In this document: one piece after another, positions 1 through 64,000 of the stretch
Layout: every line of letters begins with the position of its first letter
How positions within the stretch are numbered: the first letter of the stretch is position 1
Assembly: GCA_020058765.1 (NCBI GenBank)
Contig: JAGVDM010000004.1
Coordinates: 248,001 to 312,000, forward strand
Direction: 5' to 3'
Source: Candidatus Peribacterales bacterium
Lineage (GTDB): Bacteria; Patescibacteriota; Gracilibacteria; Peribacterales; Peribacteraceae
DNA length: 64,000 bases
Made by a program: the position numbers and the translations under genes
The notes under the pieces: model-generated
Databases searched by the model: none
Told to the model about the DNA's origin: nothing
What the model saw: only the letters and a program-made list of their open reading frames with translations

Positions 1-1
1 C

Positions 2-283
2 TTCAACCTAGAAAAACAGATGCGCGAGCACGATGCGAAAGTCGGAGATGATCTGAAGAAGAAGGTGAATACGAAGATTGGTGACCTCAAAGAGCTGCTC
101 AAGAAGGAGGACGCCTCTGCCGAAGACTTGAAGAAGTCGACCGAAGCTCTAGCAACGGAAGCGCAGGAAATCGGTAAGATCATCTACGAAGCCGCAGCCA
201 AGGAGGGGGAGAAGAAGGCGGAATCGACCGATGAAAAAGTGGTAGATGCCGAGGTTGTGGACGAGGAGAAGAAAGACGAATAA
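2..283 (+). CDS. dnaK: Chaperone DnaK, C-terminal fragment (truncated by window edge)
   Basis: Open frame from the window edge (FNLEKQMREHDAKVGDDLKKKV...) ending in the typical DnaK acidic tail KVVDAEVVDEEKKDE. Confidence 0.85.
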   Translation, partial: FNLEKQMREHDAKVGDDLKKKVNTKIGDLKELLKKEDASAEDLKKSTEALATEAQEIGKIIYEAAAKEGEKKAESTDEKVVDAEVVDEEKKDE

Positions 284-307
284 ACCGCACATACAAGGGA
301 TGAACAC

Positions 308-333
308 AAAGTCATGCGGACGCGCATGACTTT
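308..333 (+). terminator. Hairpin terminator downstream of dnaK
   Basis: aaagtcatgcg-gacg-cgcatgacttt perfect 11-bp inverted repeat followed by a T-rich tract. Confidence 0.6.
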
Positions 334-356
334 CTATTTGGCAACTTTATATAAAA

Positions 357-1019
357 TTGTACAATTCTCACATGGTCGAACCAAGAAGAGTGGACATCAC
401 AGCGGATGAGGCAGAAGCACTTGTGCAACAGGACGATCGAAATGTCTTCGGTACAGAGTCGATGCAGAGAATTAGTGCTGCATTTCGTCGCAAAGTGAAA
501 GAAAGGGGCATTCCTGTAATGCAGCAAGTGCAGCAATTACTCAGTGAGCGTACGGATGAGAGTCGATCAAAGGCTCTCGCACTATTACAAAGCAGCACAC
601 CCCGCAATCCGGATGATCTCAATGACGCGCGCTATTTCTCCGTGTACTGGACGCTCGGAAAGACAAAAAAGGATGAAGGAGATGCACATCTTGCGCTCAG
701 GCACTTCCTGCAGGCCGTAGAGCAATTCCCGAGCAAGAGTCGTGCTGAGCACTACATGCTCATTGCCTCGCTCATCCAGGAGCTTTTCGCCAATGGCGAA
801 ACCGATGCAGCAGCAGTGCTGCAACGGGGGCTGTCGCAACTCTCACAACGTGTTCAATCAGCCACTCTAGAACGCCTGCACAATGAATATTCCAAACTGG
901 AGACCGGAGTACCAAGGAACTCGGCAAGCCGAACACCATTTGGCGATCGCCTCCCGATCAACGCGCAACCCATCAATGTGGTAGCAGGCAGAGTGGTACG
1001 GAGATTACGCGGAAACTAA
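357..1019 (+). CDS. Hypothetical protein, possibly helical-repeat
   Basis: 220-aa ORF filling the gap between dnaK and gap; the true start may be the ATG at 372. Confidence 0.6.
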   Translation: MYNSHMVEPRRVDITADEAEALVQQDDRNVFGTESMQRISAAFRRKVKERGIPVMQQVQQLLSERTDESRSKALALLQSSTPRNPDDLNDARYFSVYWTLGKTKKDEGDAHLALRHFLQAVEQFPSKSRAEHYMLIASLIQELFANGETDAAAVLQRGLSQLSQRVQSATLERLHNEYSKLETGVPRNSASRTPFGDRLPINAQPINVVAGRVVRRLRGN

Positions 1020-2026
1020 AGCTTCTTGCCAATGTACGCTGCGAGCTCCACCAATCGATTGGCGTAGCCCCATTCGTTGTCGTACCAGCCAAAAGCTTTT
1101 ACGAGTGAGCCTTTGCCTGCAGGCTGCACATCGGTGAGATCGGCATCCACAATACAGCTGTGGCTGTCGCCAACGATATCGCGCGAGACGATAGGATTGC
1201 GCTCAACGTGCAGGATACTAGGGTGCTTTTTCTCGTACGCGTCGTACGCGGCAAGGATTTCCTCCACAGTCGCCGGCTTTTTGGTGATCACCGTAAGATC
1301 GGTGATGCTCCCCGTGGGCGTAGGCACACGCAACGAAGAGCCATTGAGCTTCCCCTCCAGTTCCGGCACCACGAGCCCGATTGCCTTCGCGGCACCTGTG
1401 GTCGAAGGCACAATGCTCTGGGTTGCCCCTCGTGCACGGCGAAGATCTTTGTGTGGGAGATCGAGCAAGTTCTGATCGTTCGTGAAGCTATGTACGGTGG
1501 TCATGAATCCGGATTCGACGCCGAACGCATCCGAAAGAACTTTCACAAGCGGTGCTAAGCAGTTTGTGGTGCACGATGCATTACTAATCACGTGCATTGT
1601 CTTTGGATCGTACGTCTCTTCGTTCACGCCAAGGCAGAACGTGCCATCTGCTTTGTCTTTGCAAGGAGCAGAGATAATTACCTTCTTCGCACCACCAACG
1701 AGGTGTGCGGCAGCAGCGTCGCGCTTCGTGAATACACCAGTGCATTCGAGCACCACATCTACTTTGTAATCCTTATGCGGAAGTTTGCTCGGATCTTTCT
1801 CCTCTGTGGTAGCTATCGTCTTCCCATCAATGGAAATGCCGTTTTCGTTTGCCGATACATCACCCGCAAACGTGCCGTAGGTGGAATCATACTTCAAGAG
1901 ATGCGCAAGCGTGACGTCGTCCGTGAGATCGTTGATGAGCACCACGTGCAGATCTGGATGCTTGGCGAGAATGATGCGCAATGCCTGGCGCCCAATACGA
2001 CCGAATCCATTGATAGCAATGTTCAT
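1016..2026 (-). CDS. gap: Glyceraldehyde-3-phosphate dehydrogenase, NAD-type (GapA-like)
   Basis: MNIAINGFGRIGRQALR, VLINDLTDD, active-site SNASCTTNCLAPL; start set to the internal Met. Confidence 0.95.
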   Translation of the reverse strand: MNIAINGFGRIGRQALRIILAKHPDLHVVLINDLTDDVTLAHLLKYDSTYGTFAGDVSANENGISIDGKTIATTEEKDPSKLPHKDYKVDVVLECTGVFTKRDAAAAHLVGGAKKVIISAPCKDKADGTFCLGVNEETYDPKTMHVISNASCTTNCLAPLVKVLSDAFGVESGFMTTVHSFTNDQNLLDLPHKDLRRARGATQSIVPSTTGAAKAIGLVVPELEGKLNGSSLRVPTPTGSITDLTVITKKPATVEEILAAYDAYEKKHPSILHVERNPIVSRDIVGDSHSCIVDADLTDVQPAGKGSLVKAFGWYDNEWGYANRLVELAAYIGKKL

Positions 2027-2086
2027 AGCAAAGAGGGGAGTTGTGCCTCCATCATACGGCAATGGCGCCTGAGCTCAACCCAGCTC

Positions 2087-3322
2087 TTAGGCGCCTTTGA
2101 TAAGCGGGGATCGACGATCTGCAATGTCGCCCGTCGCCTGGAAGAACGCTTGGGAGAAATCTTTGTTGGTGATTTCCCCCTCAGTAACGTTCCGGCATGT
2201 TTTGCATGTTTGCCCGTACGTGCCAGGTTCCACAGTGGGGCCGGCAAGAATACCTGCGTGAATTGGCCAGTGGTCGCGACCCGGACCTTCCTTCCATGAG
2301 CTGTTGAGTTTCGGCGTACGCCCATACTCACCACGCATGGCGATTACCACTCGATCGCTGTACCGGCGAATGAGCTCGGCAACAGCCTGATCAAGCTGCG
2401 GGCAAATTTCTGTCATGCGACCTCGAACATCCCAGTGGTGATCGAAACTCCCTGCCTCTACCACTACCAAACGTGTGTCGCCCTGATCTGGATCTGCCAT
2501 GCGACCTGCAAATTCCATGATTTCACCGTATGGGTTATCCCCGAATGCCTCGCGATCTTTGTCATTCGATGAACCCATGCTGTTGAGGACTGTGAGTGCA
2601 CTTCCATTGAGGATATGCAGCGCCTGATCACGTAAAGCATCGACGCGCTGCGTTTGTTTGTTCGTGAACGAAGAGCGATCGAGTTGCCCCCGAAGAGATA
2701 AGCGATCATTGAGCCGTTCCTGTGTAAGACCTTCGGTAATTTTTACGCTCTGGGCAATGTAGCCCTTCTGTTTTTCATCCCACTCAATACGAATAGATTG
2801 CGATAACTCCAGTTCGCTATCATGTTCAGATTTGAATACGGGGAACACGCCCGGAGTAACTGCATTCACGTACGGTATTTGCCGAGCATTACGACCGAGT
2901 GCAGTTACCAAATGTGTACCGTCTGGTGTTTGGAGCCAATTGCGATAGGCAGTGGAATGCACGCCAGAATCGGTGACGGTCATGGCACGCAACAATGCAT
3001 ATTGGTCATCCATTTCCGCAAGTTTCGGGAACAGCTCGGAATACACTGCATTGCCAGTTTTTGTAGGTACACCAGTAAATGGCCCACGGAATTCCCCTGG
3101 GGCATCTGGCTTATAATCGAAAGAGTCCATTTGGCTCATGGCACCAGCAAGCAACACAACAATGGCATTGCGGTGTGAACGAGTAATCCCCTCCGTAGGG
3201 CGACGCGTCATATCGACTGGTGCAGGCTCAGCAGCTCCCACCTCCGACGATGGAAACATGCGTGCAACAAGTGCGCTCCCGGCCGCACCTGTGGCAAGTG
3301 TGAGCAGATGCCGTCTGCTCAT
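2087..3322 (-). CDS. DUF1501 family protein with twin-arginine signal
   Basis: N-terminal MSRRHLLTLATGAAGSAL Tat-like signal; the body (GAMSQMDSFDYKPD..., EYGRTPK, GRDHWP) is DUF1501-like. Confidence 0.8.
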   Translation of the reverse strand: MSRRHLLTLATGAAGSALVARMFPSSEVGAAEPAPVDMTRRPTEGITRSHRNAIVVLLAGAMSQMDSFDYKPDAPGEFRGPFTGVPTKTGNAVYSELFPKLAEMDDQYALLRAMTVTDSGVHSTAYRNWLQTPDGTHLVTALGRNARQIPYVNAVTPGVFPVFKSEHDSELELSQSIRIEWDEKQKGYIAQSVKITEGLTQERLNDRLSLRGQLDRSSFTNKQTQRVDALRDQALHILNGSALTVLNSMGSSNDKDREAFGDNPYGEIMEFAGRMADPDQGDTRLVVVEAGSFDHHWDVRGRMTEICPQLDQAVAELIRRYSDRVVIAMRGEYGRTPKLNSSWKEGPGRDHWPIHAGILAGPTVEPGTYGQTCKTCRNVTEGEITNKDFSQAFFQATGDIADRRSPLIKGA

Positions 3323-3453
3323 GGGGGTATTGAATGACTCCCGCATACCGCGAGTATCACCCCGGGCTTGCATCACGCAAATGCACTCGTGTATCGAAAG
3401 TCACAATGTAGCCATTGAGCCCTTGGTGGAGAGGCTAGAACGATCCACCGACC

Positions 3454-4278
3454 TTACAATTTCTCAAATGTGCGCTGCAGCACCAGTGTGTCATCCTCCA
3501 GGAGTGGGGATTCACACACCACCACTCCGCCGACTTTGCGCTGCTTGAGTACTGTAAGGAAATCCCGCCAGCGAGCATCGCTCTCGGCAAGCGGCAAGTG
3601 TCGCCGCTCGCCCTTGGCGGTGTACTCAATACCAGAGTAGTGCATGTGCATGGTTTTGAGCGCGCTCTTGCCGAGGTGCTCTTCGTACAAATCCAGCATG
3701 GTGTTCCATTCTTTTGCCGTGTTCCATTCGCCGTTGCTCCGCGCATGCATGTGCGCCGGATCCACACACGGGTAGATGCCAAACATTGCACTCAAACGCA
3801 GCACTTCATCCAGCGTGCCAAATTGCGTGCCCTTGCCCATGGTCTCGTAGGCGAGGTTGATCGTGAGGTTCTTCTTCTTCGCTTGGGCAAGAATATCTTC
3901 TGTAGCAGCACAGACGTTCTCGAATGCGCGCGCAGGATCGGTACCCATGTAGAACGCCGGATGCACGCACACCGAATGCGCACCGGCGAGTTGACCCATT
4001 TCCATGGCATCCAGAATGCGGCGCTTACTGGCAACGAGTGTGGCCTTTTCTGACGAATTGAGGTTGATGTAGTACGGCGCATGCACCGTGAGGTACATAT
4101 CAAGCTCCTCGGCTGTTTGGCGGATTTCTGCAATGCGCTCAGGGTTCTTGGGCACCTGCTGCACCCACTCCATTTCCATTGCTGCAATGCCGAGTGCGCG
4201 AGCACGCTTTAACCCCTCCACCGTGCCACCGGGCTTGGGCGTGGAATGCGGTGTACCGGCAACGGCAAAACGGAGCAT
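3454..4278 (-). CDS. Endonuclease IV / AP endonuclease family 2 TIM-barrel protein
   Basis: VHAPYYINLNSSE, VHPAFYMG, NLAYETMGKGTQFGTLDEV, CVDPAHMHAR match Nfo-like motifs. Confidence 0.8.
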   Translation of the reverse strand: MLRFAVAGTPHSTPKPGGTVEGLKRARALGIAAMEMEWVQQVPKNPERIAEIRQTAEELDMYLTVHAPYYINLNSSEKATLVASKRRILDAMEMGQLAGAHSVCVHPAFYMGTDPARAFENVCAATEDILAQAKKKNLTINLAYETMGKGTQFGTLDEVLRLSAMFGIYPCVDPAHMHARSNGEWNTAKEWNTMLDLYEEHLGKSALKTMHMHYSGIEYTAKGERRHLPLAESDARWRDFLTVLKQRKVGGVVVCESPLLEDDTLVLQRTFEKL

Positions 4279-4314
4279 GTGAGCATGCTACCAGAACAGA
4301 ATGACTCCTGCGTG

Positions 4315-4698
4315 CTATAAGCGGGTAAAGACGATCTCTGGTGCAATACCCGAAAGACGGAGCGTGCGTGAATCTTCTACGGTAACCGTGACCGGAATAG
4401 TGGACGCCGCCTGCCCGGGAATTGCGATGTACATAGACGCAGCAAAACTCTTACCTGTGTATTCACCTTCCCACGTGAGCTGACCAGCGGGAATGCAGGC
4501 ATCTCCCGTGATTTTCGTTGCACGAACGATGCTGCCATCCTGGGAGATCACAATATCTTGCTCATGCTCCTGACCATCACAGAAATACCCTGTGCCAACC
4601 CACTCTCCTGCAAGGGAATCAGTCGAACAGCTTTTCACAATCAATAGAACGACAAGGACTACGCAAACGACAATAACGACTCTGAAACAACGACGCAT
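4315..4698 (-). CDS. Hypothetical membrane-anchored protein
   Basis: MRRCFRVVIVVCVVLVVLLIVKSC hydrophobic N-terminus, then a small beta-rich domain; start set to the internal Met. Confidence 0.6.
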   Translation of the reverse strand: MRRCFRVVIVVCVVLVVLLIVKSCSTDSLAGEWVGTGYFCDGQEHEQDIVISQDGSIVRATKITGDACIPAGQLTWEGEYTGKSFAASMYIAIPGQAASTIPVTVTVEDSRTLRLSGIAPEIVFTRL

Positions 4699-4752
4699 AC
4701 CCAAACAGTACCATACGGCAAACGCAGGGCATAGTGAGGTGCTTTTCTGCTG

Positions 4753-6129
4753 TTGATTACCTATAGTCGTGCTGTGCCGCTCACGAAAGACATCATTGAT
4801 CGCACGTTGCGCACAGCGCACGGCGAGCAGGCGTATCGGCTCGTGGAAACACTCACCGATGCAGGGCACGACGCATGGTGGGTGGGTGGCTGTGTGCGCG
4901 ACATGCTGCTTGGCAGCATTCCCAAAGATATCGACATTGCCACATCTGCATTACCAACTGAGCTCACTGCACTCTTCAAAAAGACAGATGACAGTTCCGC
5001 TGCTCTGGGTGCAGTACTCGTGTCCATCGAGGGGCACGTGTTCGAAGTCACCACATTCCGCGAAGACGATACCGCTTCGGATGGGCGACACCCGGAATCT
5101 GTGCGCTTTGGGGATCGCCGGCACGATGCAGCCCGGCGCGACTTTACGGTGAATGCCATGTACTGGCACCCGATCTCTCAAGAGCTCTACGACCCCTACG
5201 ATGGAGAAAAAGATCTCCGCGAGCGCTTGATCCGTTTTATTGGTGAACCAAAAACACGCATTGAGCACGATGCACTTCGCCTACTCCGTGCTGTGCGGTT
5301 CCGTGCAGCAATCGATGGGCAATATCACCCAGATACTTTTACAGCACTGCATGATCGCGCAGCAGACATTGCTGTGCTTTCGGGAACGCGCAGATTCCGC
5401 GAGCTCGAGAAAATATTGCTCGGCCCACACCCAGATATTGCCTTTGAGGATTTGTGGGAAACCGATGTGATCGAAGCACTCATACCAGAGCTGCATGCAT
5501 GCAAAGGCGTGGCACAGCCTACCGTTCCTCACGGCAAAAACGACGTGTGGACGCACACCATGCGCGCCATTGCGAGCTTTACAGAAGACCACGGTGCCGA
5601 CGTGCGCTGGGCAACGCTCTTCCACGATATCGGCAAGCCAAAAACATTCTCCATCGAAGAGGATCGCATTCACTTTAATGAGCACGCATCGGTGGGTGCA
5701 GATATGGCGCGCTCCATCTTGGATCGCCTGCAATGCCCGGCGAAACGGCGCGACAAGATTGCCTGGATTGTGGATCACCACATGATGATGGGGACATTCA
5801 AAGAATTGGACGTAGAGCGAAAAGGGTATTGGTACTACCACCCATGGTTCCTGGAACTTTTGCAGCTCTTCTGGCTCGATATTGCTGGCACGCATGAGCA
5901 GCGCTTCGGCTTCTACGAAGAAATCATTGCCGACTACAATGCATTCCTGGATGCACACCCGCTGCCACCCAAACCAATCCTGGATGGCAATGACGTGATG
6001 GCAATCCTTGGCATTCAGCCAGGGCACGAGCTCGGCAAAGTACTCAAAGAACTCTACAGCGCACAAGTGTCGGGTGACATTACCACGCGCGCAGAAGCGG
6101 AAATCTTCCTACGCAAACGGTTTGCTTGA
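4753..6129 (+). CDS. cca: CCA tRNA nucleotidyltransferase / poly(A) polymerase with HD domain
   Basis: WWVGGCVRDMLLGSIPKDIDIATSA, RRDFTVNAMYW, LFHDIGKP HD motif; TTG/GTG start. Confidence 0.9.
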   Translation: MITYSRAVPLTKDIIDRTLRTAHGEQAYRLVETLTDAGHDAWWVGGCVRDMLLGSIPKDIDIATSALPTELTALFKKTDDSSAALGAVLVSIEGHVFEVTTFREDDTASDGRHPESVRFGDRRHDAARRDFTVNAMYWHPISQELYDPYDGEKDLRERLIRFIGEPKTRIEHDALRLLRAVRFRAAIDGQYHPDTFTALHDRAADIAVLSGTRRFRELEKILLGPHPDIAFEDLWETDVIEALIPELHACKGVAQPTVPHGKNDVWTHTMRAIASFTEDHGADVRWATLFHDIGKPKTFSIEEDRIHFNEHASVGADMARSILDRLQCPAKRRDKIAWIVDHHMMMGTFKELDVERKGYWYYHPWFLELLQLFWLDIAGTHEQRFGFYEEIIADYNAFLDAHPLPPKPILDGNDVMAILGIQPGHELGKVLKELYSAQVSGDITTRAEAEIFLRKRFA

Positions 6130-7596
6130 TCAACGTTTCGGCAGTTCAAGAAGCACGCCATCGCCACCCGAGGAGGAGCGGTTCCAATCGGTGAGGTACC
6201 CGTACCCACGCATTCGTACTTGTGCCGGCTTTACGGTTGCGGGCAGGTCGATATCGAACACATGGCCGACATCTGGGCGATACACCAGCGTGCCGCGCCC
6301 GGTGTAGAGCACTTTGCCCTGATCATCGAGGAGCGTGAACGTGTTGCAGTTCACAGCGGCTTCGATCCAGAAGGTTGTAGGTGTATCGATCGGGTTGGAT
6401 GCTTTGGCACGCACAGATACCGCGCCCTTCTCTGCATTGTAGGTGGCTGCCGCAATCTGCGAGCTCGTGTTCACCGCAGTACCATCGAGCGGGAGATCGT
6501 AGTCCTTTGGCTGCGCCAGGAGCGCGCCATGCAGCAGAACGGCACGCCGATGCTTTTCGGACTCTGGCACAAAACGTTCCTCGGAATGCGGGGAACAGTA
6601 GTCTGCCGTGGACTTGGTGAGCTCTGGCTTACCGAGTTTCTCCACTCCTTCCCCTGTGGGCCACTGGAACTTCGTCATTTCAATGACGACGTGATAGTGC
6701 CCATGCATGTTCACCGCCTCGGCACCCTTGAGTGTTGCCATCGCAATCTGTGGATCACAGAAAACGCGCAATACTGGAATACCATCCTCACCGGCTTCTT
6801 CCTCTACACAGAGGAACCGGCCGGTTTTGTCCGCAAAGACATTCCGGCGACGATCGTCGTGTGGTCGTAGCGCAATGCTGTCTGGCCCCTCGGCTGCCGC
6901 AGGATACGCCTGGAGCCCCCGACAAATTTGCTGCAGCACTTCGGCATAGCTGTTGTTCTTGGTTTCCATGTTGAGCTGCTGCAATCGCTGGTGATCTGGC
7001 ACATCGGAAAGCGACACGCTGATGCCCGACTGCGCGCGCAACTGCGCAAGCGCATGATCTGCTTTCGAATTTGGCAGAAGTGCAATGCGCGTGGGCGCAT
7101 CTGCAGATTCGTACTCCATAAGCGAGTTTGCATACCGCAAACGGGAAACCTGCTCTACGGAGTGCACATCTTTCTTCGGCGTAATGATTTGCAGAATTGC
7201 CGCATCCACTTCTGGCGGTCGTGGATTCATAAACTTCACAAGCTCCAGAAGCGACGCTTGAATACTCTTCTGCGCCCGTTCGCGTGTCGCGAATGCGTCA
7301 TCATCCAGTGCAGGGATTTCTGCTTTCAGTTTTTGGAGCAGAACCGGGAGCTGGTCGCGCTTCCACACTTCCACGGGATCATGTGTATGTACCTGTTGCA
7401 GGGCATCTTTCCCCGAATCATTTGAAGTTGCAGCAGGAGGGAACGCGGATTCCTGTGCGCGGCTCTCTGAGGGCTGCACGACGGCAGAACCCATCGCCAG
7501 CGCCGCCCACGCAGTGATGTGGCCCACAGCGGCAGCAATACCTGGTGACCGAGGGGCAGAACCAAAAGACTCGCGAAGGGAAGATGGAATGTTCAT
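6130..7596 (-). CDS. Hypothetical secreted protein
   Basis: MNIPSSLRES...ITAWAALAMGSAVVQPSESRAQ signal-peptide-like N-terminus; about 488 aa. Confidence 0.65.
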   Translation of the reverse strand: MNIPSSLRESFGSAPRSPGIAAAVGHITAWAALAMGSAVVQPSESRAQESAFPPAATSNDSGKDALQQVHTHDPVEVWKRDQLPVLLQKLKAEIPALDDDAFATRERAQKSIQASLLELVKFMNPRPPEVDAAILQIITPKKDVHSVEQVSRLRYANSLMEYESADAPTRIALLPNSKADHALAQLRAQSGISVSLSDVPDHQRLQQLNMETKNNSYAEVLQQICRGLQAYPAAAEGPDSIALRPHDDRRRNVFADKTGRFLCVEEEAGEDGIPVLRVFCDPQIAMATLKGAEAVNMHGHYHVVIEMTKFQWPTGEGVEKLGKPELTKSTADYCSPHSEERFVPESEKHRRAVLLHGALLAQPKDYDLPLDGTAVNTSSQIAAATYNAEKGAVSVRAKASNPIDTPTTFWIEAAVNCNTFTLLDDQGKVLYTGRGTLVYRPDVGHVFDIDLPATVKPAQVRMRGYGYLTDWNRSSSGGDGVLLELPKR

Positions 7597-7661
7597 AGCT
7601 TCGGATCGTACACCTGTGGTTTCACCCACCGGGAAGATTTTCTGCGACGTTCTGCGCCAAC

Positions 7662-7689
7662 GAAAAAAATGCCGCTCTGTGAGCGGCAT
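7662..7689 (-). terminator. Rho-independent terminator for the membrane-protein gene at 7721-8071
   Basis: Minus strand ATGCCGCTC-ACA-GAGCGGCAT followed by a T7 run. Confidence 0.85.
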
Positions 7690-7720
7690 TCCAGTAACCT
7701 GCGAAGTCCTACTCACTCAT

Positions 7721-8071
7721 TTACACCTTGCTCTTGCTCCCAAAGCCCACAATCAAACACAGGAATGCGATGCCAACGTACAGACCGATTTCTGTGGTGT
7801 TTACTGCAAAGAAGCCAAACACATTGCCATTCATGACCAGTGCGGCTACTGCAGCAACAGCAAACAGGATACCCGTGAGAATGAGCAGCATCCGCGCACG
7901 GCCATACGTGCCCGCAGCTGCAAAGAGCAGCACACCCAAAACGATATGGAGAATATTCTGCGTGGTATCAAAGCTCAATCCGGCGAAGGAAGACATAGCG
8001 AAGCCAACAATGCCGAGCACAAGAAGCGCAATGCCTCCAACGCGGGCAAGGAGTTTTACGAACATCGTCAT
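7721..8071 (-). CDS. Small four-TM membrane protein (DUF4383-like)
   Basis: MTMFVKLLARVGGIALLVLGIVGF...NILHIVLGVLLFAAA with several TM segments. Confidence 0.65.
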   Translation of the reverse strand: MTMFVKLLARVGGIALLVLGIVGFAMSSFAGLSFDTTQNILHIVLGVLLFAAAGTYGRARMLLILTGILFAVAAVAALVMNGNVFGFFAVNTTEIGLYVGIAFLCLIVGFGSKSKV

Positions 8072-8126
8072 AAGAGGAAAGGGGAACAGTTGCCCCGCAC
8101 TGTAGCACAACTCACAGTGCAACAGA

Positions 8127-8150
8127 AAAGAGCGGCACATGCCGCTCTTT
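8127..8150 (-). terminator. Rho-independent terminator for the SIMPL gene
   Basis: aaagagcggc-acat-gccgctcttt, T-run in the minus direction. Confidence 0.75.
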
Positions 8151-8171
8151 GGACTGCGATAGAAGTGATAA

Positions 8172-8930
8172 CTACCGAAGCTGATAGCTCAAGTACACGC
8201 GCACGGTAATTTCCTGCTCACCTGTAGGCAGCGCAGCGGCTTCGCTCACCGCCATGTCTCCACCCATGCCGTAGCCCCCTCTGCCGTACACATCACCGGG
8301 GTAGCTCGTGGCATCTTCGCCATAGCTAATCAGTTTGCCCACCCTCATACCAAGTTCCGACGCAAGCAGCTCTGCCTGCGCACGCGCCTTCCCAATAGAT
8401 TCGCGGCGTGCTTCGTCTTTTACCTTCTCCAGATCTTCCAGTGTGAACTGCACACCAGAAACATTGTTTGCCCCAGCAGCAGTAGCCGCTGCAATCACAT
8501 CACCTGCCATTTCTGGAGTGCGCACTTTGATCGTGACGTTCTGACTTGCCTCAAAGCCACGGGCGATCTGCTCACCGTCGACCCAATCGTAGGCAGGGTA
8601 GAGCGTGAAGTTGCTCGTCTGCACATCTTTTCCTTCCACGCCAAGCTCGCCTACAGCAGCGAGCACTTCCTTCATGGTTGCCTCCAGTAACGTTGTAGTC
8701 TGCTCCGCCGTTGGCTGTCTGCCAGTCTGCACACCCAGAGTAACGAGTGCGAGATCTGGCTGCACTGCCACCTTGGTTTCGCCCTGTGCGCTCACGCTCG
8801 GCGCGCTATAGGGGCGAGATTCCACATACTTCCCCGCAAGGAAGAAGAGCCCTGCAAGGAGGGTGGTGGGCAGAGCGATCGTAAAGAAGATCTGCGTAAG
8901 TGTGGCATTCTGTTTTGCTGCGGCAGCCAT
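8172..8930 (-). CDS. SIMPL (DUF541) domain periplasmic-type protein
   Basis: VSAQGETKVAVQPDLALVTLGVQT, AARRESIGKARAQAELLASELGMRVGKLISYGE; start set at MAAAAKQNATLT. Confidence 0.85.
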   Translation of the reverse strand: MAAAAKQNATLTQIFFTIALPTTLLAGLFFLAGKYVESRPYSAPSVSAQGETKVAVQPDLALVTLGVQTGRQPTAEQTTTLLEATMKEVLAAVGELGVEGKDVQTSNFTLYPAYDWVDGEQIARGFEASQNVTIKVRTPEMAGDVIAAATAAGANNVSGVQFTLEDLEKVKDEARRESIGKARAQAELLASELGMRVGKLISYGEDATSYPGDVYGRGGYGMGGDMAVSEAAALPTGEQEITVRVYLSYQLR

Positions 8931-9087
8931 AGTGCAAGAGGGGAATAAAAGAAGCAGTACTACTCCAAAGCGGCAGTATGCCATACCGTCTACGAAATGT
9001 GGAGACAATGGTTACAGCTCCACACGCAAGTGGGGCCGCTGTCGTGTGACAGCAGCCCCGTGTTTGATCAGCGTGCGACGCTACTTG

Positions 9088-9678
9088 CTAGCGGTAATAC
9101 TGTTTCCAGTGAGGGAGACCCCACTGAATTTCTGCCCGCATAACGTACAAGTAGGAAAGTTGGCACAATGCCGCGATCCAGACAGGAACGAGATTCCACC
9201 ACCAGGCGGGGTGGATGTTCCACGGATGCGTTTGGTATTCTTCATACCCCAACACATTGAGCAGCATATATGCAAAAAGTTCTCGGAATCGCTTCCCGAA
9301 AGAATCGGGGATGGAGATCACTCCGAGATGGTACGTCGAGAGGTACCACAGCAGAGCAAAAGCGAAAACAACGCAAGCAATGGCGATGAGCGGCCCGCGG
9401 AACTCAAACATCCGAGGGTGACGACTCAAGGCACTCATGCCAGCCAAGATGCCCAGGCACGGGAGCCACCAACCGAAGAAAATCGGTTTGAGGCCGATGT
9501 GCAGGGCAAGAACAATCATCCAGAACCACAGCACCCAACCCCAGAAGAGGCAAAAACCAGTGACCTCATGCAGGTTGTGAGCGAGCTGCTTGCGAGAAGC
9601 AAGCATCTCCTTTTCGCTGGGGGGACGAGCACCGTAGCCGCACTTCAGGCACAGCAAAAAATTGGCGAACCAGGACAT
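9088..9678 (-). CDS. Hypothetical polytopic membrane protein
   Basis: MSWFANFLLCLKCGYGARPPSEKE... with an AGGAG RBS; several TM segments. Confidence 0.65.
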   Translation of the reverse strand: MSWFANFLLCLKCGYGARPPSEKEMLASRKQLAHNLHEVTGFCLFWGWVLWFWMIVLALHIGLKPIFFGWWLPCLGILAGMSALSRHPRMFEFRGPLIAIACVVFAFALLWYLSTYHLGVISIPDSFGKRFRELFAYMLLNVLGYEEYQTHPWNIHPAWWWNLVPVWIAALCQLSYLYVMRAEIQWGLPHWKQYYR

Positions 9679-9732
9679 AGCAACTCTCCTAACATGTGAA
9701 TGAGCGTCAGCCACACGGCTGATCTAAATTAC

Positions 9733-9760
9733 ATTGTAAACTATTATTGTATTGTGTCAA
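9733..9760 (-). promoter_or_regulatory. Sigma-70-like promoter for the gene at 9088-9678
   Basis: Minus strand TTGACA-N16-TACAAT. Confidence 0.6.
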
Positions 9761-9901
9761 TGTATGGTTCAGCCCTTCCAGAAGAGGAGAAATCGAATTT
9801 CTGCATGCATGTTCTATAGACTACACGATAGCGTATGCGCCCCCGAGAATTGCAGAAACTCAGTGCGCGCGGCGAAAAAAGTGGCATACTCGTTTACCAG
9901 T

Positions 9902-10627
9902 ATGTGGAATTGGAACAAGAAACAACCGGCAACTACGCTCCACGAGCAGATCCTCGCAGGGAACGTAGGTTGCCTGTTTGCCAAAGAAGCCGCAGAACGC
10001 GGCGAGATTGCCTACGCCACAGTGGATGCCGGGCACAACAGTAACGAAGAAGGCGTGCAGAACGCGCTGCAAGGCTACATAGATGATGATCGCAAGCGTG
10101 TGCTCATGCTACTTTCGTCCCATGAACCCATGCACTTCGAAAAGGGGAGGGGACAGGCACTGCAGATCTACGAGCATATGGTGCTCGCACTCAGAACTAT
10201 CAATCAGCACGCGCTCATCAAAGCACTGGAGATCAACGAAGATCTCAACATCTTTGCAGCGCACCAAGTGATACCGGCACTCAACCTTTTGCCGAGAGAG
10301 CTACAAACACTCATGCGCGATCCTGTTACACGCGATCGGCTTTGCGACACCTACGCAGCAAACGGCGCGCTCTCACAAAAGTTTGTAGATTCGCAGACGG
10401 GCGAAGTGCGCCGGCTCTTTAGCTTTGCGATGGCACCGTACTATGAACCAGTAACTAATATGCCCCACCCCCGCTGGGCGCCGCACTTCTGCGTTGCAGT
10501 TACAGAGCAGCGGGACATTAATACCGCGATTAAAGAGCGCCCATTGGATGTAACCCGCACGCAGCAATGGGAAGTGGCTGCGGCGGGGCAACGGTATCCG
10601 CAGGGGTTTCATCCGAGAGCGAAATAA
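9902..10627 (+). CDS. Hypothetical protein
   Basis: ORF MWNWNKKQPATTLHEQILAGNVGCLFAKEAAERGEIAYATVDAGHNS... Confidence 0.6.
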   Translation: MWNWNKKQPATTLHEQILAGNVGCLFAKEAAERGEIAYATVDAGHNSNEEGVQNALQGYIDDDRKRVLMLLSSHEPMHFEKGRGQALQIYEHMVLALRTINQHALIKALEINEDLNIFAAHQVIPALNLLPRELQTLMRDPVTRDRLCDTYAANGALSQKFVDSQTGEVRRLFSFAMAPYYEPVTNMPHPRWAPHFCVAVTEQRDINTAIKERPLDVTRTQQWEVAAAGQRYPQGFHPRAK

Positions 10628-10805
10628 AAAGCTTGCGACCGATGTGCTGGGAATTTCGGATAAGCAGAAAGCTCAGAAGATCAACCAGAGGAAGTACGTA
10701 GAGTATCTCCTAAGAAATGGATCTATCTCTGAAAAACGAGAACTGCTGGATTCGCTAAAAGATAAATTGGTGCTCCAAGGTCAGAAGATATTTCTGGAAA
10801 CCTGA
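10626..10805 (+). pseudogene. C-terminal remnant of a probable site-specific serine recombinase
   Basis: Start-less frame KKLATDVLGISDKQKAQKINQRKYVEYLLRNGSISEKRELLDSLKDKLVLQGQKIFLET* resembles C-termini of CPR serine recombinases (..EKRELL..LK.KLVL....I.LE); absent from the ORF track. Confidence 0.55.
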
Positions 10806-10811
10806 ATGCCG

Positions 10812-12287
10812 TCACGCTAGCAAAAAACTAGGTGCGTATCCCGGCTGCTGATCTTCCATTATTTGGATCTCGCTGCAAACTGCATTCAACTGATGGCCAA
10901 GGAAACAGGCTCCACTCATGGGGCCGCAATAAAAAATATACAAACGCTTCGCCTTCCTCTTTTTTACTAATGCAACAAGCGAGCTTTTTACATCTTCTGC
11001 CATTGAAACAAGATCGCCTGCGTTGCGGATGCACTTCTGGGCGATACCAGTTTTTGGAGCTAGTAAAAGAAGGCTGCCGATATCCTCATGTGCGTTAACG
11101 AACTCACGGACATCATTTGATATATCGTGCGTTAGACTAATGCCGACTGCGACTGCACTGCCATTCTTAGCAGCGTTCTCACCTTCGGTAGTGCCGCCCT
11201 CACTGACGATACTCATTGAAAAATCGTCGTTACGCCTCGCATCGGTTCTCCAGAGCTGGCCGTATTGATCCATTTCTATTACGTACGGACCCACCTTGCG
11301 GAAGGTATGGCCGAACGCCATCCATGCACTCAGTCTGGCGGCACCGCGAGCACGAATGAGTCTTTCACTAGCAGAGCGGCTGACTTGTTTTTCCATGCTC
11401 TTGAGTTCCGGGAGCAGCACGGCATTCCAATTATTTGGCTCTTTGAGCTGGCGGCCCCCGTCATTAAAATGATCTTTCCAATCCAAGAGGTAGTCTGGAG
11501 GGACGCTGAACACTTGATCTTTGATCGTATTCATATGAATGGTCAAAGAGGGCTCTTCCGACGGTGGTAATTTTAAATCATGTTCTGACAATTTTGCATC
11601 AAGGGTGGTTAATGTGATTTCTGCTACAGCTCCTGTGATCCATTCCTTCACAATGCCAATGACTGTGAAAAGGTCGGTATCGCTATATTTTAATCCGTGA
11701 TTTTGCATTCGTTCCGATATGCGCTCCTTTAACTCTTTTGGCACTCTGCCGAGTCGGAAATGCAGAGTCTGAAGAAACGAAACAAATTCCGATTCGTCGC
11801 TTGCGCCAATATGATCCTGCCATTTCTTCCGCAGATCTGCGTACATGGCATTCGTGCCCGATATGAAATCAAGCCGAAGGGTTTCGTGATCGGGATCAAT
11901 GATGGCTTCTGATTCGTTATTCCATCCGGTATTGCTTACGAGATACAGTTCAATCTTCCCTTGATGCTTTGAGCGAAGAAGCAGCCATGTGTTCCAGAAT
12001 TTTTGGAGAAGGCTTTTGGTAGTTTTTGTCTTACAGCGACAAAGCTCTTCAGTTGAGTAAACGGTATCTGGCGATGTGTGGAATTTGACCTGATAGAACC
12101 GAGACGGCAATTCCACATCTGACGTATGTGGAAAGACGGTCACATCGTCGACGGAACCTGCTTTGTCGTCTTCTACACAGATATGGTGCACATTGTCTGG
12201 ATGTTGCATAAGCTCCAAAGTCAAAAACCAAGATTGGAGATGCTGATAATCAAGCCCGTTGAGTATTGACGTTGTCTTCTTAGGCAT
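10812..12287 (-). CDS. cap4: CBASS effector Cap4-like: DUF4297-like PD-(D/E)xK/QxK nuclease fused to SAVED domain
   Basis: N-terminal VEDDKAGSVDDVTVF...RFYQVKFH (D...QxK nuclease core); C-terminal AKRLYIFYCGPMSGACFLGHQLNAV...GYAPSFLL SAVED-like; last gene of the CBASS operon; ATGCCTAA overlap with cap6. Confidence 0.82.
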   Translation of the reverse strand: MPKKTTSILNGLDYQHLQSWFLTLELMQHPDNVHHICVEDDKAGSVDDVTVFPHTSDVELPSRFYQVKFHTSPDTVYSTEELCRCKTKTTKSLLQKFWNTWLLLRSKHQGKIELYLVSNTGWNNESEAIIDPDHETLRLDFISGTNAMYADLRKKWQDHIGASDESEFVSFLQTLHFRLGRVPKELKERISERMQNHGLKYSDTDLFTVIGIVKEWITGAVAEITLTTLDAKLSEHDLKLPPSEEPSLTIHMNTIKDQVFSVPPDYLLDWKDHFNDGGRQLKEPNNWNAVLLPELKSMEKQVSRSASERLIRARGAARLSAWMAFGHTFRKVGPYVIEMDQYGQLWRTDARRNDDFSMSIVSEGGTTEGENAAKNGSAVAVGISLTHDISNDVREFVNAHEDIGSLLLLAPKTGIAQKCIRNAGDLVSMAEDVKSSLVALVKKRKAKRLYIFYCGPMSGACFLGHQLNAVCSEIQIMEDQQPGYAPSFLLA

Positions 12288-13233
12288 TGGATTTCTCATT
12301 GGTAAAAGGCTTGGCTGGCTCGAAGGCTTGAGCGAGTTCTACGATGCGATCAAAAGTAATTGCCGTGTCGGGGAAGGCATCGATAACAAGGCTAGGGAAG
12401 AAACGGAGTCGCATATCAGAGTACGTCCAGCCGTAGGTGCGATCTTTCGTAGAGCCCATGAGATCGGCAATTTTCTCGATTTGGGCCGCTTTCAATCCAA
12501 TGCCATCGAGATTTTGCTTAATAACTTCTTTCCTCTGCTCTTTACTAGGCCTCTTGAACTGAAAAATGGCGGCGGCTCGCCGGACGACTGCTGGATCCAG
12601 GGAGTCAAACCTGTTCGTGCACATGACAATAATGACGGGCAGCCCCTGCTTCGACAACGTATCAATGCCACGGATCAATGAGTTTACTCCCGCCTTGTCT
12701 TCATGATGCATCTGTTGGAATTCCCTGGACTGCGCGAGTGCATCGGCCTCATCAATGAAGAAAATGATTCCCGAAGAGGGTCGTCCCGCATTGATCTTAA
12801 TTTCCGAAGCCGTCTTTCGTATTTCCTCGAAAGCGTTACTGATGAGCTTGCTCATCTGACCAACGAGGCCGCTCCCGCGCGCGTTCAGGCTCAACCGGTA
12901 GAGATTGATGGACATATTCTTCTCTCTGTCGGAGATGGCTGCGCCGAAGGTCTCTGCAAGAGTCGTTTTCCCCGTTCCCACATCCCCAGCAAAAATGAAT
13001 AGAGGTGCTCTCTTCTTAAAAAAATCAACCAAAGGGATGACTCGCTTATGATTTTGCTTGCTCCAGTCATCCAACAAGGATCGATTTAGGAGAACGGAAG
13101 ATTCTTTGACCAGCTGCGATTTCTCCTCATCTAGACCAACAAGGCCTTGATACACAATCAGAGCCTCCGCATTGGGGAAGCTATCAACGGCCTCGAATAC
13201 ATTTTCTTCATCATCCATAGTGTTAGGTGGCAT
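12280..13233 (-). CDS. cap6: TRIP13/Pch2-like AAA+ ATPase, CBASS Cap6
   Basis: Walker A GDVGTGKTTLAE, Walker B IIFFIDEADAL, directly downstream of the HORMA gene; ATG overlaps the HORMA stop. Confidence 0.88.
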   Translation of the reverse strand: MPPNTMDDEENVFEAVDSFPNAEALIVYQGLVGLDEEKSQLVKESSVLLNRSLLDDWSKQNHKRVIPLVDFFKKRAPLFIFAGDVGTGKTTLAETFGAAISDREKNMSINLYRLSLNARGSGLVGQMSKLISNAFEEIRKTASEIKINAGRPSSGIIFFIDEADALAQSREFQQMHHEDKAGVNSLIRGIDTLSKQGLPVIIVMCTNRFDSLDPAVVRRAAAIFQFKRPSKEQRKEVIKQNLDGIGLKAAQIEKIADLMGSTKDRTYGWTYSDMRLRFFPSLVIDAFPDTAITFDRIVELAQAFEPAKPFTNEKSNA

Positions 13234-13732
13234 TGAATACAGTACGCGATACCCCTGTTCCATTCTTGGCATATTGCCGGTCAGCGGAGGAGACGCCGTT
13301 TGCTGCCAAAGGCGGTTCATCTGCTCCGTTCCGCTTCACGGGCAGCTTAGCGTCGAAAGCCGCCTGCTGCTCTGTTGTAAGGGCAAAATAATTGGAGTTG
13401 GGGCTGAGGTAGGAATAGGCAGTCGCGCCCTCGAGGTTCATTCCTGCGCGGATGTCGCCACACTCATCGTCCCGGGAGACGGAGCCATCCCAATGGACTT
13501 CATAGCGGAGCCGGAAAATCACTATGCCGTTCCTCTTAAATCCATAGTCCAGCGATCGCAGATACCCGTTGGCGATAAGCTCCACAGCTTCTGTGATGTG
13601 ATCCCTGACGTACTGCTCGGATGTTTTCTTGTAGAGAAAGTAAAGCAGCCACAAATCTCCCGCAATTTTTGAGCCCAAATACTCCGCGTCGGTTCGCGAT
13701 GCCGTTGCTGAGCGAGTGAGTGACTGAGTCAT
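13223..13732 (-). CDS. cap7: Bacterial HORMA-domain protein, CBASS Cap7
   Basis: MTQSLTRSATASRTDAEYLGSKIAGDLWLLYFLYKKTSEQYV...GYLRSLDYGFKRNGIVIFRLRYEV...TGVSRTVFNAT resembles bacterial HORMA1; ATGA overlap with the CD-NTase. Confidence 0.87.
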   Translation of the reverse strand: MTQSLTRSATASRTDAEYLGSKIAGDLWLLYFLYKKTSEQYVRDHITEAVELIANGYLRSLDYGFKRNGIVIFRLRYEVHWDGSVSRDDECGDIRAGMNLEGATAYSYLSPNSNYFALTTEQQAAFDAKLPVKRNGADEPPLAANGVSSADRQYAKNGTGVSRTVFNAT

Positions 13733-14745
13733 AGCGAAATGAAGAAGGATGGACCGAACACCAATCGCCAAAGCTCCTGCGCCCTACCTTTTGTGGCCGT
13801 CGTCATGGCACCAGAAATTGCAGTCAGTGCCTTTGTCGCTTCGGCAACGATCATCTGCCGTTCCGATTCGGTGTATCGCGATGCAACGTTATTTTCTGGG
13901 TTCACCGGGTCGAAGATGCGAATCGGATCGACACAATTCTTGGGCAAGGACGAAGAAGAATAATTGTCGGCGAAGACGATGGGTTCCTTCAGCCCAGAAT
14001 TCACGATGTATGCAAAGAAATCGCCCATGGCCTTGGGGTAATCATCGAGTTCAATCTTTGCAGTGTCGGCGAGATGGGCGCAGATCAGCTCGATCATGAA
14101 CGACTTAAAGCGGAAAGATGAGTCGCGATCTCTGACCTGTTTCTTCCACCACTTTGCAAGCCTCACCACTTGGGCGAAGTGATCAGAGTTCTCCTTTTTC
14201 CTCTTCCGGATGAAATCCAGATGCAGAGGGATGCTGGTCATAACGCGTACGCCCATGTCTTTGGGGATGAGGTAACCCACGCCATCATCCTCTCCTTCAA
14301 AAATGACAGGAACGACATCGACGTTCAATCCCGTACCGACAAACGAAATGGTGACACAGTGTGAGCCAGGAGGAAGGCTGAACTGCTCAGGTTTGAGTTG
14401 GGGGTAGGCCTCTTGCAGGCGTTCCTTAAGCCATACGAGCAGTTTATCAACGTCGATGTTTTTGTCTGTGGGCTTCACATAGACCGCAACATCCATATCG
14501 TCGATTGTGCGGAGGGCGGTGCCCTTTGCGACGCTGCCCGCGTGGAGCATTTTTACGAGACTGTAGTCGGGGTGATCACCGATGTATCTTTCGAGCTGAT
14601 CTCGGAGGTTGTTGACCTGTCCGCGATATTTCTCCGCCAGTTCATGGGGTAGGTTCACCTTATCCGTGGCAAAGGCAAGGATCTGGCTGTGTTTTACGTG
14701 TTGCTCAAGCATTTCAAAATCGGAGGGGAGCTTCAAGCCTAACAA
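13729..14745 (-). CDS. CD-NTase (cGAS/DncV-like nucleotidyltransferase), CBASS signal synthase
   Basis: MLHAGSVAKGTALRTIDDMDVAVYV (GS..DxD) and LNVDVVPVI third acidic residue; TTG start at 14745 or ATG at 14712. Confidence 0.9.
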   Translation of the reverse strand: MLGLKLPSDFEMLEQHVKHSQILAFATDKVNLPHELAEKYRGQVNNLRDQLERYIGDHPDYSLVKMLHAGSVAKGTALRTIDDMDVAVYVKPTDKNIDVDKLLVWLKERLQEAYPQLKPEQFSLPPGSHCVTISFVGTGLNVDVVPVIFEGEDDGVGYLIPKDMGVRVMTSIPLHLDFIRKRKKENSDHFAQVVRLAKWWKKQVRDRDSSFRFKSFMIELICAHLADTAKIELDDYPKAMGDFFAYIVNSGLKEPIVFADNYSSSSLPKNCVDPIRIFDPVNPENNVASRYTESERQMIVAEATKALTAISGAMTTATKGRAQELWRLVFGPSFFISL

Positions 14746-14770
14746 GTATTCTTTATCAGGTCAATTGTTC

Positions 14771-14799
14771 TTGTTTTTCTGTCGTTTATGCCGTAAAAT
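14771..14799 (+). promoter_or_regulatory. Predicted promoter of the LexA-like gene
   Basis: TTGTTT-N17-TAAAAT, predicted TSS about 14806, immediately before the ATG at 14808. Confidence 0.5.
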
Positions 14800-14807
14800 C
14801 GATAGGC

Positions 14808-15425
14808 ATGCGTCCAATTCACCCTCTCCAGCAAAAACTTTTGAACGAATTGAGGAGACTGTCCGGGACGGATGAAGGATACACATACCGCGATCTTATG
14901 AAGCGGATATGCGCGTCCTCAACGAGTCAGGTTGCGCATCATCTTTACCAACTCGAACAGAAAGGACTACTAAAGCGTGATCCCGATGATCCCCAGAATT
15001 TCACGATCATTGACGAGGCTGAGGACGCATTTTCATTCCTACCTCTCCTTGCGCTCGCTTCATGTGGAAAGGGTATTGATAACGAACAACATATTATTGA
15101 GAGAATCCCCGTGCGGTCTTCTTTCATTCCGACGCAGATCAAAGACACTTTTCTAATTCTTGCCGATGGTGATTCGATGAAACCGCGAATAAATCACAAG
15201 GATATTGTTCTCGTCGAAAAATTCTCAGAGGATAAACATAACCCTCTCGGTAAAGTTGTCGTATGTGAAGAAAATTCCGAATGTAAAATAAAGCAGTATT
15301 CTAAATCAGATGGAGATATCGTTCTTGTGTCTTTTAATGAAAAATATCCTCCATACGTCGTGAAGAATCCAGATAGCTTCAAAATACATGGCATTGTGAG
15401 AGGTGTTCTTTTTGCAAGCATTTAA
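14808..15425 (+). CDS. LexA/UmuD-like S24 self-cleaving repressor with winged-helix N-terminus
   Basis: LexA-like wHTH (HPLQQKLLNELRR...SSTSQVAHHLYQLEQKGLLKRDPDDPQ), putative C|G cleavage site ASCGKG, catalytic DGDSMKP Ser with Lys about 37-39 residues downstream (ECKIKQY). Confidence 0.88.
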   Translation: MRPIHPLQQKLLNELRRLSGTDEGYTYRDLMKRICASSTSQVAHHLYQLEQKGLLKRDPDDPQNFTIIDEAEDAFSFLPLLALASCGKGIDNEQHIIERIPVRSSFIPTQIKDTFLILADGDSMKPRINHKDIVLVEKFSEDKHNPLGKVVVCEENSECKIKQYSKSDGDIVLVSFNEKYPPYVVKNPDSFKIHGIVRGVLFASI

Positions 15426-15450
15426 TTCCAAGCCTAAAAAGGCATCTCTG

Positions 15451-18117
15451 TTAAAGAAAGGTATTTTGTAGTGCGCCAAAACTCATATTTACCTTAATAG
15501 CTGTATGAGGAATTAATACATACTTCCATTCCTTCCCCTTATGGCTCCTATTGTAGTCGGACGCAGCCTTGCAAAATTCTTTTGCCGCCTCTGCTTTTTC
15601 CAATACATCCTTCTCTTCAATATCTTTTTCTGCCTTAACCTCGATCATATAAATACAATTATCCGTTTCCACAACAAAATCCGGTTCGTATCGTTTTGAA
15701 TTGTGATTCCAGTAGATTCGAAACTGTGAATGGGCAGGCCTCAGCCATTTTAGTACATCCGTGTCCGCCTCTAGCGTTGCGGCCAAGTCCTTTTCCGCTT
15801 TTGAATCAAATTTATACAGATTGTGGCATGCTTTTTTGAAGCCGCCGAATACTTTGGATGGAATTGAATTTGTAGGCTGAATTGTTTCTGAGTAATGGTG
15901 GACTTTATCTTTCGTATATATCGACAAATTGTGTGGCTCGATTTTTGTAAATGCGTGAATGACCGGCTCCTCAAAACCAGATTGTTCCAAATAAAAATTC
16001 TTCTTAAGCTGAACATAGATAAATTTTGCTATTTCACGCTTGTGATACAGCACGATATTACGCAATTCATCGTCAGCACGGTCTGCGCCAAGCTTATTGA
16101 CTGCCTGCGTAGCGAGCTTGTACAAAAGGTCATTTACTTGGTCATAATCAACATCCGGGTAATTGATAAGCTCATTCACCAAAATATTTACCGGAATGTC
16201 TCGCACCATGCCCCCACCTTCGCTTTGTAGAATATCAAACTCATTTGTCCTGAGCGTGGTTCGTAGAATTTCCTCTGAAACAGGTTGATAATTCAGGTTT
16301 GTGACATCCAGATCAAAATCATGAAAGCCTGCGGCAACCTCATGGCTTTGCTGAATAAGAATACGAGGAATAGGAATGATCTTTTGGATCACTTCCTGCA
16401 CTACTTCCTCATATTCCTTTTTGGCAGCTTCAATGATCTCACTTTTAAATAAGCTTTGCTGAGGAGCACGTTCAACCCGTTCAATAAGTTTTTCGAATAC
16501 CACCTTCTTCACCTCCGCTGAATTGAGGTCATTGATATTGGTAATTGAATCTCCAAGATTCGAAACAGTATCAAACAGTGCCTGCTTGGCTTGCACATTA
16601 ATATTCGCCTCTTGCTTCTTATCTGCATCCTGCAACGCATCTACCGCAGCGCGCTCTTCGCGCAAGACTTCATCATACGTTGAATTTGATGTGATAATAG
16701 ATTGTGCTTCAGGCAGGAAATCGGGGTCTATTTCAATAATATTCTCCTTTCTGATTATGGAATCGGGATTATTCGCCGCCTCCACAATAGATTGAAAGCG
16801 GTCATGGGCAATAATAGTCAGTGTGTCTGGCTTCTTCTCCCCAGTGCGTTTACCAAAGGGCAAGCGAAGACCGCGCCCAAGCGTCTGCTCCGTGAGGATC
16901 TGTGAATTTGCGGCTCGTAGAGGGATAATTGTATACAGATTTGTGACATCCCAACCCTCTTTTAGCATGTTTACATGGATGACAATCTCGATTGTATTCT
17001 CGGGCTTCTCTAGCTGCATAAGCTTTTGCACATTTTCCTCTTTCTCACCTCCTCGCTGATTGGAGTGAATTTCCATCACTTTTCCTTTGTACCTTCCGTC
17101 AAAAAAGCGATCCGATTCAATCATGTCCTTAATTTCCTGCGCATGCGTAGTGTCTTTGGCGACGACAAGCACAAACGGCTTCACCAGCTTGTTGCCTGTA
17201 TCTCGGGCATAAATATCAAGGGCGACCTTTGTATCTTCATGAATGCGAATTCCGTCTTCCAATTTAATGAGATCTAACTCCTTTGGATCGTTCTTATATT
17301 GATCCGGATTAAGATTTCGGCGAGTCGCAACGGCAGGCTCTTTCAAGAAGCCATCGCGTAATCCATGCGCAAGAGAGTATTCGTATACGACATTCCTGAA
17401 CTTGGCTCCCCGATTATCAATTGGCGTCGCAGTGAGCTCCAAGCCTAATACTGCCTTTAGTTCATTGATGGCTTTCATACCCGCATCTGCGCGGTAGTGA
17501 TGTGACTCATCCATGAGAACCACCAAATCATCCAATGAGGAGAGATAGCTGAAATATGACTCACCAAGGTATTCGGACAGCCTTTTTATGCGCGGCTCTT
17601 TGCCTCCGCGCATTTCGGAGCTGATACGCTGAATATTAAAAACATTGATCTTTACAGACTCGGCAAACAGGGTCACCTGTCTCGCTTCCGAATAGTTGTC
17701 GCTAGTGATAATACGGGGAGGATTCTGAGCGAATTCACTGATTCCGTTAAAAACGTATTTCGGGTTATTTGGATCCGAGAAATCTTCCACAAGCTTATTA
17801 TAGATAGTTGTACCGGGTGCAAGTACAAAGAAGTTCTGGATGCCTTTTTCTATGTACAGATAGGCGATAAATGCACCCATAAGACGGGTTTTCCCTACAC
17901 CTGTGGCGAGTGCAAAGGTAAGAGAAGGAAAATCACGCTCAAAATCCGAACAGGTTGGATACAGTGCATGCACCTTTTTAAGTGCCTCCGTCAGATCAAC
18001 TCCATTCTGTAGTTCAAGTTCATCCGCAAGCTTAGCAAGTATTTCCAAACTCGTTTTCTGCGGTGGGCGCAGGCTTAGCCGATTGGTAATTGTTTGAGCA
18101 GTTTTATTCATCGTCAT
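15451..18117 (-). CDS. Type III restriction enzyme Res subunit (DEAD/DEAH helicase-nuclease)
   Basis: FALATGVGKTRLMGAFIA, VVLMDESHHYRADA, C-terminal nuclease core YEPDFVVETDNCIYMIEVKAE. Confidence 0.93.
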   Translation of the reverse strand: MTMNKTAQTITNRLSLRPPQKTSLEILAKLADELELQNGVDLTEALKKVHALYPTCSDFERDFPSLTFALATGVGKTRLMGAFIAYLYIEKGIQNFFVLAPGTTIYNKLVEDFSDPNNPKYVFNGISEFAQNPPRIITSDNYSEARQVTLFAESVKINVFNIQRISSEMRGGKEPRIKRLSEYLGESYFSYLSSLDDLVVLMDESHHYRADAGMKAINELKAVLGLELTATPIDNRGAKFRNVVYEYSLAHGLRDGFLKEPAVATRRNLNPDQYKNDPKELDLIKLEDGIRIHEDTKVALDIYARDTGNKLVKPFVLVVAKDTTHAQEIKDMIESDRFFDGRYKGKVMEIHSNQRGGEKEENVQKLMQLEKPENTIEIVIHVNMLKEGWDVTNLYTIIPLRAANSQILTEQTLGRGLRLPFGKRTGEKKPDTLTIIAHDRFQSIVEAANNPDSIIRKENIIEIDPDFLPEAQSIITSNSTYDEVLREERAAVDALQDADKKQEANINVQAKQALFDTVSNLGDSITNINDLNSAEVKKVVFEKLIERVERAPQQSLFKSEIIEAAKKEYEEVVQEVIQKIIPIPRILIQQSHEVAAGFHDFDLDVTNLNYQPVSEEILRTTLRTNEFDILQSEGGGMVRDIPVNILVNELINYPDVDYDQVNDLLYKLATQAVNKLGADRADDELRNIVLYHKREIAKFIYVQLKKNFYLEQSGFEEPVIHAFTKIEPHNLSIYTKDKVHHYSETIQPTNSIPSKVFGGFKKACHNLYKFDSKAEKDLAATLEADTDVLKWLRPAHSQFRIYWNHNSKRYEPDFVVETDNCIYMIEVKAEKDIEEKDVLEKAEAAKEFCKAASDYNRSHKGKEWKYVLIPHTAIKVNMSFGALQNTFL

Positions 18118-19732
18118 TGGAGGTATCGTCTTGATCCTCGGCTATCTCTTCCGTGGACTCAATAATATTTAAATTGTAGTTGTCCTGCCCATATTCACAT
18201 TTCCCTAAAATCATCTGTGGAATCTTTTTTACAGTGATGTTGGGGTAACGGTCATCACACTCCGGTGCAAATGACTTAGCACAAATCAGTAGGCTTTCCT
18301 CGCTACTCATTTCCTCATGAATCTTATCGAGTTGTTCAACTGTGACAAAGGCCGTAGTGGTGAAAATATAGTCTGTTTCCGTTGATTTACCTTGCTTCCA
18401 GTACAATTCCTCATGTGGTGAAAACCGGAATCCCTCATGCTTGCACATGGCAGCAGCCAACATATTGGCATTGTATTTTTCATCGATGACCCAATTATCG
18501 TACTTATCTTTACGCAAGAGACTTGAAGCAAGATTGTAGAATTTGAATCCACCTCCCCCTTCCCATTTCAGGCTTTCAGAAAGTGGTAACCCATCAGTAC
18601 CATCGACTACTCTTTTAAGTCTTGGTAAGCAGTGAGTATTAGCATGTTCGCCTAGTTCAACTCCTATCCATTTTCTGCCCATTTTATGGGCTACGGCAGC
18701 AGCTGTGCCTGATCCGAGAAAAGAATCTAGCACAATATCACCCTTTGCGGTCGCAAGCTCAATGATTCGCTTTATTAACCGTTCGGGTTTTGGAGTAGCA
18801 AACACGTCGCTTGAATTCACTTTAATCACTTCTTTTTTAGATTCATCATTATGCCCGACCTCATTGTGCATCAGCAAAGTAGAAGCCTTTCTTCCTTGTT
18901 GAACCTCGGTAAGAAATTGTTTTACTGATGGGATTGCTTTTCCATTTTTTCCAAAAACAACTCGATTATCTCTTATCAATTCGATCATTTTTGCTTGAGC
19001 AACTGCCCAATGTTTTCCTGGAGGGGCATCAAATTTGTCACCATGTGGCCCTGTAACTATATAATGTCCATTTTTACGTTCTTCATTTGCAATTAAGTCA
19101 CCAGGTTTCCATGGACCTCTGGGGTCATTGTCGGGATTCTTATATCTACTATTCATTTCAGGAGTTCTTTCTAATAGATTGAAATCTAACTTTTGTTCAT
19201 TCTTGGCATAAGAAAGAATATATTCATGATCAACTGATATCCTCTTAGATTGATTCTTTGGGCTATATACTTTTTGCCATACTAAGGTACAGATATGATT
19301 TTTTCGTCCAAATATTTCATCGCACAGCACTCTTAAATATGGCATTTCATTGTCATCAATAGAAATAAAGATTGTACCGTCTTCGCTCAATAAATTAAGA
19401 AGAGTTTGTAATCTTGGCTTCATTAGATTGAGCCATATTGAGTGCTCAACACCGTCATCATAGTGCTCAAAAGCACTCCCCGTATTGTAGGGAGGATCAA
19501 TATAAATACATTTCACTTTTCCTGCATAATCCTGCTCCAAAGCTTTCAATGCCAAAAGGTTATCTCCATGAATGAGCATGTTTTCTGAATTTGGATCTCC
19601 ATAGGACTTCTCCGGATCTTCAATTAGGATTCTTGGTTCCAGTTTTAGCTCCTCATCTTTGCCTATCCATGTAAGCTCAAGACGCTGTTTCTTTGGCTTT
19701 CCTTTGCCATTGTTGTTATAGACTGCATTCAT
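18104..19732 (-). CDS. Type III DNA adenine methyltransferase Mod subunit
   Basis: DPPYNTGSAFEHYDD (motif IV) N-terminal and DSFLGSGTAAAVAHKMGRKWIGVELGEH (motif I) C-terminal: beta-class order. Confidence 0.93.
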   Translation of the reverse strand: MNAVYNNNGKGKPKKQRLELTWIGKDEELKLEPRILIEDPEKSYGDPNSENMLIHGDNLLALKALEQDYAGKVKCIYIDPPYNTGSAFEHYDDGVEHSIWLNLMKPRLQTLLNLLSEDGTIFISIDDNEMPYLRVLCDEIFGRKNHICTLVWQKVYSPKNQSKRISVDHEYILSYAKNEQKLDFNLLERTPEMNSRYKNPDNDPRGPWKPGDLIANEERKNGHYIVTGPHGDKFDAPPGKHWAVAQAKMIELIRDNRVVFGKNGKAIPSVKQFLTEVQQGRKASTLLMHNEVGHNDESKKEVIKVNSSDVFATPKPERLIKRIIELATAKGDIVLDSFLGSGTAAAVAHKMGRKWIGVELGEHANTHCLPRLKRVVDGTDGLPLSESLKWEGGGGFKFYNLASSLLRKDKYDNWVIDEKYNANMLAAAMCKHEGFRFSPHEELYWKQGKSTETDYIFTTTAFVTVEQLDKIHEEMSSEESLLICAKSFAPECDDRYPNITVKKIPQMILGKCEYGQDNYNLNIIESTEEIAEDQDDTSNDDE

Positions 19733-19735
19733 ACA

Positions 19736-20206
19736 TCAAGACCAGTTAAAAAGTTTCAGTCTGTTTCTTGGAACAGTATAGTTTAATGATTCACCTCTGC
19801 ATTTTACATGCAATCGAGTGTTCTTTTCCCAAGAAACAATCACAGCAGTAGGAGTGGTTTCAAATAGCAGACGCATGGCATCAATGTCTTCCCATTCCAA
19901 TGTACATATTTCTCTGTTTGCACACACCAAACAAATCAACAAATTCTTATGGGATTCAATTCTTCTCAAACGGAGAATGTCAGACTTTGAAAAAGTAAAA
20001 ACGGAGTACTCTATGCCCTTTCTTCCTTTTCGGACATTTGATGTAGATTTTACAAATACTTTATGGGTTATGTCTTTAACAAAAATTTCGTACGCACTCC
20101 ATTCAATGTCAGTATTTTTGTCCAGCAGTTTCAGGCTTATCTGCGGGCTTCGAATGATTTGAGAGAGAACAACACCGTGATAAAGTTCAAATTTAGAAAT
20201 AGGCAT
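19736..20206 (-). CDS. Small protein of unknown function in the SNF2-Mod-Res cassette
   Basis: 156 aa, MPISKFELYHGVVLSQIIRSPQISLKLLD...; tightly packed between SNF2 and mod. Confidence 0.75.
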   Translation of the reverse strand: MPISKFELYHGVVLSQIIRSPQISLKLLDKNTDIEWSAYEIFVKDITHKVFVKSTSNVRKGRKGIEYSVFTFSKSDILRLRRIESHKNLLICLVCANREICTLEWEDIDAMRLLFETTPTAVIVSWEKNTRLHVKCRGESLNYTVPRNRLKLFNWS

Positions 20207-20218
20207 ACAGTGGCAAAA

Positions 20219-23161
20219 TTAGATAATTCTCCATCGAATAGTAAACAACTGCTCAAGAGATGAATTTTGTTTGAGTTGCGCCTCTACTCTTTCAATCAGA
20301 GCTTCCTTCTTCTCTTCTACTTCATCCTGAGACTCAAAAAGCTTTTTTCGCATGTCGTTCCTCTTCTTTTCCATGTCCTTAATGTACTTCTGCACCTGCA
20401 ACTTTTCATCAAGATTCAGGATCTTCTTGGAAGCGGTTTTTGCAGTCTTAATGTCAATATCAAGCTTCTTCAGTTCAATCTCAAGTGCTTTCTTCACATC
20501 TTCTGCCCACTTATCCAGCTTCTCCACCTCCACATCAAAAAAGTCCCTATTGCGCTCGGCGATTTGACCGGAAATAAGAGTGACTGTTTGATCTTCTGCC
20601 TTCCGTAGCCTTTCAAGTTCCTCAGTAGACGGGCTTTCACATTTCTTCCCACTTCCCGATAGTGAAAAGATTTTTTTAGACACTTCAGGGTCGAGCACCT
20701 CACCATCTTCATCAATAGCTATGGTTATAATATGGTCTTCACTTTCAAAAGCTTGGACCGTATAACAGACAACGCGGATAACACCGCTTTTCCCTACATA
20801 CGGTTCTAGTACGGATATTTTGACGGGGTTACCAGAGTAATCAAACGTCACCTCCGCCTCTGGCGGTTCGGTGGCCTTCACACTCTCAAGAATCCGCTCC
20901 GCCAAAGGATGCCCGGGGCGATAAATATGAGAGTCTTCAACATTCTTCCCGATCTTATACGGCCCCGGAGGAATTGATTCTCCTTTGAAAGGATTTTTGT
21001 TGAGAACAAAGGAGTATTCGTTGTCACTGTACTCCGCGTTCTTGCCGAGGAAATATTTGGTCGTATCCCACAGCCAACGGTCATACTTATCCAGATACTG
21101 CTTACTCTCGTGAAGGTTAAACTTCAGCTTTTCATGCACTTCAGCATCAAAGTTCTCAAGCAATTTTTGTTTCGCTTCTCCCATGTTTTCCTGAATACTT
21201 TCGTCCATTTCTCGCTGGAGAGTGTCAAACGCAGTGTTGATTTCCTCTTCAGACCGGCATGACTGATAAATGGAAGCAATACGTTTTTCAAAATCCACTC
21301 CGGATTCAATACTGCCCAGCACTTCATCACTTGCACCGAACACTCCTTTAAAGAGGTTGAATTTTTGGTCGAGCAATTCATAAACACGCTGATCTGCGGC
21401 ATTTTTCCTGTTCACAAAGTTGATGACCACCACATCGTACTTCTGACCGTAGCGATGGCAACGACCAATTCTCTGCTCGATACGCTGAGGGTTCCATGGG
21501 AGATCGTAGTTAATCACGAGCGAACAAAATTGAAGGTTAATGCCCTCAGCCCCTGCTTCTGTTGCGATCATGATCTCAGCTTCGTATTTAAAATGATCAA
21601 CAATCGCAGCACGCATATCTGCAGTTTTTGATCCGGTCACCTTGTCCGTATCCTTATGTTTCTCCAGCCATTCGGCATAAATTTCTTTGGACTTTGGATC
21701 GTTATTGGAACCATTGAAGAACACAACTTTATTTTCATATCCATTCTTCGAAAGCAGTTCCATTAGATGGTTTTGCGTGATCCGCGATTCCGTAAAAATG
21801 ATTGCCTTCTTTTGCGCACCAAGTTCTTCTGTCATTTGGAAACCTTTCTCCAAGCCAATAAGCAAGGCATCTCCTTTTGAGTTCTTCCATATTCTTTTTG
21901 CGATATCACGATAACGTTGCAGGTCCTTCCGTTCTTCCTTCATCGCTTCAATATCTTCCTCTGTGAATATTTTGGCTTCGGCTTCCTCCTCTTCTTCGGA
22001 ATCCTCTTCTTCATCTGCCCATTCATCAACAAGTTCATCATATGAATCAAAATTCTCCTCAATGTTCGGAATTCCCAGCTCTTGCTGCGCATTCTTCTTC
22101 TTGGCTTCTCTTATGAAAATTTCAAGCTTTGTTGCCAATCCATCCAGCGTACTGGCAATTGCGAAAGAAGACGAGGCCAGCAGCTTCCGGAGGATGAGCG
22201 ACATAAGATGTCGTTGGCTTGCGGGTAGCGCATAGAGTGTTGGGCGCTGCAGATAGTCAGTCATCTCGTCGTATAGCTCTATTTCATCTTCAGATGGGAT
22301 GTAATCCTGGGTTAGAGGTATGCGCTTTGTGTATTTAATATATTCCAGAACCTGACGTCGCAAGGTACGGATGCAAACCGTTTTTAATCGATTGCGGAGA
22401 TCCAGGAACATTTCCTGCTTGGGCTCAACCAGCCCCAATTCGTTCTCGTTGATATCCTGCACTTGTGATACTCGAGCATAATTAGATTTGAAGCTCTTCA
22501 AATCACCAAAAACATGGTCATCAATTATGCTCACAAGACCGTAGAGTTCCAGGAGAGAATTCTGGAGTGGAGTGGCGGTGAGCAAGATTTTTGGAACACC
22601 TTCTAATGATTCTTTGATTTCCTTTGCAATCTTATTACTTGGCTTGTAGACATTGCGAAGACGGTGCGCTTCATCGATAATCACGAGATCCCATGGTGTT
22701 TGTTTTACATACGGCGACTTGTTTCGAGCGAAGTGATACGAACAGATGACAATACTTTCTTCTTGGTTAAAGGGGTTCAGGTTTCCATCTTTGATGAGCT
22801 GGTTGAAGGATTTAGCTTCCAAAAGACTTGATGGAAGAAAAAACTTTTCCTGCAATTCAACACTCCACTGCTTTCGTAAGTTTGATGGAACAATAAGTAG
22901 TATTTTCCTTTTTCGTTCAGCCCATTTCTGAGAAATGACCAGACCTGCTTCAATAGTCTTTCCAAGTCCTACCTCATCGGCAAGAATTGCACCTTTGGAT
23001 AAAGGCGAACGGAACGCAAACAGAGCCGCCTCAATTTGATGCGGATTAAGATCTACTTGGGCATTGGAGAGCGTTGCTGTTAATTTCTCAAGACTATCGG
23101 ATGAGCTCCTCTTGGTGAGCTCATAGGCGAAATACTTTGCGTGATAGGCAGTGAGTTTCAT
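20219..23161 (-). CDS. SNF2-family helicase
   Basis: NPHQIEAALFAFRSPLSKGAILADEVGLGKTIEAGLVISQ, VIIDEAHRLRN, LLTATPLQNSLLELYGL, LVINYDLPWNPQRIEQRIGRCHRYGQ. Confidence 0.95.
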   Translation of the reverse strand: MKLTAYHAKYFAYELTKRSSSDSLEKLTATLSNAQVDLNPHQIEAALFAFRSPLSKGAILADEVGLGKTIEAGLVISQKWAERKRKILLIVPSNLRKQWSVELQEKFFLPSSLLEAKSFNQLIKDGNLNPFNQEESIVICSYHFARNKSPYVKQTPWDLVIIDEAHRLRNVYKPSNKIAKEIKESLEGVPKILLTATPLQNSLLELYGLVSIIDDHVFGDLKSFKSNYARVSQVQDINENELGLVEPKQEMFLDLRNRLKTVCIRTLRRQVLEYIKYTKRIPLTQDYIPSEDEIELYDEMTDYLQRPTLYALPASQRHLMSLILRKLLASSSFAIASTLDGLATKLEIFIREAKKKNAQQELGIPNIEENFDSYDELVDEWADEEEDSEEEEEAEAKIFTEEDIEAMKEERKDLQRYRDIAKRIWKNSKGDALLIGLEKGFQMTEELGAQKKAIIFTESRITQNHLMELLSKNGYENKVVFFNGSNNDPKSKEIYAEWLEKHKDTDKVTGSKTADMRAAIVDHFKYEAEIMIATEAGAEGINLQFCSLVINYDLPWNPQRIEQRIGRCHRYGQKYDVVVINFVNRKNAADQRVYELLDQKFNLFKGVFGASDEVLGSIESGVDFEKRIASIYQSCRSEEEINTAFDTLQREMDESIQENMGEAKQKLLENFDAEVHEKLKFNLHESKQYLDKYDRWLWDTTKYFLGKNAEYSDNEYSFVLNKNPFKGESIPPGPYKIGKNVEDSHIYRPGHPLAERILESVKATEPPEAEVTFDYSGNPVKISVLEPYVGKSGVIRVVCYTVQAFESEDHIITIAIDEDGEVLDPEVSKKIFSLSGSGKKCESPSTEELERLRKAEDQTVTLISGQIAERNRDFFDVEVEKLDKWAEDVKKALEIELKKLDIDIKTAKTASKKILNLDEKLQVQKYIKDMEKKRNDMRKKLFESQDEVEEKKEALIERVEAQLKQNSSLEQLFTIRWRII

Positions 23162-23346
23162 TGAAAACAAAGATTGAGAAGCACAACGAAAGGGTATCAG
23201 GTTTTACCCTTATCTCTAAGTCAATATTGGTATCTAGGTGCTTCTAGCGCACTCCAGACTCGGATCTGGACTTACTGCTTTTCCGTGCTCTGAAGCCACC
23301 ACGGTCGCGTGCACATGTTGGCTGGCCAAAAGAGATTCGAATTTTT

Positions 23347-23423
23347 TGGTGCGCCAGGGTGGAGTTGAACCACCGACCGCCGGTGTATAAGTCCGGAGCT
23401 CTAACCAACTGAGCTACTGGCGC
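23347..23423 (-). tRNA. tRNA-Ile (anticodon TAT)
   Basis: GCGCCAG TA GCTCAGTTGGTTAGAGC T CCGGA CTTATAC ACCGG CGGTC GGTGGTTCAACTCCACC CTGGCGC A CCA; cloverleaf with encoded CCA; 31:39 A.A mismatch. Confidence 0.92.
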
Positions 23424-23521
23424 ATGTAGGGATGATAGTGGAAACAAAGATCGAGGGCCGAGCTCCTTCGCTTTTTTTGATTTGCGACTCGCCCCGCACA
23501 TGCGGGACTCGTCGACCCAGG

Positions 23522-23537
23522 CTGAGCTACTGGCGCA
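23522..23537 (-). repeat. 16-nt exact copy of the tRNA-Ile 5' end upstream of the tRNA
   Basis: TGCGCCAGTAGCTCAG identical to 23409-23424, followed by a strong hairpin CGACGAGTCCCGCA-TG-TGCGGGGCGAGTCG. Confidence 0.75.
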
Positions 23538-23632
23538 CAGAACCAAGTATAGAGATCCAACGGGGAAGGGGATAGATTCTCTGGTTTTTGCGCTGCGCGA
23601 GCGCAGTCGCAGGGGTACTCTACGGCACCTTT

Positions 23633-24310
23633 ATGCAATCCACAGAAGAACAACCCAAGAGCGAAGGCCTGTTCCTGGACACACGCAACGTGCTGGAGCG
23701 CAAAATGGAGACCTTTGCCAAGGCGCTCCCACACCCAAATATTATTACCGGGCGTATTCGCACAGCACTTGCCGCAGCTGGCTTACCGCTGCATGCAATA
23801 GAGCCGATTACCGGGACAATCAGCTACAGCCTAAACCTAGTCTGCGACTGGTTCGATGGCATGTCTGCCCGGGTGAATAACCAGCGAACGAAGGAAGGCG
23901 AAAAGCTCGATCCGCTAGTGGATAAGATCACGAATGCAGCGTACTTGGCCTATATCAGCGTGCTGCATATGCATGATCTGTCGCTCATGATCGCCTCCGC
24001 GGCAAACGTTGCGGTAGATGTTGGATCGCAGCTCCAGCGGGGCAACCCTGTGGTGCAAGCAAAGGAAGCGGTGCAGGCAACGCTGCACCCGCATGAGTGC
24101 ACACACATAGATCCAGCGACCGAAGGCGTAAACCGCGTGAAGGCCAATACCTGGGGCAAGATCAAGATGATGCTCCAGAGCTCAGCAATCGTAGCGACTC
24201 TGCTTGCTGGGGATGATGATATGGTTCGCACGGGTGCAGCAGTCACACTGGGTGCAAGTGCCATCGTTGGAACGATTGGCACCGTAAAGAGGATGTTCAA
24301 GAAGGGATAG
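23633..24310 (+). CDS. CDP-alcohol phosphatidyltransferase family protein
   Basis: DGMSAR-x8-G-x3-D-x3-D (FDGMSARVNNQRTKEGEKLDPLVDK) is an exact CDP-OH-P transferase motif. Confidence 0.9.
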   Translation: MQSTEEQPKSEGLFLDTRNVLERKMETFAKALPHPNIITGRIRTALAAAGLPLHAIEPITGTISYSLNLVCDWFDGMSARVNNQRTKEGEKLDPLVDKITNAAYLAYISVLHMHDLSLMIASAANVAVDVGSQLQRGNPVVQAKEAVQATLHPHECTHIDPATEGVNRVKANTWGKIKMMLQSSAIVATLLAGDDDMVRTGAAVTLGASAIVGTIGTVKRMFKKG

Positions 24311-24313
24311 GTG

Positions 24314-24417
24314 TCTCTTTGTTACTTTTGTCCGGCGGCTTTTCAATCTCTTTGTTACTTTTGTCCGGTAACTAGTCTTGATCTCTTTGTTACTTTTGTC
24401 CGGTAACAAAAGTAACC
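24314..24417. repeat. Three direct copies of tctctttgttacttttgtccgg plus an inverted half copy
   Basis: Copies at 24314-24335, 24347-24368, 24382-24403; inverted taacaaaagtaacc at 24404-24417; inverted ccggacaaaagtaacaa at 24857-24873. Confidence 0.9.
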
Positions 24418-24474
24418 AAAAATACCGGCGCGCCAAAGCTCCTCCGCTTGCCGCAACACCCCCCGTGGCGCGCC

Positions 24475-24675
24475 GCCAGCCCTATTTTTCATGTAGCGAG
24501 GTTCCGTGCGAGTGTCTCTCTCCTTGGAAGACGTGAAGAATGTTTGTGTAGCGCGCTGCCAGCCCTATTTTTCATGTAGCGAGGTTCCGTGCGAGTGTCT
24601 CTCTCCTTGGAAGACGTGAAGAATGTTTGTGTAGCGCGCCGACAACCCTATTTCTTCTTGTGTGGAGATTTCGTG
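24475..24675. repeat. 83-bp tandem duplication plus degenerate third copy
   Basis: gccagccctatttttcatgtagcgaggttccgtgcgagtgtctctctccttggaagacgtgaagaatgtttgtgtagcgcgc at 24475 and 24558; degenerate continuation from about 24641. Confidence 0.93.
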
Positions 24676-24809
24676 GAGAGGTGTCGCGCCACGGAGGGGG
24701 TGGAGAACGGGTGGGTTTGGCGCTCCGGCGTTTTGCTCCCAGCGCAAAGCTCTTGAGCCCGAGCCAAAGGCGAGAAGCGAAAGGCTTTGTGCGCAGTGCC
24801 CTGGCAGCG

Positions 24810-24835
24810 CCACCTTTTCCGCCGGGAAAAGGTGG
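24810..24835. repeat. Perfect 11-bp inverted repeat
   Basis: ccaccttttcc-gccg-ggaaaaggtgg. Confidence 0.85.
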
Positions 24836-24893
24836 CAAAGAAGCATCTTTGATCTGCCGGACAAAAGTAACAACCGAACACCGTACAAGAAAA

Positions 24894-24914
24894 CAAAAAA
24901 CGCCCTCTCGGGCG
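24894..24914 (-). terminator. Rho-independent terminator of rplI
   Basis: Minus strand CGCCC-GAGA-GGGCG followed by a T6 run. Confidence 0.85.
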
Positions 24915-24940
24915 CTTCAATCGAGACGGAGGAAAGCGAT

Positions 24941-25387
24941 TTACTTCTCGGCCTTTACCGAGATGGCGATTTCGACGTCGATACCCTTAAAGGCAACAGT
25001 TGCAGTGAAGTCCCCAGTGGACTTGATGTGCTCTGCGAGCGTGACGTCTTTTTCTTTCACCTCTGTACCAGTCTTGGCCAAAATCTCTTCGATAATGTGC
25101 TTCTCTGTAATGGCAGCGTAGAGCTTGCCCGTCTTGGTGACTTTGCGAGTGAAGACGAGCTCTTTCCCCTTAGCGAGCTGTGCAGCCGTAGCTGCCTTGC
25201 TGCGCTCCGTTTCTGCTTCCAGTGCGCGCTTCTTGATGTGTTCTGCGAAGCGGCGGCGCACAGTTGGGGTTGCAATCAGCGCCTTGGAGTGTGGCAACAG
25301 GAAGTTCATGGCATAGCCATCCCCTACGATCAGCAGGTCGTTTTTCTTGCCAACGCCCTTGATGTCTTGAAGGAGAAGGACTTCCAT
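24941..25387 (-). CDS. rplI: 50S ribosomal protein bL9
   Basis: MEVLLLQDIKGVGKKNDLLIVGDGYAMNFLLPHSKAL. Confidence 0.95.
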   Translation of the reverse strand: MEVLLLQDIKGVGKKNDLLIVGDGYAMNFLLPHSKALIATPTVRRRFAEHIKKRALEAETERSKAATAAQLAKGKELVFTRKVTKTGKLYAAITEKHIIEEILAKTGTEVKEKDVTLAEHIKSTGDFTATVAFKGIDVEIAISVKAEK

Positions 25388-25539
25388 GGGAGAGGAAGAC
25401 TGGGTGGTCCCACGTATGTGAGGATTCACCGGAGTCATAAAAGCCGGGGCATTCTAGGGATCGACCTGGGCACAGTCAAGAGGAATATACCGGGGCGAAG
25501 AATTCACCATGTATAAGACGAACGGGCGACAATTTCCTT

Positions 25540-27756
25540 TCAGTCCTGTGTGAAGAGCCAGGAGAAGAACGATAACCATCCCTTGCCGGATTTAAAGATC
25601 CGGTGTTCCTTCACATACCAGTTGTGGAGCGTGAGAAACCGATCCGAATGCAGCGACAGTTTGCCAAGTTCTACCCCTCGTAGATTCTGGTGATACGCAA
25701 ATGTGTAAATAGGGGAGTAGAGGAACACGGCGGGCACGTCATCACGCAGGATCGTACGTAATTCCTGCAGAGCTTCTGTGCGTTCATCGGCATCGCCTGT
25801 TTTGCGAATGAGCTCCAGGAGCGAATCGGAATTGAGCGATTTGTACTGCGAGAGGTTGTAGGCATCTATGAGGAGCTCGTTTCGTTGATCGGTTTGCTTC
25901 TGTACACCTGAGCTGTGCCAATAGGGGTAGCTATCCAGGTTATCGAGTAGGGACTGACCAAAGAGCAACACGTCGTAATCACGCTTAAGCATCTTCTCCT
26001 CGAAGTCTGCGCGCGTTTCGGGGATGTCGATGCCTACGTGCACACCGAGCGCGCGCCACTGCTCAGCTATCTGCTCGGCAATCTGGCGATACTGCGGCGG
26101 GTTGTTGCTCGTGAGCAAACGCAGTGATAGTCGTTCACCTTGGCTATTCACGCGAATATCTGTGGGATCGGTGGATTCCCTGCGGCGGAGGTAGCCATCC
26201 TGCAAGAACAAATCGCCAACGGTTATACGGTCGGCTTCGGGGATTGCGCCCGCACGGGACTGCAAGAAGAGCTGGAGAATTTCTTGCTCCAGCAATGCTG
26301 ATCGATAATCGCGAGAGGTATGTGTGCGCTGTACGTAGGTACTATCGACCGGATCACCCTGATCGTTTTGGAGCGTAACTCGATTGAAGCCAATCTTGAG
26401 CGAACCTGTACCAACTGTGGGTAGTGCAGCAATCCATGCACCAGACTGCGTGGGGTGTTCGGTGAGCGGCAGTCCATTCAGGAGTCCGCCAGTAGAACCA
26501 ACCGTCACAATCGATCCTGTCACTGTGAGCACGGCTCCGGTATCCAGCAGGATGACCGGATTGATCTTGAGTTCACCAACGCTGTTGGCCTCATCCATTT
26601 CTAGCAGTCGCTGCAGGCGCACTTTTTCGGGCAGGTGCCAATCAGAATTAAAGAGTGCACCCTGCGCTGCAGTTTGATCGTACTGATAGCGCCAGTCCGA
26701 TGTATCGAGCTCCAAGAGGGGAGTATCCACTATCGATGTTTCGTCGATGCTATCCACAATGGCCTGCTTATTGGTACCCAGCTGCAACGCGAGGCGAAGG
26801 GTGGGGTCCTGCAGAATGGGGTGATCGAAATTGAGGAAGAGCGCCACGTACTGCGGCAGCGTGTAGTTCACTGGCTCAAAGCGGCGGGGTACAAGCGGCT
26901 CACCGTCATCGTTCCGGGGTACCAGGCGCACACCGTGGAGGTTGCGCAAGTCCGAGAGGAGTGTTGGGTAATCCGGGAAGATGCGGAACACCACGCGCTC
27001 CAAGTGGAAGCTTGGTTCCATGGGGCGCTCGAAGCGCTCGAGTGTGGCCTCGGTACTCAGCTCTGTTTGCACGAGTCCTTTAAAAGCGTATGGACCGGCG
27101 CCAATAGGAGCAAATCCGAAGTCCAGCACCTGATCTAAGCGATCAACGGGCACACCTTCAAACGAACGCTTGGGGAGTAACCCCAGTGTGAGGTTGCTGG
27201 GGAAGAAGCGATAGGGTTCTTCAAGTTTGAATCGGATAGTCCGGTCATCAAGCTGTTCCAATGTGACCCCCTGAAAGTTTTGCCGCAGCAGGCTATTGGG
27301 GAATACGGGATCTTGCACGGTCTGAAAGGTGTACAGGACGTCGTCTACCGTGACGTAATGCGGTGAAGCACTGGTGGAATCGTGCCATTCAATGCCGTCT
27401 TTCAGCGTAAGTTCATAGATGCGGCCATCGTTGCTCACTTCCATAGTGGCCAGATCTGGCTCGATCTCTTGGGTTTCCGGGTTGTATTTCAGGAGCCCAG
27501 CAAACACGAGCGACACGATGTCGCGATTCACATCGTTGGTGATGGTAAACCAGGGATTCAGCGGCAGGAATTCCCCAACCGAACCTTCTATATACGTGCC
27601 GCCGGTATCCGGCACGAGCACGGTGTTTTGTACGTAAAACCGCCGCAGCAACATGCCCAGCGAGAACACAAACGCAACAGCCAGCGCAAAGATCACCCAC
27701 TGCTGCCACGGAATACGCGACAGGAATGAGCGGCGAATCTGGCGAGGGAGTGGCAC
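25540..27756 (-). CDS. ABC transporter substrate-binding protein, family 5 (oligopeptide-type)
   Basis: Single TM near the N-terminus, then LNPWFTITNDVNRDIVSLVFAGLLKYNPETQEIEPDLA and LKDGIEWHDSTSASPHYVTVDDVLYTF, SBP_bac_5 motifs. Confidence 0.9.
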   Translation of the reverse strand: MPLPRQIRRSFLSRIPWQQWVIFALAVAFVFSLGMLLRRFYVQNTVLVPDTGGTYIEGSVGEFLPLNPWFTITNDVNRDIVSLVFAGLLKYNPETQEIEPDLATMEVSNDGRIYELTLKDGIEWHDSTSASPHYVTVDDVLYTFQTVQDPVFPNSLLRQNFQGVTLEQLDDRTIRFKLEEPYRFFPSNLTLGLLPKRSFEGVPVDRLDQVLDFGFAPIGAGPYAFKGLVQTELSTEATLERFERPMEPSFHLERVVFRIFPDYPTLLSDLRNLHGVRLVPRNDDGEPLVPRRFEPVNYTLPQYVALFLNFDHPILQDPTLRLALQLGTNKQAIVDSIDETSIVDTPLLELDTSDWRYQYDQTAAQGALFNSDWHLPEKVRLQRLLEMDEANSVGELKINPVILLDTGAVLTVTGSIVTVGSTGGLLNGLPLTEHPTQSGAWIAALPTVGTGSLKIGFNRVTLQNDQGDPVDSTYVQRTHTSRDYRSALLEQEILQLFLQSRAGAIPEADRITVGDLFLQDGYLRRRESTDPTDIRVNSQGERLSLRLLTSNNPPQYRQIAEQIAEQWRALGVHVGIDIPETRADFEEKMLKRDYDVLLFGQSLLDNLDSYPYWHSSGVQKQTDQRNELLIDAYNLSQYKSLNSDSLLELIRKTGDADERTEALQELRTILRDDVPAVFLYSPIYTFAYHQNLRGVELGKLSLHSDRFLTLHNWYVKEHRIFKSGKGWLSFFSWLFTQD

Positions 27757-27824
27757 GAGTGGATCGGGAACGACAAGACGCGTTCATCCGCTACAGCGCG
27801 GAATGACGGGAACACGCGGGACGA

Positions 27825-28034
27825 TTACAGGTACCAGCGAACGATCGCCAGTGCGAAGAAGACTACAGAGAGCCAAATCGTTGCGTTGTACACGAGCTTC
27901 TCTGCTCCGCGGCGTTGCACCTGGAACGCTGCACCGGATCCACCGAATGTGGAGGAGAGACCGGAAGCGCGTGTCTGCAGCAGAATGCCGAGTGACACGA
28001 GCAGGGCTATAGCAATGTGGAGGGCTTCAATCAT
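27825..28034 (-). CDS. secG: Preprotein translocase subunit SecG
   Basis: MIEALHIAIALLVSLGILLQTRASGLSSTFGGSGAAFQVQRRGAEKLVYNATI. Confidence 0.9.
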   Translation of the reverse strand: MIEALHIAIALLVSLGILLQTRASGLSSTFGGSGAAFQVQRRGAEKLVYNATIWLSVVFFALAIVRWYL

Positions 28035-28147
28035 CGAGCGGTATGGTAGGTGCATTCGTCGAAAATCGCAATCTGTTCAGCCTGTTTTTCTCATCCTACA
28101 AAATGAGCAGCACAGAGAAATATGCGTGTGCTCCTGCGTGGAATGAA

Positions 28148-28224
28148 TGGTGGGCGCCGGGGGATTCGAACCCTCGACCCTCTCGGTGTAAACGAGATGC
28201 TCTAACCAGCTGAGCTAGGCGCCC
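28148..28224 (-). tRNA. tRNA-Val (anticodon TAC)
   Basis: GGGCGCC TA GCTCAGCTGGTTAGAGC A TCTCG TTTACAC CGAGA GGGTC GAGGGTTCGAATCCCCC GGCGCCC A CCA. Confidence 0.95.
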
Positions 28225-28257
28225 TGGAACGATGATGACAATAGACCTAGCACATCT

Positions 28258-28274
28258 AGCTGGGCTAGGCGCCC
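28258..28274 (-). repeat. 17-nt near-copy of the tRNA-Val 5' end upstream of the tRNA
   Basis: GGGCGCCTAGCCCAGCT vs tRNA GGGCGCCTAGCTCAGCT (1 mismatch). Confidence 0.75.
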
Positions 28275-28410
28275 GAAAGCAGAGGAACTTTATAGCATTC
28301 TGTGTGGGCGAGCATCTTTTTTTTCGATATCTCTTCAGACTGCAGCAACGGAAAGAAAGCAGTGCCGCTTTCCTGTACAAATGCACGCATGTGAACTCTA
28401 CTGTACCGCT

Positions 28411-29040
28411 ATGGAGAAGAAGTCGCAGAGCACCGGAGAAGCATCAGCGTCTGCTGCGGCAAATGCAAAGGAGACCGTTCGGGCCATCTACGTTGCCGAT
28501 CGTATTACCCAAGACATCCTGAAGCAGCGGCCCGCAATCGCAGCGGCAATTGTTGCAAAGCGAATAGAGCGCAGTGACTACACCGCAATTGCACAGGCAC
28601 TCGCAGAAATGTTGGAAACTGCCGGTGCCACCACCGAGCACATCCGGCGCTCCGTGGTGCACCGCATCTGCAAGCTGTGCCTCTCCGAACCGCTTGCCAA
28701 GGTCATCACGCACGACATTATGGCCCGCAGGCCATCCAACCTCACAAGTGATGCTCGTGAGAAGGGGATCAAAACATCGGAGCTCTACCCATGGACGCAA
28801 GAGATCGATGCCGAGCTACAGGCGGTTGCGGCGTCGTGTATCCATGCAGATCGCCCATTTACCGGTGCAAAAGATTGGAACGCGGTGGCAAAACACATGC
28901 GCGATCAACGGGGAATCACCCTCACCGGAGGCCAATGGCGACAGCGGTGGGTGCACCTGAGGAAACGCAGCAAGCGGCAGTCTGCTGCAGAATCTGCGCG
29001 TACGGAGGAACAGGGGACTAGGGATGTAAGGAGTACTTGA
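28411..29040 (+). CDS. Hypothetical protein with possible Myb/SANT-like C-terminal domain
   Basis: LYPWTQEIDAELQAVAASCI...KDWNAVAKHMRDQRGITLTGGQWRQRWVHLRKR spacing of W residues resembles Myb/SANT. Confidence 0.6.
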   Translation: MEKKSQSTGEASASAAANAKETVRAIYVADRITQDILKQRPAIAAAIVAKRIERSDYTAIAQALAEMLETAGATTEHIRRSVVHRICKLCLSEPLAKVITHDIMARRPSNLTSDAREKGIKTSELYPWTQEIDAELQAVAASCIHADRPFTGAKDWNAVAKHMRDQRGITLTGGQWRQRWVHLRKRSKRQSAAESARTEEQGTRDVRST

Positions 29041-29096
29041 CACATTTGTAAAGTTATGTAGACTAGCACCCCTTTTGTCACTTCTCTCTTTCTGTA

Positions 29097-30899
29097 ATGC
29101 GTACTCTCCAAGCGCGTTTCCGCACGATCGGGCTCCTCGGGCTCATCCTTGTAGGCATTGCCCTTCTGCACGTCCTCTCTGCCCCAGAGAAGGGTGCTCC
29201 TGCTTCGGCCGCTGCGCCAGAGTGTAGCGACGGGATCGATAACGATCTCGACGGAGACATCGACTTCCCAGAGGATCGCACGTGCGATGGCTTGGAAGAT
29301 GAGTACGAAGGCCCTACCGATCACGGTATTCACTTGAACGTGACGGACGGCAAGATTACAGCTGATGCTGGAGATCAGTTGCATTACACCATTCGCGTGA
29401 GTAACACGAGCACAGTAGAGAAGACCACGGACGTCCGCTTCATTCTGCCGGAGCAGGCACGCTTGATTGCGGGGAGCGATGCAGGCTTGGTACAGGGCAA
29501 CAGCATTACCTGGCAGGCAGTAACAGTATACCCACAGCAGCCACGCACCTTTACGGTAACAGTACAGGTAGAAAACAACGCCCAGCTCGACGAGCAGCTG
29601 GTGGCAGAGGCACGCGCTGGTGGCGCTCGCGCAACAGATACCACCCTCATTACGCACGAGACCACACCTGCATCCAACTGGACGCAGATTTCTGTAACAG
29701 ACGGCAAGACATACGCCTCCCCAGAAGAAATCCTCACGTACCGCATTCTGGTGACCAACCGCGAGAACATTGAGCGCGAGATCGACGTACGCACAGAAAC
29801 TCCAGCGGAGTTTGTGCTCCACGAGGTCACCGGCCCACACCGCAAGGAAGGCCGAAAGATTATGTGGGACGACTTGGAATTCGGTCCAAAGGAAACACGT
29901 GAGTTCTTCGTGACGGGTCACGTAGAGCGCGATGCGCCAGAGTTCTTCTCCCTCCGCCTCAAAGTATCATCTGGCCAAGAAGTAGCCACCGACACCACAA
30001 CCATTCGCCGCGAAGGAACAGCAGCAGCGGGCTTGGTAATCAGCGTGAACGACGGCCAGAAGGTTGCTACAAGTGGTCAAGATCTGCAGTACGAAGTGGT
30101 GATTCACAACCCAAGCAATGAGCTCGTGACAAACCTGGATGTGAACGCCGTATTGCCACAGTACACAGAGTTCGTGGACGCCCTCGACGGCGGCCAGTGG
30201 ACAGGAAGCAGCGTGTACTGGAAGGGCCTCACAGTAAGCCCATTCGGCGAGCGCGTGCTGCGCTACGCCATCCGCGTGCGCAGTGATGCGCCAATCGGTT
30301 CTGCCATCCGTGCTGGTGTAGTAGCCAAGGGCATTGAATCCTTCGACATTACACAAATCGGTGCCTCCCGCGTTGGAGACAACCGTGGCGGGGTGCAGCA
30401 ACCTGTGCGCAGCGGGAGCGCTCTTAGCAAAGTTGCTGACCAGCGCGAAGTACAGCCAGGCAGCACAGTGGGTTTCACTGTCACACTGCGCAACACCACA
30501 GATCGCCCTTGGACGAACATTACTGTGACCGATAAGTTCGACCACACCCTCCTGCGCGTCGTAGAGCAAAGCGAAGGCGGACAGTTACAGGCAGGTGGTG
30601 TGATCACCTGGCAGATTGCCACATTGGCTCCTGGCCAGAGTTGGAACGCACACTACCGCATGCAAGTGCACCCACAGGCACCACACGGCCTCACGGTGAG
30701 CAACGTTGTATCCGCTGTTGGTGACGGCATGGAGAACCTCTCACTCACGGAGCGCATCATTACCTCCAAGGTTGGCGTGGTAACACACCTGCCAAAGTCT
30801 GGTGCCGCACTCGATCTGTTCTTCATTGTCTTCTCCAGCATTGTTGGAGCAGGGCAAGTGGCAGCCATGAGCCTGAAGCGCAAGGCACTGCTCGCGTAA
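29097..30899 (+). CDS. Secreted surface protein with DUF11-like repeats and LPxTG-like (LPKSG) C-terminal anchor
   Basis: Signal peptide; CSDGIDNDLDGDIDFPEDRTC; repeated V(T/N)DG...GDxLxYxI..N modules; C-terminal LPKSGAALDLFFIVFSSIVGAGQVAAMSLKRK. Confidence 0.8.
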   Translation: MRTLQARFRTIGLLGLILVGIALLHVLSAPEKGAPASAAAPECSDGIDNDLDGDIDFPEDRTCDGLEDEYEGPTDHGIHLNVTDGKITADAGDQLHYTIRVSNTSTVEKTTDVRFILPEQARLIAGSDAGLVQGNSITWQAVTVYPQQPRTFTVTVQVENNAQLDEQLVAEARAGGARATDTTLITHETTPASNWTQISVTDGKTYASPEEILTYRILVTNRENIEREIDVRTETPAEFVLHEVTGPHRKEGRKIMWDDLEFGPKETREFFVTGHVERDAPEFFSLRLKVSSGQEVATDTTTIRREGTAAAGLVISVNDGQKVATSGQDLQYEVVIHNPSNELVTNLDVNAVLPQYTEFVDALDGGQWTGSSVYWKGLTVSPFGERVLRYAIRVRSDAPIGSAIRAGVVAKGIESFDITQIGASRVGDNRGGVQQPVRSGSALSKVADQREVQPGSTVGFTVTLRNTTDRPWTNITVTDKFDHTLLRVVEQSEGGQLQAGGVITWQIATLAPGQSWNAHYRMQVHPQAPHGLTVSNVVSAVGDGMENLSLTERIITSKVGVVTHLPKSGAALDLFFIVFSSIVGAGQVAAMSLKRKALLA

Positions 30900-30924
30900 G
30901 GCTACATATCCATTCGTCTACTAC

Positions 30925-30954
30925 AAAAGACCGCCCCATGAGGGCGGTCTTTTT
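30925..30954. terminator. Bidirectional Rho-independent terminator
   Basis: aaaagaccgccc-catga-gggcggtctttttt between convergent genes. Confidence 0.85.
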
Positions 30955-30975
30955 GGTACTACAGCGAAGGAGCGC

Positions 30976-31293
30976 TTACTGCAGAGCGCTGAAGATCTCA
31001 CTCATGAGATCAATGATCGTGGAGAAGCTCAGTTCAAACGGAATGCCGAGCAGGTTGGCAATGAACGACACCGCGAAGAACGCGACGAAGGCCACCACGA
31101 GACCAATGATGGAGAAGCGAATCGTATTCACTGCCTTCTTAATCTTCTCTTCGTTGCCTGCCGAGAGGATAAAGGAGATGCCGCCTACAATGATGTAGAT
31201 GAGCGAGAGGATTGCAGCAATCACCAAGCCAAGTGCCACAAAGGTGGCAACGATTTCAAGAACACTACCATTCTGGAGGAGTTCACCGAGCAT
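30976..31293 (-). CDS. Small two-TM protein, pilin-like (VirB2/TrbC-type, as in the CPR Mbov_0395 family)
   Basis: IVATFVALGLVIAAILSLIYIIVGGISFILSAGNEEKIKKAVNTIRFSIIGLVVAFVAFFAVSFIANLLG. Confidence 0.65.
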   Translation of the reverse strand: MLGELLQNGSVLEIVATFVALGLVIAAILSLIYIIVGGISFILSAGNEEKIKKAVNTIRFSIIGLVVAFVAFFAVSFIANLLGIPFELSFSTIIDLMSEIFSALQ

Positions 31294-31311
31294 AAACAAA
31301 CGTGGGAGAAA

Positions 31312-31593
31312 TTAAGAAGAAGCAGGTTCGAGGATCTTGAGGTTTACGCGCTGTGCACTGGCACTGCCTACCGCACGTACAAGTGTGCGGAGTGCTTTGA
31401 TGGTCTGCCCCCCCTTGCCGATGATCTTGCCCATATCGCGCTCGCTCACCTTTACTGTGAGGAGCACGCCAAGATCATCGATCTTGGATTCGATGTGCAG
31501 TTCATCTTTGTCGTCGAGCAGTTCATCCAGTACGTACTGGAGAAACTGTAGACCGGGAACATCCGTCGTTGCTGTCGTAGGATCATTCGGCAT
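31312..31593 (-). CDS. KH-domain RNA-binding protein (KhpA-like)
   Basis: VSERDMGKIIGKGGQTIKALRTLVRA GxxG KH motif. Confidence 0.9.
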   Translation of the reverse strand: MPNDPTTATTDVPGLQFLQYVLDELLDDKDELHIESKIDDLGVLLTVKVSERDMGKIIGKGGQTIKALRTLVRAVGSASAQRVNLKILEPASS

Positions 31594-31683
31594 AGGTCGC
31601 AGTGCATTGTAGGCGCAGCAAAGGCTGTTGTCACTCTCAACTTGTCCCACCGGGAAAAGCAGGGGGCATACCTGCAGGGTTCC

Positions 31684-32154
31684 TTACGCTGCAGGTGCTT
31701 CTGGTTCTGCTGGCTTTTCCTCTGCAGCTGGCGCTTCTGCTGGTGCCTCCTCCGCTGCTGGTGCCTCTGCGGGCTTCTCTTCTGGTGCGGGAGCCTCAGC
31801 AGGCTTTTCTTCCGCTGCAGGAGCTACTGGAGCTGGAGCAGGCGGTGGAGTTGGTTCCTCTGGAGGAGCCTTCTTGGAGCGCTGCTTGGCGTAGCTCTGC
31901 ATGAACTTCTCCATATCCTTCAATCCGTGTTTCTTGAGCAAACGAGCCATGGTGTCGCTCGGGCATGCGCCCTTGCTGATCCAGTGCTCTGCTCTGTCGG
32001 GTTTCAATTCAAAGACTGCCGGATTGCGGGCCGGCAGATAGTATCCCAGAACCTCCAGAAATTTTCCTTTTGCTGCATACCGCTTGTCTGCGAGGACAAT
32101 CCTATAGGAAGGATCATTCTTACGGCCGGTTCTCTGCAAACGAATAACGAGCAT
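31684..32154 (-). CDS. rpsP: 30S ribosomal protein bS16 with Ala/Pro/Glu-rich C-terminal extension
   Basis: MLVIRLQRTGRKNDPSYRIVLADKR...; tail of EEKPAEAPA-type repeats. Confidence 0.95.
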   Translation of the reverse strand: MLVIRLQRTGRKNDPSYRIVLADKRYAAKGKFLEVLGYYLPARNPAVFELKPDRAEHWISKGACPSDTMARLLKKHGLKDMEKFMQSYAKQRSKKAPPEEPTPPPAPAPVAPAAEEKPAEAPAPEEKPAEAPAAEEAPAEAPAAEEKPAEPEAPAA

Positions 32155-32319
32155 GCGTAGATAAGGAAGTGAACTGGAGGGAAAGGATCGGCAACCGCCT
32201 TTTCTTGAAGGAAGAGAGCGGCCGCGCGCTGCAAGGAAGCTGAACTTCCCATTGCAGACGTGGCCAAGCGTAGCGCACGTGGCAAACCCAGGGCAAGGAA
32301 AACGCCGACGAAATCGCCG

Positions 32320-32610
32320 CTACACCCGTGAAAGGTGCATGCGCTCAATGTGCACCTCTGGGTGCACACCACGAATATGCGCAAGCAAATCGTCGCTTCT
32401 GGCGTAGCATTCCTGCGCTGCAATGGAATTGCTCGCATCAATGAGCAACGCGGAATCTTTGAGTGAACGAACAGCCAGCTCCCCTTGAAAATTCGGTAAT
32501 TCTTGATCGATCCACTGCTGTGCCGTACGCACGGTGTAGGCGGCAACAGCGTGCTCATGCAGCCCACGACGCTTGAGAACCTTGGGCAGAAGATGGCTGA
32601 TGCGCTCCAT
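32320..32610 (-). CDS. DUF721/DciA-like protein
   Basis: MERISHLLPKVLKRRGLHEHAVAAYTVRTAQQWIDQELP...; size and position consistent with DUF721. Confidence 0.6.
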   Translation of the reverse strand: MERISHLLPKVLKRRGLHEHAVAAYTVRTAQQWIDQELPNFQGELAVRSLKDSALLIDASNSIAAQECYARSDDLLAHIRGVHPEVHIERMHLSRV

Positions 32611-32627
32611 AGAGGAACGAGAGTGTA

Positions 32628-33674
32628 TCACAGCGGTACCTTTTCCAGAAGCGCGGCCGTTTCCTCCGCAGCTTCTGACCATGCAAATCGCCGCACGGGT
32701 GCCCTGCGACCGGTGGGGAGCTGCGCCATTGCATGAGCCAGCCCCTCTACTGAGGGTTCCGTGAGCGTGCCGTCATTGCCAATCACCTCGGTGACGGCGC
32801 TGCCGCGGGTAGCGATCACCGGGCATCCGCAGGCAAGCGCTTCCACGAGCGGCAGCCCAAAGCCCTCATATGCTGAAGCAGTTACGAACGCGTCTGCCGC
32901 GCTGTAGAGCGCTGGCAGGTCGCGATCATCGAGTCCTTGCAGCAAGCGTGCGCCGGGCGGGAGCGAAAGTTGCACTGCCTCCTTGCCTCCACTCACCAGC
33001 ACGAGCTCACGCGGCGAACTGGGAAGTGCGGCATACGCCTTGAGTAGCAGATCTACCCGCTTGTGCTGCTTGGCATTCCCAACATACAAGAAGAAGGACG
33101 GCGGCAGACTGTGCGCTCTGCGTACGCGCTCCACCTCCTCTGGAGACGCAGGAGCAAAATACTCCTCCACGCCCTCGGTAATGACAGTAGTCTTGGTAGC
33201 AACAGAATCGCCATACGTTTCCGCGAGTTCTGCAGCTGTAAAATGGCTCACAGCGATCACCGCTTGTGCGCGCTTGAGTGCGCGCTTGAGCACCAAGCGA
33301 TACACATACTGTTTGAAGACCGATGCCTGATTGGGATAGCGATGCAAAATGAGATCGTGCACGGTGACCACAAACGGCACCGGGCAACGCAGAGGCACAT
33401 TGAAGTGCGGCGAGAAGAGGAGATCGATCCCACTGCTTTGCAGCAACCGCGGCAAGAGTGTTTGCTCAGCAAACGAGTAATGCGGAATATCGGCAGCGAC
33501 AATCTGCACACGGTCGCGGATTGTGTGCAGCCACGCAGCGGCAGGGTCGCGCACGAAGAGCACGAACGCCGTACCCTGTGCTGCCGCAACCATGTGCAAC
33601 ACAATCGAGCGTGTGTAGCGCCCGAGCCCGGCGTGTTCGTCGGCGAACCGACAGTCGATTCCTATTGTGCGCAT
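32628..33674 (-). CDS. Glycosyltransferase family 4
   Basis: MRTIGIDCRFADEHAGLGRYTRSIV...FVTASAYEGFGLPLVEALACGCPVIATRGSAVTEVIG. Confidence 0.93.
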   Translation of the reverse strand: MRTIGIDCRFADEHAGLGRYTRSIVLHMVAAAQGTAFVLFVRDPAAAWLHTIRDRVQIVAADIPHYSFAEQTLLPRLLQSSGIDLLFSPHFNVPLRCPVPFVVTVHDLILHRYPNQASVFKQYVYRLVLKRALKRAQAVIAVSHFTAAELAETYGDSVATKTTVITEGVEEYFAPASPEEVERVRRAHSLPPSFFLYVGNAKQHKRVDLLLKAYAALPSSPRELVLVSGGKEAVQLSLPPGARLLQGLDDRDLPALYSAADAFVTASAYEGFGLPLVEALACGCPVIATRGSAVTEVIGNDGTLTEPSVEGLAHAMAQLPTGRRAPVRRFAWSEAAEETAALLEKVPL

Positions 33675-33689
33675 AGAACACGCAGAAGT

Positions 33690-34541
33690 ATGACGGAAAA
33701 CCGAGCGAGAACAACACGGGGGTGGCATGATGCCCTCGTGCAGCTCGCAGCCATCCTTGCGTCCTCTGGCATTGATCCGCTCGACGCGGAGCTCCTGCTC
33801 GCGCAGGTGCTTGGTCAAACACGGGCATGGCTTGCAGCACATCCAGATGCAGTGGTGAGCACTGAACATGCTGAGCAGTTCGCAGTACTTGCTATGCGAA
33901 GAGCGAAGCACGAGCCACTCGCATACATTCTTGGCGTGCGCGAATTTTATGGGCGCAGCTTCCGCGTAACACCAGATACGCTCATTCCGCGCCCGGCCAC
34001 CGAAGCGCTCGTCACACTCGCGCTCGATGTACTGCGTACCGGTACGCCAGATGTGCGGCAGGCCGATAGCGGCATCGTTGCCGGAGCCGAACTCTTCGGT
34101 GCACTGGAACATGTGCGAACCGTTGTAGATGTAGGCACGGGGAGCGGCTGCATTGCCATCACACTCGCGTGCGAACGAACCGACTTGCACTGCATTGGTA
34201 TAGATGTGAGCGCAGGGGCAATTGCCGTTGCTACAGAAAATGCAGAGCGTCATGGAGTAGCTGATCGATGTGTTTTTTCCGATGGCGCACTGCTCGATCC
34301 GATCAACGATCTCGATGCACCGTTTCTGCTCGTGAGCAATCCGCCGTACATTCCACTGGAAACAGCACTCATGCCAGATGTAGCAGGCTTCGAGCCATCA
34401 ATCGCGCTCTTTGCCGGGGAGGACGGCATGCAGGTACTGCGCCCTCTCGTAGCCGAGGCTCGCGCGCACCCCCTATGCAGGGGCATGGTACTGGAGTGCA
34501 TGGAAGAACAATGGGAAGCGTTGGCGAAGCACGGGGAGTGA
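33690..34541 (+). CDS. prmC: Peptide chain release factor N5-glutamine methyltransferase
   Basis: LAYILGVREFYGRSFRVTPDTLIPRPATEALV, VDVGTGSGCIAI, LVSNPPYIP. Confidence 0.95.
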   Translation: MTENRARTTRGWHDALVQLAAILASSGIDPLDAELLLAQVLGQTRAWLAAHPDAVVSTEHAEQFAVLAMRRAKHEPLAYILGVREFYGRSFRVTPDTLIPRPATEALVTLALDVLRTGTPDVRQADSGIVAGAELFGALEHVRTVVDVGTGSGCIAITLACERTDLHCIGIDVSAGAIAVATENAERHGVADRCVFSDGALLDPINDLDAPFLLVSNPPYIPLETALMPDVAGFEPSIALFAGEDGMQVLRPLVAEARAHPLCRGMVLECMEEQWEALAKHGE

Positions 34542-34556
34542 TGCTATGAATACGCC

Positions 34557-35795
34557 GTGCAGCAACAGCTCTCCGAATTGGGTCAGGTCTCCGCCGTCAT
34601 CGGCGCGCAGTGGGGGGACGAGGGCAAAGGCAAGATTATTGATCTACTCACGGAGGAATTCGACGTGGTTGCGCGCGCATGCGGCGGCGCGAATGCCGGC
34701 CACACCATTGTGGTGGGCGGCAAGAAACACGTGTTCCGCTTGCTACCATCAGGGTGTTTGCACGACGGCAAAACGATCGTGCTCGGCAGTGGCATGGTCA
34801 TTCATGTGCCAACGCTGCTTGAGGAACTCGACTTGCTCGAGCAAGCAGGGATCACGCTGCGCGATCGTCTGTGGATTTCCCACGAGGCACACATTGTCTT
34901 CGATTATCACAAAGAGATCGACGGCGTAATGGAAGACCGACGATCAGCACAAAAGGGAGAAGGCATTGGCACCACGCGCCGCGGCATTGGCCCTGCATAT
35001 ATGGACAAAGCGGAGCGCACAGGCGTACGCATGGAACGCCTAGGAACAGACCTCTCCGCGCATCTTCGTGATCGAGCGGAATCTGTACGCCATGCCTACG
35101 GTGTAGAGATTGATGTTGCAAAAGAAGCACAGCAGATTGCCGACGCGCATGTGCGTATCGGCAGTAGAATTACGGATACAGTAGAGCTCCTCCATCGGCT
35201 GCGCTCCGAGGATCATCGTATTATTGTGGAAGGCGCACAGGCCACTATGCTCGACTTGGATCACGGCACATATCCATATGTAACGAGCAGCTTCACCACC
35301 GTTGCCGGTGCACTGCAGGGGTTAGGGCTGCCACCATTCGCGCTCGATTCGTGCATTGGTGTCGCCAAGGCATACTGCACGCGTGTGGGCAGTGGCGACT
35401 TCCTTACAGAAGTGCACGGCGACACGGCAGATCGTTTGCGCGAACGAGGAGGGGAGTACGGATCGGTTACCAAGCGTCCGCGACGCTGTGGATGGTTGCA
35501 CATCCCCGATCTGCAACGCTCCTCACGCATCAACGGGTATACGTACTGGAACATTACCAAGCTCGACGTGCTCGACGAAGAAGAGGTGATTCCCGTAGGA
35601 ATCGCCGAAAAGAACGGCAAAGCCGTCTACAAAGAATTCGCTGGGTGGAAAACCTCCACAGCGGGCATGACAGACTTCGATGCACTGCCCAAAGAGGCAC
35701 AAGCACTCATTGGCTTCATTGAAGAGCAAACAGATATCCCCGTGCGGTTCCTGGGCACAGGGCAGGGGAGAGAGGAGATGATTCTCAAAGATTGA
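34557..35795 (+). CDS. purA: Adenylosuccinate synthetase
   Basis: AVIGAQWGDEGKGKIIDLLTEEFDVVARACGGANAGHTI. Confidence 0.97.
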   Translation: MQQQLSELGQVSAVIGAQWGDEGKGKIIDLLTEEFDVVARACGGANAGHTIVVGGKKHVFRLLPSGCLHDGKTIVLGSGMVIHVPTLLEELDLLEQAGITLRDRLWISHEAHIVFDYHKEIDGVMEDRRSAQKGEGIGTTRRGIGPAYMDKAERTGVRMERLGTDLSAHLRDRAESVRHAYGVEIDVAKEAQQIADAHVRIGSRITDTVELLHRLRSEDHRIIVEGAQATMLDLDHGTYPYVTSSFTTVAGALQGLGLPPFALDSCIGVAKAYCTRVGSGDFLTEVHGDTADRLRERGGEYGSVTKRPRRCGWLHIPDLQRSSRINGYTYWNITKLDVLDEEEVIPVGIAEKNGKAVYKEFAGWKTSTAGMTDFDALPKEAQALIGFIEEQTDIPVRFLGTGQGREEMILKD

Positions 35796-35826
35796 CGAGT
35801 GGTCGAATCCTTGGCATAGATGGTGC

Positions 35827-36423
35827 ATGCATGCACCAGTGCTCGCGGGGAATCTCTTCGTAAAGCCCCTTCTACCTAAGGTCGGCCCCCCGGAAACATT
35901 CGACCGCTCCAAGCAGTACGCCCAGCTCATGATGGGAAGTGTTGCCTCACGAGTAGGTGTGTCGCTCAATTGGAGAGAACAGCAGTGGCCAGAGCAATCG
36001 ACCAATGCAGCACTCGGTAAAAGCACGCTGCCCACAGAAGCGCAGTACAAAGCACTCGGCACACAGAAATTCGACGCAGACATCAATCTGCTCTTGCTCC
36101 ATTCACTCGAAGAAGTGGGTCCAGAGCTCGGACACCTACTCCTCCGCCAAAAGCGCGCGTGGCATACGTTCCTCGTTTCCATTACTCCGCTTCCTGATCG
36201 CACAAAAGATGGAGAAATCTATCGTGGTATTACGGCTATTCCCGCACCCGGTACCGCAGAGCACATGGGAATCCACGAGGTATCATCACTGCGTGATGCG
36301 GAACGCATTCGCCCGGTGAATCCAGAAAAGGACGGCTACATGAGCTTCCATGACATCACGAAACTCTCCGCAGAGAAGCTCTACACCATGTTCTCGCTCG
36401 TGCGGATTCGCAAGAACGTGTAA
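35827..36423 (+). CDS. Hypothetical protein
   Basis: 198-aa ORF filling the gap. Confidence 0.6.
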   Translation: MHAPVLAGNLFVKPLLPKVGPPETFDRSKQYAQLMMGSVASRVGVSLNWREQQWPEQSTNAALGKSTLPTEAQYKALGTQKFDADINLLLLHSLEEVGPELGHLLLRQKRAWHTFLVSITPLPDRTKDGEIYRGITAIPAPGTAEHMGIHEVSSLRDAERIRPVNPEKDGYMSFHDITKLSAEKLYTMFSLVRIRKNV

Positions 36424-37320
36424 CTAGTCAGCGTCGATATTCTCCCCCCACTTGAGCTTTTCGCGCAGGGTGCCGTAGAAGGTGTCCTCTTTGCGGCGCA
36501 GGAAGTGAATACTGTGGCCATCCATTCGCGCGCTCACACGGTCGCCGCTCTTTAAGGGCATAGATGTCTGCCCGTCGATCGTGAGGAATACTTCTCGATC
36601 GTCGAACTTTGTGGAGTGAATCTCCACCTGTGCCTGCACCACACTCTGCCCGGGGATCACCACTGGCTTTTGCGTAAAGCTGTGAGGATTGAGCGGCGTA
36701 AGAATGGTGGCAGAAAGACTCGGGTGCACCACGGGACCGCCCGCTGCGAGGGAATATGCGGTAGATCCGGTAGGAGTCGCAATGATCAATCCATCGGAGC
36801 GGTATGTCGTGAGCGGCTCACCATTCACCGTCGTCTGCAAGTTCATCAAGCGCGCGATCATTCCCTGTGCAATAACCACTTCGTTCAATGCAAATCCATC
36901 GTACCCGGCAGTGCCATCTTTTCGCTCGACGGTTACATGGAGCAGATGCCGCTCATCGAGCACGCCCTCTCCATTGAGCAAACGAGGGAGCAGATCCTCT
37001 GCTTCATCCACAGTGATTTCTGCAAGGAACCCAATGCGCCCGCGGTTCACACTCAGAATGGGAACAGTAAAATTCTGCAGCTCGCGCACCGCACGCAGAA
37101 TGGTGCCATCACCCCCAATCACGAGTAGCAGGTCGATGTCGGATTCATCGGCACTGTAGGACGGGAGCTCTTTGGCACACGGCACATCATTGATGCGCAA
37201 TGGATCAAAGAGAACGGTAGCACCCAGGCTCCGCAGAATGGCGACAACACGTTCTACGGCCTCGTTTTTATGATCGAGCCCAGACTTCACTGTGACGCCG
37301 ATGCGTGCATACTGCAACAT
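36424..37320 (-). CDS. nadK: NAD kinase
   Basis: LLVIGGDGTILRAVRELQ, SVNRGRIGFLAE, TPTGSTAYSLAAGGPVVHP. Confidence 0.95.
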   Translation of the reverse strand: MLQYARIGVTVKSGLDHKNEAVERVVAILRSLGATVLFDPLRINDVPCAKELPSYSADESDIDLLLVIGGDGTILRAVRELQNFTVPILSVNRGRIGFLAEITVDEAEDLLPRLLNGEGVLDERHLLHVTVERKDGTAGYDGFALNEVVIAQGMIARLMNLQTTVNGEPLTTYRSDGLIIATPTGSTAYSLAAGGPVVHPSLSATILTPLNPHSFTQKPVVIPGQSVVQAQVEIHSTKFDDREVFLTIDGQTSMPLKSGDRVSARMDGHSIHFLRRKEDTFYGTLREKLKWGENIDAD

Positions 37321-37342
37321 GGAGTGTGATTGTAGCACCGCC

Positions 37343-38398
37343 TTACAGTCGCGAAAGCACGTCGAGCACGATTGTTGCGGTTCGCTGCCAGGAATACTGC
37401 GCCGCCTGCGCAGGACCTGCCGCTGCCAAACGCTCACGAAGAGTGGCGTCCGTGAGCAGGCGCTGCAAACCATCGGTCATGGAAGGCACACGCTCCGGAT
37501 CGACAAGCAATGCGGCATCACCGGCGACTTCTTGCAAGCTTCCACGATCCGATGTGAGCACCGGCACGCCACGTTGGAGTGCATCGAGCACGGGTAACCC
37601 AAACCCCTCGTAGAGCGATGGATACGCGAACACTGCACAACGAGAGAGGAGGGCATCGTACTCACTGTCGCGCACGTACTGCAGCCACTGCACGCCGGGT
37701 GTCTGCTCTACTAAACGAAGGATCGGCACATCGCGCCAACCTCGGCCTCCGGCAAGCAGCAACGGATGCGCCGCTTTGAGCGCCTCCGGCAGTGCTGCAT
37801 ACGCACGAATAAGCCGGAGCTGATTCTTGCGCGGGCAGAGTGTGGCAATACACAGAATACCTGCAGGCTTCGCTACGCGCGGAGGAGGGGATGCACGAAA
37901 CGGTCCCGCAAAAACGGATGTGAGGCGATCGAGTGGGAGCTCAGGGAACCGCTCAAGGATATCGTGCTTTGTAGACTCGCTAATGCACAGCACATGCGCT
38001 GCGCGCCGGAGTGCGCGCGGGAGCAGTGCCCGCTCGAGAATCTTCGCCTTGCGGTTGTGCGGCTCTCGCTGGAACGCGATGAGATCATGCACAATCGGTA
38101 CGCACGGAACAGACTGATGCAGAATCGCAGGGATGAGATAGCTTGTGGGGCACAGCACGACATCGGGGTGCTCTTGCTTCAGGAATTTTGCAGCGCGAAA
38201 GTGCCACCCGGGCCCATGCTTGAACAGATGTGTAGTGACGTTCGCTCCAGAAAAGTTTGCAGGGAGCGGGGAATCTGTAAGGAGCAGGAATTGGTGTGAC
38301 TGCTCTTGCAACAGTACCTGCAAACAACCCCGCGCCCATGCGCCTTTGCCGGTGATCTGCGGCCGACACACTTCCCGCACGTCGATGGCGATGCGCAT
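37343..38398 (-). CDS. Glycosyltransferase family 4
   Basis: MRIAIDVREVCRPQITGKGAWARG...CVPIVHDLIAFQ...YPSLYEGFGLPVLDALQRGVPVLTSDRGSLQEVAG. Confidence 0.93.
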   Translation of the reverse strand: MRIAIDVREVCRPQITGKGAWARGCLQVLLQEQSHQFLLLTDSPLPANFSGANVTTHLFKHGPGWHFRAAKFLKQEHPDVVLCPTSYLIPAILHQSVPCVPIVHDLIAFQREPHNRKAKILERALLPRALRRAAHVLCISESTKHDILERFPELPLDRLTSVFAGPFRASPPPRVAKPAGILCIATLCPRKNQLRLIRAYAALPEALKAAHPLLLAGGRGWRDVPILRLVEQTPGVQWLQYVRDSEYDALLSRCAVFAYPSLYEGFGLPVLDALQRGVPVLTSDRGSLQEVAGDAALLVDPERVPSMTDGLQRLLTDATLRERLAAAGPAQAAQYSWQRTATIVLDVLSRL

Positions 38399-38432
38399 GG
38401 CGGTAGTCTAGTGGACATGAGGCAGAGCTGCT

Positions 38433-39068
38433 ATGCTCTACGCCGTGGCATCGATGTGGCTGAAGAAGCTCGCGGCCCTGGAACTTGAGGAGAAGATTCT
38501 CAACGGTGGTCTTTGTTTGGCGATTGTTGGCATTTTCCTGCCGTGGATTGGCGGACGGCCGTCCCTGATAGATACCACAACCCGCATGTACAGCGGGCTT
38601 GGGTTCCACACGGGATTCATTGGCCTTACGGTTCTCGCACTCCTGCTCTTTACTCTGCTCATTACCGTTGTGCCGCTCACAAGCGGTAAAACACTCGTAC
38701 GCCGGCATCTTCGCCCTACTGTGCGCCTCTGCACAACCGCGCTTTCCACCATCCTTACACTTGCGGCACTGTCTGTCTTGCTCAAAGTCACACTCGAGTC
38801 GCCAGGCATGGAAGTGCGCTTTGGTGTGTATGTTTCGCTCGTCGGCTGCCTCATTGCAGCACTCTACGGATTTTTGGCCTACCAGGAAGATCACCGCCGC
38901 CAGACACAGGGAATGTTTCAGTACCCACCACCCGAGCCAAAAGCACCCGCACCAACTCCTGTGCAGCCTGCTCGCGATCGCCCCGACGTGCCCCCAGGGA
39001 GCAACGTTCCACCTCCGCCGCCACCAGAGGAACACCCTGTTCCACGGCCAACACTTCCGTATCGGTAG
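38433..39068 (+). CDS. Hypothetical membrane protein with Pro-rich C-terminus
   Basis: Four hydrophobic segments then PPPEPKAPAPTPVQP...PPPPPPEEHP. Confidence 0.65.
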   Translation: MLYAVASMWLKKLAALELEEKILNGGLCLAIVGIFLPWIGGRPSLIDTTTRMYSGLGFHTGFIGLTVLALLLFTLLITVVPLTSGKTLVRRHLRPTVRLCTTALSTILTLAALSVLLKVTLESPGMEVRFGVYVSLVGCLIAALYGFLAYQEDHRRQTQGMFQYPPPEPKAPAPTPVQPARDRPDVPPGSNVPPPPPPEEHPVPRPTLPYR

Positions 39069-39089
39069 GATCTCCCCTACAATTTGCCT

Positions 39090-39401
39090 GTGACTGACTA
39101 TACAGACGATATGCTCGTGTACGTCGACCCGAACGCTCGTTCGGTGGTCGGCGTTGTGGAATGGTTGCCGACGGGCAAACCGAAGCGCTTAGCAATGGCG
39201 CTCCCATCTCCAGATGCGCCAGAACAGAAAGATCGCCGCGGCAGGCCACGGCGTGTGCTCAAAGAGCGCTTCTACCCTTGGTGCTCCTACCGCACAGCGA
39301 AACGCGTGTACCGCGTTGCGGGCAAGGAGCGGGAACCCGAAAATGCACAAGCATTCGATGAAGCGCTACAGAAAGCACTCCAGGAGCCCTATTGGGATTG
39401 A
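39090..39401 (+). CDS. Hypothetical small protein
   Basis: ORF (GTG start likely) ending before fbp on the opposite strand. Confidence 0.5.
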   Translation: MTDYTDDMLVYVDPNARSVVGVVEWLPTGKPKRLAMALPSPDAPEQKDRRGRPRRVLKERFYPWCSYRTAKRVYRVAGKEREPENAQAFDEALQKALQEPYWD

Positions 39402-40330
39402 AGCTCCTCGCTCACACGCGCGACTTCGTGTGCGGATCCTAGTATGAGTGGCGTGCGTTGATCGATCTCGGTCAGGCGTTTATCCAGAATGGACATGGTG
39501 CCATCTGTAGCACTGCCGCCTGCTTGCTCAACAAGGTATGCAAACGGACCGCACTCAAACGCAAGGCGGAGTTTGCCATTGGGATACTTGGCACCGCCCA
39601 CATTGGTAAACACGCCTTGGCCCTTACTGAGGATATGGTGAATATCCGCCACCATGCAGCCGGAATACCGCAGTGTGAGCGCACTCTGTAGCCAACGATC
39701 CATGGAAGCACGGTAGCCCGCATTGTCCTTGAATGCGTGCAAATTCCCAGGGCTGTAGTTCTCTGCCTCATCACCAATCCCCAAATGCTCATTGAGCAGA
39801 ATGTACTCGCCCACATCATTCAAAATGAACATGTGCACGCCGTTGCCTGCGGAATACACCAAGATGGTACGAGGGCCATAGAGCACATAGAGCGCTGCAA
39901 CTTGTTCGCGCGGTGTGCGCCCGATCAATTCGCCACCCTCATAAATACCAAAGATAGACCCGACCGCAAAGTTCGTTTCCACGAGTGATGATCCATCGAG
40001 CGGATCAAAGACAACGCTGTACGGCGCAGAAGGATCGAGCTCTACAACATCGGCCTGCTCTTCGGAAATGAAGGAATGCACCAACCCGCTCTCGCGCAGA
40101 TGTTGCTGAATAATCTCGTCACTGAGCACATCGAGCTTCTGCTGCTCTTCTCCAAATTGATTCACTGCCCCTGCCAAACCTGCTTCTGTAGTGAGGATTG
40201 CACGACGCACGTATGCAGCTGCACGTGCAATATCCATGATGACGTGTCGCAGTGCATCGGGCGCCTTGGCATGTATGCGCAAATGATAATTGAGTGATGG
40301 CCGATGTGGAGCAGCTGCGCGTTTTGCCAT
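39389..40330 (-). CDS. fbp: Fructose-1,6-bisphosphatase, class I
   Basis: FISEEQADVVELDPSAPYSVVFDPLDGSSLVETNFAVGSIFGIY, YSGCMVADIHHIL. Confidence 0.95.
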   Translation of the reverse strand: MAKRAAAPHRPSLNYHLRIHAKAPDALRHVIMDIARAAAYVRRAILTTEAGLAGAVNQFGEEQQKLDVLSDEIIQQHLRESGLVHSFISEEQADVVELDPSAPYSVVFDPLDGSSLVETNFAVGSIFGIYEGGELIGRTPREQVAALYVLYGPRTILVYSAGNGVHMFILNDVGEYILLNEHLGIGDEAENYSPGNLHAFKDNAGYRASMDRWLQSALTLRYSGCMVADIHHILSKGQGVFTNVGGAKYPNGKLRLAFECGPFAYLVEQAGGSATDGTMSILDKRLTEIDQRTPLILGSAHEVARVSEELQSQ

Positions 40331-40332
40331 AG

Positions 40333-41355
40333 TTATTGGAGCAGGGTACCGAGCTTGTGAACCATTTCCGTTACACGCATTGCGTACCCCCATTCGTTGT
40401 CATACCAACTCAGAATCTGCACACCCTTTCCATCCACCACTTTGGTGTAGGGCAAATCTGCAATGGAACTGCGAGGATCGGTCATGAAGTCGATGCTCAC
40501 GAGTGGCTCTTCGCTCACTCCCAACACACCCTGCAACGCAGCATCGTTTGCGGCGGCACGGAGTACATCGTTCACTTCTTCTTTTGTTGTGTCTTTTTTG
40601 ATCGAGAAGGCCATGTACGCGCACGATACCGTCGGTACCGGAACACGGAAGGCCATACCGTCGAGCTTGCCTTGCAGATGCGGAAAGATGCTTGCACAAG
40701 CCTTTACTGCGCCCGTCTTGGTCGGGATCACCGACAGCGTTGCCGCACGCGCACGACGCAGATCGCCACCTTCTTCACCTGGTTTGTTATCCAGCAAATT
40801 CTGCGAAACGGTGAACGCGTGCACTGACCCTACAAGCAAGCGATCAATACCGAATGCACTGTCCATCACTTTGATCACCGGGGCAATACAGTTGGTGGTA
40901 CACGATGCATTGGAAATCACTTCCAGATCTGCAGTGAGCAGATGATCATTCACGCCCTTCACAAATGTGGGTGTGTCATCCTTCATGGGTGCCGTCACAA
41001 TCACGCGCTTGGCACCGGCCTTCAGGTGACCGCTCGCGCCTTCTCGCGTCACAAAGTGGCCTGTGGCTTCTACAACAATATCTACCTTGAGTGCTTTCCA
41101 GGGGCACTTTGCAGGCTCCCGTTCACGCACAACCTTCACGGTTTTGCCGTTTACGGTGAAGTCCTCACCCGTCACGTCGACTTGCGCTGCAAACCTGCCG
41201 TGCAGTGAATCGTACTTCAGAAGATACGCGCGTGTTTCTGCATCCGATGATGCGTTCACGGCGACCACTTCTACTTGGTCTGCGAAGTTTTCGACAAATT
41301 GGCGGTGGACGTTTCGACCGATACGTCCGTATCCATTGATGGCGACGCGAATCAT
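40333..41355 (-). CDS. gap: Glyceraldehyde-3-phosphate dehydrogenase, GapB-like paralog
   Basis: MIRVAINGYGRIGRNVHRQFVE, VVAVNASSDAETRAYLLKYDSLHGRF, SNASCTTNCIAPV. Confidence 0.95.
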   Translation of the reverse strand: MIRVAINGYGRIGRNVHRQFVENFADQVEVVAVNASSDAETRAYLLKYDSLHGRFAAQVDVTGEDFTVNGKTVKVVREREPAKCPWKALKVDIVVEATGHFVTREGASGHLKAGAKRVIVTAPMKDDTPTFVKGVNDHLLTADLEVISNASCTTNCIAPVIKVMDSAFGIDRLLVGSVHAFTVSQNLLDNKPGEEGGDLRRARAATLSVIPTKTGAVKACASIFPHLQGKLDGMAFRVPVPTVSCAYMAFSIKKDTTKEEVNDVLRAAANDAALQGVLGVSEEPLVSIDFMTDPRSSIADLPYTKVVDGKGVQILSWYDNEWGYAMRVTEMVHKLGTLLQ

Positions 41356-41397
41356 GGCCTGATGATACCGCAACCAACCCCGGCCAACAATGCACGG

Positions 41398-42465
41398 TTA
41401 TCGCCCAGTGATCGCAATCAGAATGCCAATGAATGCGAGGAAAGCGCCCACAATCCAGAAGCGCATGGTCACTTTGCTTTCGCCCCATTCGAGCGCTTCG
41501 AAGTGGTGGTGAATGGGCGCCGCACGGAACACTTTTTTGCCGCCGCGGAACTTCTTGCTTGTGAGCTGAATAATGACGGAGAGCACTTCCATAAGGAAGA
41601 TGAACCCAATGAAGGGAAGTACGAGCACGTTATCCGTCATGAGTGCAATCACGCCGAGCACGCCGCCAAGTGCGAGCGAACCGGTATCACCCATGAAGAA
41701 TAACGCAGGGGGAACGTTGTGCCAGAGGAATGCGGCAATCGCACCCACGCACACTGCACAGAATGCAGCGAGTGATGTGAGACCAGAGAGATAGGCAATC
41801 ACAGCAAACGACCCGTATGCGATCACCAGCAACCCTGCGGCAAGACCGTCTAGTCCATCAGTAATGTTCACCGCATTGGACGTCCCCACAATAATAAATA
41901 TGAAAATCGGCACGTACCACCACCCAAGTGTCATATCACCGTAGAAGGGGATGAAAATACTGTCGTACCCCAAACGCACGTGGAACCAGTACGCACCAAC
42001 GGCGCCAATGAGCATGAGCGTAGAGAGCTTTGGGAGCCAATCTAAGCCCTTCTTCTTCCCAAGCCCTGCAATATTCCAGTAATCGTCTACTGCACCAAGA
42101 ATGCCCATGCTCACCAGGGTGAAGAGTGGCAGGTACACCTGGCCACGCTGCAAGAGAGAGAAATCGAGCACGCCCGCAAGCGAGAGCACACGAGAGAAAA
42201 GCACGGTAAAGAGGATCGCCCCCCAAATGAGCAAACCGCCCATAGTCGGCGTACCGAACTTGTTCTTGTGATACTGGCGGAATATCGCTGCTTCGCGGCC
42301 GTCTACCGTTTCTACGCGCAACTGCTTCCCGAGCTTGTTTTGGCGCAGAAAACGGACGAACGTGGGCGTGAATGCGAGGCCGAGTACGAACGCGAAAAGC
42401 GCGTAACCGAGTATCGCAGCGAGTGAAAGTCCTGGATCGGGGGCGGTAGGCATACCAACACACAA
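41398..42465 (-). CDS. mraY: Phospho-N-acetylmuramoyl-pentapeptide-transferase
   Basis: KFGTPTMGGLLIWG, SNAVNITDGLDGLAAG, FFMGDTGSLALGG, PIHHHFE. Confidence 0.97.
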   Translation of the reverse strand: MCVGMPTAPDPGLSLAAILGYALFAFVLGLAFTPTFVRFLRQNKLGKQLRVETVDGREAAIFRQYHKNKFGTPTMGGLLIWGAILFTVLFSRVLSLAGVLDFSLLQRGQVYLPLFTLVSMGILGAVDDYWNIAGLGKKKGLDWLPKLSTLMLIGAVGAYWFHVRLGYDSIFIPFYGDMTLGWWYVPIFIFIIVGTSNAVNITDGLDGLAAGLLVIAYGSFAVIAYLSGLTSLAAFCAVCVGAIAAFLWHNVPPALFFMGDTGSLALGGVLGVIALMTDNVLVLPFIGFIFLMEVLSVIIQLTSKKFRGGKKVFRAAPIHHHFEALEWGESKVTMRFWIVGAFLAFIGILIAITGR

Positions 42466-42490
42466 TACACGCAGCAGCAGCGCGCGTGAA

Positions 42491-43852
42491 CTACTCGTCG
42501 GAATGCACGCGATCCAAGTCGAAGAAGCGCATCTGCTCCTTCTTAAACATCAGTTCAACGCGGCCGGTAGGACCATTGCGGTGTTTACGGATGTAGATGT
42601 CCGTAATGCCGGGGCGGTCGCTGTCTTCCTCGTAGTAATCCTCGCGATACATCATCATCACCACGTCGGCGTCCTGTTCAATAGAGCCCGATTCACGCAG
42701 GTCGGAGAGCTGCGGAATGTTGCCCGGGCGACTCTCCACCGCGCGCGATAGCTGCGAGAGTGCAATGATGGGAATATGCAGTTCGCGCCCGAGCTGCTTG
42801 AGAGAACGAGAAATTTCGGAAATTTCCTGCACGCGGTTCCCCGCATAGCTTTGGTTCCCTGTGCTCATAAGCTGCAAGTAGTCCACCATGAGAATATCGA
42901 GACCGTGCTCCATCTGCAGGCGACGCGCCTTGGCACGCAGTTCAGGGATGGTGGAGGCAACGGAATCGTCGATGAAGATATTGGCTTTGGAGAGCTCATC
43001 CATAATGGGCCCCAAGTTCTGGAAGTCGCTATCGTCGAGTTTTCCGCGCTGGAGCTTCCACGAATCTACACCCAGCATGGAAGCGAACAGACGATCCACC
43101 AGCTGCTCCTTGCTCATTTCCAAAGAGAAGATGCCCACACTCTTGCCCGACTTGATGGCAACGTTCTGCGCGATGTTCAACATAAAGCTGGTTTTACCCA
43201 TGCTTGGGCGAGCAGCAATAATTACGAGATCGCTCGGTTGCATGCCAGAAAGCTTGTAATCCATGGATTTGAAGCCGGTGGGGATCCCCTTGAATGCATC
43301 GTCATCATCGGACTCGTGCATCTCAGCGAACTTCTCGTACCGCGCGTCGAGAACATCACGAATGTGAATGAATTTGTCTTTGATGAACGTATTGGAAATT
43401 TCGAAAACCGTCTTCTCCACTTCGTCGATAAGCTCAGGAATAGGACGTGCTTCCTCGTACCCCAATCCCGAAATCTTCTGCCCTGCGGAAATAATACGAC
43501 GATGCACCGATTTGGTTTTGACGATCTGGCCGTACTGGTAGACGTGTGACGACGTAGGAACGGCAGATGCAAGATCCGCAAGAAATGCACTTCCTCCCAA
43601 ATCCTGCACGCGCTGATTGGCGGCAAGCCGAGAGGAAACGGTCACGAAGTCGACAGGCTCATGCGCGTGGTAGAGCCCCGCAATTGCCTCGTACACATTG
43701 CGATACACCGGATCGTAGAAGTCCTCGGGCTTGAGGAAGTCGCTCACCTTGATGATGGCATCCGGATCGAGCAGAAGCGCGCCGAGCACGGTCTTCTCCG
43801 CCTCGAGTGAGTGCGGCTGCGTGTGAATCGATACGGGAGTTTGGGTGGCCAT
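42491..43852 (-). CDS. dnaB: Replicative DNA helicase DnaB
   Basis: HSLEAEKTVLGALLLD, VIIAARPSMGKTSFMLNIAQNVA, LSQLSRAVESR. Confidence 0.97.
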   Translation of the reverse strand: MATQTPVSIHTQPHSLEAEKTVLGALLLDPDAIIKVSDFLKPEDFYDPVYRNVYEAIAGLYHAHEPVDFVTVSSRLAANQRVQDLGGSAFLADLASAVPTSSHVYQYGQIVKTKSVHRRIISAGQKISGLGYEEARPIPELIDEVEKTVFEISNTFIKDKFIHIRDVLDARYEKFAEMHESDDDDAFKGIPTGFKSMDYKLSGMQPSDLVIIAARPSMGKTSFMLNIAQNVAIKSGKSVGIFSLEMSKEQLVDRLFASMLGVDSWKLQRGKLDDSDFQNLGPIMDELSKANIFIDDSVASTIPELRAKARRLQMEHGLDILMVDYLQLMSTGNQSYAGNRVQEISEISRSLKQLGRELHIPIIALSQLSRAVESRPGNIPQLSDLRESGSIEQDADVVMMMYREDYYEEDSDRPGITDIYIRKHRNGPTGRVELMFKKEQMRFFDLDRVHSDE

Positions 43853-43956
43853 GGGGGAATGTATTCTTGCGGGAGAATGCGGATGGGACAACCCCTCCTC
43901 GTCTTGCGGAGACTGCACACTTGTAGGCCGAGGAAACGGCCGCGATGGTGATCGAC

Positions 43957-43976
43957 TGTGGAAAACCTGTGGAGAA
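43957..43976 (-). promoter_or_regulatory. Two tandem DnaA-box-like 9-mers
   Basis: Minus strand TTCTCCACA and TTTTCCACA, each one mismatch from TTATCCACA, starts 11 bp apart. Confidence 0.5.
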
Positions 43977-44480
43977 TTACTGGTGCTCGCGGGCGTAGCG
44001 CAGCAATCCGAAGGCGCTGGGCGTGTGAATTACTGGGCCAGAGAGCACGTTCTCTATGGCTTCTTCAAGAGACAATTCGTGTACCTCGATGCATTCATCT
44101 TCATCCTGTGGCAGAGGTGAATGCACCAGGTTGTGTGCGAGGAAGATATGGTTTGCAATCGCAATGCTCTCTGCTTGCCGAGTAGTGCAGTAGTGCGAGA
44201 GCGTCTCCGCTCGAAAGCCTGTTTCTTCCTGCAACTCCCGTTGTGCTGCTTTGGAGATATCCTGCTCTTTGTCGACCTTGCCACTGGGGAGCATCCATAC
44301 GTACTCGCCATAAAACGGTCGGAATTCTTTGAGCACAAGCACCATGCCGGGCGTAGGGAATGCCAGCACACTCACCGCGTCGCAGCGGTACACGCGCGAA
44401 GTCCGCTTCACTCTGCCATCTGGCAGAGGAGCGGACTCGCGGACTATGCGCCATGTGTCGTCGGCATAGAGTTCTTCCAT
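43977..44480 (-). CDS. NUDIX hydrolase
   Basis: LPSGKVDKEQDISKAAQRELQEETGFRAE (GX5EX7REUXEEXGU-like). Confidence 0.9.
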   Translation of the reverse strand: MEELYADDTWRIVRESAPLPDGRVKRTSRVYRCDAVSVLAFPTPGMVLVLKEFRPFYGEYVWMLPSGKVDKEQDISKAAQRELQEETGFRAETLSHYCTTRQAESIAIANHIFLAHNLVHSPLPQDEDECIEVHELSLEEAIENVLSGPVIHTPSAFGLLRYAREHQ

Positions 44481-44504
44481 AGGGCGAATGCGAGGGGAGA
44501 AAAA

Positions 44505-45611
44505 CTACTCCTTGGATTTCTGAAGAATCTCTTTCTCAATCTTAAGTGCAATCTTCACGTTCTCCTTGAGGTACTCGCGTGCCTGCTCTTTACCTTGGCC
44601 AATCGTCTCTTCACCGTAGCGGAAGTACGCACCGGACTTCTCGAGCACTCCGTACTTCACACCAAGCTCCAGCAGATCACCCTCTTTACTAATGCCTTGT
44701 GCGTACAGAATATCGAACTCCGCCTGACGGAATGGTGGAGCGACTTTGTTCTTTACTACTTTGGCGCGTGTGCGGCTCCCAATAATCTCCTGCGTTTCAC
44801 CTTTCTTCTCCAGGATTTTATCGATGCGCCGAATATCGATACGTACGGATGCGTAGAACTTGAGTGCGTTGCCACCTGGAGTGGTTTCGGGGTTCCCGAA
44901 CATCACACCGATTTTCATGCGAATCTGGTTAATGAAGATCACCGAGCATTTCGTCTTGCTGACAATCGACGTGAGTTTGCGAAGCGCCTGGCTCATAAGT
45001 CGCGCCTGCAATCCCATGTGACTATCGCCCATCATGCCCTCGATTTCAGCTCGAGGAGTGAGTGCAGCAACCGAGTCCACCACGATCACATCGATCGCGC
45101 CGCTTCGCACAAGCTTCTCGGTGATTTCCAACGCCTGCTCACCGTCATCGGGTTGTGAGACGAGTAGGTCATCCACATCCACACCGATTTTGCCGGCGTA
45201 GACGATATCGAGTGCGTGCTCCGCATCGATGAACGCAGCGCGACCACCACGTGCTTGCACTTCCGCAATGGTATGCAGCGCAAGGGTGGTTTTCCCGGAC
45301 GACTCTGGCCCGTAGATCTCAATAATGCGACCACGAGGGATGCCCCCGCCAAGAGCGATATCTAAGGCGATAGAACCCGACGGCGTGGTTTCAAAGCTCG
45401 TTTTGCCTCGCTCGCTCATCATCATGATGCTCCCATCGCCGTACTCCTTCTTGATCTGCGCGAGCGCAGATTCAATTGCTGCGTTGCGCGGGTCTACGGG
45501 TGCAGGTGCTTTCACTTTTGGTGCAGGTGTATCTGGCACAGTGGCTTTGGGGGATGCGGAAGAAATCTTGCTCGGTTCGAGGACAGCGGCTTTCGTTGCT
45601 ACGGGGGTCAT
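44505..45611 (-). CDS. recA: Recombinase RecA
   Basis: [70 protein letters not shown]. Confidence 0.98.
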
Positions 45612-45640
45612 GATAGGGAAGGGGAAAGAGGAAGAATAGA

Positions 45641-45660
45641 GGGTGAATGTTCGTACACCC
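45641..45660 (-). promoter_or_regulatory. Operator-like motif 1 upstream of recA
   Basis: gggtgaatgttcgtacaccc; inner 18-mer matches motif 2 at 15/18. Confidence 0.5.
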
Positions 45661-45723
45661 ACTTTCACACGACCAACTAAGCAGGGCAAGAATCTGCAGT
45701 TGCAGAGCCCCGTAATACATTGT

Positions 45724-45741
45724 GGTGTATTATCGTACACC
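45724..45741 (-). promoter_or_regulatory. Operator-like palindrome 2 upstream of recA
   Basis: ggtgta-ttatcg-tacacc perfect 6-bp inverted repeat. Confidence 0.5.
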
Positions 45742-46296
45742 CTAAGAAATCCGCTGCAGGACTCGTTCTAGGAGAAGAGGGAACTCCTCGTATCCTGCGC
45801 TGGTATTGAAGTGTCCTGCGTCGGGTACCACAGTAAGTGTGCCGTGGAGATGCTGTGCAAGTGTTTCCGCTCGTTCCATCTTCACATACGGATCATTCGG
45901 CGCGTGGAAAATCTCCACATGCGCACAGTGCTCACAAATCGTCGGCCAATCAAAAGGGCGATCGGCAATATCGCGCATGATGGGATCGAACATGCTCCCC
46001 GTAACACCCCATGCAGGTGCAACACAGAACGCAGCATCTGCTGACGTGCGTTCAAGTACACTCAGGAGAAATGCAACACCGAGGCTATGGCCAATAAGAA
46101 GAGACTGTTCATCCACCGTATCGAGAAATGGTGCGAAGACGTCCCACCACTGCGCGAATGTTGTAACCGGGCGAGTAGTAGGAAATCGCGGCACAGTAAC
46201 CGAAAGCCCCTCCTGCTGCAGCGCATGACGAAGCCACGGAAACCAGTTCTCCCCGGGGGAGCCCCCTATACCGTGGAAGATGAATGCGGAACGCAT
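45742..46296 (-). CDS. RBBP9/YdeN-like alpha/beta hydrolase
   Basis: [46 protein letters not shown]. Confidence 0.88.
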
Positions 46297-46308
46297 GTCC
46301 GCAGTGTA

Positions 46309-47160
46309 TCAGAGGCTTTTACACACACCGATGTTCTCCTGCAGGTTGGTGATATCGCAGTACGATGCTGGTGGACAAAGAATGCCTGCAGGCCCACCAC
46401 ATGGTGTTCCTAACGCTGTCCCCGTTCCTGTTACAGGGGCAATAGAGGAATTCTGCGGATTGTCGGATGACTGCAAGCGGATGGTCTCCAGAATCGCGAG
46501 CCAATCCTGGCGCAAGCGTTCTGCTTGTTCGGGAATTTCTGGCGTGAACGAGAATACGAGCACGTCGCTCGAACGCTCAAGCACAACAGTTTCCGCACCC
46601 GACTGCTCATTGCTCACACGTAGGGCGCGAGCTGTGCCTACAACCGTCGGCATTGCGTTGAGCAGATCAATAGGGCTCTTCTCCATGCGCTCGACCTTCA
46701 TGATCGATGCTGTGCTCCCAGGCGCACGCAGTGCAATGGATTGATCACCCACGGTTGCCTCCCATGTTTCGGGGGCACGCAACGCAAGACCGAGTGCCGG
46801 CACCGACCATTCTTTCGTCTGCTGCTCGAGCACATCCACAACGCGCGACACTTCGAGCACTGGCAAGAACGACGGATCAACATTCGCCGAGAGCGTACCC
46901 TCGAGTACAACAGGCTTACGTTCATACCGGCGCAAATTCGTTGTCTCGCTCTCGACGTAGTACACATCCTTGCCATCGACTTGTAGCACATGTGTCCCGC
47001 GGCGCAGCAAAGAGATGTCTGCAGGAAGAAGTGTTCCTGTCATGGTCAGTGTACCCGTGGGCAATGGTGCAGGGCCTTCGCTGTCATCTCCGCAACCAAC
47101 GAGCAACAGGCTCGCAGTTACAAGGAGAACAGACACTGGAAAACGGGATACCGTTGTCAC
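46309..47160 (-). CDS. Hypothetical lipoprotein
   Basis: VSVLLVTASLLLVGCGDDSEGP lipobox. Confidence 0.7.
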   Translation of the reverse strand: MTTVSRFPVSVLLVTASLLLVGCGDDSEGPAPLPTGTLTMTGTLLPADISLLRRGTHVLQVDGKDVYYVESETTNLRRYERKPVVLEGTLSANVDPSFLPVLEVSRVVDVLEQQTKEWSVPALGLALRAPETWEATVGDQSIALRAPGSTASIMKVERMEKSPIDLLNAMPTVVGTARALRVSNEQSGAETVVLERSSDVLVFSFTPEIPEQAERLRQDWLAILETIRLQSSDNPQNSSIAPVTGTGTALGTPCGGPAGILCPPASYCDITNLQENIGVCKSL

Positions 47161-47177
47161 GCGGAAGGGGAAGGGGC

Positions 47178-48284
47178 TTATTTGAGGGACGGATCAAATG
47201 CGTACACGGCGCGACCAACACGCTTGAAGTACGGCATCTTTTGCAAGTTGAGCGAAATCGTCCCGATCTTCACTGTGCGCTGGCGTGCGACTTCGGCAAT
47301 GATCTCCTTCTTGGAAAGCGGACCCTTGTCTTTCAGGATGCGTTCGATCACATCGGCTACGGTGCCTGGCTCAAAGCCCCATTCATGCAGTGCGTAGAGC
47401 CCGCGACCCACGAGCACAAACTCGGGGTAGCGAATGAGCTCGTTATGCACAGCTTGTACCGTAACGTTCTTGTGGTCGAAGTGTGCCTCGCGAATGCGGT
47501 TGGCAATATCCATAAAGTGCAGAGGCTCACCCGACTTGCGCAGGATGATCTCCACCTTGTCGCGAATGCTGCGTGGGCGAACGAAGCGCCACTCTGTGAG
47601 CCCCCATCCTTCGGGGATCTCCCGCAAACGCTCGTCGATTTTGAGGCAGCTCACAATGAGTTCAGGGCTTGGTACGCGACCATCAAACAGGTTGAGGGCG
47701 CGAATGGCAGACACGATTTCATCGGTCTTCATGCACGATTTGCGCTTCTTGAGGATCTTTACAATGTTGTTCACGATCAGGCTGATGTCCTGCATCGCGA
47801 GTGTCTCGATACGCCAGAATGGCACGAACGTGTTGCTTCGGCGACCGGCAACCATCTCGTTATCAATAGAGAAGGAGAGTCGGAGCACAGCGCCATCAAT
47901 GTCCGCGCTACCCTTAATGCGCTTGAGTGTCTCGGAAACAAGGTCATCTTCGCGCATCACTCCTCCGTGCATGCGCAATACCGCCTTCGCAAGGTCGTTG
48001 ACCTCCTCGAGACGTGTGGTGCGAACGGTGCGGCGGAGCTTGCCCAACGCAATACTCTCAATTTGACGGATGCGCTCACGCGTGACATTAAAGTGCTTTC
48101 CAATCTTCTCTAGCGTCTGCTTCTGGCTACCCTGGAGGGCGAAACGTCGCTTAATGACCGTAGACTCCTTCTCCGTTAGAACCATGAAAAGATTCGAAAG
48201 CAACTCCTGTAAATTCACAGAGAGTTGCGGTGCGGCTGCGGTTTGGGTGGAGGGAGCAGTGGGAGTCATTGCGAGGTCGGGCAT
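47178..48284 (-). CDS. Sigma-70 region 4-like domain fused to HARE-HTH-like modules
   Basis: LTEKESTVIKRRFALQGSQKQTLEKIGKHFNVTRERIRQIESIALGKLRR (sigma4) followed by ..IRDKVEIILRKSGEPLHFMDIANRI.. and ..VADVIERILKDKGPLSKKEIIAEV.. Confidence 0.85.
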   Translation of the reverse strand: MPDLAMTPTAPSTQTAAAPQLSVNLQELLSNLFMVLTEKESTVIKRRFALQGSQKQTLEKIGKHFNVTRERIRQIESIALGKLRRTVRTTRLEEVNDLAKAVLRMHGGVMREDDLVSETLKRIKGSADIDGAVLRLSFSIDNEMVAGRRSNTFVPFWRIETLAMQDISLIVNNIVKILKKRKSCMKTDEIVSAIRALNLFDGRVPSPELIVSCLKIDERLREIPEGWGLTEWRFVRPRSIRDKVEIILRKSGEPLHFMDIANRIREAHFDHKNVTVQAVHNELIRYPEFVLVGRGLYALHEWGFEPGTVADVIERILKDKGPLSKKEIIAEVARQRTVKIGTISLNLQKMPYFKRVGRAVYAFDPSLK

Positions 48285-48479
48285 TGGCGGAGAGGGGAGA
48301 ACAACCCTCGTTATACCAGAACGTTGACAGAGACAAAAGATCGGGTAGTGGTTTGACTAGACGAGTGGCAGAAGATGTGTCGTCTTCTGATCTACGTCAC
48401 TACCAGCGCACGTCCCCAAATGGGAACGCGAGAAGAAGAAAGAACAAAGGTTGATAATTTACTATGTTATTTGTATTTG

Positions 48480-48857
48480 TCAAATACTTTGTCGAGCAAG
48501 GTATGTAGTCAGAATCTGGCAAGCTGCCTCAGCATCTGGATCGGTAATTCCTGCACCCTTCAGTGTCGTGAAACGTTCGTCGAGCTCGTCAATGGTCACT
48601 GTAGAGGGGAGCGAAAACTCTGCCATCGCCTGACGAACGAGTGTTACCTGTTCGCCAACATCCCCCGATGGGAGCAGCGGAAGACCAACAACAATATGCG
48701 TAATGTGACGAGCCTCCACGAGTGAACGCACCTGCTCGGCAAGACCCTGGAACGATGCGTGACGCAGCGTGGCAAGGGGGAGGGGAATGCCGTGTGCGGC
48801 ATCGGCAAAAGCGACCCCGGTACGCCGGAGGCCGATATCAAGGGCGAGAATGCGCAT
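48480..48857 (-). CDS. ruvX: Putative pre-16S rRNA nuclease / Holliday junction resolvase YqgF/RuvX
   Basis: MRILALDIGLRRTGVAFAD, HIVVGLPLLPSG, DELDERFTT. Confidence 0.92.
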   Translation of the reverse strand: MRILALDIGLRRTGVAFADAAHGIPLPLATLRHASFQGLAEQVRSLVEARHITHIVVGLPLLPSGDVGEQVTLVRQAMAEFSLPSTVTIDELDERFTTLKGAGITDPDAEAACQILTTYLARQSI

Positions 48858-48860
48858 GCC

Positions 48861-49127
48861 CTACTTCGTGCTGGCCGCAACCATGCGAGCCACCAGGGAC
48901 TTCTTGCGTGCAGCGTTGCGTGGGTGGATCAGGTGCTTCTTGGCAGCCATATCGATGGCCTTATACACACCAGGCAGAAGCTTCTGGGCTTCGTCGAACT
49001 TCTTGGCGGTCGAGAGATCGCGCACCTTGCGGAGCATTGTTTTCATGTGCGTCTTCACCGGAGCCCTGCGGTCCTGACGGACGCGACTCTGGCGCATTCG
49101 CTTGATGGCTGATTCAATAAGTGGCAT
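48861..49127 (-). CDS. rpsT: 30S ribosomal protein bS20
   Basis: SAIKRMRQSRVRQDRRAPVKTHMKTMLRKV...AAKKHLIHPRNAARKKSLVARMV. Confidence 0.93.
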   Translation of the reverse strand: MPLIESAIKRMRQSRVRQDRRAPVKTHMKTMLRKVRDLSTAKKFDEAQKLLPGVYKAIDMAAKKHLIHPRNAARKKSLVARMVAASTK

Positions 49128-49255
49128 AAAGCCCGCGAATCCTACGGAGACTCACTTGGCGAGTCAAGAAATACGCAGAAATTCATCCTTCTCTACAGGA
49201 GCGGAGAATGGCTGAAGTGCATTGACCAAAGCGCAAAAATAAGTAGAATCCATCC

Positions 49256-51031
49256 ATGTGTGGAATTTTCGGGTATGTAGGTTCCCGGAACGACGCAGCC
49301 ATCATGGCTGTGGAGGGGTTAAAGAGCCTAGAATACCGAGGCTACGACTCGTGGGGCATCGCTTGGAAGGAGGAGGGGAACCTCTCGTTTCGTAAAGAGA
49401 TCGGGAAGATTAGTGGTGTCGATGGCACAACACTGAGCGAGAACTGCACGCTCTCCATTGGGCACACGCGCTGGGCAACGCACGGCGGCGTAACGCAGGA
49501 GAACGCACATCCGCAATTCAACGAAGACCGAACCATCGCCGTTGTGCATAACGGCATCTTCGAAAACTATCAGGAAATCCGCAATGAGCTCAAAGCCAAA
49601 GGGCATGTGTTCGTCTCGGAAACGGATACCGAAATCGCGCCGCATCTCATTGAGGAATACATGAAGGAAGGCAACGACTTCGCACGTTCCGTGCAGCTCG
49701 CCTGCCGCCGATTCACTGGTCGCTATGCAGTGGTTGCGGTGCACACCACCAGCGATACACTCGTGGCCGCACGTACAGGCTCACCACTCATTGTGGGCGT
49801 GGAGCGGGGCAAGGGATACTTCGTTGCATCGGACACACCGGCATTCCTGCGGCACACCAAAACCGTGCAGTACTTGGATGATGGGGAGATGCTCGTGACC
49901 GACGGCAAGACCATCCTCTTCTGGGATATCCTCACAGGAGAGGAGCACCCCAAGCGTGAAATCGAAATCACTACGAATATTGCTGAGGCAGACAAAGGAA
50001 AATACGCCCACTACATGCTCAAGGAGATCATGGATCAAAAGGAGAGCGTTGCCAGAGCAGTGAACCAAGATGAAGCGGAAATCCTCGCAGTGGCCGATGC
50101 TATTCGCAATGCGAAGGGAACCTTCCTTGCTGGTTGCGGCACTGCAGGCAAAGCATGCATGGCGGCGGAATACTTCTTCTCGGTTATCGCGAAGCACCAC
50201 GTGAACTTCACGCCTGCAAGCGAGTTCAAGCTCTACCATCATTTCCTGCAGCCACAGAGCCTGCTGATTGTCGTGAGCCAGAGCGGCGAAACAGCCGACG
50301 TGCTCGAAGCAATGAATGTTGCCAAAGCAGCGGGATCCAAAGTGCTCTCCATTGTGAACGTTGCCGGTTCGAGTATTGATCGTGCATCCGACTACACGCT
50401 CCATATTAATGCAGGCCCCGAACGTGCAGTGGCAAGTACCAAGGCACTCACGGGTCAGCTCGCCGTGCTCCTCCTTACGGCGTATGCACTGGCAGGCAAA
50501 TTGCAGGAAGGAAAAAAATTGCTGTTGGAAGTGTCGTCCATGATCAACGACATGCTCAACCCCCGTTACGTTGATCGTTTGGAAGCACTCGCGGGGAAGA
50601 TTAAAGAGAAGGAGGATCTCTATATTATCGGCAAGAGCTGGAACTACCCCATGGCGCTCGAGAGCGCGATCAAGATCCAGGAAGTGAGCTACATTCATGC
50701 CGAGGGATTCGCCGGCGGCGAGTTGAAGCATGGCCCCATTGCCCTCATCGAAGAGCGCACACCGTGCATCGTGCTCGCGGGGAACGATGAAGTCCTCCCC
50801 GATATTCTGAGCAACGCCGTACAGCTCAAAGCACGTGGTGCCCAGGTAATCGGCGTATCACCAGAGAGCAACGAAATCTTTGACGAATGGATTCGCGTGC
50901 CCGATGCGGGACCCGCACAAGCAATCGTGAATATCATCCCGATTCAAGTGCTGTCCTACTTCCTCGCTGTGCAGCGCGGCAAGGATCCAGACATGCCACG
51001 CAACCTGGCAAAGAGCGTTACGGTGAAGTGA
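49256..51031 (+). CDS. glmS: Glutamine--fructose-6-phosphate aminotransferase
   Basis: MCGIFGYVGSRNDAAIMAVEGLKSLEYRGYDSWGIAW, HTRWATHGGVTQENAHPQ. Confidence 0.97.
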   Translation: MCGIFGYVGSRNDAAIMAVEGLKSLEYRGYDSWGIAWKEEGNLSFRKEIGKISGVDGTTLSENCTLSIGHTRWATHGGVTQENAHPQFNEDRTIAVVHNGIFENYQEIRNELKAKGHVFVSETDTEIAPHLIEEYMKEGNDFARSVQLACRRFTGRYAVVAVHTTSDTLVAARTGSPLIVGVERGKGYFVASDTPAFLRHTKTVQYLDDGEMLVTDGKTILFWDILTGEEHPKREIEITTNIAEADKGKYAHYMLKEIMDQKESVARAVNQDEAEILAVADAIRNAKGTFLAGCGTAGKACMAAEYFFSVIAKHHVNFTPASEFKLYHHFLQPQSLLIVVSQSGETADVLEAMNVAKAAGSKVLSIVNVAGSSIDRASDYTLHINAGPERAVASTKALTGQLAVLLLTAYALAGKLQEGKKLLLEVSSMINDMLNPRYVDRLEALAGKIKEKEDLYIIGKSWNYPMALESAIKIQEVSYIHAEGFAGGELKHGPIALIEERTPCIVLAGNDEVLPDILSNAVQLKARGAQVIGVSPESNEIFDEWIRVPDAGPAQAIVNIIPIQVLSYFLAVQRGKDPDMPRNLAKSVTVK

Positions 51032-51123
51032 GCACACCATAGTTTTTTGGCTCAGGAGCGCGAGAAAATAGTGTCGCGAAGATACTTGATGATCCGCAAT
51101 GCTCCCCGTAAAGTGGCAAACCA

Positions 51124-51747
51124 ATGTCGGAAACGTTCGACCCTGAACAGCCACCGCGAAAGCGGACAAACTTGAGCCATCCTGATGGTGATAGCTTGGA
51201 TTATCGATTGCTGCGCACCGGATCCGCGCGGCTTGATGCAGTGGAACCTCCGGAGGATATCGTACAAGAAAGCATTGAGGGGCATGACCGATGGGAAATG
51301 CTGAGCAAAGTGGTGGAAGATATTCTGATTGATGGAGAAGATGACATCACCGCCGAGACACAGGAATGCCGCGCGCTCTTCCAGAAGATCACCGGCGTGA
51401 ATCCGCAATCGTCCGATGCACCATGGCGTGAAGGAAGGGAACGTAAGGATGGAGAGCGGTTCTACACCGATGCAGAGGCTCGTGTTTCCGAAGTGTTGAT
51501 CAGTGTATCGAACTCGCTAGAGGCAAGCGGATGCAGACCATCGAGCACAGCAAAGATTTCGCGGTCGCTGCGTATGTTGCTACGCAAGATGCTCAAAACA
51601 ACACCTACTGCATCAGAGGAATGCGATACGCAGGAAGCAGAGGAAGAACATGATACGCAGCAGCATATGCGCACGAGCAAAGGGCGTATGCGCAAAAATG
51701 CAGCACCCACGCCCCGGCTTCCTCGCACTCGAGCGCTCCAGCGCTAA
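51124..51747 (+). CDS. Hypothetical protein
   Basis: 207-aa ORF with a charged C-terminus. Confidence 0.55.
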   Translation: MSETFDPEQPPRKRTNLSHPDGDSLDYRLLRTGSARLDAVEPPEDIVQESIEGHDRWEMLSKVVEDILIDGEDDITAETQECRALFQKITGVNPQSSDAPWREGRERKDGERFYTDAEARVSEVLISVSNSLEASGCRPSSTAKISRSLRMLLRKMLKTTPTASEECDTQEAEEEHDTQQHMRTSKGRMRKNAAPTPRLPRTRALQR

Positions 51748-51768
51748 AGGAAACGGCAACAACACCAA

Positions 51769-54303
51769 CTAGTAGTCTTGATCCGGCGGAATGCCGTAGT
51801 ATTTAAACAGGAATGCCGCCATGTCGCGGAACACCGGACCTGCTGTTTGCGAACCGTACACGTCGCGGCGAGGGCGATCGAATTTCACGAGGATGAGGAA
51901 GCGCGGATCTTCGATGGGCGCGTATCCGGCAAACGTGGCAATGGTAGAACCAGTGCCTGTTTCGTACTTGCCGCCCGGGCCGGCGATCTGGCTTGTACCT
52001 GTTTTACCCGCAATGCGGTACCCGGGCACCTGCGCCACGCGCGCAAAACCATTCTGCACAGAGCTGGTGAGCATGGCAGTGACTGTTTCTGCCGTTTCGG
52101 GCTTGATCACCTGGTCAACGATGTGTGGCTCCATGCGATCCACCGTACCGTCGCTGCGGATGATGCTGTCGATGATCATCGGACGCATGAGCTTGCCCTG
52201 GTTCGCAAGGGGCGTGTACGCAGTGATCATCTGAAGCGGTGTTGCAGAAATACCTTGCCCGTACGATGCAGTGGCGAGGAGTGCCGCGCTCCAGTTACGC
52301 CACGGCTGCACTTCTCCGGGGAGCTCATCTTCGAGCTCAATGCCCGAAATAGCGCCAAAGCCGAAGCGCTCAATCATCTTCTGGAAGAGCTTTCGACCGA
52401 GCTTCTCCGACACACTCGTCATGCACGTGTTGATGGAGAACTCGAGGCACTGGGTCATGGTGACGGTACCGTAGTAGGCATTGAGCGCGTTCTTAATGGT
52501 GAATTCATCTACCTTCACGGGTGCGTTGTCGTCGTAGGTATCCGACGGCACCACTTCCCCCTGATCAATGGCAATGGCCATGGTCACCGATTTGAACACC
52601 GATCCCGGCTCGTAGATTTCCTGAATGTTCCGGTTGAGGTACGCACCGACACCAATGTTGTTCTTGTACTTGAGCCACACATCCGGGCGATCCGTGGGGA
52701 AGACTTCGCGACGGCTATTCTCACCGATGTAGTGGTAATACCGAGCAATGTCTTTCACCTCATAGAGCTGATCTAACTCCGCGAGCTGTTGCTGCATTTC
52801 CTCGGAGAGCAATGTACGACCCGATGCAGTGAAGATCTGGTCGTAGTACGCCTTCACAATAAAGGAGTGCGATACAGGGTGATACAACTCCACCACAAGT
52901 TCCCGCAGATCTGTATCGTCGAAGACGATCGGCTCCTTTTCGTACACCGAGCCGAAAGAGTTCCCATTGAAGATCGGCGCGCTTGCCATGGCAATAATGC
53001 GACCGGTTTTGGGATCCATCACAATCACCTGCGCGCTTTCCGCGTCGTAGCGTTCTACCGCTTCATCCAGCAGACGTTCTGCTTCTTTTTGCACCACGCG
53101 GTCGATGGTTAAAATGATCGTTTCACCATCCTTCGGGTCCACGATCGTCTGTTCCCCGGTCACAATCTGCCCTCCAGTGGGGTCGCTTACCGCGAGGATG
53201 CGACCCTCCTGACCTTTGAGCTGCGGATCGAATGTGCGTTCAATGCCGTACTGTGGTTCCTGCACTGCGTTTAAGAAGCCGATCACGTGTGAGCCGATCG
53301 TACTGTCTGGGTAGTAGCGCCAATGCTCCGGAATCAGCGCAATGCTCCGGAACGGATCTTGAATACGCTGTGCAGCTTCGCGATTGGGTGCTTCGGCACG
53401 TTTGGCGGCCGTGAGTTTCTGCGATTGCGTTTTCAAATCACGAATGCGCGCGGTCAACTCTGGTGGCAGCTGTCGCATAACCGCAACGTAGCGAAGTGGT
53501 CTGCTTTGCAGGAGCGCCACGAGTGCTGCAGGGTCTTTTTCCAAAGGTGCAGCAAGTGCACGTGCAATGTTGGAAAGCCGCCCCTGATCAATCTGTTCGG
53601 GATCAGCGAAAATGAGTTTGCTCTCCGTAGAAACGGTCACGCCAGGAATCGCGAGATCGGACACTGCTTGCATCTGCATTTTGTTGGCTCCGTACATGAG
53701 CGGCGCGAATCGCACGCGATCCTCGCTAATACGCTCTTCAATGTTTCGCGCAAATCGACGACGCGCCTCTATAACATCAGCTGGCAAATTGAGCGACGTA
53801 GGTGCAGAAGGAGACAACGTCACCACACCACCCGAGGAGGTAATGGTGGTGGAAGACATGGGATCGAACGCCGACGCGTAGAAGGGGACAAGCTCACGCG
53901 GACACCGTGGGTCGCCCGCTGTGCACCATGTGTGTGTATCTTGGGTCACGAGAACTTCTGCAAGTGAATCGGCAACGAGTGTGGGGTCGTCGGTAATGAG
54001 CGGGTCGACGTACACCAGGTCCAATGTGGTATTGGTAGCGAGGATGCTTGTTTCGTTGGTTTTGCTGCTGCGCGACAGAATTTCCCCGCGCTTGGCCGGC
54101 AGAATCACGCCACCGTAATGCTGTGACTGTGCCAACGCCCGAAACTCATCCACACGCAGAATCTGGAGCTCCAGCAACCGCGATACAATCACCAGTAAAC
54201 AGAATGCGAAGCACACGTGCACCACCGCCATACGACGGTGAAGCACCCGCTTCCGTTGGGTTTCGGACAGCTGTCCTGGCAGACGGTACCGCGACACCCG
54301 CAC
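51769..54303 (-). CDS. Penicillin-binding protein (PBP2/FtsI-type transpeptidase)
   Basis: PGSVFKSVTMAIA (SxxK), FSINTCM (SxN), IAGKTGTSQIAG (KTG). Confidence 0.93.
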   Translation of the reverse strand: MRVSRYRLPGQLSETQRKRVLHRRMAVVHVCFAFCLLVIVSRLLELQILRVDEFRALAQSQHYGGVILPAKRGEILSRSSKTNETSILATNTTLDLVYVDPLITDDPTLVADSLAEVLVTQDTHTWCTAGDPRCPRELVPFYASAFDPMSSTTITSSGGVVTLSPSAPTSLNLPADVIEARRRFARNIEERISEDRVRFAPLMYGANKMQMQAVSDLAIPGVTVSTESKLIFADPEQIDQGRLSNIARALAAPLEKDPAALVALLQSRPLRYVAVMRQLPPELTARIRDLKTQSQKLTAAKRAEAPNREAAQRIQDPFRSIALIPEHWRYYPDSTIGSHVIGFLNAVQEPQYGIERTFDPQLKGQEGRILAVSDPTGGQIVTGEQTIVDPKDGETIILTIDRVVQKEAERLLDEAVERYDAESAQVIVMDPKTGRIIAMASAPIFNGNSFGSVYEKEPIVFDDTDLRELVVELYHPVSHSFIVKAYYDQIFTASGRTLLSEEMQQQLAELDQLYEVKDIARYYHYIGENSRREVFPTDRPDVWLKYKNNIGVGAYLNRNIQEIYEPGSVFKSVTMAIAIDQGEVVPSDTYDDNAPVKVDEFTIKNALNAYYGTVTMTQCLEFSINTCMTSVSEKLGRKLFQKMIERFGFGAISGIELEDELPGEVQPWRNWSAALLATASYGQGISATPLQMITAYTPLANQGKLMRPMIIDSIIRSDGTVDRMEPHIVDQVIKPETAETVTAMLTSSVQNGFARVAQVPGYRIAGKTGTSQIAGPGGKYETGTGSTIATFAGYAPIEDPRFLILVKFDRPRRDVYGSQTAGPVFRDMAAFLFKYYGIPPDQDY

Positions 54304-54432
54304 ATGCTACCACGGACACAAAAACCCCGTGTGGGATGATTGCCACAAAAGACCGCAGATTGGCGATTGAAGGCATTCCCTAGGGAACACAGGTCTGGCG
54401 CAGACGAAGGAAAAATGGTACAATACCTTGAT

Positions 54433-55542
54433 ATGGCCGAACCAAATTCCTGGGAGGCACTCAATGGCGAAGACCTGCTTACCAAGCTGCAGGAGTTCTG
54501 TGTAGAGCAGGGCGTATCCGACATTCACACGTCTCCCGAAAAGGAATTCGTGCGTCTCGAAGTGCGTCTGCACGGCATGTTGGAATTACTCGGCAAAATC
54601 AAGCACCCCGTCTACGAGGACTTCGTGCGTCGTGTGAAATTCCTCTCCAAGCTGAAGCTGAATATTACAAACATCCCACAGGATGGACAGTACACGTTCG
54701 CAGCTCCTAGCCGTCAGGTGAACGTGCGCGTGGCGAGCATCCCTTCCCGCTTCGGGGAAACCTACACCCTCCGTCTGCTCGATCCACAGCGCGGCATTAT
54801 TACCTTAGAAGAGCTGGGCTTCCCTCCAGAGCTCCACGAGGAGATGGAAAAGCTCGCACAGCTCCCCAACGGTCTGTTCCTCGTTACAGGGCCAACCGGC
54901 TCGGGAAAAACGACGACGCTGTACGCACTCCTCAAGACGCAGATTGGTAGGGCGCGCAACATCATCACGCTCGAAGATCCGGTGGAGTACGAAATCGGTG
55001 GCATTGTGCAGAGCGAGGTGGATCACGATCACGACTACACCTTCTCCACTGGCTTGCGCTCGATCCTCCGCCACGACCCAAACGTGATCCTCGTGGGTGA
55101 GATCCGCGACCTAGAAACAGCGCAAACAGCAATCGATGCAGCGCTCACAGGTCACATGGTGCTCTCCACGCTGCACACCAACTCCGCCGTAGAAGCCATC
55201 CCTCGTCTGCTCTCGATGGGCGTAAGCCCGTACACATTCGGCCCTGCACTGCGCGGTGTGCTGGCACAACGCCTCGTACGCACGCTCCGTGAGGATCTGC
55301 GTGTAGAGGGCGCCGTGTACGATCCATCGGATAAAGCGAGCTATAGCGGCCGTGTGGCGCTCCCGGAATTGCTGCTCGTCAACGACAAGATCCGCGACAT
55401 GATCCTGCTGAATGAATCGGCAGCTGCCATCCTGAAAGTGGCCAGGGAGAGCGGATACCGCACCATGAAAGACTGGGGCAAGCTGCTCGTGGAAGCACAT
55501 ATCACGAGCCAGGCCGAGGTAGATCGCGTCACCGCTGCTTGA
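54433..55542 (+). CDS. GspE/PilB-family secretion/type IV pilus ATPase
   Basis: LVTGPTGSGKTTTLYALL, Asp box NIITLEDPVEYEIGGIVQSEV, ILVGEIRDLETAQTAIDAALTGHMVLSTLHTN. Confidence 0.93.
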   Translation: MAEPNSWEALNGEDLLTKLQEFCVEQGVSDIHTSPEKEFVRLEVRLHGMLELLGKIKHPVYEDFVRRVKFLSKLKLNITNIPQDGQYTFAAPSRQVNVRVASIPSRFGETYTLRLLDPQRGIITLEELGFPPELHEEMEKLAQLPNGLFLVTGPTGSGKTTTLYALLKTQIGRARNIITLEDPVEYEIGGIVQSEVDHDHDYTFSTGLRSILRHDPNVILVGEIRDLETAQTAIDAALTGHMVLSTLHTNSAVEAIPRLLSMGVSPYTFGPALRGVLAQRLVRTLREDLRVEGAVYDPSDKASYSGRVALPELLLVNDKIRDMILLNESAAAILKVARESGYRTMKDWGKLLVEAHITSQAEVDRVTAA

Positions 55543-55611
55543 CCAGAAGCGAAACTGGCACTTGCGCAGTACTTCGCACACTGCGTACTATGAGGAGCCA
55601 CCTTCTTTTTC

Positions 55612-57387
55612 ATGCGACGACGTCACCGACATTTGCCGGCTGCCTACGGGGCACCCCAGCGCAGAACGATCAGTCTGCCCTTCGCTCGACCACTCGTTGC
55701 GCTGTGCATTGTTGGCGTACTGCTCTACGTTGCCGCAACGTGGCTCTTTGGCATATTCGGGTTTGGCATTTCGCAACGCGCGGCAGCCACGCTTGCACCC
55801 GAGCAACGAGGCATGGTGCAGGTATCGCTCGAAGGAGGCGATTGGAAGCGCGCTGAACAGGAAATCAAACTCTTCCCTGGTGATAGCGTGCAAACAGCGA
55901 GTAATGCAAACGCTTCACTCACGTTCTTCGATGGCACGTTCCTGCGCCTCGATGAACAGAGCACCCTGCGTATAGAAGAGAGTGAGCATGGCCAGGACGA
56001 TTCAACGATTACCCTCGAACTCGAAAGTGGCTCTGCGTGGGTTGCCACACCCGCCATGAGCGCATTCACCGGAGCAATCGTGCGGCAAGTGGTTACACCG
56101 CTCTTCACTGTGGAAATCCCCACACGGACGGAAACCGTGCTCTCTGGGCAATCGATCGTCGTATACGACGCCGATGGTCCGGGAGCGACCATCACCGTTG
56201 CTGGGAGCAGGAAGCAGGTGATTGTGGGAGAAGGACAAGCTCTCGCGTTGCCAGACAACCCTGCAACCGCAACGGATCTGTACGCGTTCCGTTCTGCACT
56301 CGATCCTCGCGCGGTGACGACCCCATTCGTAGAAGAAAGCCGCCAGCAGTACGGCTCGCACTGGAAGCCTGGTGACCCTATAACTCCACCAAGTGGAAGT
56401 GGAACAGTTGCAAGTACGCCGCTGCCCACTGGCTCACTCCTGGTGATCGATGCACCAGAGAACGGCGCCGTGGTTGGGGGATCAACAGTGGAGGTGCTCG
56501 GATCTGTAGACAAAGCCAGTGTGAGCAACGTCCGTGTGAACGGCTACGCCGCACAGATGAACGCCACAACCGGCACGTTCCGCATTGAACTCGCACTCTC
56601 CGATGACGAGGAAATCACCATCAACGTGGAGGGCATTAACCGTGACGGTATCGTGGTGGATGAGGCATCTGTACAGCTCGTCCGGAATATGGAACCACCG
56701 GCTGCACCAGCATTCACTTTCCCAGCCGCAAACGGCGAAACATTCCAAACACAGCAGCGTCGCATACAAATTCGCGGTACGGCACCCCCTCGTACTGCGG
56801 GCATTATCGTGAACGACTACCGTCTGCAACTGTTCAAGCCAGGCGATACCACGTGGAGCTACATCGCCAACGCGGAGATGGATAACTTCCAGGAAGGCGA
56901 GAACATCTTCACGGCAGTAGCCATTGATGCCGACGGTCGCCGCAGCGCGCCCGTTGCTATGACGATTATCTTAGGCGGCGAAACGGAAGGTGTAGTAGAA
57001 GGTGCAGCACCAACGGAAGGGGAAGAGAGTGAAGCGGAAGAAATAACCGGCCCAACGGATCAGAGCACGCTGCCACAAAATGATCCGCTGCAGCCGGGCT
57101 CCATTGCTGTGAGTGCACCAAGTGCAGGAACGCAGCACGTTGCAAGTGGTACAAGCACCACAGAGTTCCTGATCGAGGGAACAGTCCCCTCCGGCACGGC
57201 AACGGTATGGGTGAATAACTACCGGTTGCGATTGTTCGAGAGTGGCAAGACATTCTGGAACTACATTGCCGGAGTAGAGCTCGGCACCATGAAAGCAGGA
57301 CGCAACGAGTACGAGGTGATTGCACGCAACGAGCAAAATGAGATCATTGACCGCTTCACCTACGTGATCGAGTTCACGCAGCAGTAG
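55612..57387 (+). CDS. FecR-domain surface protein with Ig-like repeats
   Basis: LFPGDSVQTASNANASLTFFDGTFLRLDEQSTLRI (FecR-like) then repeated V.VNNYRLRLF...W.YIA modules. Confidence 0.85.
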   Translation: MRRRHRHLPAAYGAPQRRTISLPFARPLVALCIVGVLLYVAATWLFGIFGFGISQRAAATLAPEQRGMVQVSLEGGDWKRAEQEIKLFPGDSVQTASNANASLTFFDGTFLRLDEQSTLRIEESEHGQDDSTITLELESGSAWVATPAMSAFTGAIVRQVVTPLFTVEIPTRTETVLSGQSIVVYDADGPGATITVAGSRKQVIVGEGQALALPDNPATATDLYAFRSALDPRAVTTPFVEESRQQYGSHWKPGDPITPPSGSGTVASTPLPTGSLLVIDAPENGAVVGGSTVEVLGSVDKASVSNVRVNGYAAQMNATTGTFRIELALSDDEEITINVEGINRDGIVVDEASVQLVRNMEPPAAPAFTFPAANGETFQTQQRRIQIRGTAPPRTAGIIVNDYRLQLFKPGDTTWSYIANAEMDNFQEGENIFTAVAIDADGRRSAPVAMTIILGGETEGVVEGAAPTEGEESEAEEITGPTDQSTLPQNDPLQPGSIAVSAPSAGTQHVASGTSTTEFLIEGTVPSGTATVWVNNYRLRLFESGKTFWNYIAGVELGTMKAGRNEYEVIARNEQNEIIDRFTYVIEFTQQ

Positions 57388-58318
57388 GCTGTGGCATGCC
57401 ACAGCGTTCAAGTACACCCGTGAATGCCGCAGGGGGCGGCATGGTCACGGTTTTCCGTGCGGAGTCCGCAGGGGAAGTAAACGAGAGCGTCCACGCGTGG
57501 AGGCAGAGCGTATCTGCTTTGAGCTCCTCAGAAAGCCGCTTGCTTGCGCTGCTGGCATAGGTGCGATCACCAAGAATCGGGTGACCAATGCTGGTGAGAT
57601 GCACCCGAATTTGGTGTGTGCGACCCGTGTGCAGATCGCACGCGAGCAGCGCCGCACCTGCACCTGTTGCGAGAGTGCGGTACGTGGTTTTGGCATCACG
57701 ACTGGTAGCTGTTTTGAGCACGCTCATCTTGGTACGCGATGTGAGGTTGCGGCCCACCGGCGCATCGATCATTGCAGCGGGAGGCACTGGTGTACCGGCA
57801 ACAATAGTGAGGTACGTCTTCTCTGTAGTGCGTTTGGCAAATTGCTCCTGCAGAGCACGGTGTGCTGCAGCGGTCTTGGCAACGAGCAGGCAGCCCGTGG
57901 TGTCTTTATCCAAACGATGCACAAGAGCGGTTTCGGTAGAGAAGGGAATATTGCGCTCTGCAAATACATGGGCAATGCCGTGGAGAATGGTCGCTTCATC
58001 TTCTGGCATGCCTGCACCAGGATGCACCGAAATCCCTGCGGGCTTGGCAAGCACCATGCATACGGCATCTTCGTAGAGCACCGGAAGCGCCAGATCCGCA
58101 GCAGCAATCTGCGCGCCTTCCGTAGGCAGGTCATCGAGTAACAGCAGTACATCATCACCCGCATGCACCCGCTGCGCCGGCTTGGTGGCGGTTGTGCCAT
58201 TGATCCGCACATGCCCGTCATCTATAGCGCGTCGGAGCCTGCTGCGGCTCAAACTACTGCGCTCCGAGAGGAACGCATCGAGCCGGCCTGTCGCCTCTGC
58301 CTTCCATTCCTGCTGCAT
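57374..58318 (-). CDS. RluA-family pseudouridine synthase
   Basis: S4-like SRSRLRRAIDDGHVRING, ALVHRLDKDTTGCLLVAKT, LHTGRTHQIRVHLTSIGHPILGD. Confidence 0.95.
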   Translation of the reverse strand: MQQEWKAEATGRLDAFLSERSSLSRSRLRRAIDDGHVRINGTTATKPAQRVHAGDDVLLLLDDLPTEGAQIAAADLALPVLYEDAVCMVLAKPAGISVHPGAGMPEDEATILHGIAHVFAERNIPFSTETALVHRLDKDTTGCLLVAKTAAAHRALQEQFAKRTTEKTYLTIVAGTPVPPAAMIDAPVGRNLTSRTKMSVLKTATSRDAKTTYRTLATGAGAALLACDLHTGRTHQIRVHLTSIGHPILGDRTYASSASKRLSEELKADTLCLHAWTLSFTSPADSARKTVTMPPPAAFTGVLERCGMPQPTAA

Positions 58319-58365
58319 ACGGCAGCATTGTGCCTTTTTTGCGGACACTCTGCTATTCTTTGCTC

Positions 58366-59526
58366 GTGGTAACCAAAAAGAACACCTCCGAACTACTCAC
58401 GCGCGCCGTGAGCAATGTGACGCCCCGCGACCTCGCAGAGAAGAAGCTCGCCGCGGGCAAGCCGCTGCGACTGTACTTAGGGATAGACCCCACAGGAGCC
58501 AAGCTCCACTTGGGGCACAGCGTGCCACTGCGCAAACTCAAAGCCTTCCAAGATGCCGGGCACCACGTCATCTTTGTGATCGGTAGCTTTACCGCCATGA
58601 TCGGCGACCCTTCTGGTCGCGACCAGATGCGCGAGCCGCTCACCAAACACGATGTGGAGAAGAACTTCCAAACGTACAAGGAGCAGGCGAGCAAGATTCT
58701 GGATTTCGATAAGATTGAAGTGGCATACAACCACGAATGGCTCGAGAAGCTCAACTTCGCAGACATTGTGGAGCTGGCAAGCAAGTTCACGGTGCAGCAA
58801 ATGCTCGACCGTGACATGTTCCAAAAGCGCCTCAAGGAAGGCAGTCCCATTGCACTCCACGAATTCCTGTACCCGCTCATGGTGGGCTACGATTCCGTTA
58901 CACTCGACGTGGATTGCGAACTGGGCGGCAACGACCAGTACTTCAATATGCTTGCCGGCCGTACGCTACAAACCGCCATGGGCAAGCGCGACAAATTCGT
59001 GCTCACCACCAAACTGATCGAAGGTACGGACGGTCGCAAGATGAGCAAGACGTACGACAACTGCATTTGGCTTTCTGACAGTGCGAAAGACATGTTCGGC
59101 AAAGTGATGCGCGTAAAAGACGAGCTGATGGAGACGTACTTCGAGTGTGTGACGGAGATGCCGAAAGAAGAATACGCCGTAATCCTTAAGGGGAGCCCAC
59201 GTGATGCGAAAGCTGTGCTCGCACACACCATCACCGCGCTCTACCACGGCGAGAAGGAAGCAGCGCACGCAGAGGCGGAATTCAATACGGTGTTTGCCGA
59301 CGGCGGCCTGCCCGATGACATGCCGGAAGTGAAGGTGAAGAAGGCCACACTCGTTCTCGATCTGCTCGTCGAACAACAGCTCGCACCTTCCAAATCGGAA
59401 GCGCGACGGCTCATGGAGCAAGGTGGCGTGAAGCTCAACGACGAACCCATCACCGATCTGCACGCAACCGTACAACCTGGCATCCTGAAAGTGGGAAAGC
59501 GGAAGTTCTTGAAGATCACCAGCTAA
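58366..59526 (+). CDS. tyrS: Tyrosyl-tRNA synthetase
   Basis: LYLGIDPTGAKLHLGHSVPLRKLKAFQDAGH, LTTKLIEGTDGRKMSKTYDN, C-terminal S4-like domain; GTG start. Confidence 0.95.
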   Translation: MVTKKNTSELLTRAVSNVTPRDLAEKKLAAGKPLRLYLGIDPTGAKLHLGHSVPLRKLKAFQDAGHHVIFVIGSFTAMIGDPSGRDQMREPLTKHDVEKNFQTYKEQASKILDFDKIEVAYNHEWLEKLNFADIVELASKFTVQQMLDRDMFQKRLKEGSPIALHEFLYPLMVGYDSVTLDVDCELGGNDQYFNMLAGRTLQTAMGKRDKFVLTTKLIEGTDGRKMSKTYDNCIWLSDSAKDMFGKVMRVKDELMETYFECVTEMPKEEYAVILKGSPRDAKAVLAHTITALYHGEKEAAHAEAEFNTVFADGGLPDDMPEVKVKKATLVLDLLVEQQLAPSKSEARRLMEQGGVKLNDEPITDLHATVQPGILKVGKRKFLKITS

Positions 59527-59900
59527 CGTGTGGCCTTTCTCCGTCGCTTCTCTTCTTCTTCGATCAAGATGGCATGAAGGAGGGGATTCATCGCTGCAAG
59601 CTCTGCAAGGAGTGTTGGGTTCGTTATGCGCGCGTACAGCTGTTCCCACTCTTGCTCATCCTTTGGCAGACCTGTGGGGGAAAGTAGATCCGCGAGGAAT
59701 ACATCCTCGCGAAGCAGCGCAACTACTTGCGCATGCGTGGAGAGGGAAAGCTCTGCTGCGTCACTCGATTGCTCTGCAGAACCGTTCTCAACAGAACGTT
59801 CTGTAGGTGGCGACGCCTCTGGTTCTTTTGGCTGCGCAGTTCCACGCAGACTGTAGTCTGCACCACTGCCACCAGGCCCAAGTGGATTGATGCCGCTCAT
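59523..59900 (-). CDS. Hypothetical protein
   Basis: MSGINPLGPGGSGADYSL... 125 aa. Confidence 0.55.
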   Translation of the reverse strand: MSGINPLGPGGSGADYSLRGTAQPKEPEASPPTERSVENGSAEQSSDAAELSLSTHAQVVALLREDVFLADLLSPTGLPKDEQEWEQLYARITNPTLLAELAAMNPLLHAILIEEEEKRRRKATR

Positions 59901-60004
59901 ACATCCATTCTAGCACGCGATTGCCGATTTGGTAAGTTTAGTTTACAACGACATATGCAAGTACACGACTCGACGAACACAATCGTGCGCAGAGAAAGAT
60001 GCAC

Positions 60005-61657
60005 TTACGCTGGTTTTTGAAACACTGTTGTTTTCGTAAATCGGTATACACCCATCGTCGGTCCAAAGAACGGGCGCTCCACGTATCCGGCATTGCCTAA
60101 ACGTTCGATTACCGATGCATATGCAGCGCGATCCGTATTATCGAATATAAGCAATCCCCCGGGTTTCAGCTTGGGCATGGCGTGTACACAGCAATCATTC
60201 CTCGCACGACCATCCACCAAGATCACATCAAAAAATGCATCCGGATATACATCAATCGTTGAGACATACGCGTTGAACTGCATACCCTCATATGCAGACG
60301 CGGAAGAAAAACAATCTGTTGGCAGTGGAGCCCGAAGAAGCGCCTCGGGTTCTGCAAGCTGCAGAGAAACATTTGTACTATGCAAACGTGTGATCTCTGT
60401 GCTCAGAGATTCGTACCACAAAGGATCGTGCTCCACAGAGAATACTTCTGCCACACGGTCAGCAAAAAAGAGTGTGGAACCTCCTGCGCCGAATTCGAAT
60501 ACGCGCATATCTAGGCGCAATCGTTCGCCAAGAAATTGGGCTGCACCATGCACAATCCACGGAGATCGGGCAGAAAAAGGGGTTGTAGAACGGGCAAATG
60601 CAGAAAGCGCCCACGGGAAATCCTTGAGCGCGGAAACGACGGAAAAACCCGGTGGCCTACGCATCGTTGCGAGGAGCAGTTCCCGTGGATACACAATGAG
60701 CAGTTTCATCACTGCACACATCTTCCAAGGGCATGGAAGGCTCGACACAACGTGCCGAATACGACACCACTGTCGGCTGACAGGGCTATGTGGTGTTCTT
60801 CGAAAGAACGCGGCGAGCGCATTGCGTGCGTGAGATGATTCCACAGCAGGAACAAGGCGTACAGGCACAGTATCTGTCATCGTCGGCAAACCACGACCAT
60901 CACTATGATGGCAATGCGTTCCGCTTTTCCCAAAGCCCATATTCTGCACGAGCGACATGCCGGGAAACAACACAAGACCATTGCGCACGAAAACATGTGC
61001 ATACCATTGAATGGCCCACGAATTTATCCTGCCGCTGATCTGCTTTTTGAGCATGCGCATAAACGGATAGCTGCGATCAATGTCAAACGTGTGGGCACTG
61101 TTTGACGCAAGAATCTGTCGATACGCATCCTGCGAATCTTTATTGAAATCTTTCCATGCTCTACGCCAGGTGCCCCACCCCCAACTGGAAGCAACTCGGA
61201 GGAAAAACGTACGGGGAAGAATGGCCTGTACAGGAAACATGTAGCCCGAAATCTGCAGAACATCTTGATGATCGTTGTAGAGAGACAACGCATCATTCAT
61301 GTACTGCAGAAAGCCCGGGGAAAGAACGAGATCATCTTCCAATACAATGATGCGATCGTGATCACGGAGCACATGTGACACGCCGCCAGTTATTGCCGCG
61401 GCAAGACCCTTGTTGTGCGGTGTCTCAAAAATATGCACGACACCGCACCACTGTTCCTCCCGTAGCATGCGCCGTGTCTGCTCAAGAGCTGCGCGACATT
61501 TATGCGTAGCGCCCTCCGGTAATCCATCCGCGAAAATATACAGCGTCGTACGGTCGGCCAAGGAATTCTTCCGCAAGGACTCTAGACAGTTCCTTGTGTG
61601 TTCCGGCCTGTTGTAGACAAACAGCGCAACCGGAGCGAGTGCATTGTCTTCCTCCAT
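60005..61657 (-). CDS. Two-domain protein: GT2-like glycosyltransferase plus C-terminal methyltransferase-like domain
   Basis: APVALFVYNRPEHTRNCLESL..., IIVLEDDLVLSPGFLQYMNDAL; C-terminal RVFEFGAGGSTLFFADRVAEVFSVEHDPLWYESL. Confidence 0.8.
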   Translation of the reverse strand: MEEDNALAPVALFVYNRPEHTRNCLESLRKNSLADRTTLYIFADGLPEGATHKCRAALEQTRRMLREEQWCGVVHIFETPHNKGLAAAITGGVSHVLRDHDRIIVLEDDLVLSPGFLQYMNDALSLYNDHQDVLQISGYMFPVQAILPRTFFLRVASSWGWGTWRRAWKDFNKDSQDAYRQILASNSAHTFDIDRSYPFMRMLKKQISGRINSWAIQWYAHVFVRNGLVLFPGMSLVQNMGFGKSGTHCHHSDGRGLPTMTDTVPVRLVPAVESSHARNALAAFFRRTPHSPVSRQWCRIRHVVSSLPCPWKMCAVMKLLIVYPRELLLATMRRPPGFSVVSALKDFPWALSAFARSTTPFSARSPWIVHGAAQFLGERLRLDMRVFEFGAGGSTLFFADRVAEVFSVEHDPLWYESLSTEITRLHSTNVSLQLAEPEALLRAPLPTDCFSSASAYEGMQFNAYVSTIDVYPDAFFDVILVDGRARNDCCVHAMPKLKPGGLLIFDNTDRAAYASVIERLGNAGYVERPFFGPTMGVYRFTKTTVFQKPA

Positions 61658-61709
61658 AGACGGACTCTAGCGGATTCCTTCTGCACTATAAAAGGCATTT
61701 AAGCGGCCT

Positions 61710-62591
61710 CTAGGAGTGTTTCTGTGCAACAAACGAATAGAGTTGCCCCGGTTGGTAGTACACGCGTTCCAGAATGAACGATGCTATGAGCTGCACGAGG
61801 GGTTGGCGAACGATTGCATGCGCAATCCGGCTCCCCAAAAACGGTCGAAAGGGTCTCGCGAGAAGATCGGTGTACGCATCATTCGTGCGAGGAAATCGAT
61901 TGATGGCATTCGCGAAGGGCCCATAGATCTTTTTGATTGTGAAGCCCGCTGCACAGATGGATTCCGTGTAGTGCCGAAGGGGGAATGCGTTCTCGCCGCC
62001 GTACACCGATGCAAGCGGGTGTCGGCGGAGAAACGTAGCCAAATGACCAGGTTTTGCAATAACGTGTTCCCTCGTGGCGAGAAATACGCCGCCGGGCTTG
62101 AGAATGCGGAATACTTCTCTGCAGACCTGCTCAAGATCGCGCACGTGGTGCAGCGACGCTCTGGCATACACCACATCGAAGGATGCATCGGGCAATGGAA
62201 GCTCTTCACCACTGGCCTGCACGACGGTGATAGGTAGTTGTGCAGCGGATGCAAGCTCTCGAATGGCACCCACACCGGATATGTTCCCATCTTCGGGTTC
62301 CACAGCAGTCACCTGCATGCCTGCTTTGGCAAAGGCATACGATGCAATACCACGACCAGCCCCCAAATCCACAACGGATCCTTGCAGCCTAGCTCCGAGG
62401 AGATCCACAATCGCAGTCCACTCCTCACTCGCCGCAAAGCGGTTTGCTGCATCGAGTGCGGAAACATCCAGGTAACAATCGCGCACAAGTGTTGCCTGTG
62501 CAGGATCACTGCGTAACCACTCTACAGCCTGCGCCCATGTGTGGTGGTGTTCGGGGCAATGATCCGAATGCGGAATGGTGACACGGTGCAT
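61710..62591 (-). CDS. SAM-dependent methyltransferase
   Basis: VVDLGAGRGIASYAFAKAGMQVTAVEPEDG, LPLPDASFDVVYARASLHHV. Confidence 0.92.
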   Translation of the reverse strand: MHRVTIPHSDHCPEHHHTWAQAVEWLRSDPAQATLVRDCYLDVSALDAANRFAASEEWTAIVDLLGARLQGSVVDLGAGRGIASYAFAKAGMQVTAVEPEDGNISGVGAIRELASAAQLPITVVQASGEELPLPDASFDVVYARASLHHVRDLEQVCREVFRILKPGGVFLATREHVIAKPGHLATFLRRHPLASVYGGENAFPLRHYTESICAAGFTIKKIYGPFANAINRFPRTNDAYTDLLARPFRPFLGSRIAHAIVRQPLVQLIASFILERVYYQPGQLYSFVAQKHS

Positions 62592-63634
62592 TATCGAGGA
62601 TCTTCTTTGAGCAGGATAAATGTTGTTTCGCTCTCATTGGCGAAGAGTGTGAGCCGATACTCATCATCCAAGAATGCGTAGTACCCGGTACCGTTGCCGT
62701 CCACCGGGAGCAGGGGATCGGCCGGAATACGAATGATGTAATTGGGCACCAGCGCGCGCATATCCATGCGATACACACACGTTGCCGCACTGAGTCGACA
62801 GAGTTCAAATGCCGTGTCTCCACGAGGAATGGGAACGGGATATTGGCCGCGCTTGCTCTCGCGATAGCGAATGAGTGCATCCATGATCATCCGCAAATCG
62901 CGCATGCGCACATCATCGCGAATCTTCGCTTCCCGATTATCGCGGTACCGCAGAAATTTTGTGCCGAGCACATCTGTGCGTACCTGCGCATCCGCCAGTT
63001 GCGTGGGGTTCATGCGTCGGCTCACCTGCACCAACGCTTCGCGTGCGAGCGGGTGGCCGTCGGCAAGCGCAAAGTTCAGCCACATGTACGCATACGCCAG
63101 GTCGGCTTCCACGCCCGTGCCGCGGAAGTACTTGATGCCGTTGCGGTAGAACGCCTCCGTTTCAATGCTCACAGGTACAGTGCTCGTGGTGCTCTGCACC
63201 GTATTGGGTGCAAGAGTAGGGGAGATGACATTGCGCTGACGGTTTACGATCGCCGGATCGGTCTTCGCGCGACGAAGCAGGCGCACCACAGGCTCGCGCA
63301 GCAAGCGACCCTGCGGATCAATAGGCGCATCGGATGGCCGCTGGCGCCGCTCTCCCTGCAATAGATCGTTGCGATCGAGCGTACGCAAATACTCCGCGGT
63401 GCGAACAATTTGGCGGCTGGTAGTACGCTGCAGCGTGACATGCTGGAGCATGTACGCATCTGCAAAATCGACCGGCAACAGGAAGCACAGGAGTGTCGCC
63501 GTGCCGAAAATCCCAAGCAGTTGCCGCACGGATGGAGAGTATACCGAAGTTCTCGTATACAAATAGTATTCAGTACACAAGGTCTGCTTTACGCAAGAGA
63601 ATAGACTCAAACTCCGAACAAAAAACGTGTACAT
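62591..63634 (-). CDS. Sel1-repeat-like exported protein (start uncertain)
   Basis: YRNGIKYFRGTGVEADLAYAYMWLNFALADGHPLAREA Sel1-like; hydrophobic N-terminal segment LLGIFGTATLLCFLLPVDFADA. Confidence 0.65.
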   Translation of the reverse strand: MYTFFVRSLSLFSCVKQTLCTEYYLYTRTSVYSPSVRQLLGIFGTATLLCFLLPVDFADAYMLQHVTLQRTTSRQIVRTAEYLRTLDRNDLLQGERRQRPSDAPIDPQGRLLREPVVRLLRRAKTDPAIVNRQRNVISPTLAPNTVQSTTSTVPVSIETEAFYRNGIKYFRGTGVEADLAYAYMWLNFALADGHPLAREALVQVSRRMNPTQLADAQVRTDVLGTKFLRYRDNREAKIRDDVRMRDLRMIMDALIRYRESKRGQYPVPIPRGDTAFELCRLSAATCVYRMDMRALVPNYIIRIPADPLLPVDGNGTGYYAFLDDEYRLTLFANESETTFILLKEDPR

Positions 63635-63643
63635 TCACTCGCG

Positions 63644-63871
63644 ATGAAACGTCACCTCTTGCTCGCAACGTTCCTCGGGAGTCTCACCGTCCTCTCGTCG
63701 GTGCTCTCGCCGATTCCTTCTGCCACGCCCGACTCTGTAGAGTTGATTGCACGGGTATCGCGTGAAGAATTGCAGAATCGCATTCGCAGAGATCGTCGTT
63801 TGCTCACTCCGCCTCTGAATAGTGATCCTGCAGAGAACCCCATCGTTCGCGGAGTGACCGCACTCGTATAA
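63644..63871 (+). CDS. Small secreted hypothetical protein
   Basis: MKRHLLLATFLGSLTVLSSVLSPIPSATP signal-like N-terminus. Confidence 0.5.
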   Translation: MKRHLLLATFLGSLTVLSSVLSPIPSATPDSVELIARVSREELQNRIRRDRRLLTPPLNSDPAENPIVRGVTALV

Positions 63872-63917
63872 CATCTGGAATGGTGAGCACACTGTCGTCT
63901 CTTCCTCCCTCTGTACG

Positions 63918-64000
63918 ATGACACGATCCATCCTCTCGAAAACCGGACTGTTCCTGGCGGGTGCGCTTACCGCAACCATGGGCACGGCGCTTGCGCAAAC
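63918..64000 (+). CDS. N-terminus of a secreted protein (truncated by window edge)
   Basis: MTRSILSKTGLFLAGALTATMGTALAQ signal peptide. Confidence 0.5.
   Translation, partial: MTRSILSKTGLFLAGALTATMGTALAQ

What the first reader, a model, noticed from the sequence alone, without database searches (positions are those of the whole stretch)
10812..14745. Complete type III CBASS operon in a probable CPR genome
Gene order on the minus strand is CD-NTase, HORMA, TRIP13-like AAA+, Cap4-like nuclease-SAVED. Seen directly: a GS..DMD..D nucleotidyltransferase core, a bacterial-HORMA-like protein ending in TGVSRTVFNAT, Walker A/B motifs, and a DUF4297-like D..QxK core plus a SAVED-like C-terminus. From established CBASS biology, HORMA plus TRIP13 defines type III, and SAVED effectors sense cyclic oligonucleotides, typically trinucleotides. 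Ultra-small, probably episymbiotic bacteria are not well known for cyclic-nucleotide abortive defense, so this is the strongest candidate system in the window.
Basis: partly seen in the sequence, partly recalled or inferred. Interest (0 to 1): 0.88.

Follow-up and report, generated by a model that had tools for sequence, protein, structure and literature searches.

The report
Type III CBASS beside LexA-like repressor
An ultra-small (CPR) bacterium carries, on an acquired genomic island, a complete four-gene "detect the virus and kill the cell" defence operon, and next to it a self-cleaving, LexA-like repressor gene of a kind that recurs beside such operons across these bacteria, which suggests a previously undescribed DNA-damage switch for this type of immunity.

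Summary
Minus-strand 14745-10812 is an intact type III CBASS operon: CdnC cyclase, bacterial HORMA, TRIP13, and a Cap4-type nuclease-SAVED effector. All four match solved CBASS proteins. The host is a 1.17-Mb, 99%-complete genome whose class includes members that read TGA as glycine, so CPR (Gracilibacteria-type) is well supported.

CBASS is not exotic in this phylum: 25 of 380 genomes carry a SMODS cyclase. The type III form is rare (bacHORMA_1 in 2 of 380, the window's own included).

The operon is cargo on a ~14-kb, low-GC island at a tRNA-Ile gene. It shares a type III R-M/SNF2 module (85-89% DNA identity) and a recombinase remnant with another genus, whose element carries a different CBASS.

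The new part lies just outside the given coordinates. A LexA-like S24 autoprotease gene (14808-15425 +) is divergent from the operon. S24 genes sit on the upstream side of CBASS operons in 15 of 42 same-phylum CD-NTase loci, in types I, II and III, never on the downstream side. None of 30 HsdM loci and 1 of 77 non-CPR relatives has one.

[quoted passage not shown] Linkage and fold are shown; regulation is inferred.

The parts
13729..14745 (-). CdnC-type CD-NTase (cyclic oligonucleotide synthase), probable start ATG at 14712; GSV...DDMD...D core
   Evidence: NCBIfam CBASS_cyclase_a 386.7 bits; PDB 6p80 E. coli MS115-1 CdnC 2.2e-89; G59 S60 D72 D74 D132 invariant in 8 relatives
13223..13732 (-). 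Bacterial HORMA protein (Cap7-type), ATGA start overlapping the cyclase stop
   Evidence: Pfam bacHORMA_1 4.8e-38; PDB 6u7b/6p8v E. coli MS115-1 HORMA 6e-17
12280..13233 (-). TRIP13-like AAA+ remodeller (Cap6-type), Walker A GDVGTGKTT, Walker B FFIDEAD
   Evidence: PADLOC TRIP13 2.7e-112; PDB 6pb3 2.2e-84 and 6p8v 2.7e-74
10812..12299 (-). Cap4-type effector: restriction-like nuclease plus SAVED sensor; ATG at 12299 or 12287
   Evidence: Pfam SAVED 8.5e-24; PADLOC SAVED_PDDEXK 1.5e-66; E39, D47, D48, Q66, K68 invariant in 9 effectors
14808..15425 (+). LexA-like S24 autoprotease repressor, divergent from the operon; predicted cleavage Cys86-Gly87, Ser123/Lys162 dyad
   Evidence: Pfam S24 4.1e-19 and LexA_DNA_bind 5.7e-7; PDB LexA 3.9e-9; AF2 model matches LexA 1.5e-13; linkage
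14713..14807 (.). Intergenic control region; AATTGTTCTTG shared with the upstream region of the sister S24 gene in G405
   Evidence: shared 11-mer reached in 3 of 300 shuffles; no strong dyad here and no sigma-70 consensus promoter
15451..18117 (-). Type III restriction subunit (res), island module
   Evidence: PADLOC REase_III 9.9e-185; protein 97% identical, DNA 89% to G260 element
18104..19732 (-). Type III adenine methyltransferase (mod), island module
   Evidence: PADLOC MTase_III 7.6e-191
20219..23170 (-). SNF2-family helicase of the same module
   Evidence: Pfam SNF2-rel_dom 5.7e-33; protein 93%, DNA 85% to G260
10644..10805 (+). C-terminal remnant of a serine recombinase
   Evidence: 78% identical to the C-terminus of the G260 recombinase; no intact recombinase ORF found beside it
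23293..23341 (.). Element end containing a tRNA 3'-end remnant that matches the tRNA-Gln end of the G260 element, close to the tRNA-Ile 3' end
   Evidence: 86% over 49 bp
23347..23423 (-). tRNA-Ile(TAT), right border of the island
   Evidence: conserved CCA-gene/SIMPL/tRNA-Ile neighbourhood with little between in G597

Best explanation
This is a complete, horizontally acquired type III CBASS operon in a CPR bacterium, under the control of a dedicated LexA-like repressor. Inferred working: the S24 protein binds the 95-bp divergent region and keeps both itself and the operon low. DNA damage or RecA-ssDNA from phage attack, or from the neighbouring R-M system cutting phage DNA, triggers self-cleavage at Cys86-Gly87 and releases transcription. 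HORMA then closes on a phage peptide and switches CdnC on. CdnC makes a cyclic trinucleotide, SAVED binds it, Cap4 degrades dsDNA and the infected cell dies. TRIP13 re-opens HORMA and resets the switch. Shown here: the genes, their intact active-site residues, the operon, the island, and the recurrent linkage of LexA-like S24 genes to the promoter side of CPR CBASS operons. Not shown: transcriptional control, the nucleotide product, the trigger and phage protection.
For: Family and structure matches for all four CBASS genes with invariant catalytic residues. S24 genes lie on the upstream side of the CBASS operon in 15 of 42 same-phylum CD-NTase loci, plus Gottesmanbacteria L035 and BroJett025 L041, where S24 is the first gene and overlaps cdnC. 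All 14 other linked cyclases in the same-phylum set are confirmed by PADLOC, with 1TM, 2TM, Cap4 or E1-E2 partners in those tested. Equal-width control: 9 of 27 CD-NTase loci against 0 of 30 HsdM loci, Fisher p=5e-4. Type III: 3 of 5 CPR loci against 1 of 76 others, p=5e-4. CBASS-linked S24 proteins separate from the housekeeping LexAs of the same genomes (6 changes against 11.7 shuffled, 0 of 500 as low), and the window's is sister to a CBASS-linked one (100/100). Ser123 and Lys162 are invariant. Dyads with arms of 7 bp or more lie upstream of 9 of 18 linked S24 genes against 1.7 expected. LexA fold.
Against: No operator dyad stands out in the window's own intergenic region and no consensus promoter was found. 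G579 (L029) and G337 (L062) have type III CBASS without an adjacent S24. Some linked S24 genes are close to ordinary LexA (L166, L170, L173), and in G051, G274, G405 and G123 the linked gene is the only full-length S24 found in the genome, so it may double as host LexA. One S24 of the clade (L227) leads an R-M operon rather than CBASS. The class and phylum draws overlap and some loci are related.
Confidence: 0.7

Rival explanations
1. Type III CBASS is real, but the S24 gene is the repressor of the mobile element or prophage that carries the operon (a cI-like control of excision) and does not regulate CBASS.
For: The island carries a recombinase remnant and is element-derived. In G123 (L157) the S24 gene lies beside terminase genes, and in G579 and G621 CBASS lies near recombinase and terminase genes.
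Against: The S24 gene is always on the promoter side of the CBASS operon. In L035 and L041 it is the first gene and overlaps cdnC. It recurs with types I, II and III and in contexts without phage genes.
Confidence: 0.2
2. The S24 protein is a controller of the neighbouring R-M system (C-protein-like) and CBASS is merely nearby.
For: In L033 and L170 the S24 gene is followed by a C5 methylase gene, in L158 it is fused to an adenine methylase, and in G337 it leads an R-M operon.
Against: In the window the R-M genes converge on S24 and would not share its promoter, while the CBASS operon diverges from it. The G260 element has the same R-M module without an S24 gene within the fetched stretch. HsdM loci show none.
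Confidence: 0.1
3. The operon is a degraded, non-functional relic in a reduced genome.
For: The recombinase next to it is truncated.
Against: Four intact, overlapping ORFs whose catalytic residues are conserved although the proteins have diverged to 21-61% identity from relatives.
Confidence: 0.05

Closest known systems
E. coli MS115-1 type III CBASS (CdnC-HORMA-TRIP13-NucC)
   Same: Same cyclase family (phmmer 2e-89), same HORMA and TRIP13 types, same gene order of the first three genes.
   Different: Effector is a Cap4-type SAVED nuclease instead of NucC; regulator is a LexA-like S24 protein instead of the HTH+ImmA pair seen on related plasmids; CPR host.
G579 operon (same family as the window's genome)
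   Same: Same four genes; cyclase 61% and effector 46% identical; sister in the tree.
   Different: No adjacent S24 gene; sits between an intact serine recombinase and phage terminase genes.
CapH+CapP, CapW/BrxR, CapK+CapS regulators
   Same: Upstream genes that control CBASS and other immune operons in response to DNA damage; CapK+CapS often lies between R-M and an immune operon (PMC13373217, PMC9122588).
   Different: CapH is cleaved by a separate peptidase, CapW binds ssDNA, CapS is phosphorylated; here a single LexA-type protein carries its own serine-lysine protease.
LexA / UmuD / lambda-type S24 autoproteases
   Same: wHTH plus S24 domain, Ser-Lys dyad, X-Gly cleavage site, LexA fold.
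   Different: Below NCBI's LexA equivalog cut-off (89.4 against 110.95 bits); Cys-Gly site as in UmuD; separate from the host's own LexA, whose gene lies beside a dinB-like gene.

Membership tests
Type III CBASS | CD-NTase with GS..DxD..D nucleotidyltransferase core | tested here: met
   CBASS_cyclase_a 386.7 bits over the 200-bit cut-off; residues invariant
Type III CBASS | Bacterial HORMA protein in the operon | tested here: met
   bacHORMA_1 131 bits over 35.6
Type III CBASS | TRIP13-like AAA+ ATPase in the operon | tested here: met
   PADLOC TRIP13 2.7e-112; PDB 6pb3 2.2e-84
Type III CBASS | Cyclic-oligonucleotide-responsive effector in the operon | tested here: met
   SAVED domain over cut-off and full-length PADLOC match
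Type III CBASS | Makes a cyclic oligonucleotide on infection and protects against phage | not testable with these tools
   needs biochemistry and phage challenge
Cap4 effector | SAVED domain | tested here: met
   84.8 bits over 26.2
Cap4 effector | Pfam Cap4_nuclease domain over its cut-off | tested here: not met
   17.1 against 26.2 bits, aligned at the right place; but D/QxK residues invariant and full-length PADLOC SAVED_PDDEXK match
Cap4 effector | NCBI Cap4 equivalog cut-off (NF051438) | tested here: not met
   43.3 against 160 bits: Cap4-type, not that equivalog
LexA (SOS repressor) equivalog | NCBIfam lexA cut-off | tested here: not met
   89.4 against 110.95 bits: LexA-like, not filed as LexA
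LexA-like S24 autoprotease repressor | LexA-type wHTH and S24 domain over Pfam cut-offs | tested here: met
   29.7 over 23.7 and 68.8 over 23.3 bits
LexA-like S24 autoprotease repressor | Ser-Lys dyad and X-Gly cleavage site | tested here: met
   S123, K162 and G87 invariant in 15 sequences; Cys86-Gly87 in the window
LexA-like S24 autoprotease repressor | RecA-stimulated self-cleavage | not testable with these tools
   needs purified protein
CapH+CapP regulator | HTH plus separate ImmA metallopeptidase next to CBASS | tested here: not met
   no ImmA match in the window or in the 42 same-phylum CD-NTase loci with one query; 27 of 77 non-CPR relatives have one
tRNA-associated genomic island | Insert abutting a tRNA 3' end, near-empty in a relative, with deviant GC and an integrase | tested here: met
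   integrase only as a remnant

The most novel reading that the evidence does not exclude
Probability: 0.55. Interest if true: 0.72.

Novelty: new variant of a known kind. Interest (0 to 1): 0.57.

Why it matters
CPR bacteria are a large part of bacterial diversity and have very small genomes, yet some keep a suicidal defence that needs tight control. A self-cleaving LexA-like repressor tied to CBASS would solve the control problem with one gene and would link phage-induced or restriction-induced DNA damage directly to cell suicide. The prediction is cheap to test in a laboratory host: protein, operator region and expected cleavage site are all named here. The shared element with an exchanged CBASS cassette also shows how such systems can move between CPR genera.

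Tried and rejected
Single-protein scan of genome contigs with the cyclase: nothing; an alignment was needed. Searching for PF18134 (AGS_C) in the genome: no match. Looking for a sigma-70 promoter or a strong operator dyad in 14713-14807: none; only an 11-mer shared with the sister S24 locus. E. coli 16S as outgroup by megablast: the first call used wrong coordinates, the corrected call also found no match, so host placement rests on genome size, the tool's group labels and code-25 classmates. A search centred on BroJett025 to prove a common phylum gave new handles and no kinship. Two key papers (Lau 2022, Ye 2020) are not held, so what is said of the trigger, the nucleotide product and TRIP13 rests mainly on my own knowledge. 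One alignment failed on a wrong frame and one region request was one base too long. I considered and rejected that the S24 gene is the host's only LexA: another S24 gene beside a dinB-like gene is on contig C1.
Full report
Observation. The minus strand of 10812-14745 holds four consecutive, overlapping ORFs. The first is a CD-NTase of the CdnC family: 386.7 bits to NCBI's CBASS_cyclase_a against a cut-off of 200, and 2.2e-89 to the solved E. coli MS115-1 CdnC. The second is a bacterial HORMA protein (Pfam 4.8e-38; solved HORMA 6e-17) that starts in an ATGA overlap with the cyclase stop. The third is a TRIP13-like AAA+ protein (PADLOC 2.7e-112; solved Pch2/TRIP13 2.2e-84). The fourth is a nuclease-SAVED effector (SAVED 8.5e-24; full-length PADLOC SAVED_PDDEXK 1.5e-66; solved Cap4 7e-12). 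Catalytic residues of the cyclase and of the nuclease domain are invariant among relatives. The Pfam nuclease model itself stays below its cut-off, so I call the effector Cap4-type. TRIP13 most likely starts at 13233 or 13218 rather than at the ORF's first ATG (13320), and CdnC at 14712.

Host. The genome is 1.17 Mb in 10 contigs, 99.3% complete. Members of the same class encode cyclases in which TGA falls on the glycine of the GSY motif, i.e. genetic code 25. From general knowledge, that code is confined to Gracilibacteria/Absconditabacteria-type CPR lineages. The window's own genes end with TGA as stop. I therefore accept CPR, in a standard-code family of that class; the family name is not established. 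In 380 genomes of the phylum, 25 have a SMODS cyclase but only 2 have bacHORMA_1 (the window's own genome and G337). In the class of BroJett025, 2 of 281 have a CdnC over cut-off. So CBASS is a normal, if minor, part of defence in this phylum, and type III is rare. A groundwater survey reports fewer defence systems per genome but a higher density in CPR bacteria than in other lineages (PMC12259885).

Origin. In a tree of CdnC plus TRIP13 (86 loci), the window groups with G579 of the same family (SH-aLRT 99), near Gottesmanbacteria L035 and a Flavobacterium, while L062 (G337, same phylum) falls in a different part. That means at least two acquisitions in the phylum. The same four-gene set also occurs in Chloroflexota, Nitrospinota and a Nitrosopumilaceae archaeon. 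The window's operon lies on an island. Relatives keep a CCA-adding-enzyme / SIMPL / tRNA-Ile / CDP-alcohol transferase neighbourhood. In G597, SIMPL and tRNA-Ile lie about 1.2 kb apart; in the window about 14.3 kb lie between them. Island GC is 45.4% against 55.2% in the flanks. The R-M/SNF2 part is 89% and 85% identical in DNA to an element of G260, which sits at a tRNA-Gln gene and carries a recombinase and a different Cap4-CD-NTase CBASS. The window keeps the recombinase's C-terminal end and a tRNA-like end fragment next to tRNA-Ile. This reads as one mobile defence element with an exchanged CBASS cassette, immobilised in the window.

The regulator. ORF 14808-15425 on the plus strand diverges from cdnC. 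It has a LexA wHTH and an S24 domain, is most similar to LexA among solved proteins (3.9e-9), and its AlphaFold model (pLDDT 84.8; low confidence at residues 84-89, the predicted cleavage loop) matches LexA, UmuD and lambda-type repressors in all 43 hits at E up to 0.001. Ser123, Lys162 and Gly87 are invariant; the site is Cys-Gly. It is not the host's main LexA: that gene (SAG site, a perfect 10-bp dyad upstream, beside a dinB-like gene) is on another contig.

Linkage test. I collected 42 same-phylum CD-NTase loci. Fifteen have an S24 gene on the upstream side of the operon, within about 1.6 kb of the cyclase, and none has one on the downstream side in the fetched stretches. Two apparent overlaps, L183 and L185, come from over-long ORF starts. 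Two named CPR type III loci, L035 and L041, have S24 as the first gene, overlapping cdnC. PADLOC confirms all 14 other linked cyclases of the set; partners tested are 1TM or 2TM effectors, or Cap4 with E1-E2 (type II, L181). In equal windows, 9 of 27 CD-NTase loci have an S24 gene against 0 of 30 HsdM loci (Fisher p=5e-4). Among 77 non-CPR type III relatives only L052 (a 4.9-Mb genome) has one; 27 have ImmA. On a tree, linked S24 proteins separate from LexAs of the same genomes (6 changes, shuffled mean 11.7, 0 of 500 as low), and the window's closest relative is the CBASS-linked protein of G405 (100/100). Upstream dyads with 7-bp arms or longer occur in 9 of 18 linked loci against 1.7 expected; the window lacks one but shares AATTGTTCTTG with G405 (3 of 300 shuffles). 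These counts treat loci as independent, which they are only partly.

Known regulators. The literature held here names CapW/BrxR, CapH+CapP and, in 2026, CapK+CapS as DNA-damage regulators of CBASS and other immune operons (PMC13373217; PMC9122588). Searches for S24 or LexA-like with CBASS found no description of such a regulator. Subscription papers and preprints are not held, so this is not proof of novelty.

Mechanism. Established type III CBASS biology (my own knowledge) gives the core: HORMA senses a peptide and activates CdnC, TRIP13 resets it, and SAVED binds the product and turns on the nuclease. I add a LexA-like transcriptional lock released by DNA damage. The R-M genes on its other side could supply that damage when they cut phage DNA, as proposed for CapK+CapS. 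The lock is inferred from linkage, fold and residues; no binding, cleavage or expression has been shown.

Verdict. The operon is a new member of a known kind in an uncommon host. The S24 linkage makes it a new variant, worth a direct test.

Noticed in passing
L158:3680-5449 (G237): A single ORF carries a LexA DNA-binding domain, an S24 domain and a D12 adenine DNA methyltransferase, next to a 1TM-CD-NTase CBASS operon.
   Followed up: partly
L033, L170 and L279:3647-4357: S24 genes of these loci are followed by C5 DNA methylase genes; in G337 one leads an R-M operon with a Vsr-like gene. LexA-like control may reach R-M systems in CPR.
   Followed up: no
L029 (G579): The sister type III CBASS operon lies between an intact serine recombinase and phage terminase and methylase genes, so it may be carried by a prophage.
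   Followed up: partly
L040: The same CdnC-HORMA-TRIP13-Cap4 operon is present on a contig assigned to a Nitrosopumilaceae archaeon.
   Followed up: no
L175, L182: CD-NTases of classmates contain many in-frame TGA codons that fall on conserved glycines (code 25), so standard-code searches will miss or split such CBASS genes.
   Followed up: partly
window 6129-23347: The interval between the CCA-adding enzyme gene and tRNA-Ile varies from about 1 to 17 kb among members of the family and looks like an integration hotspot.
   Followed up: partly
window 9088-10627: Two ORFs (9088-9714 minus, 9752-10627 plus) at the left end of the island have no counterpart in the relatives examined; function unknown.
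   Followed up: no
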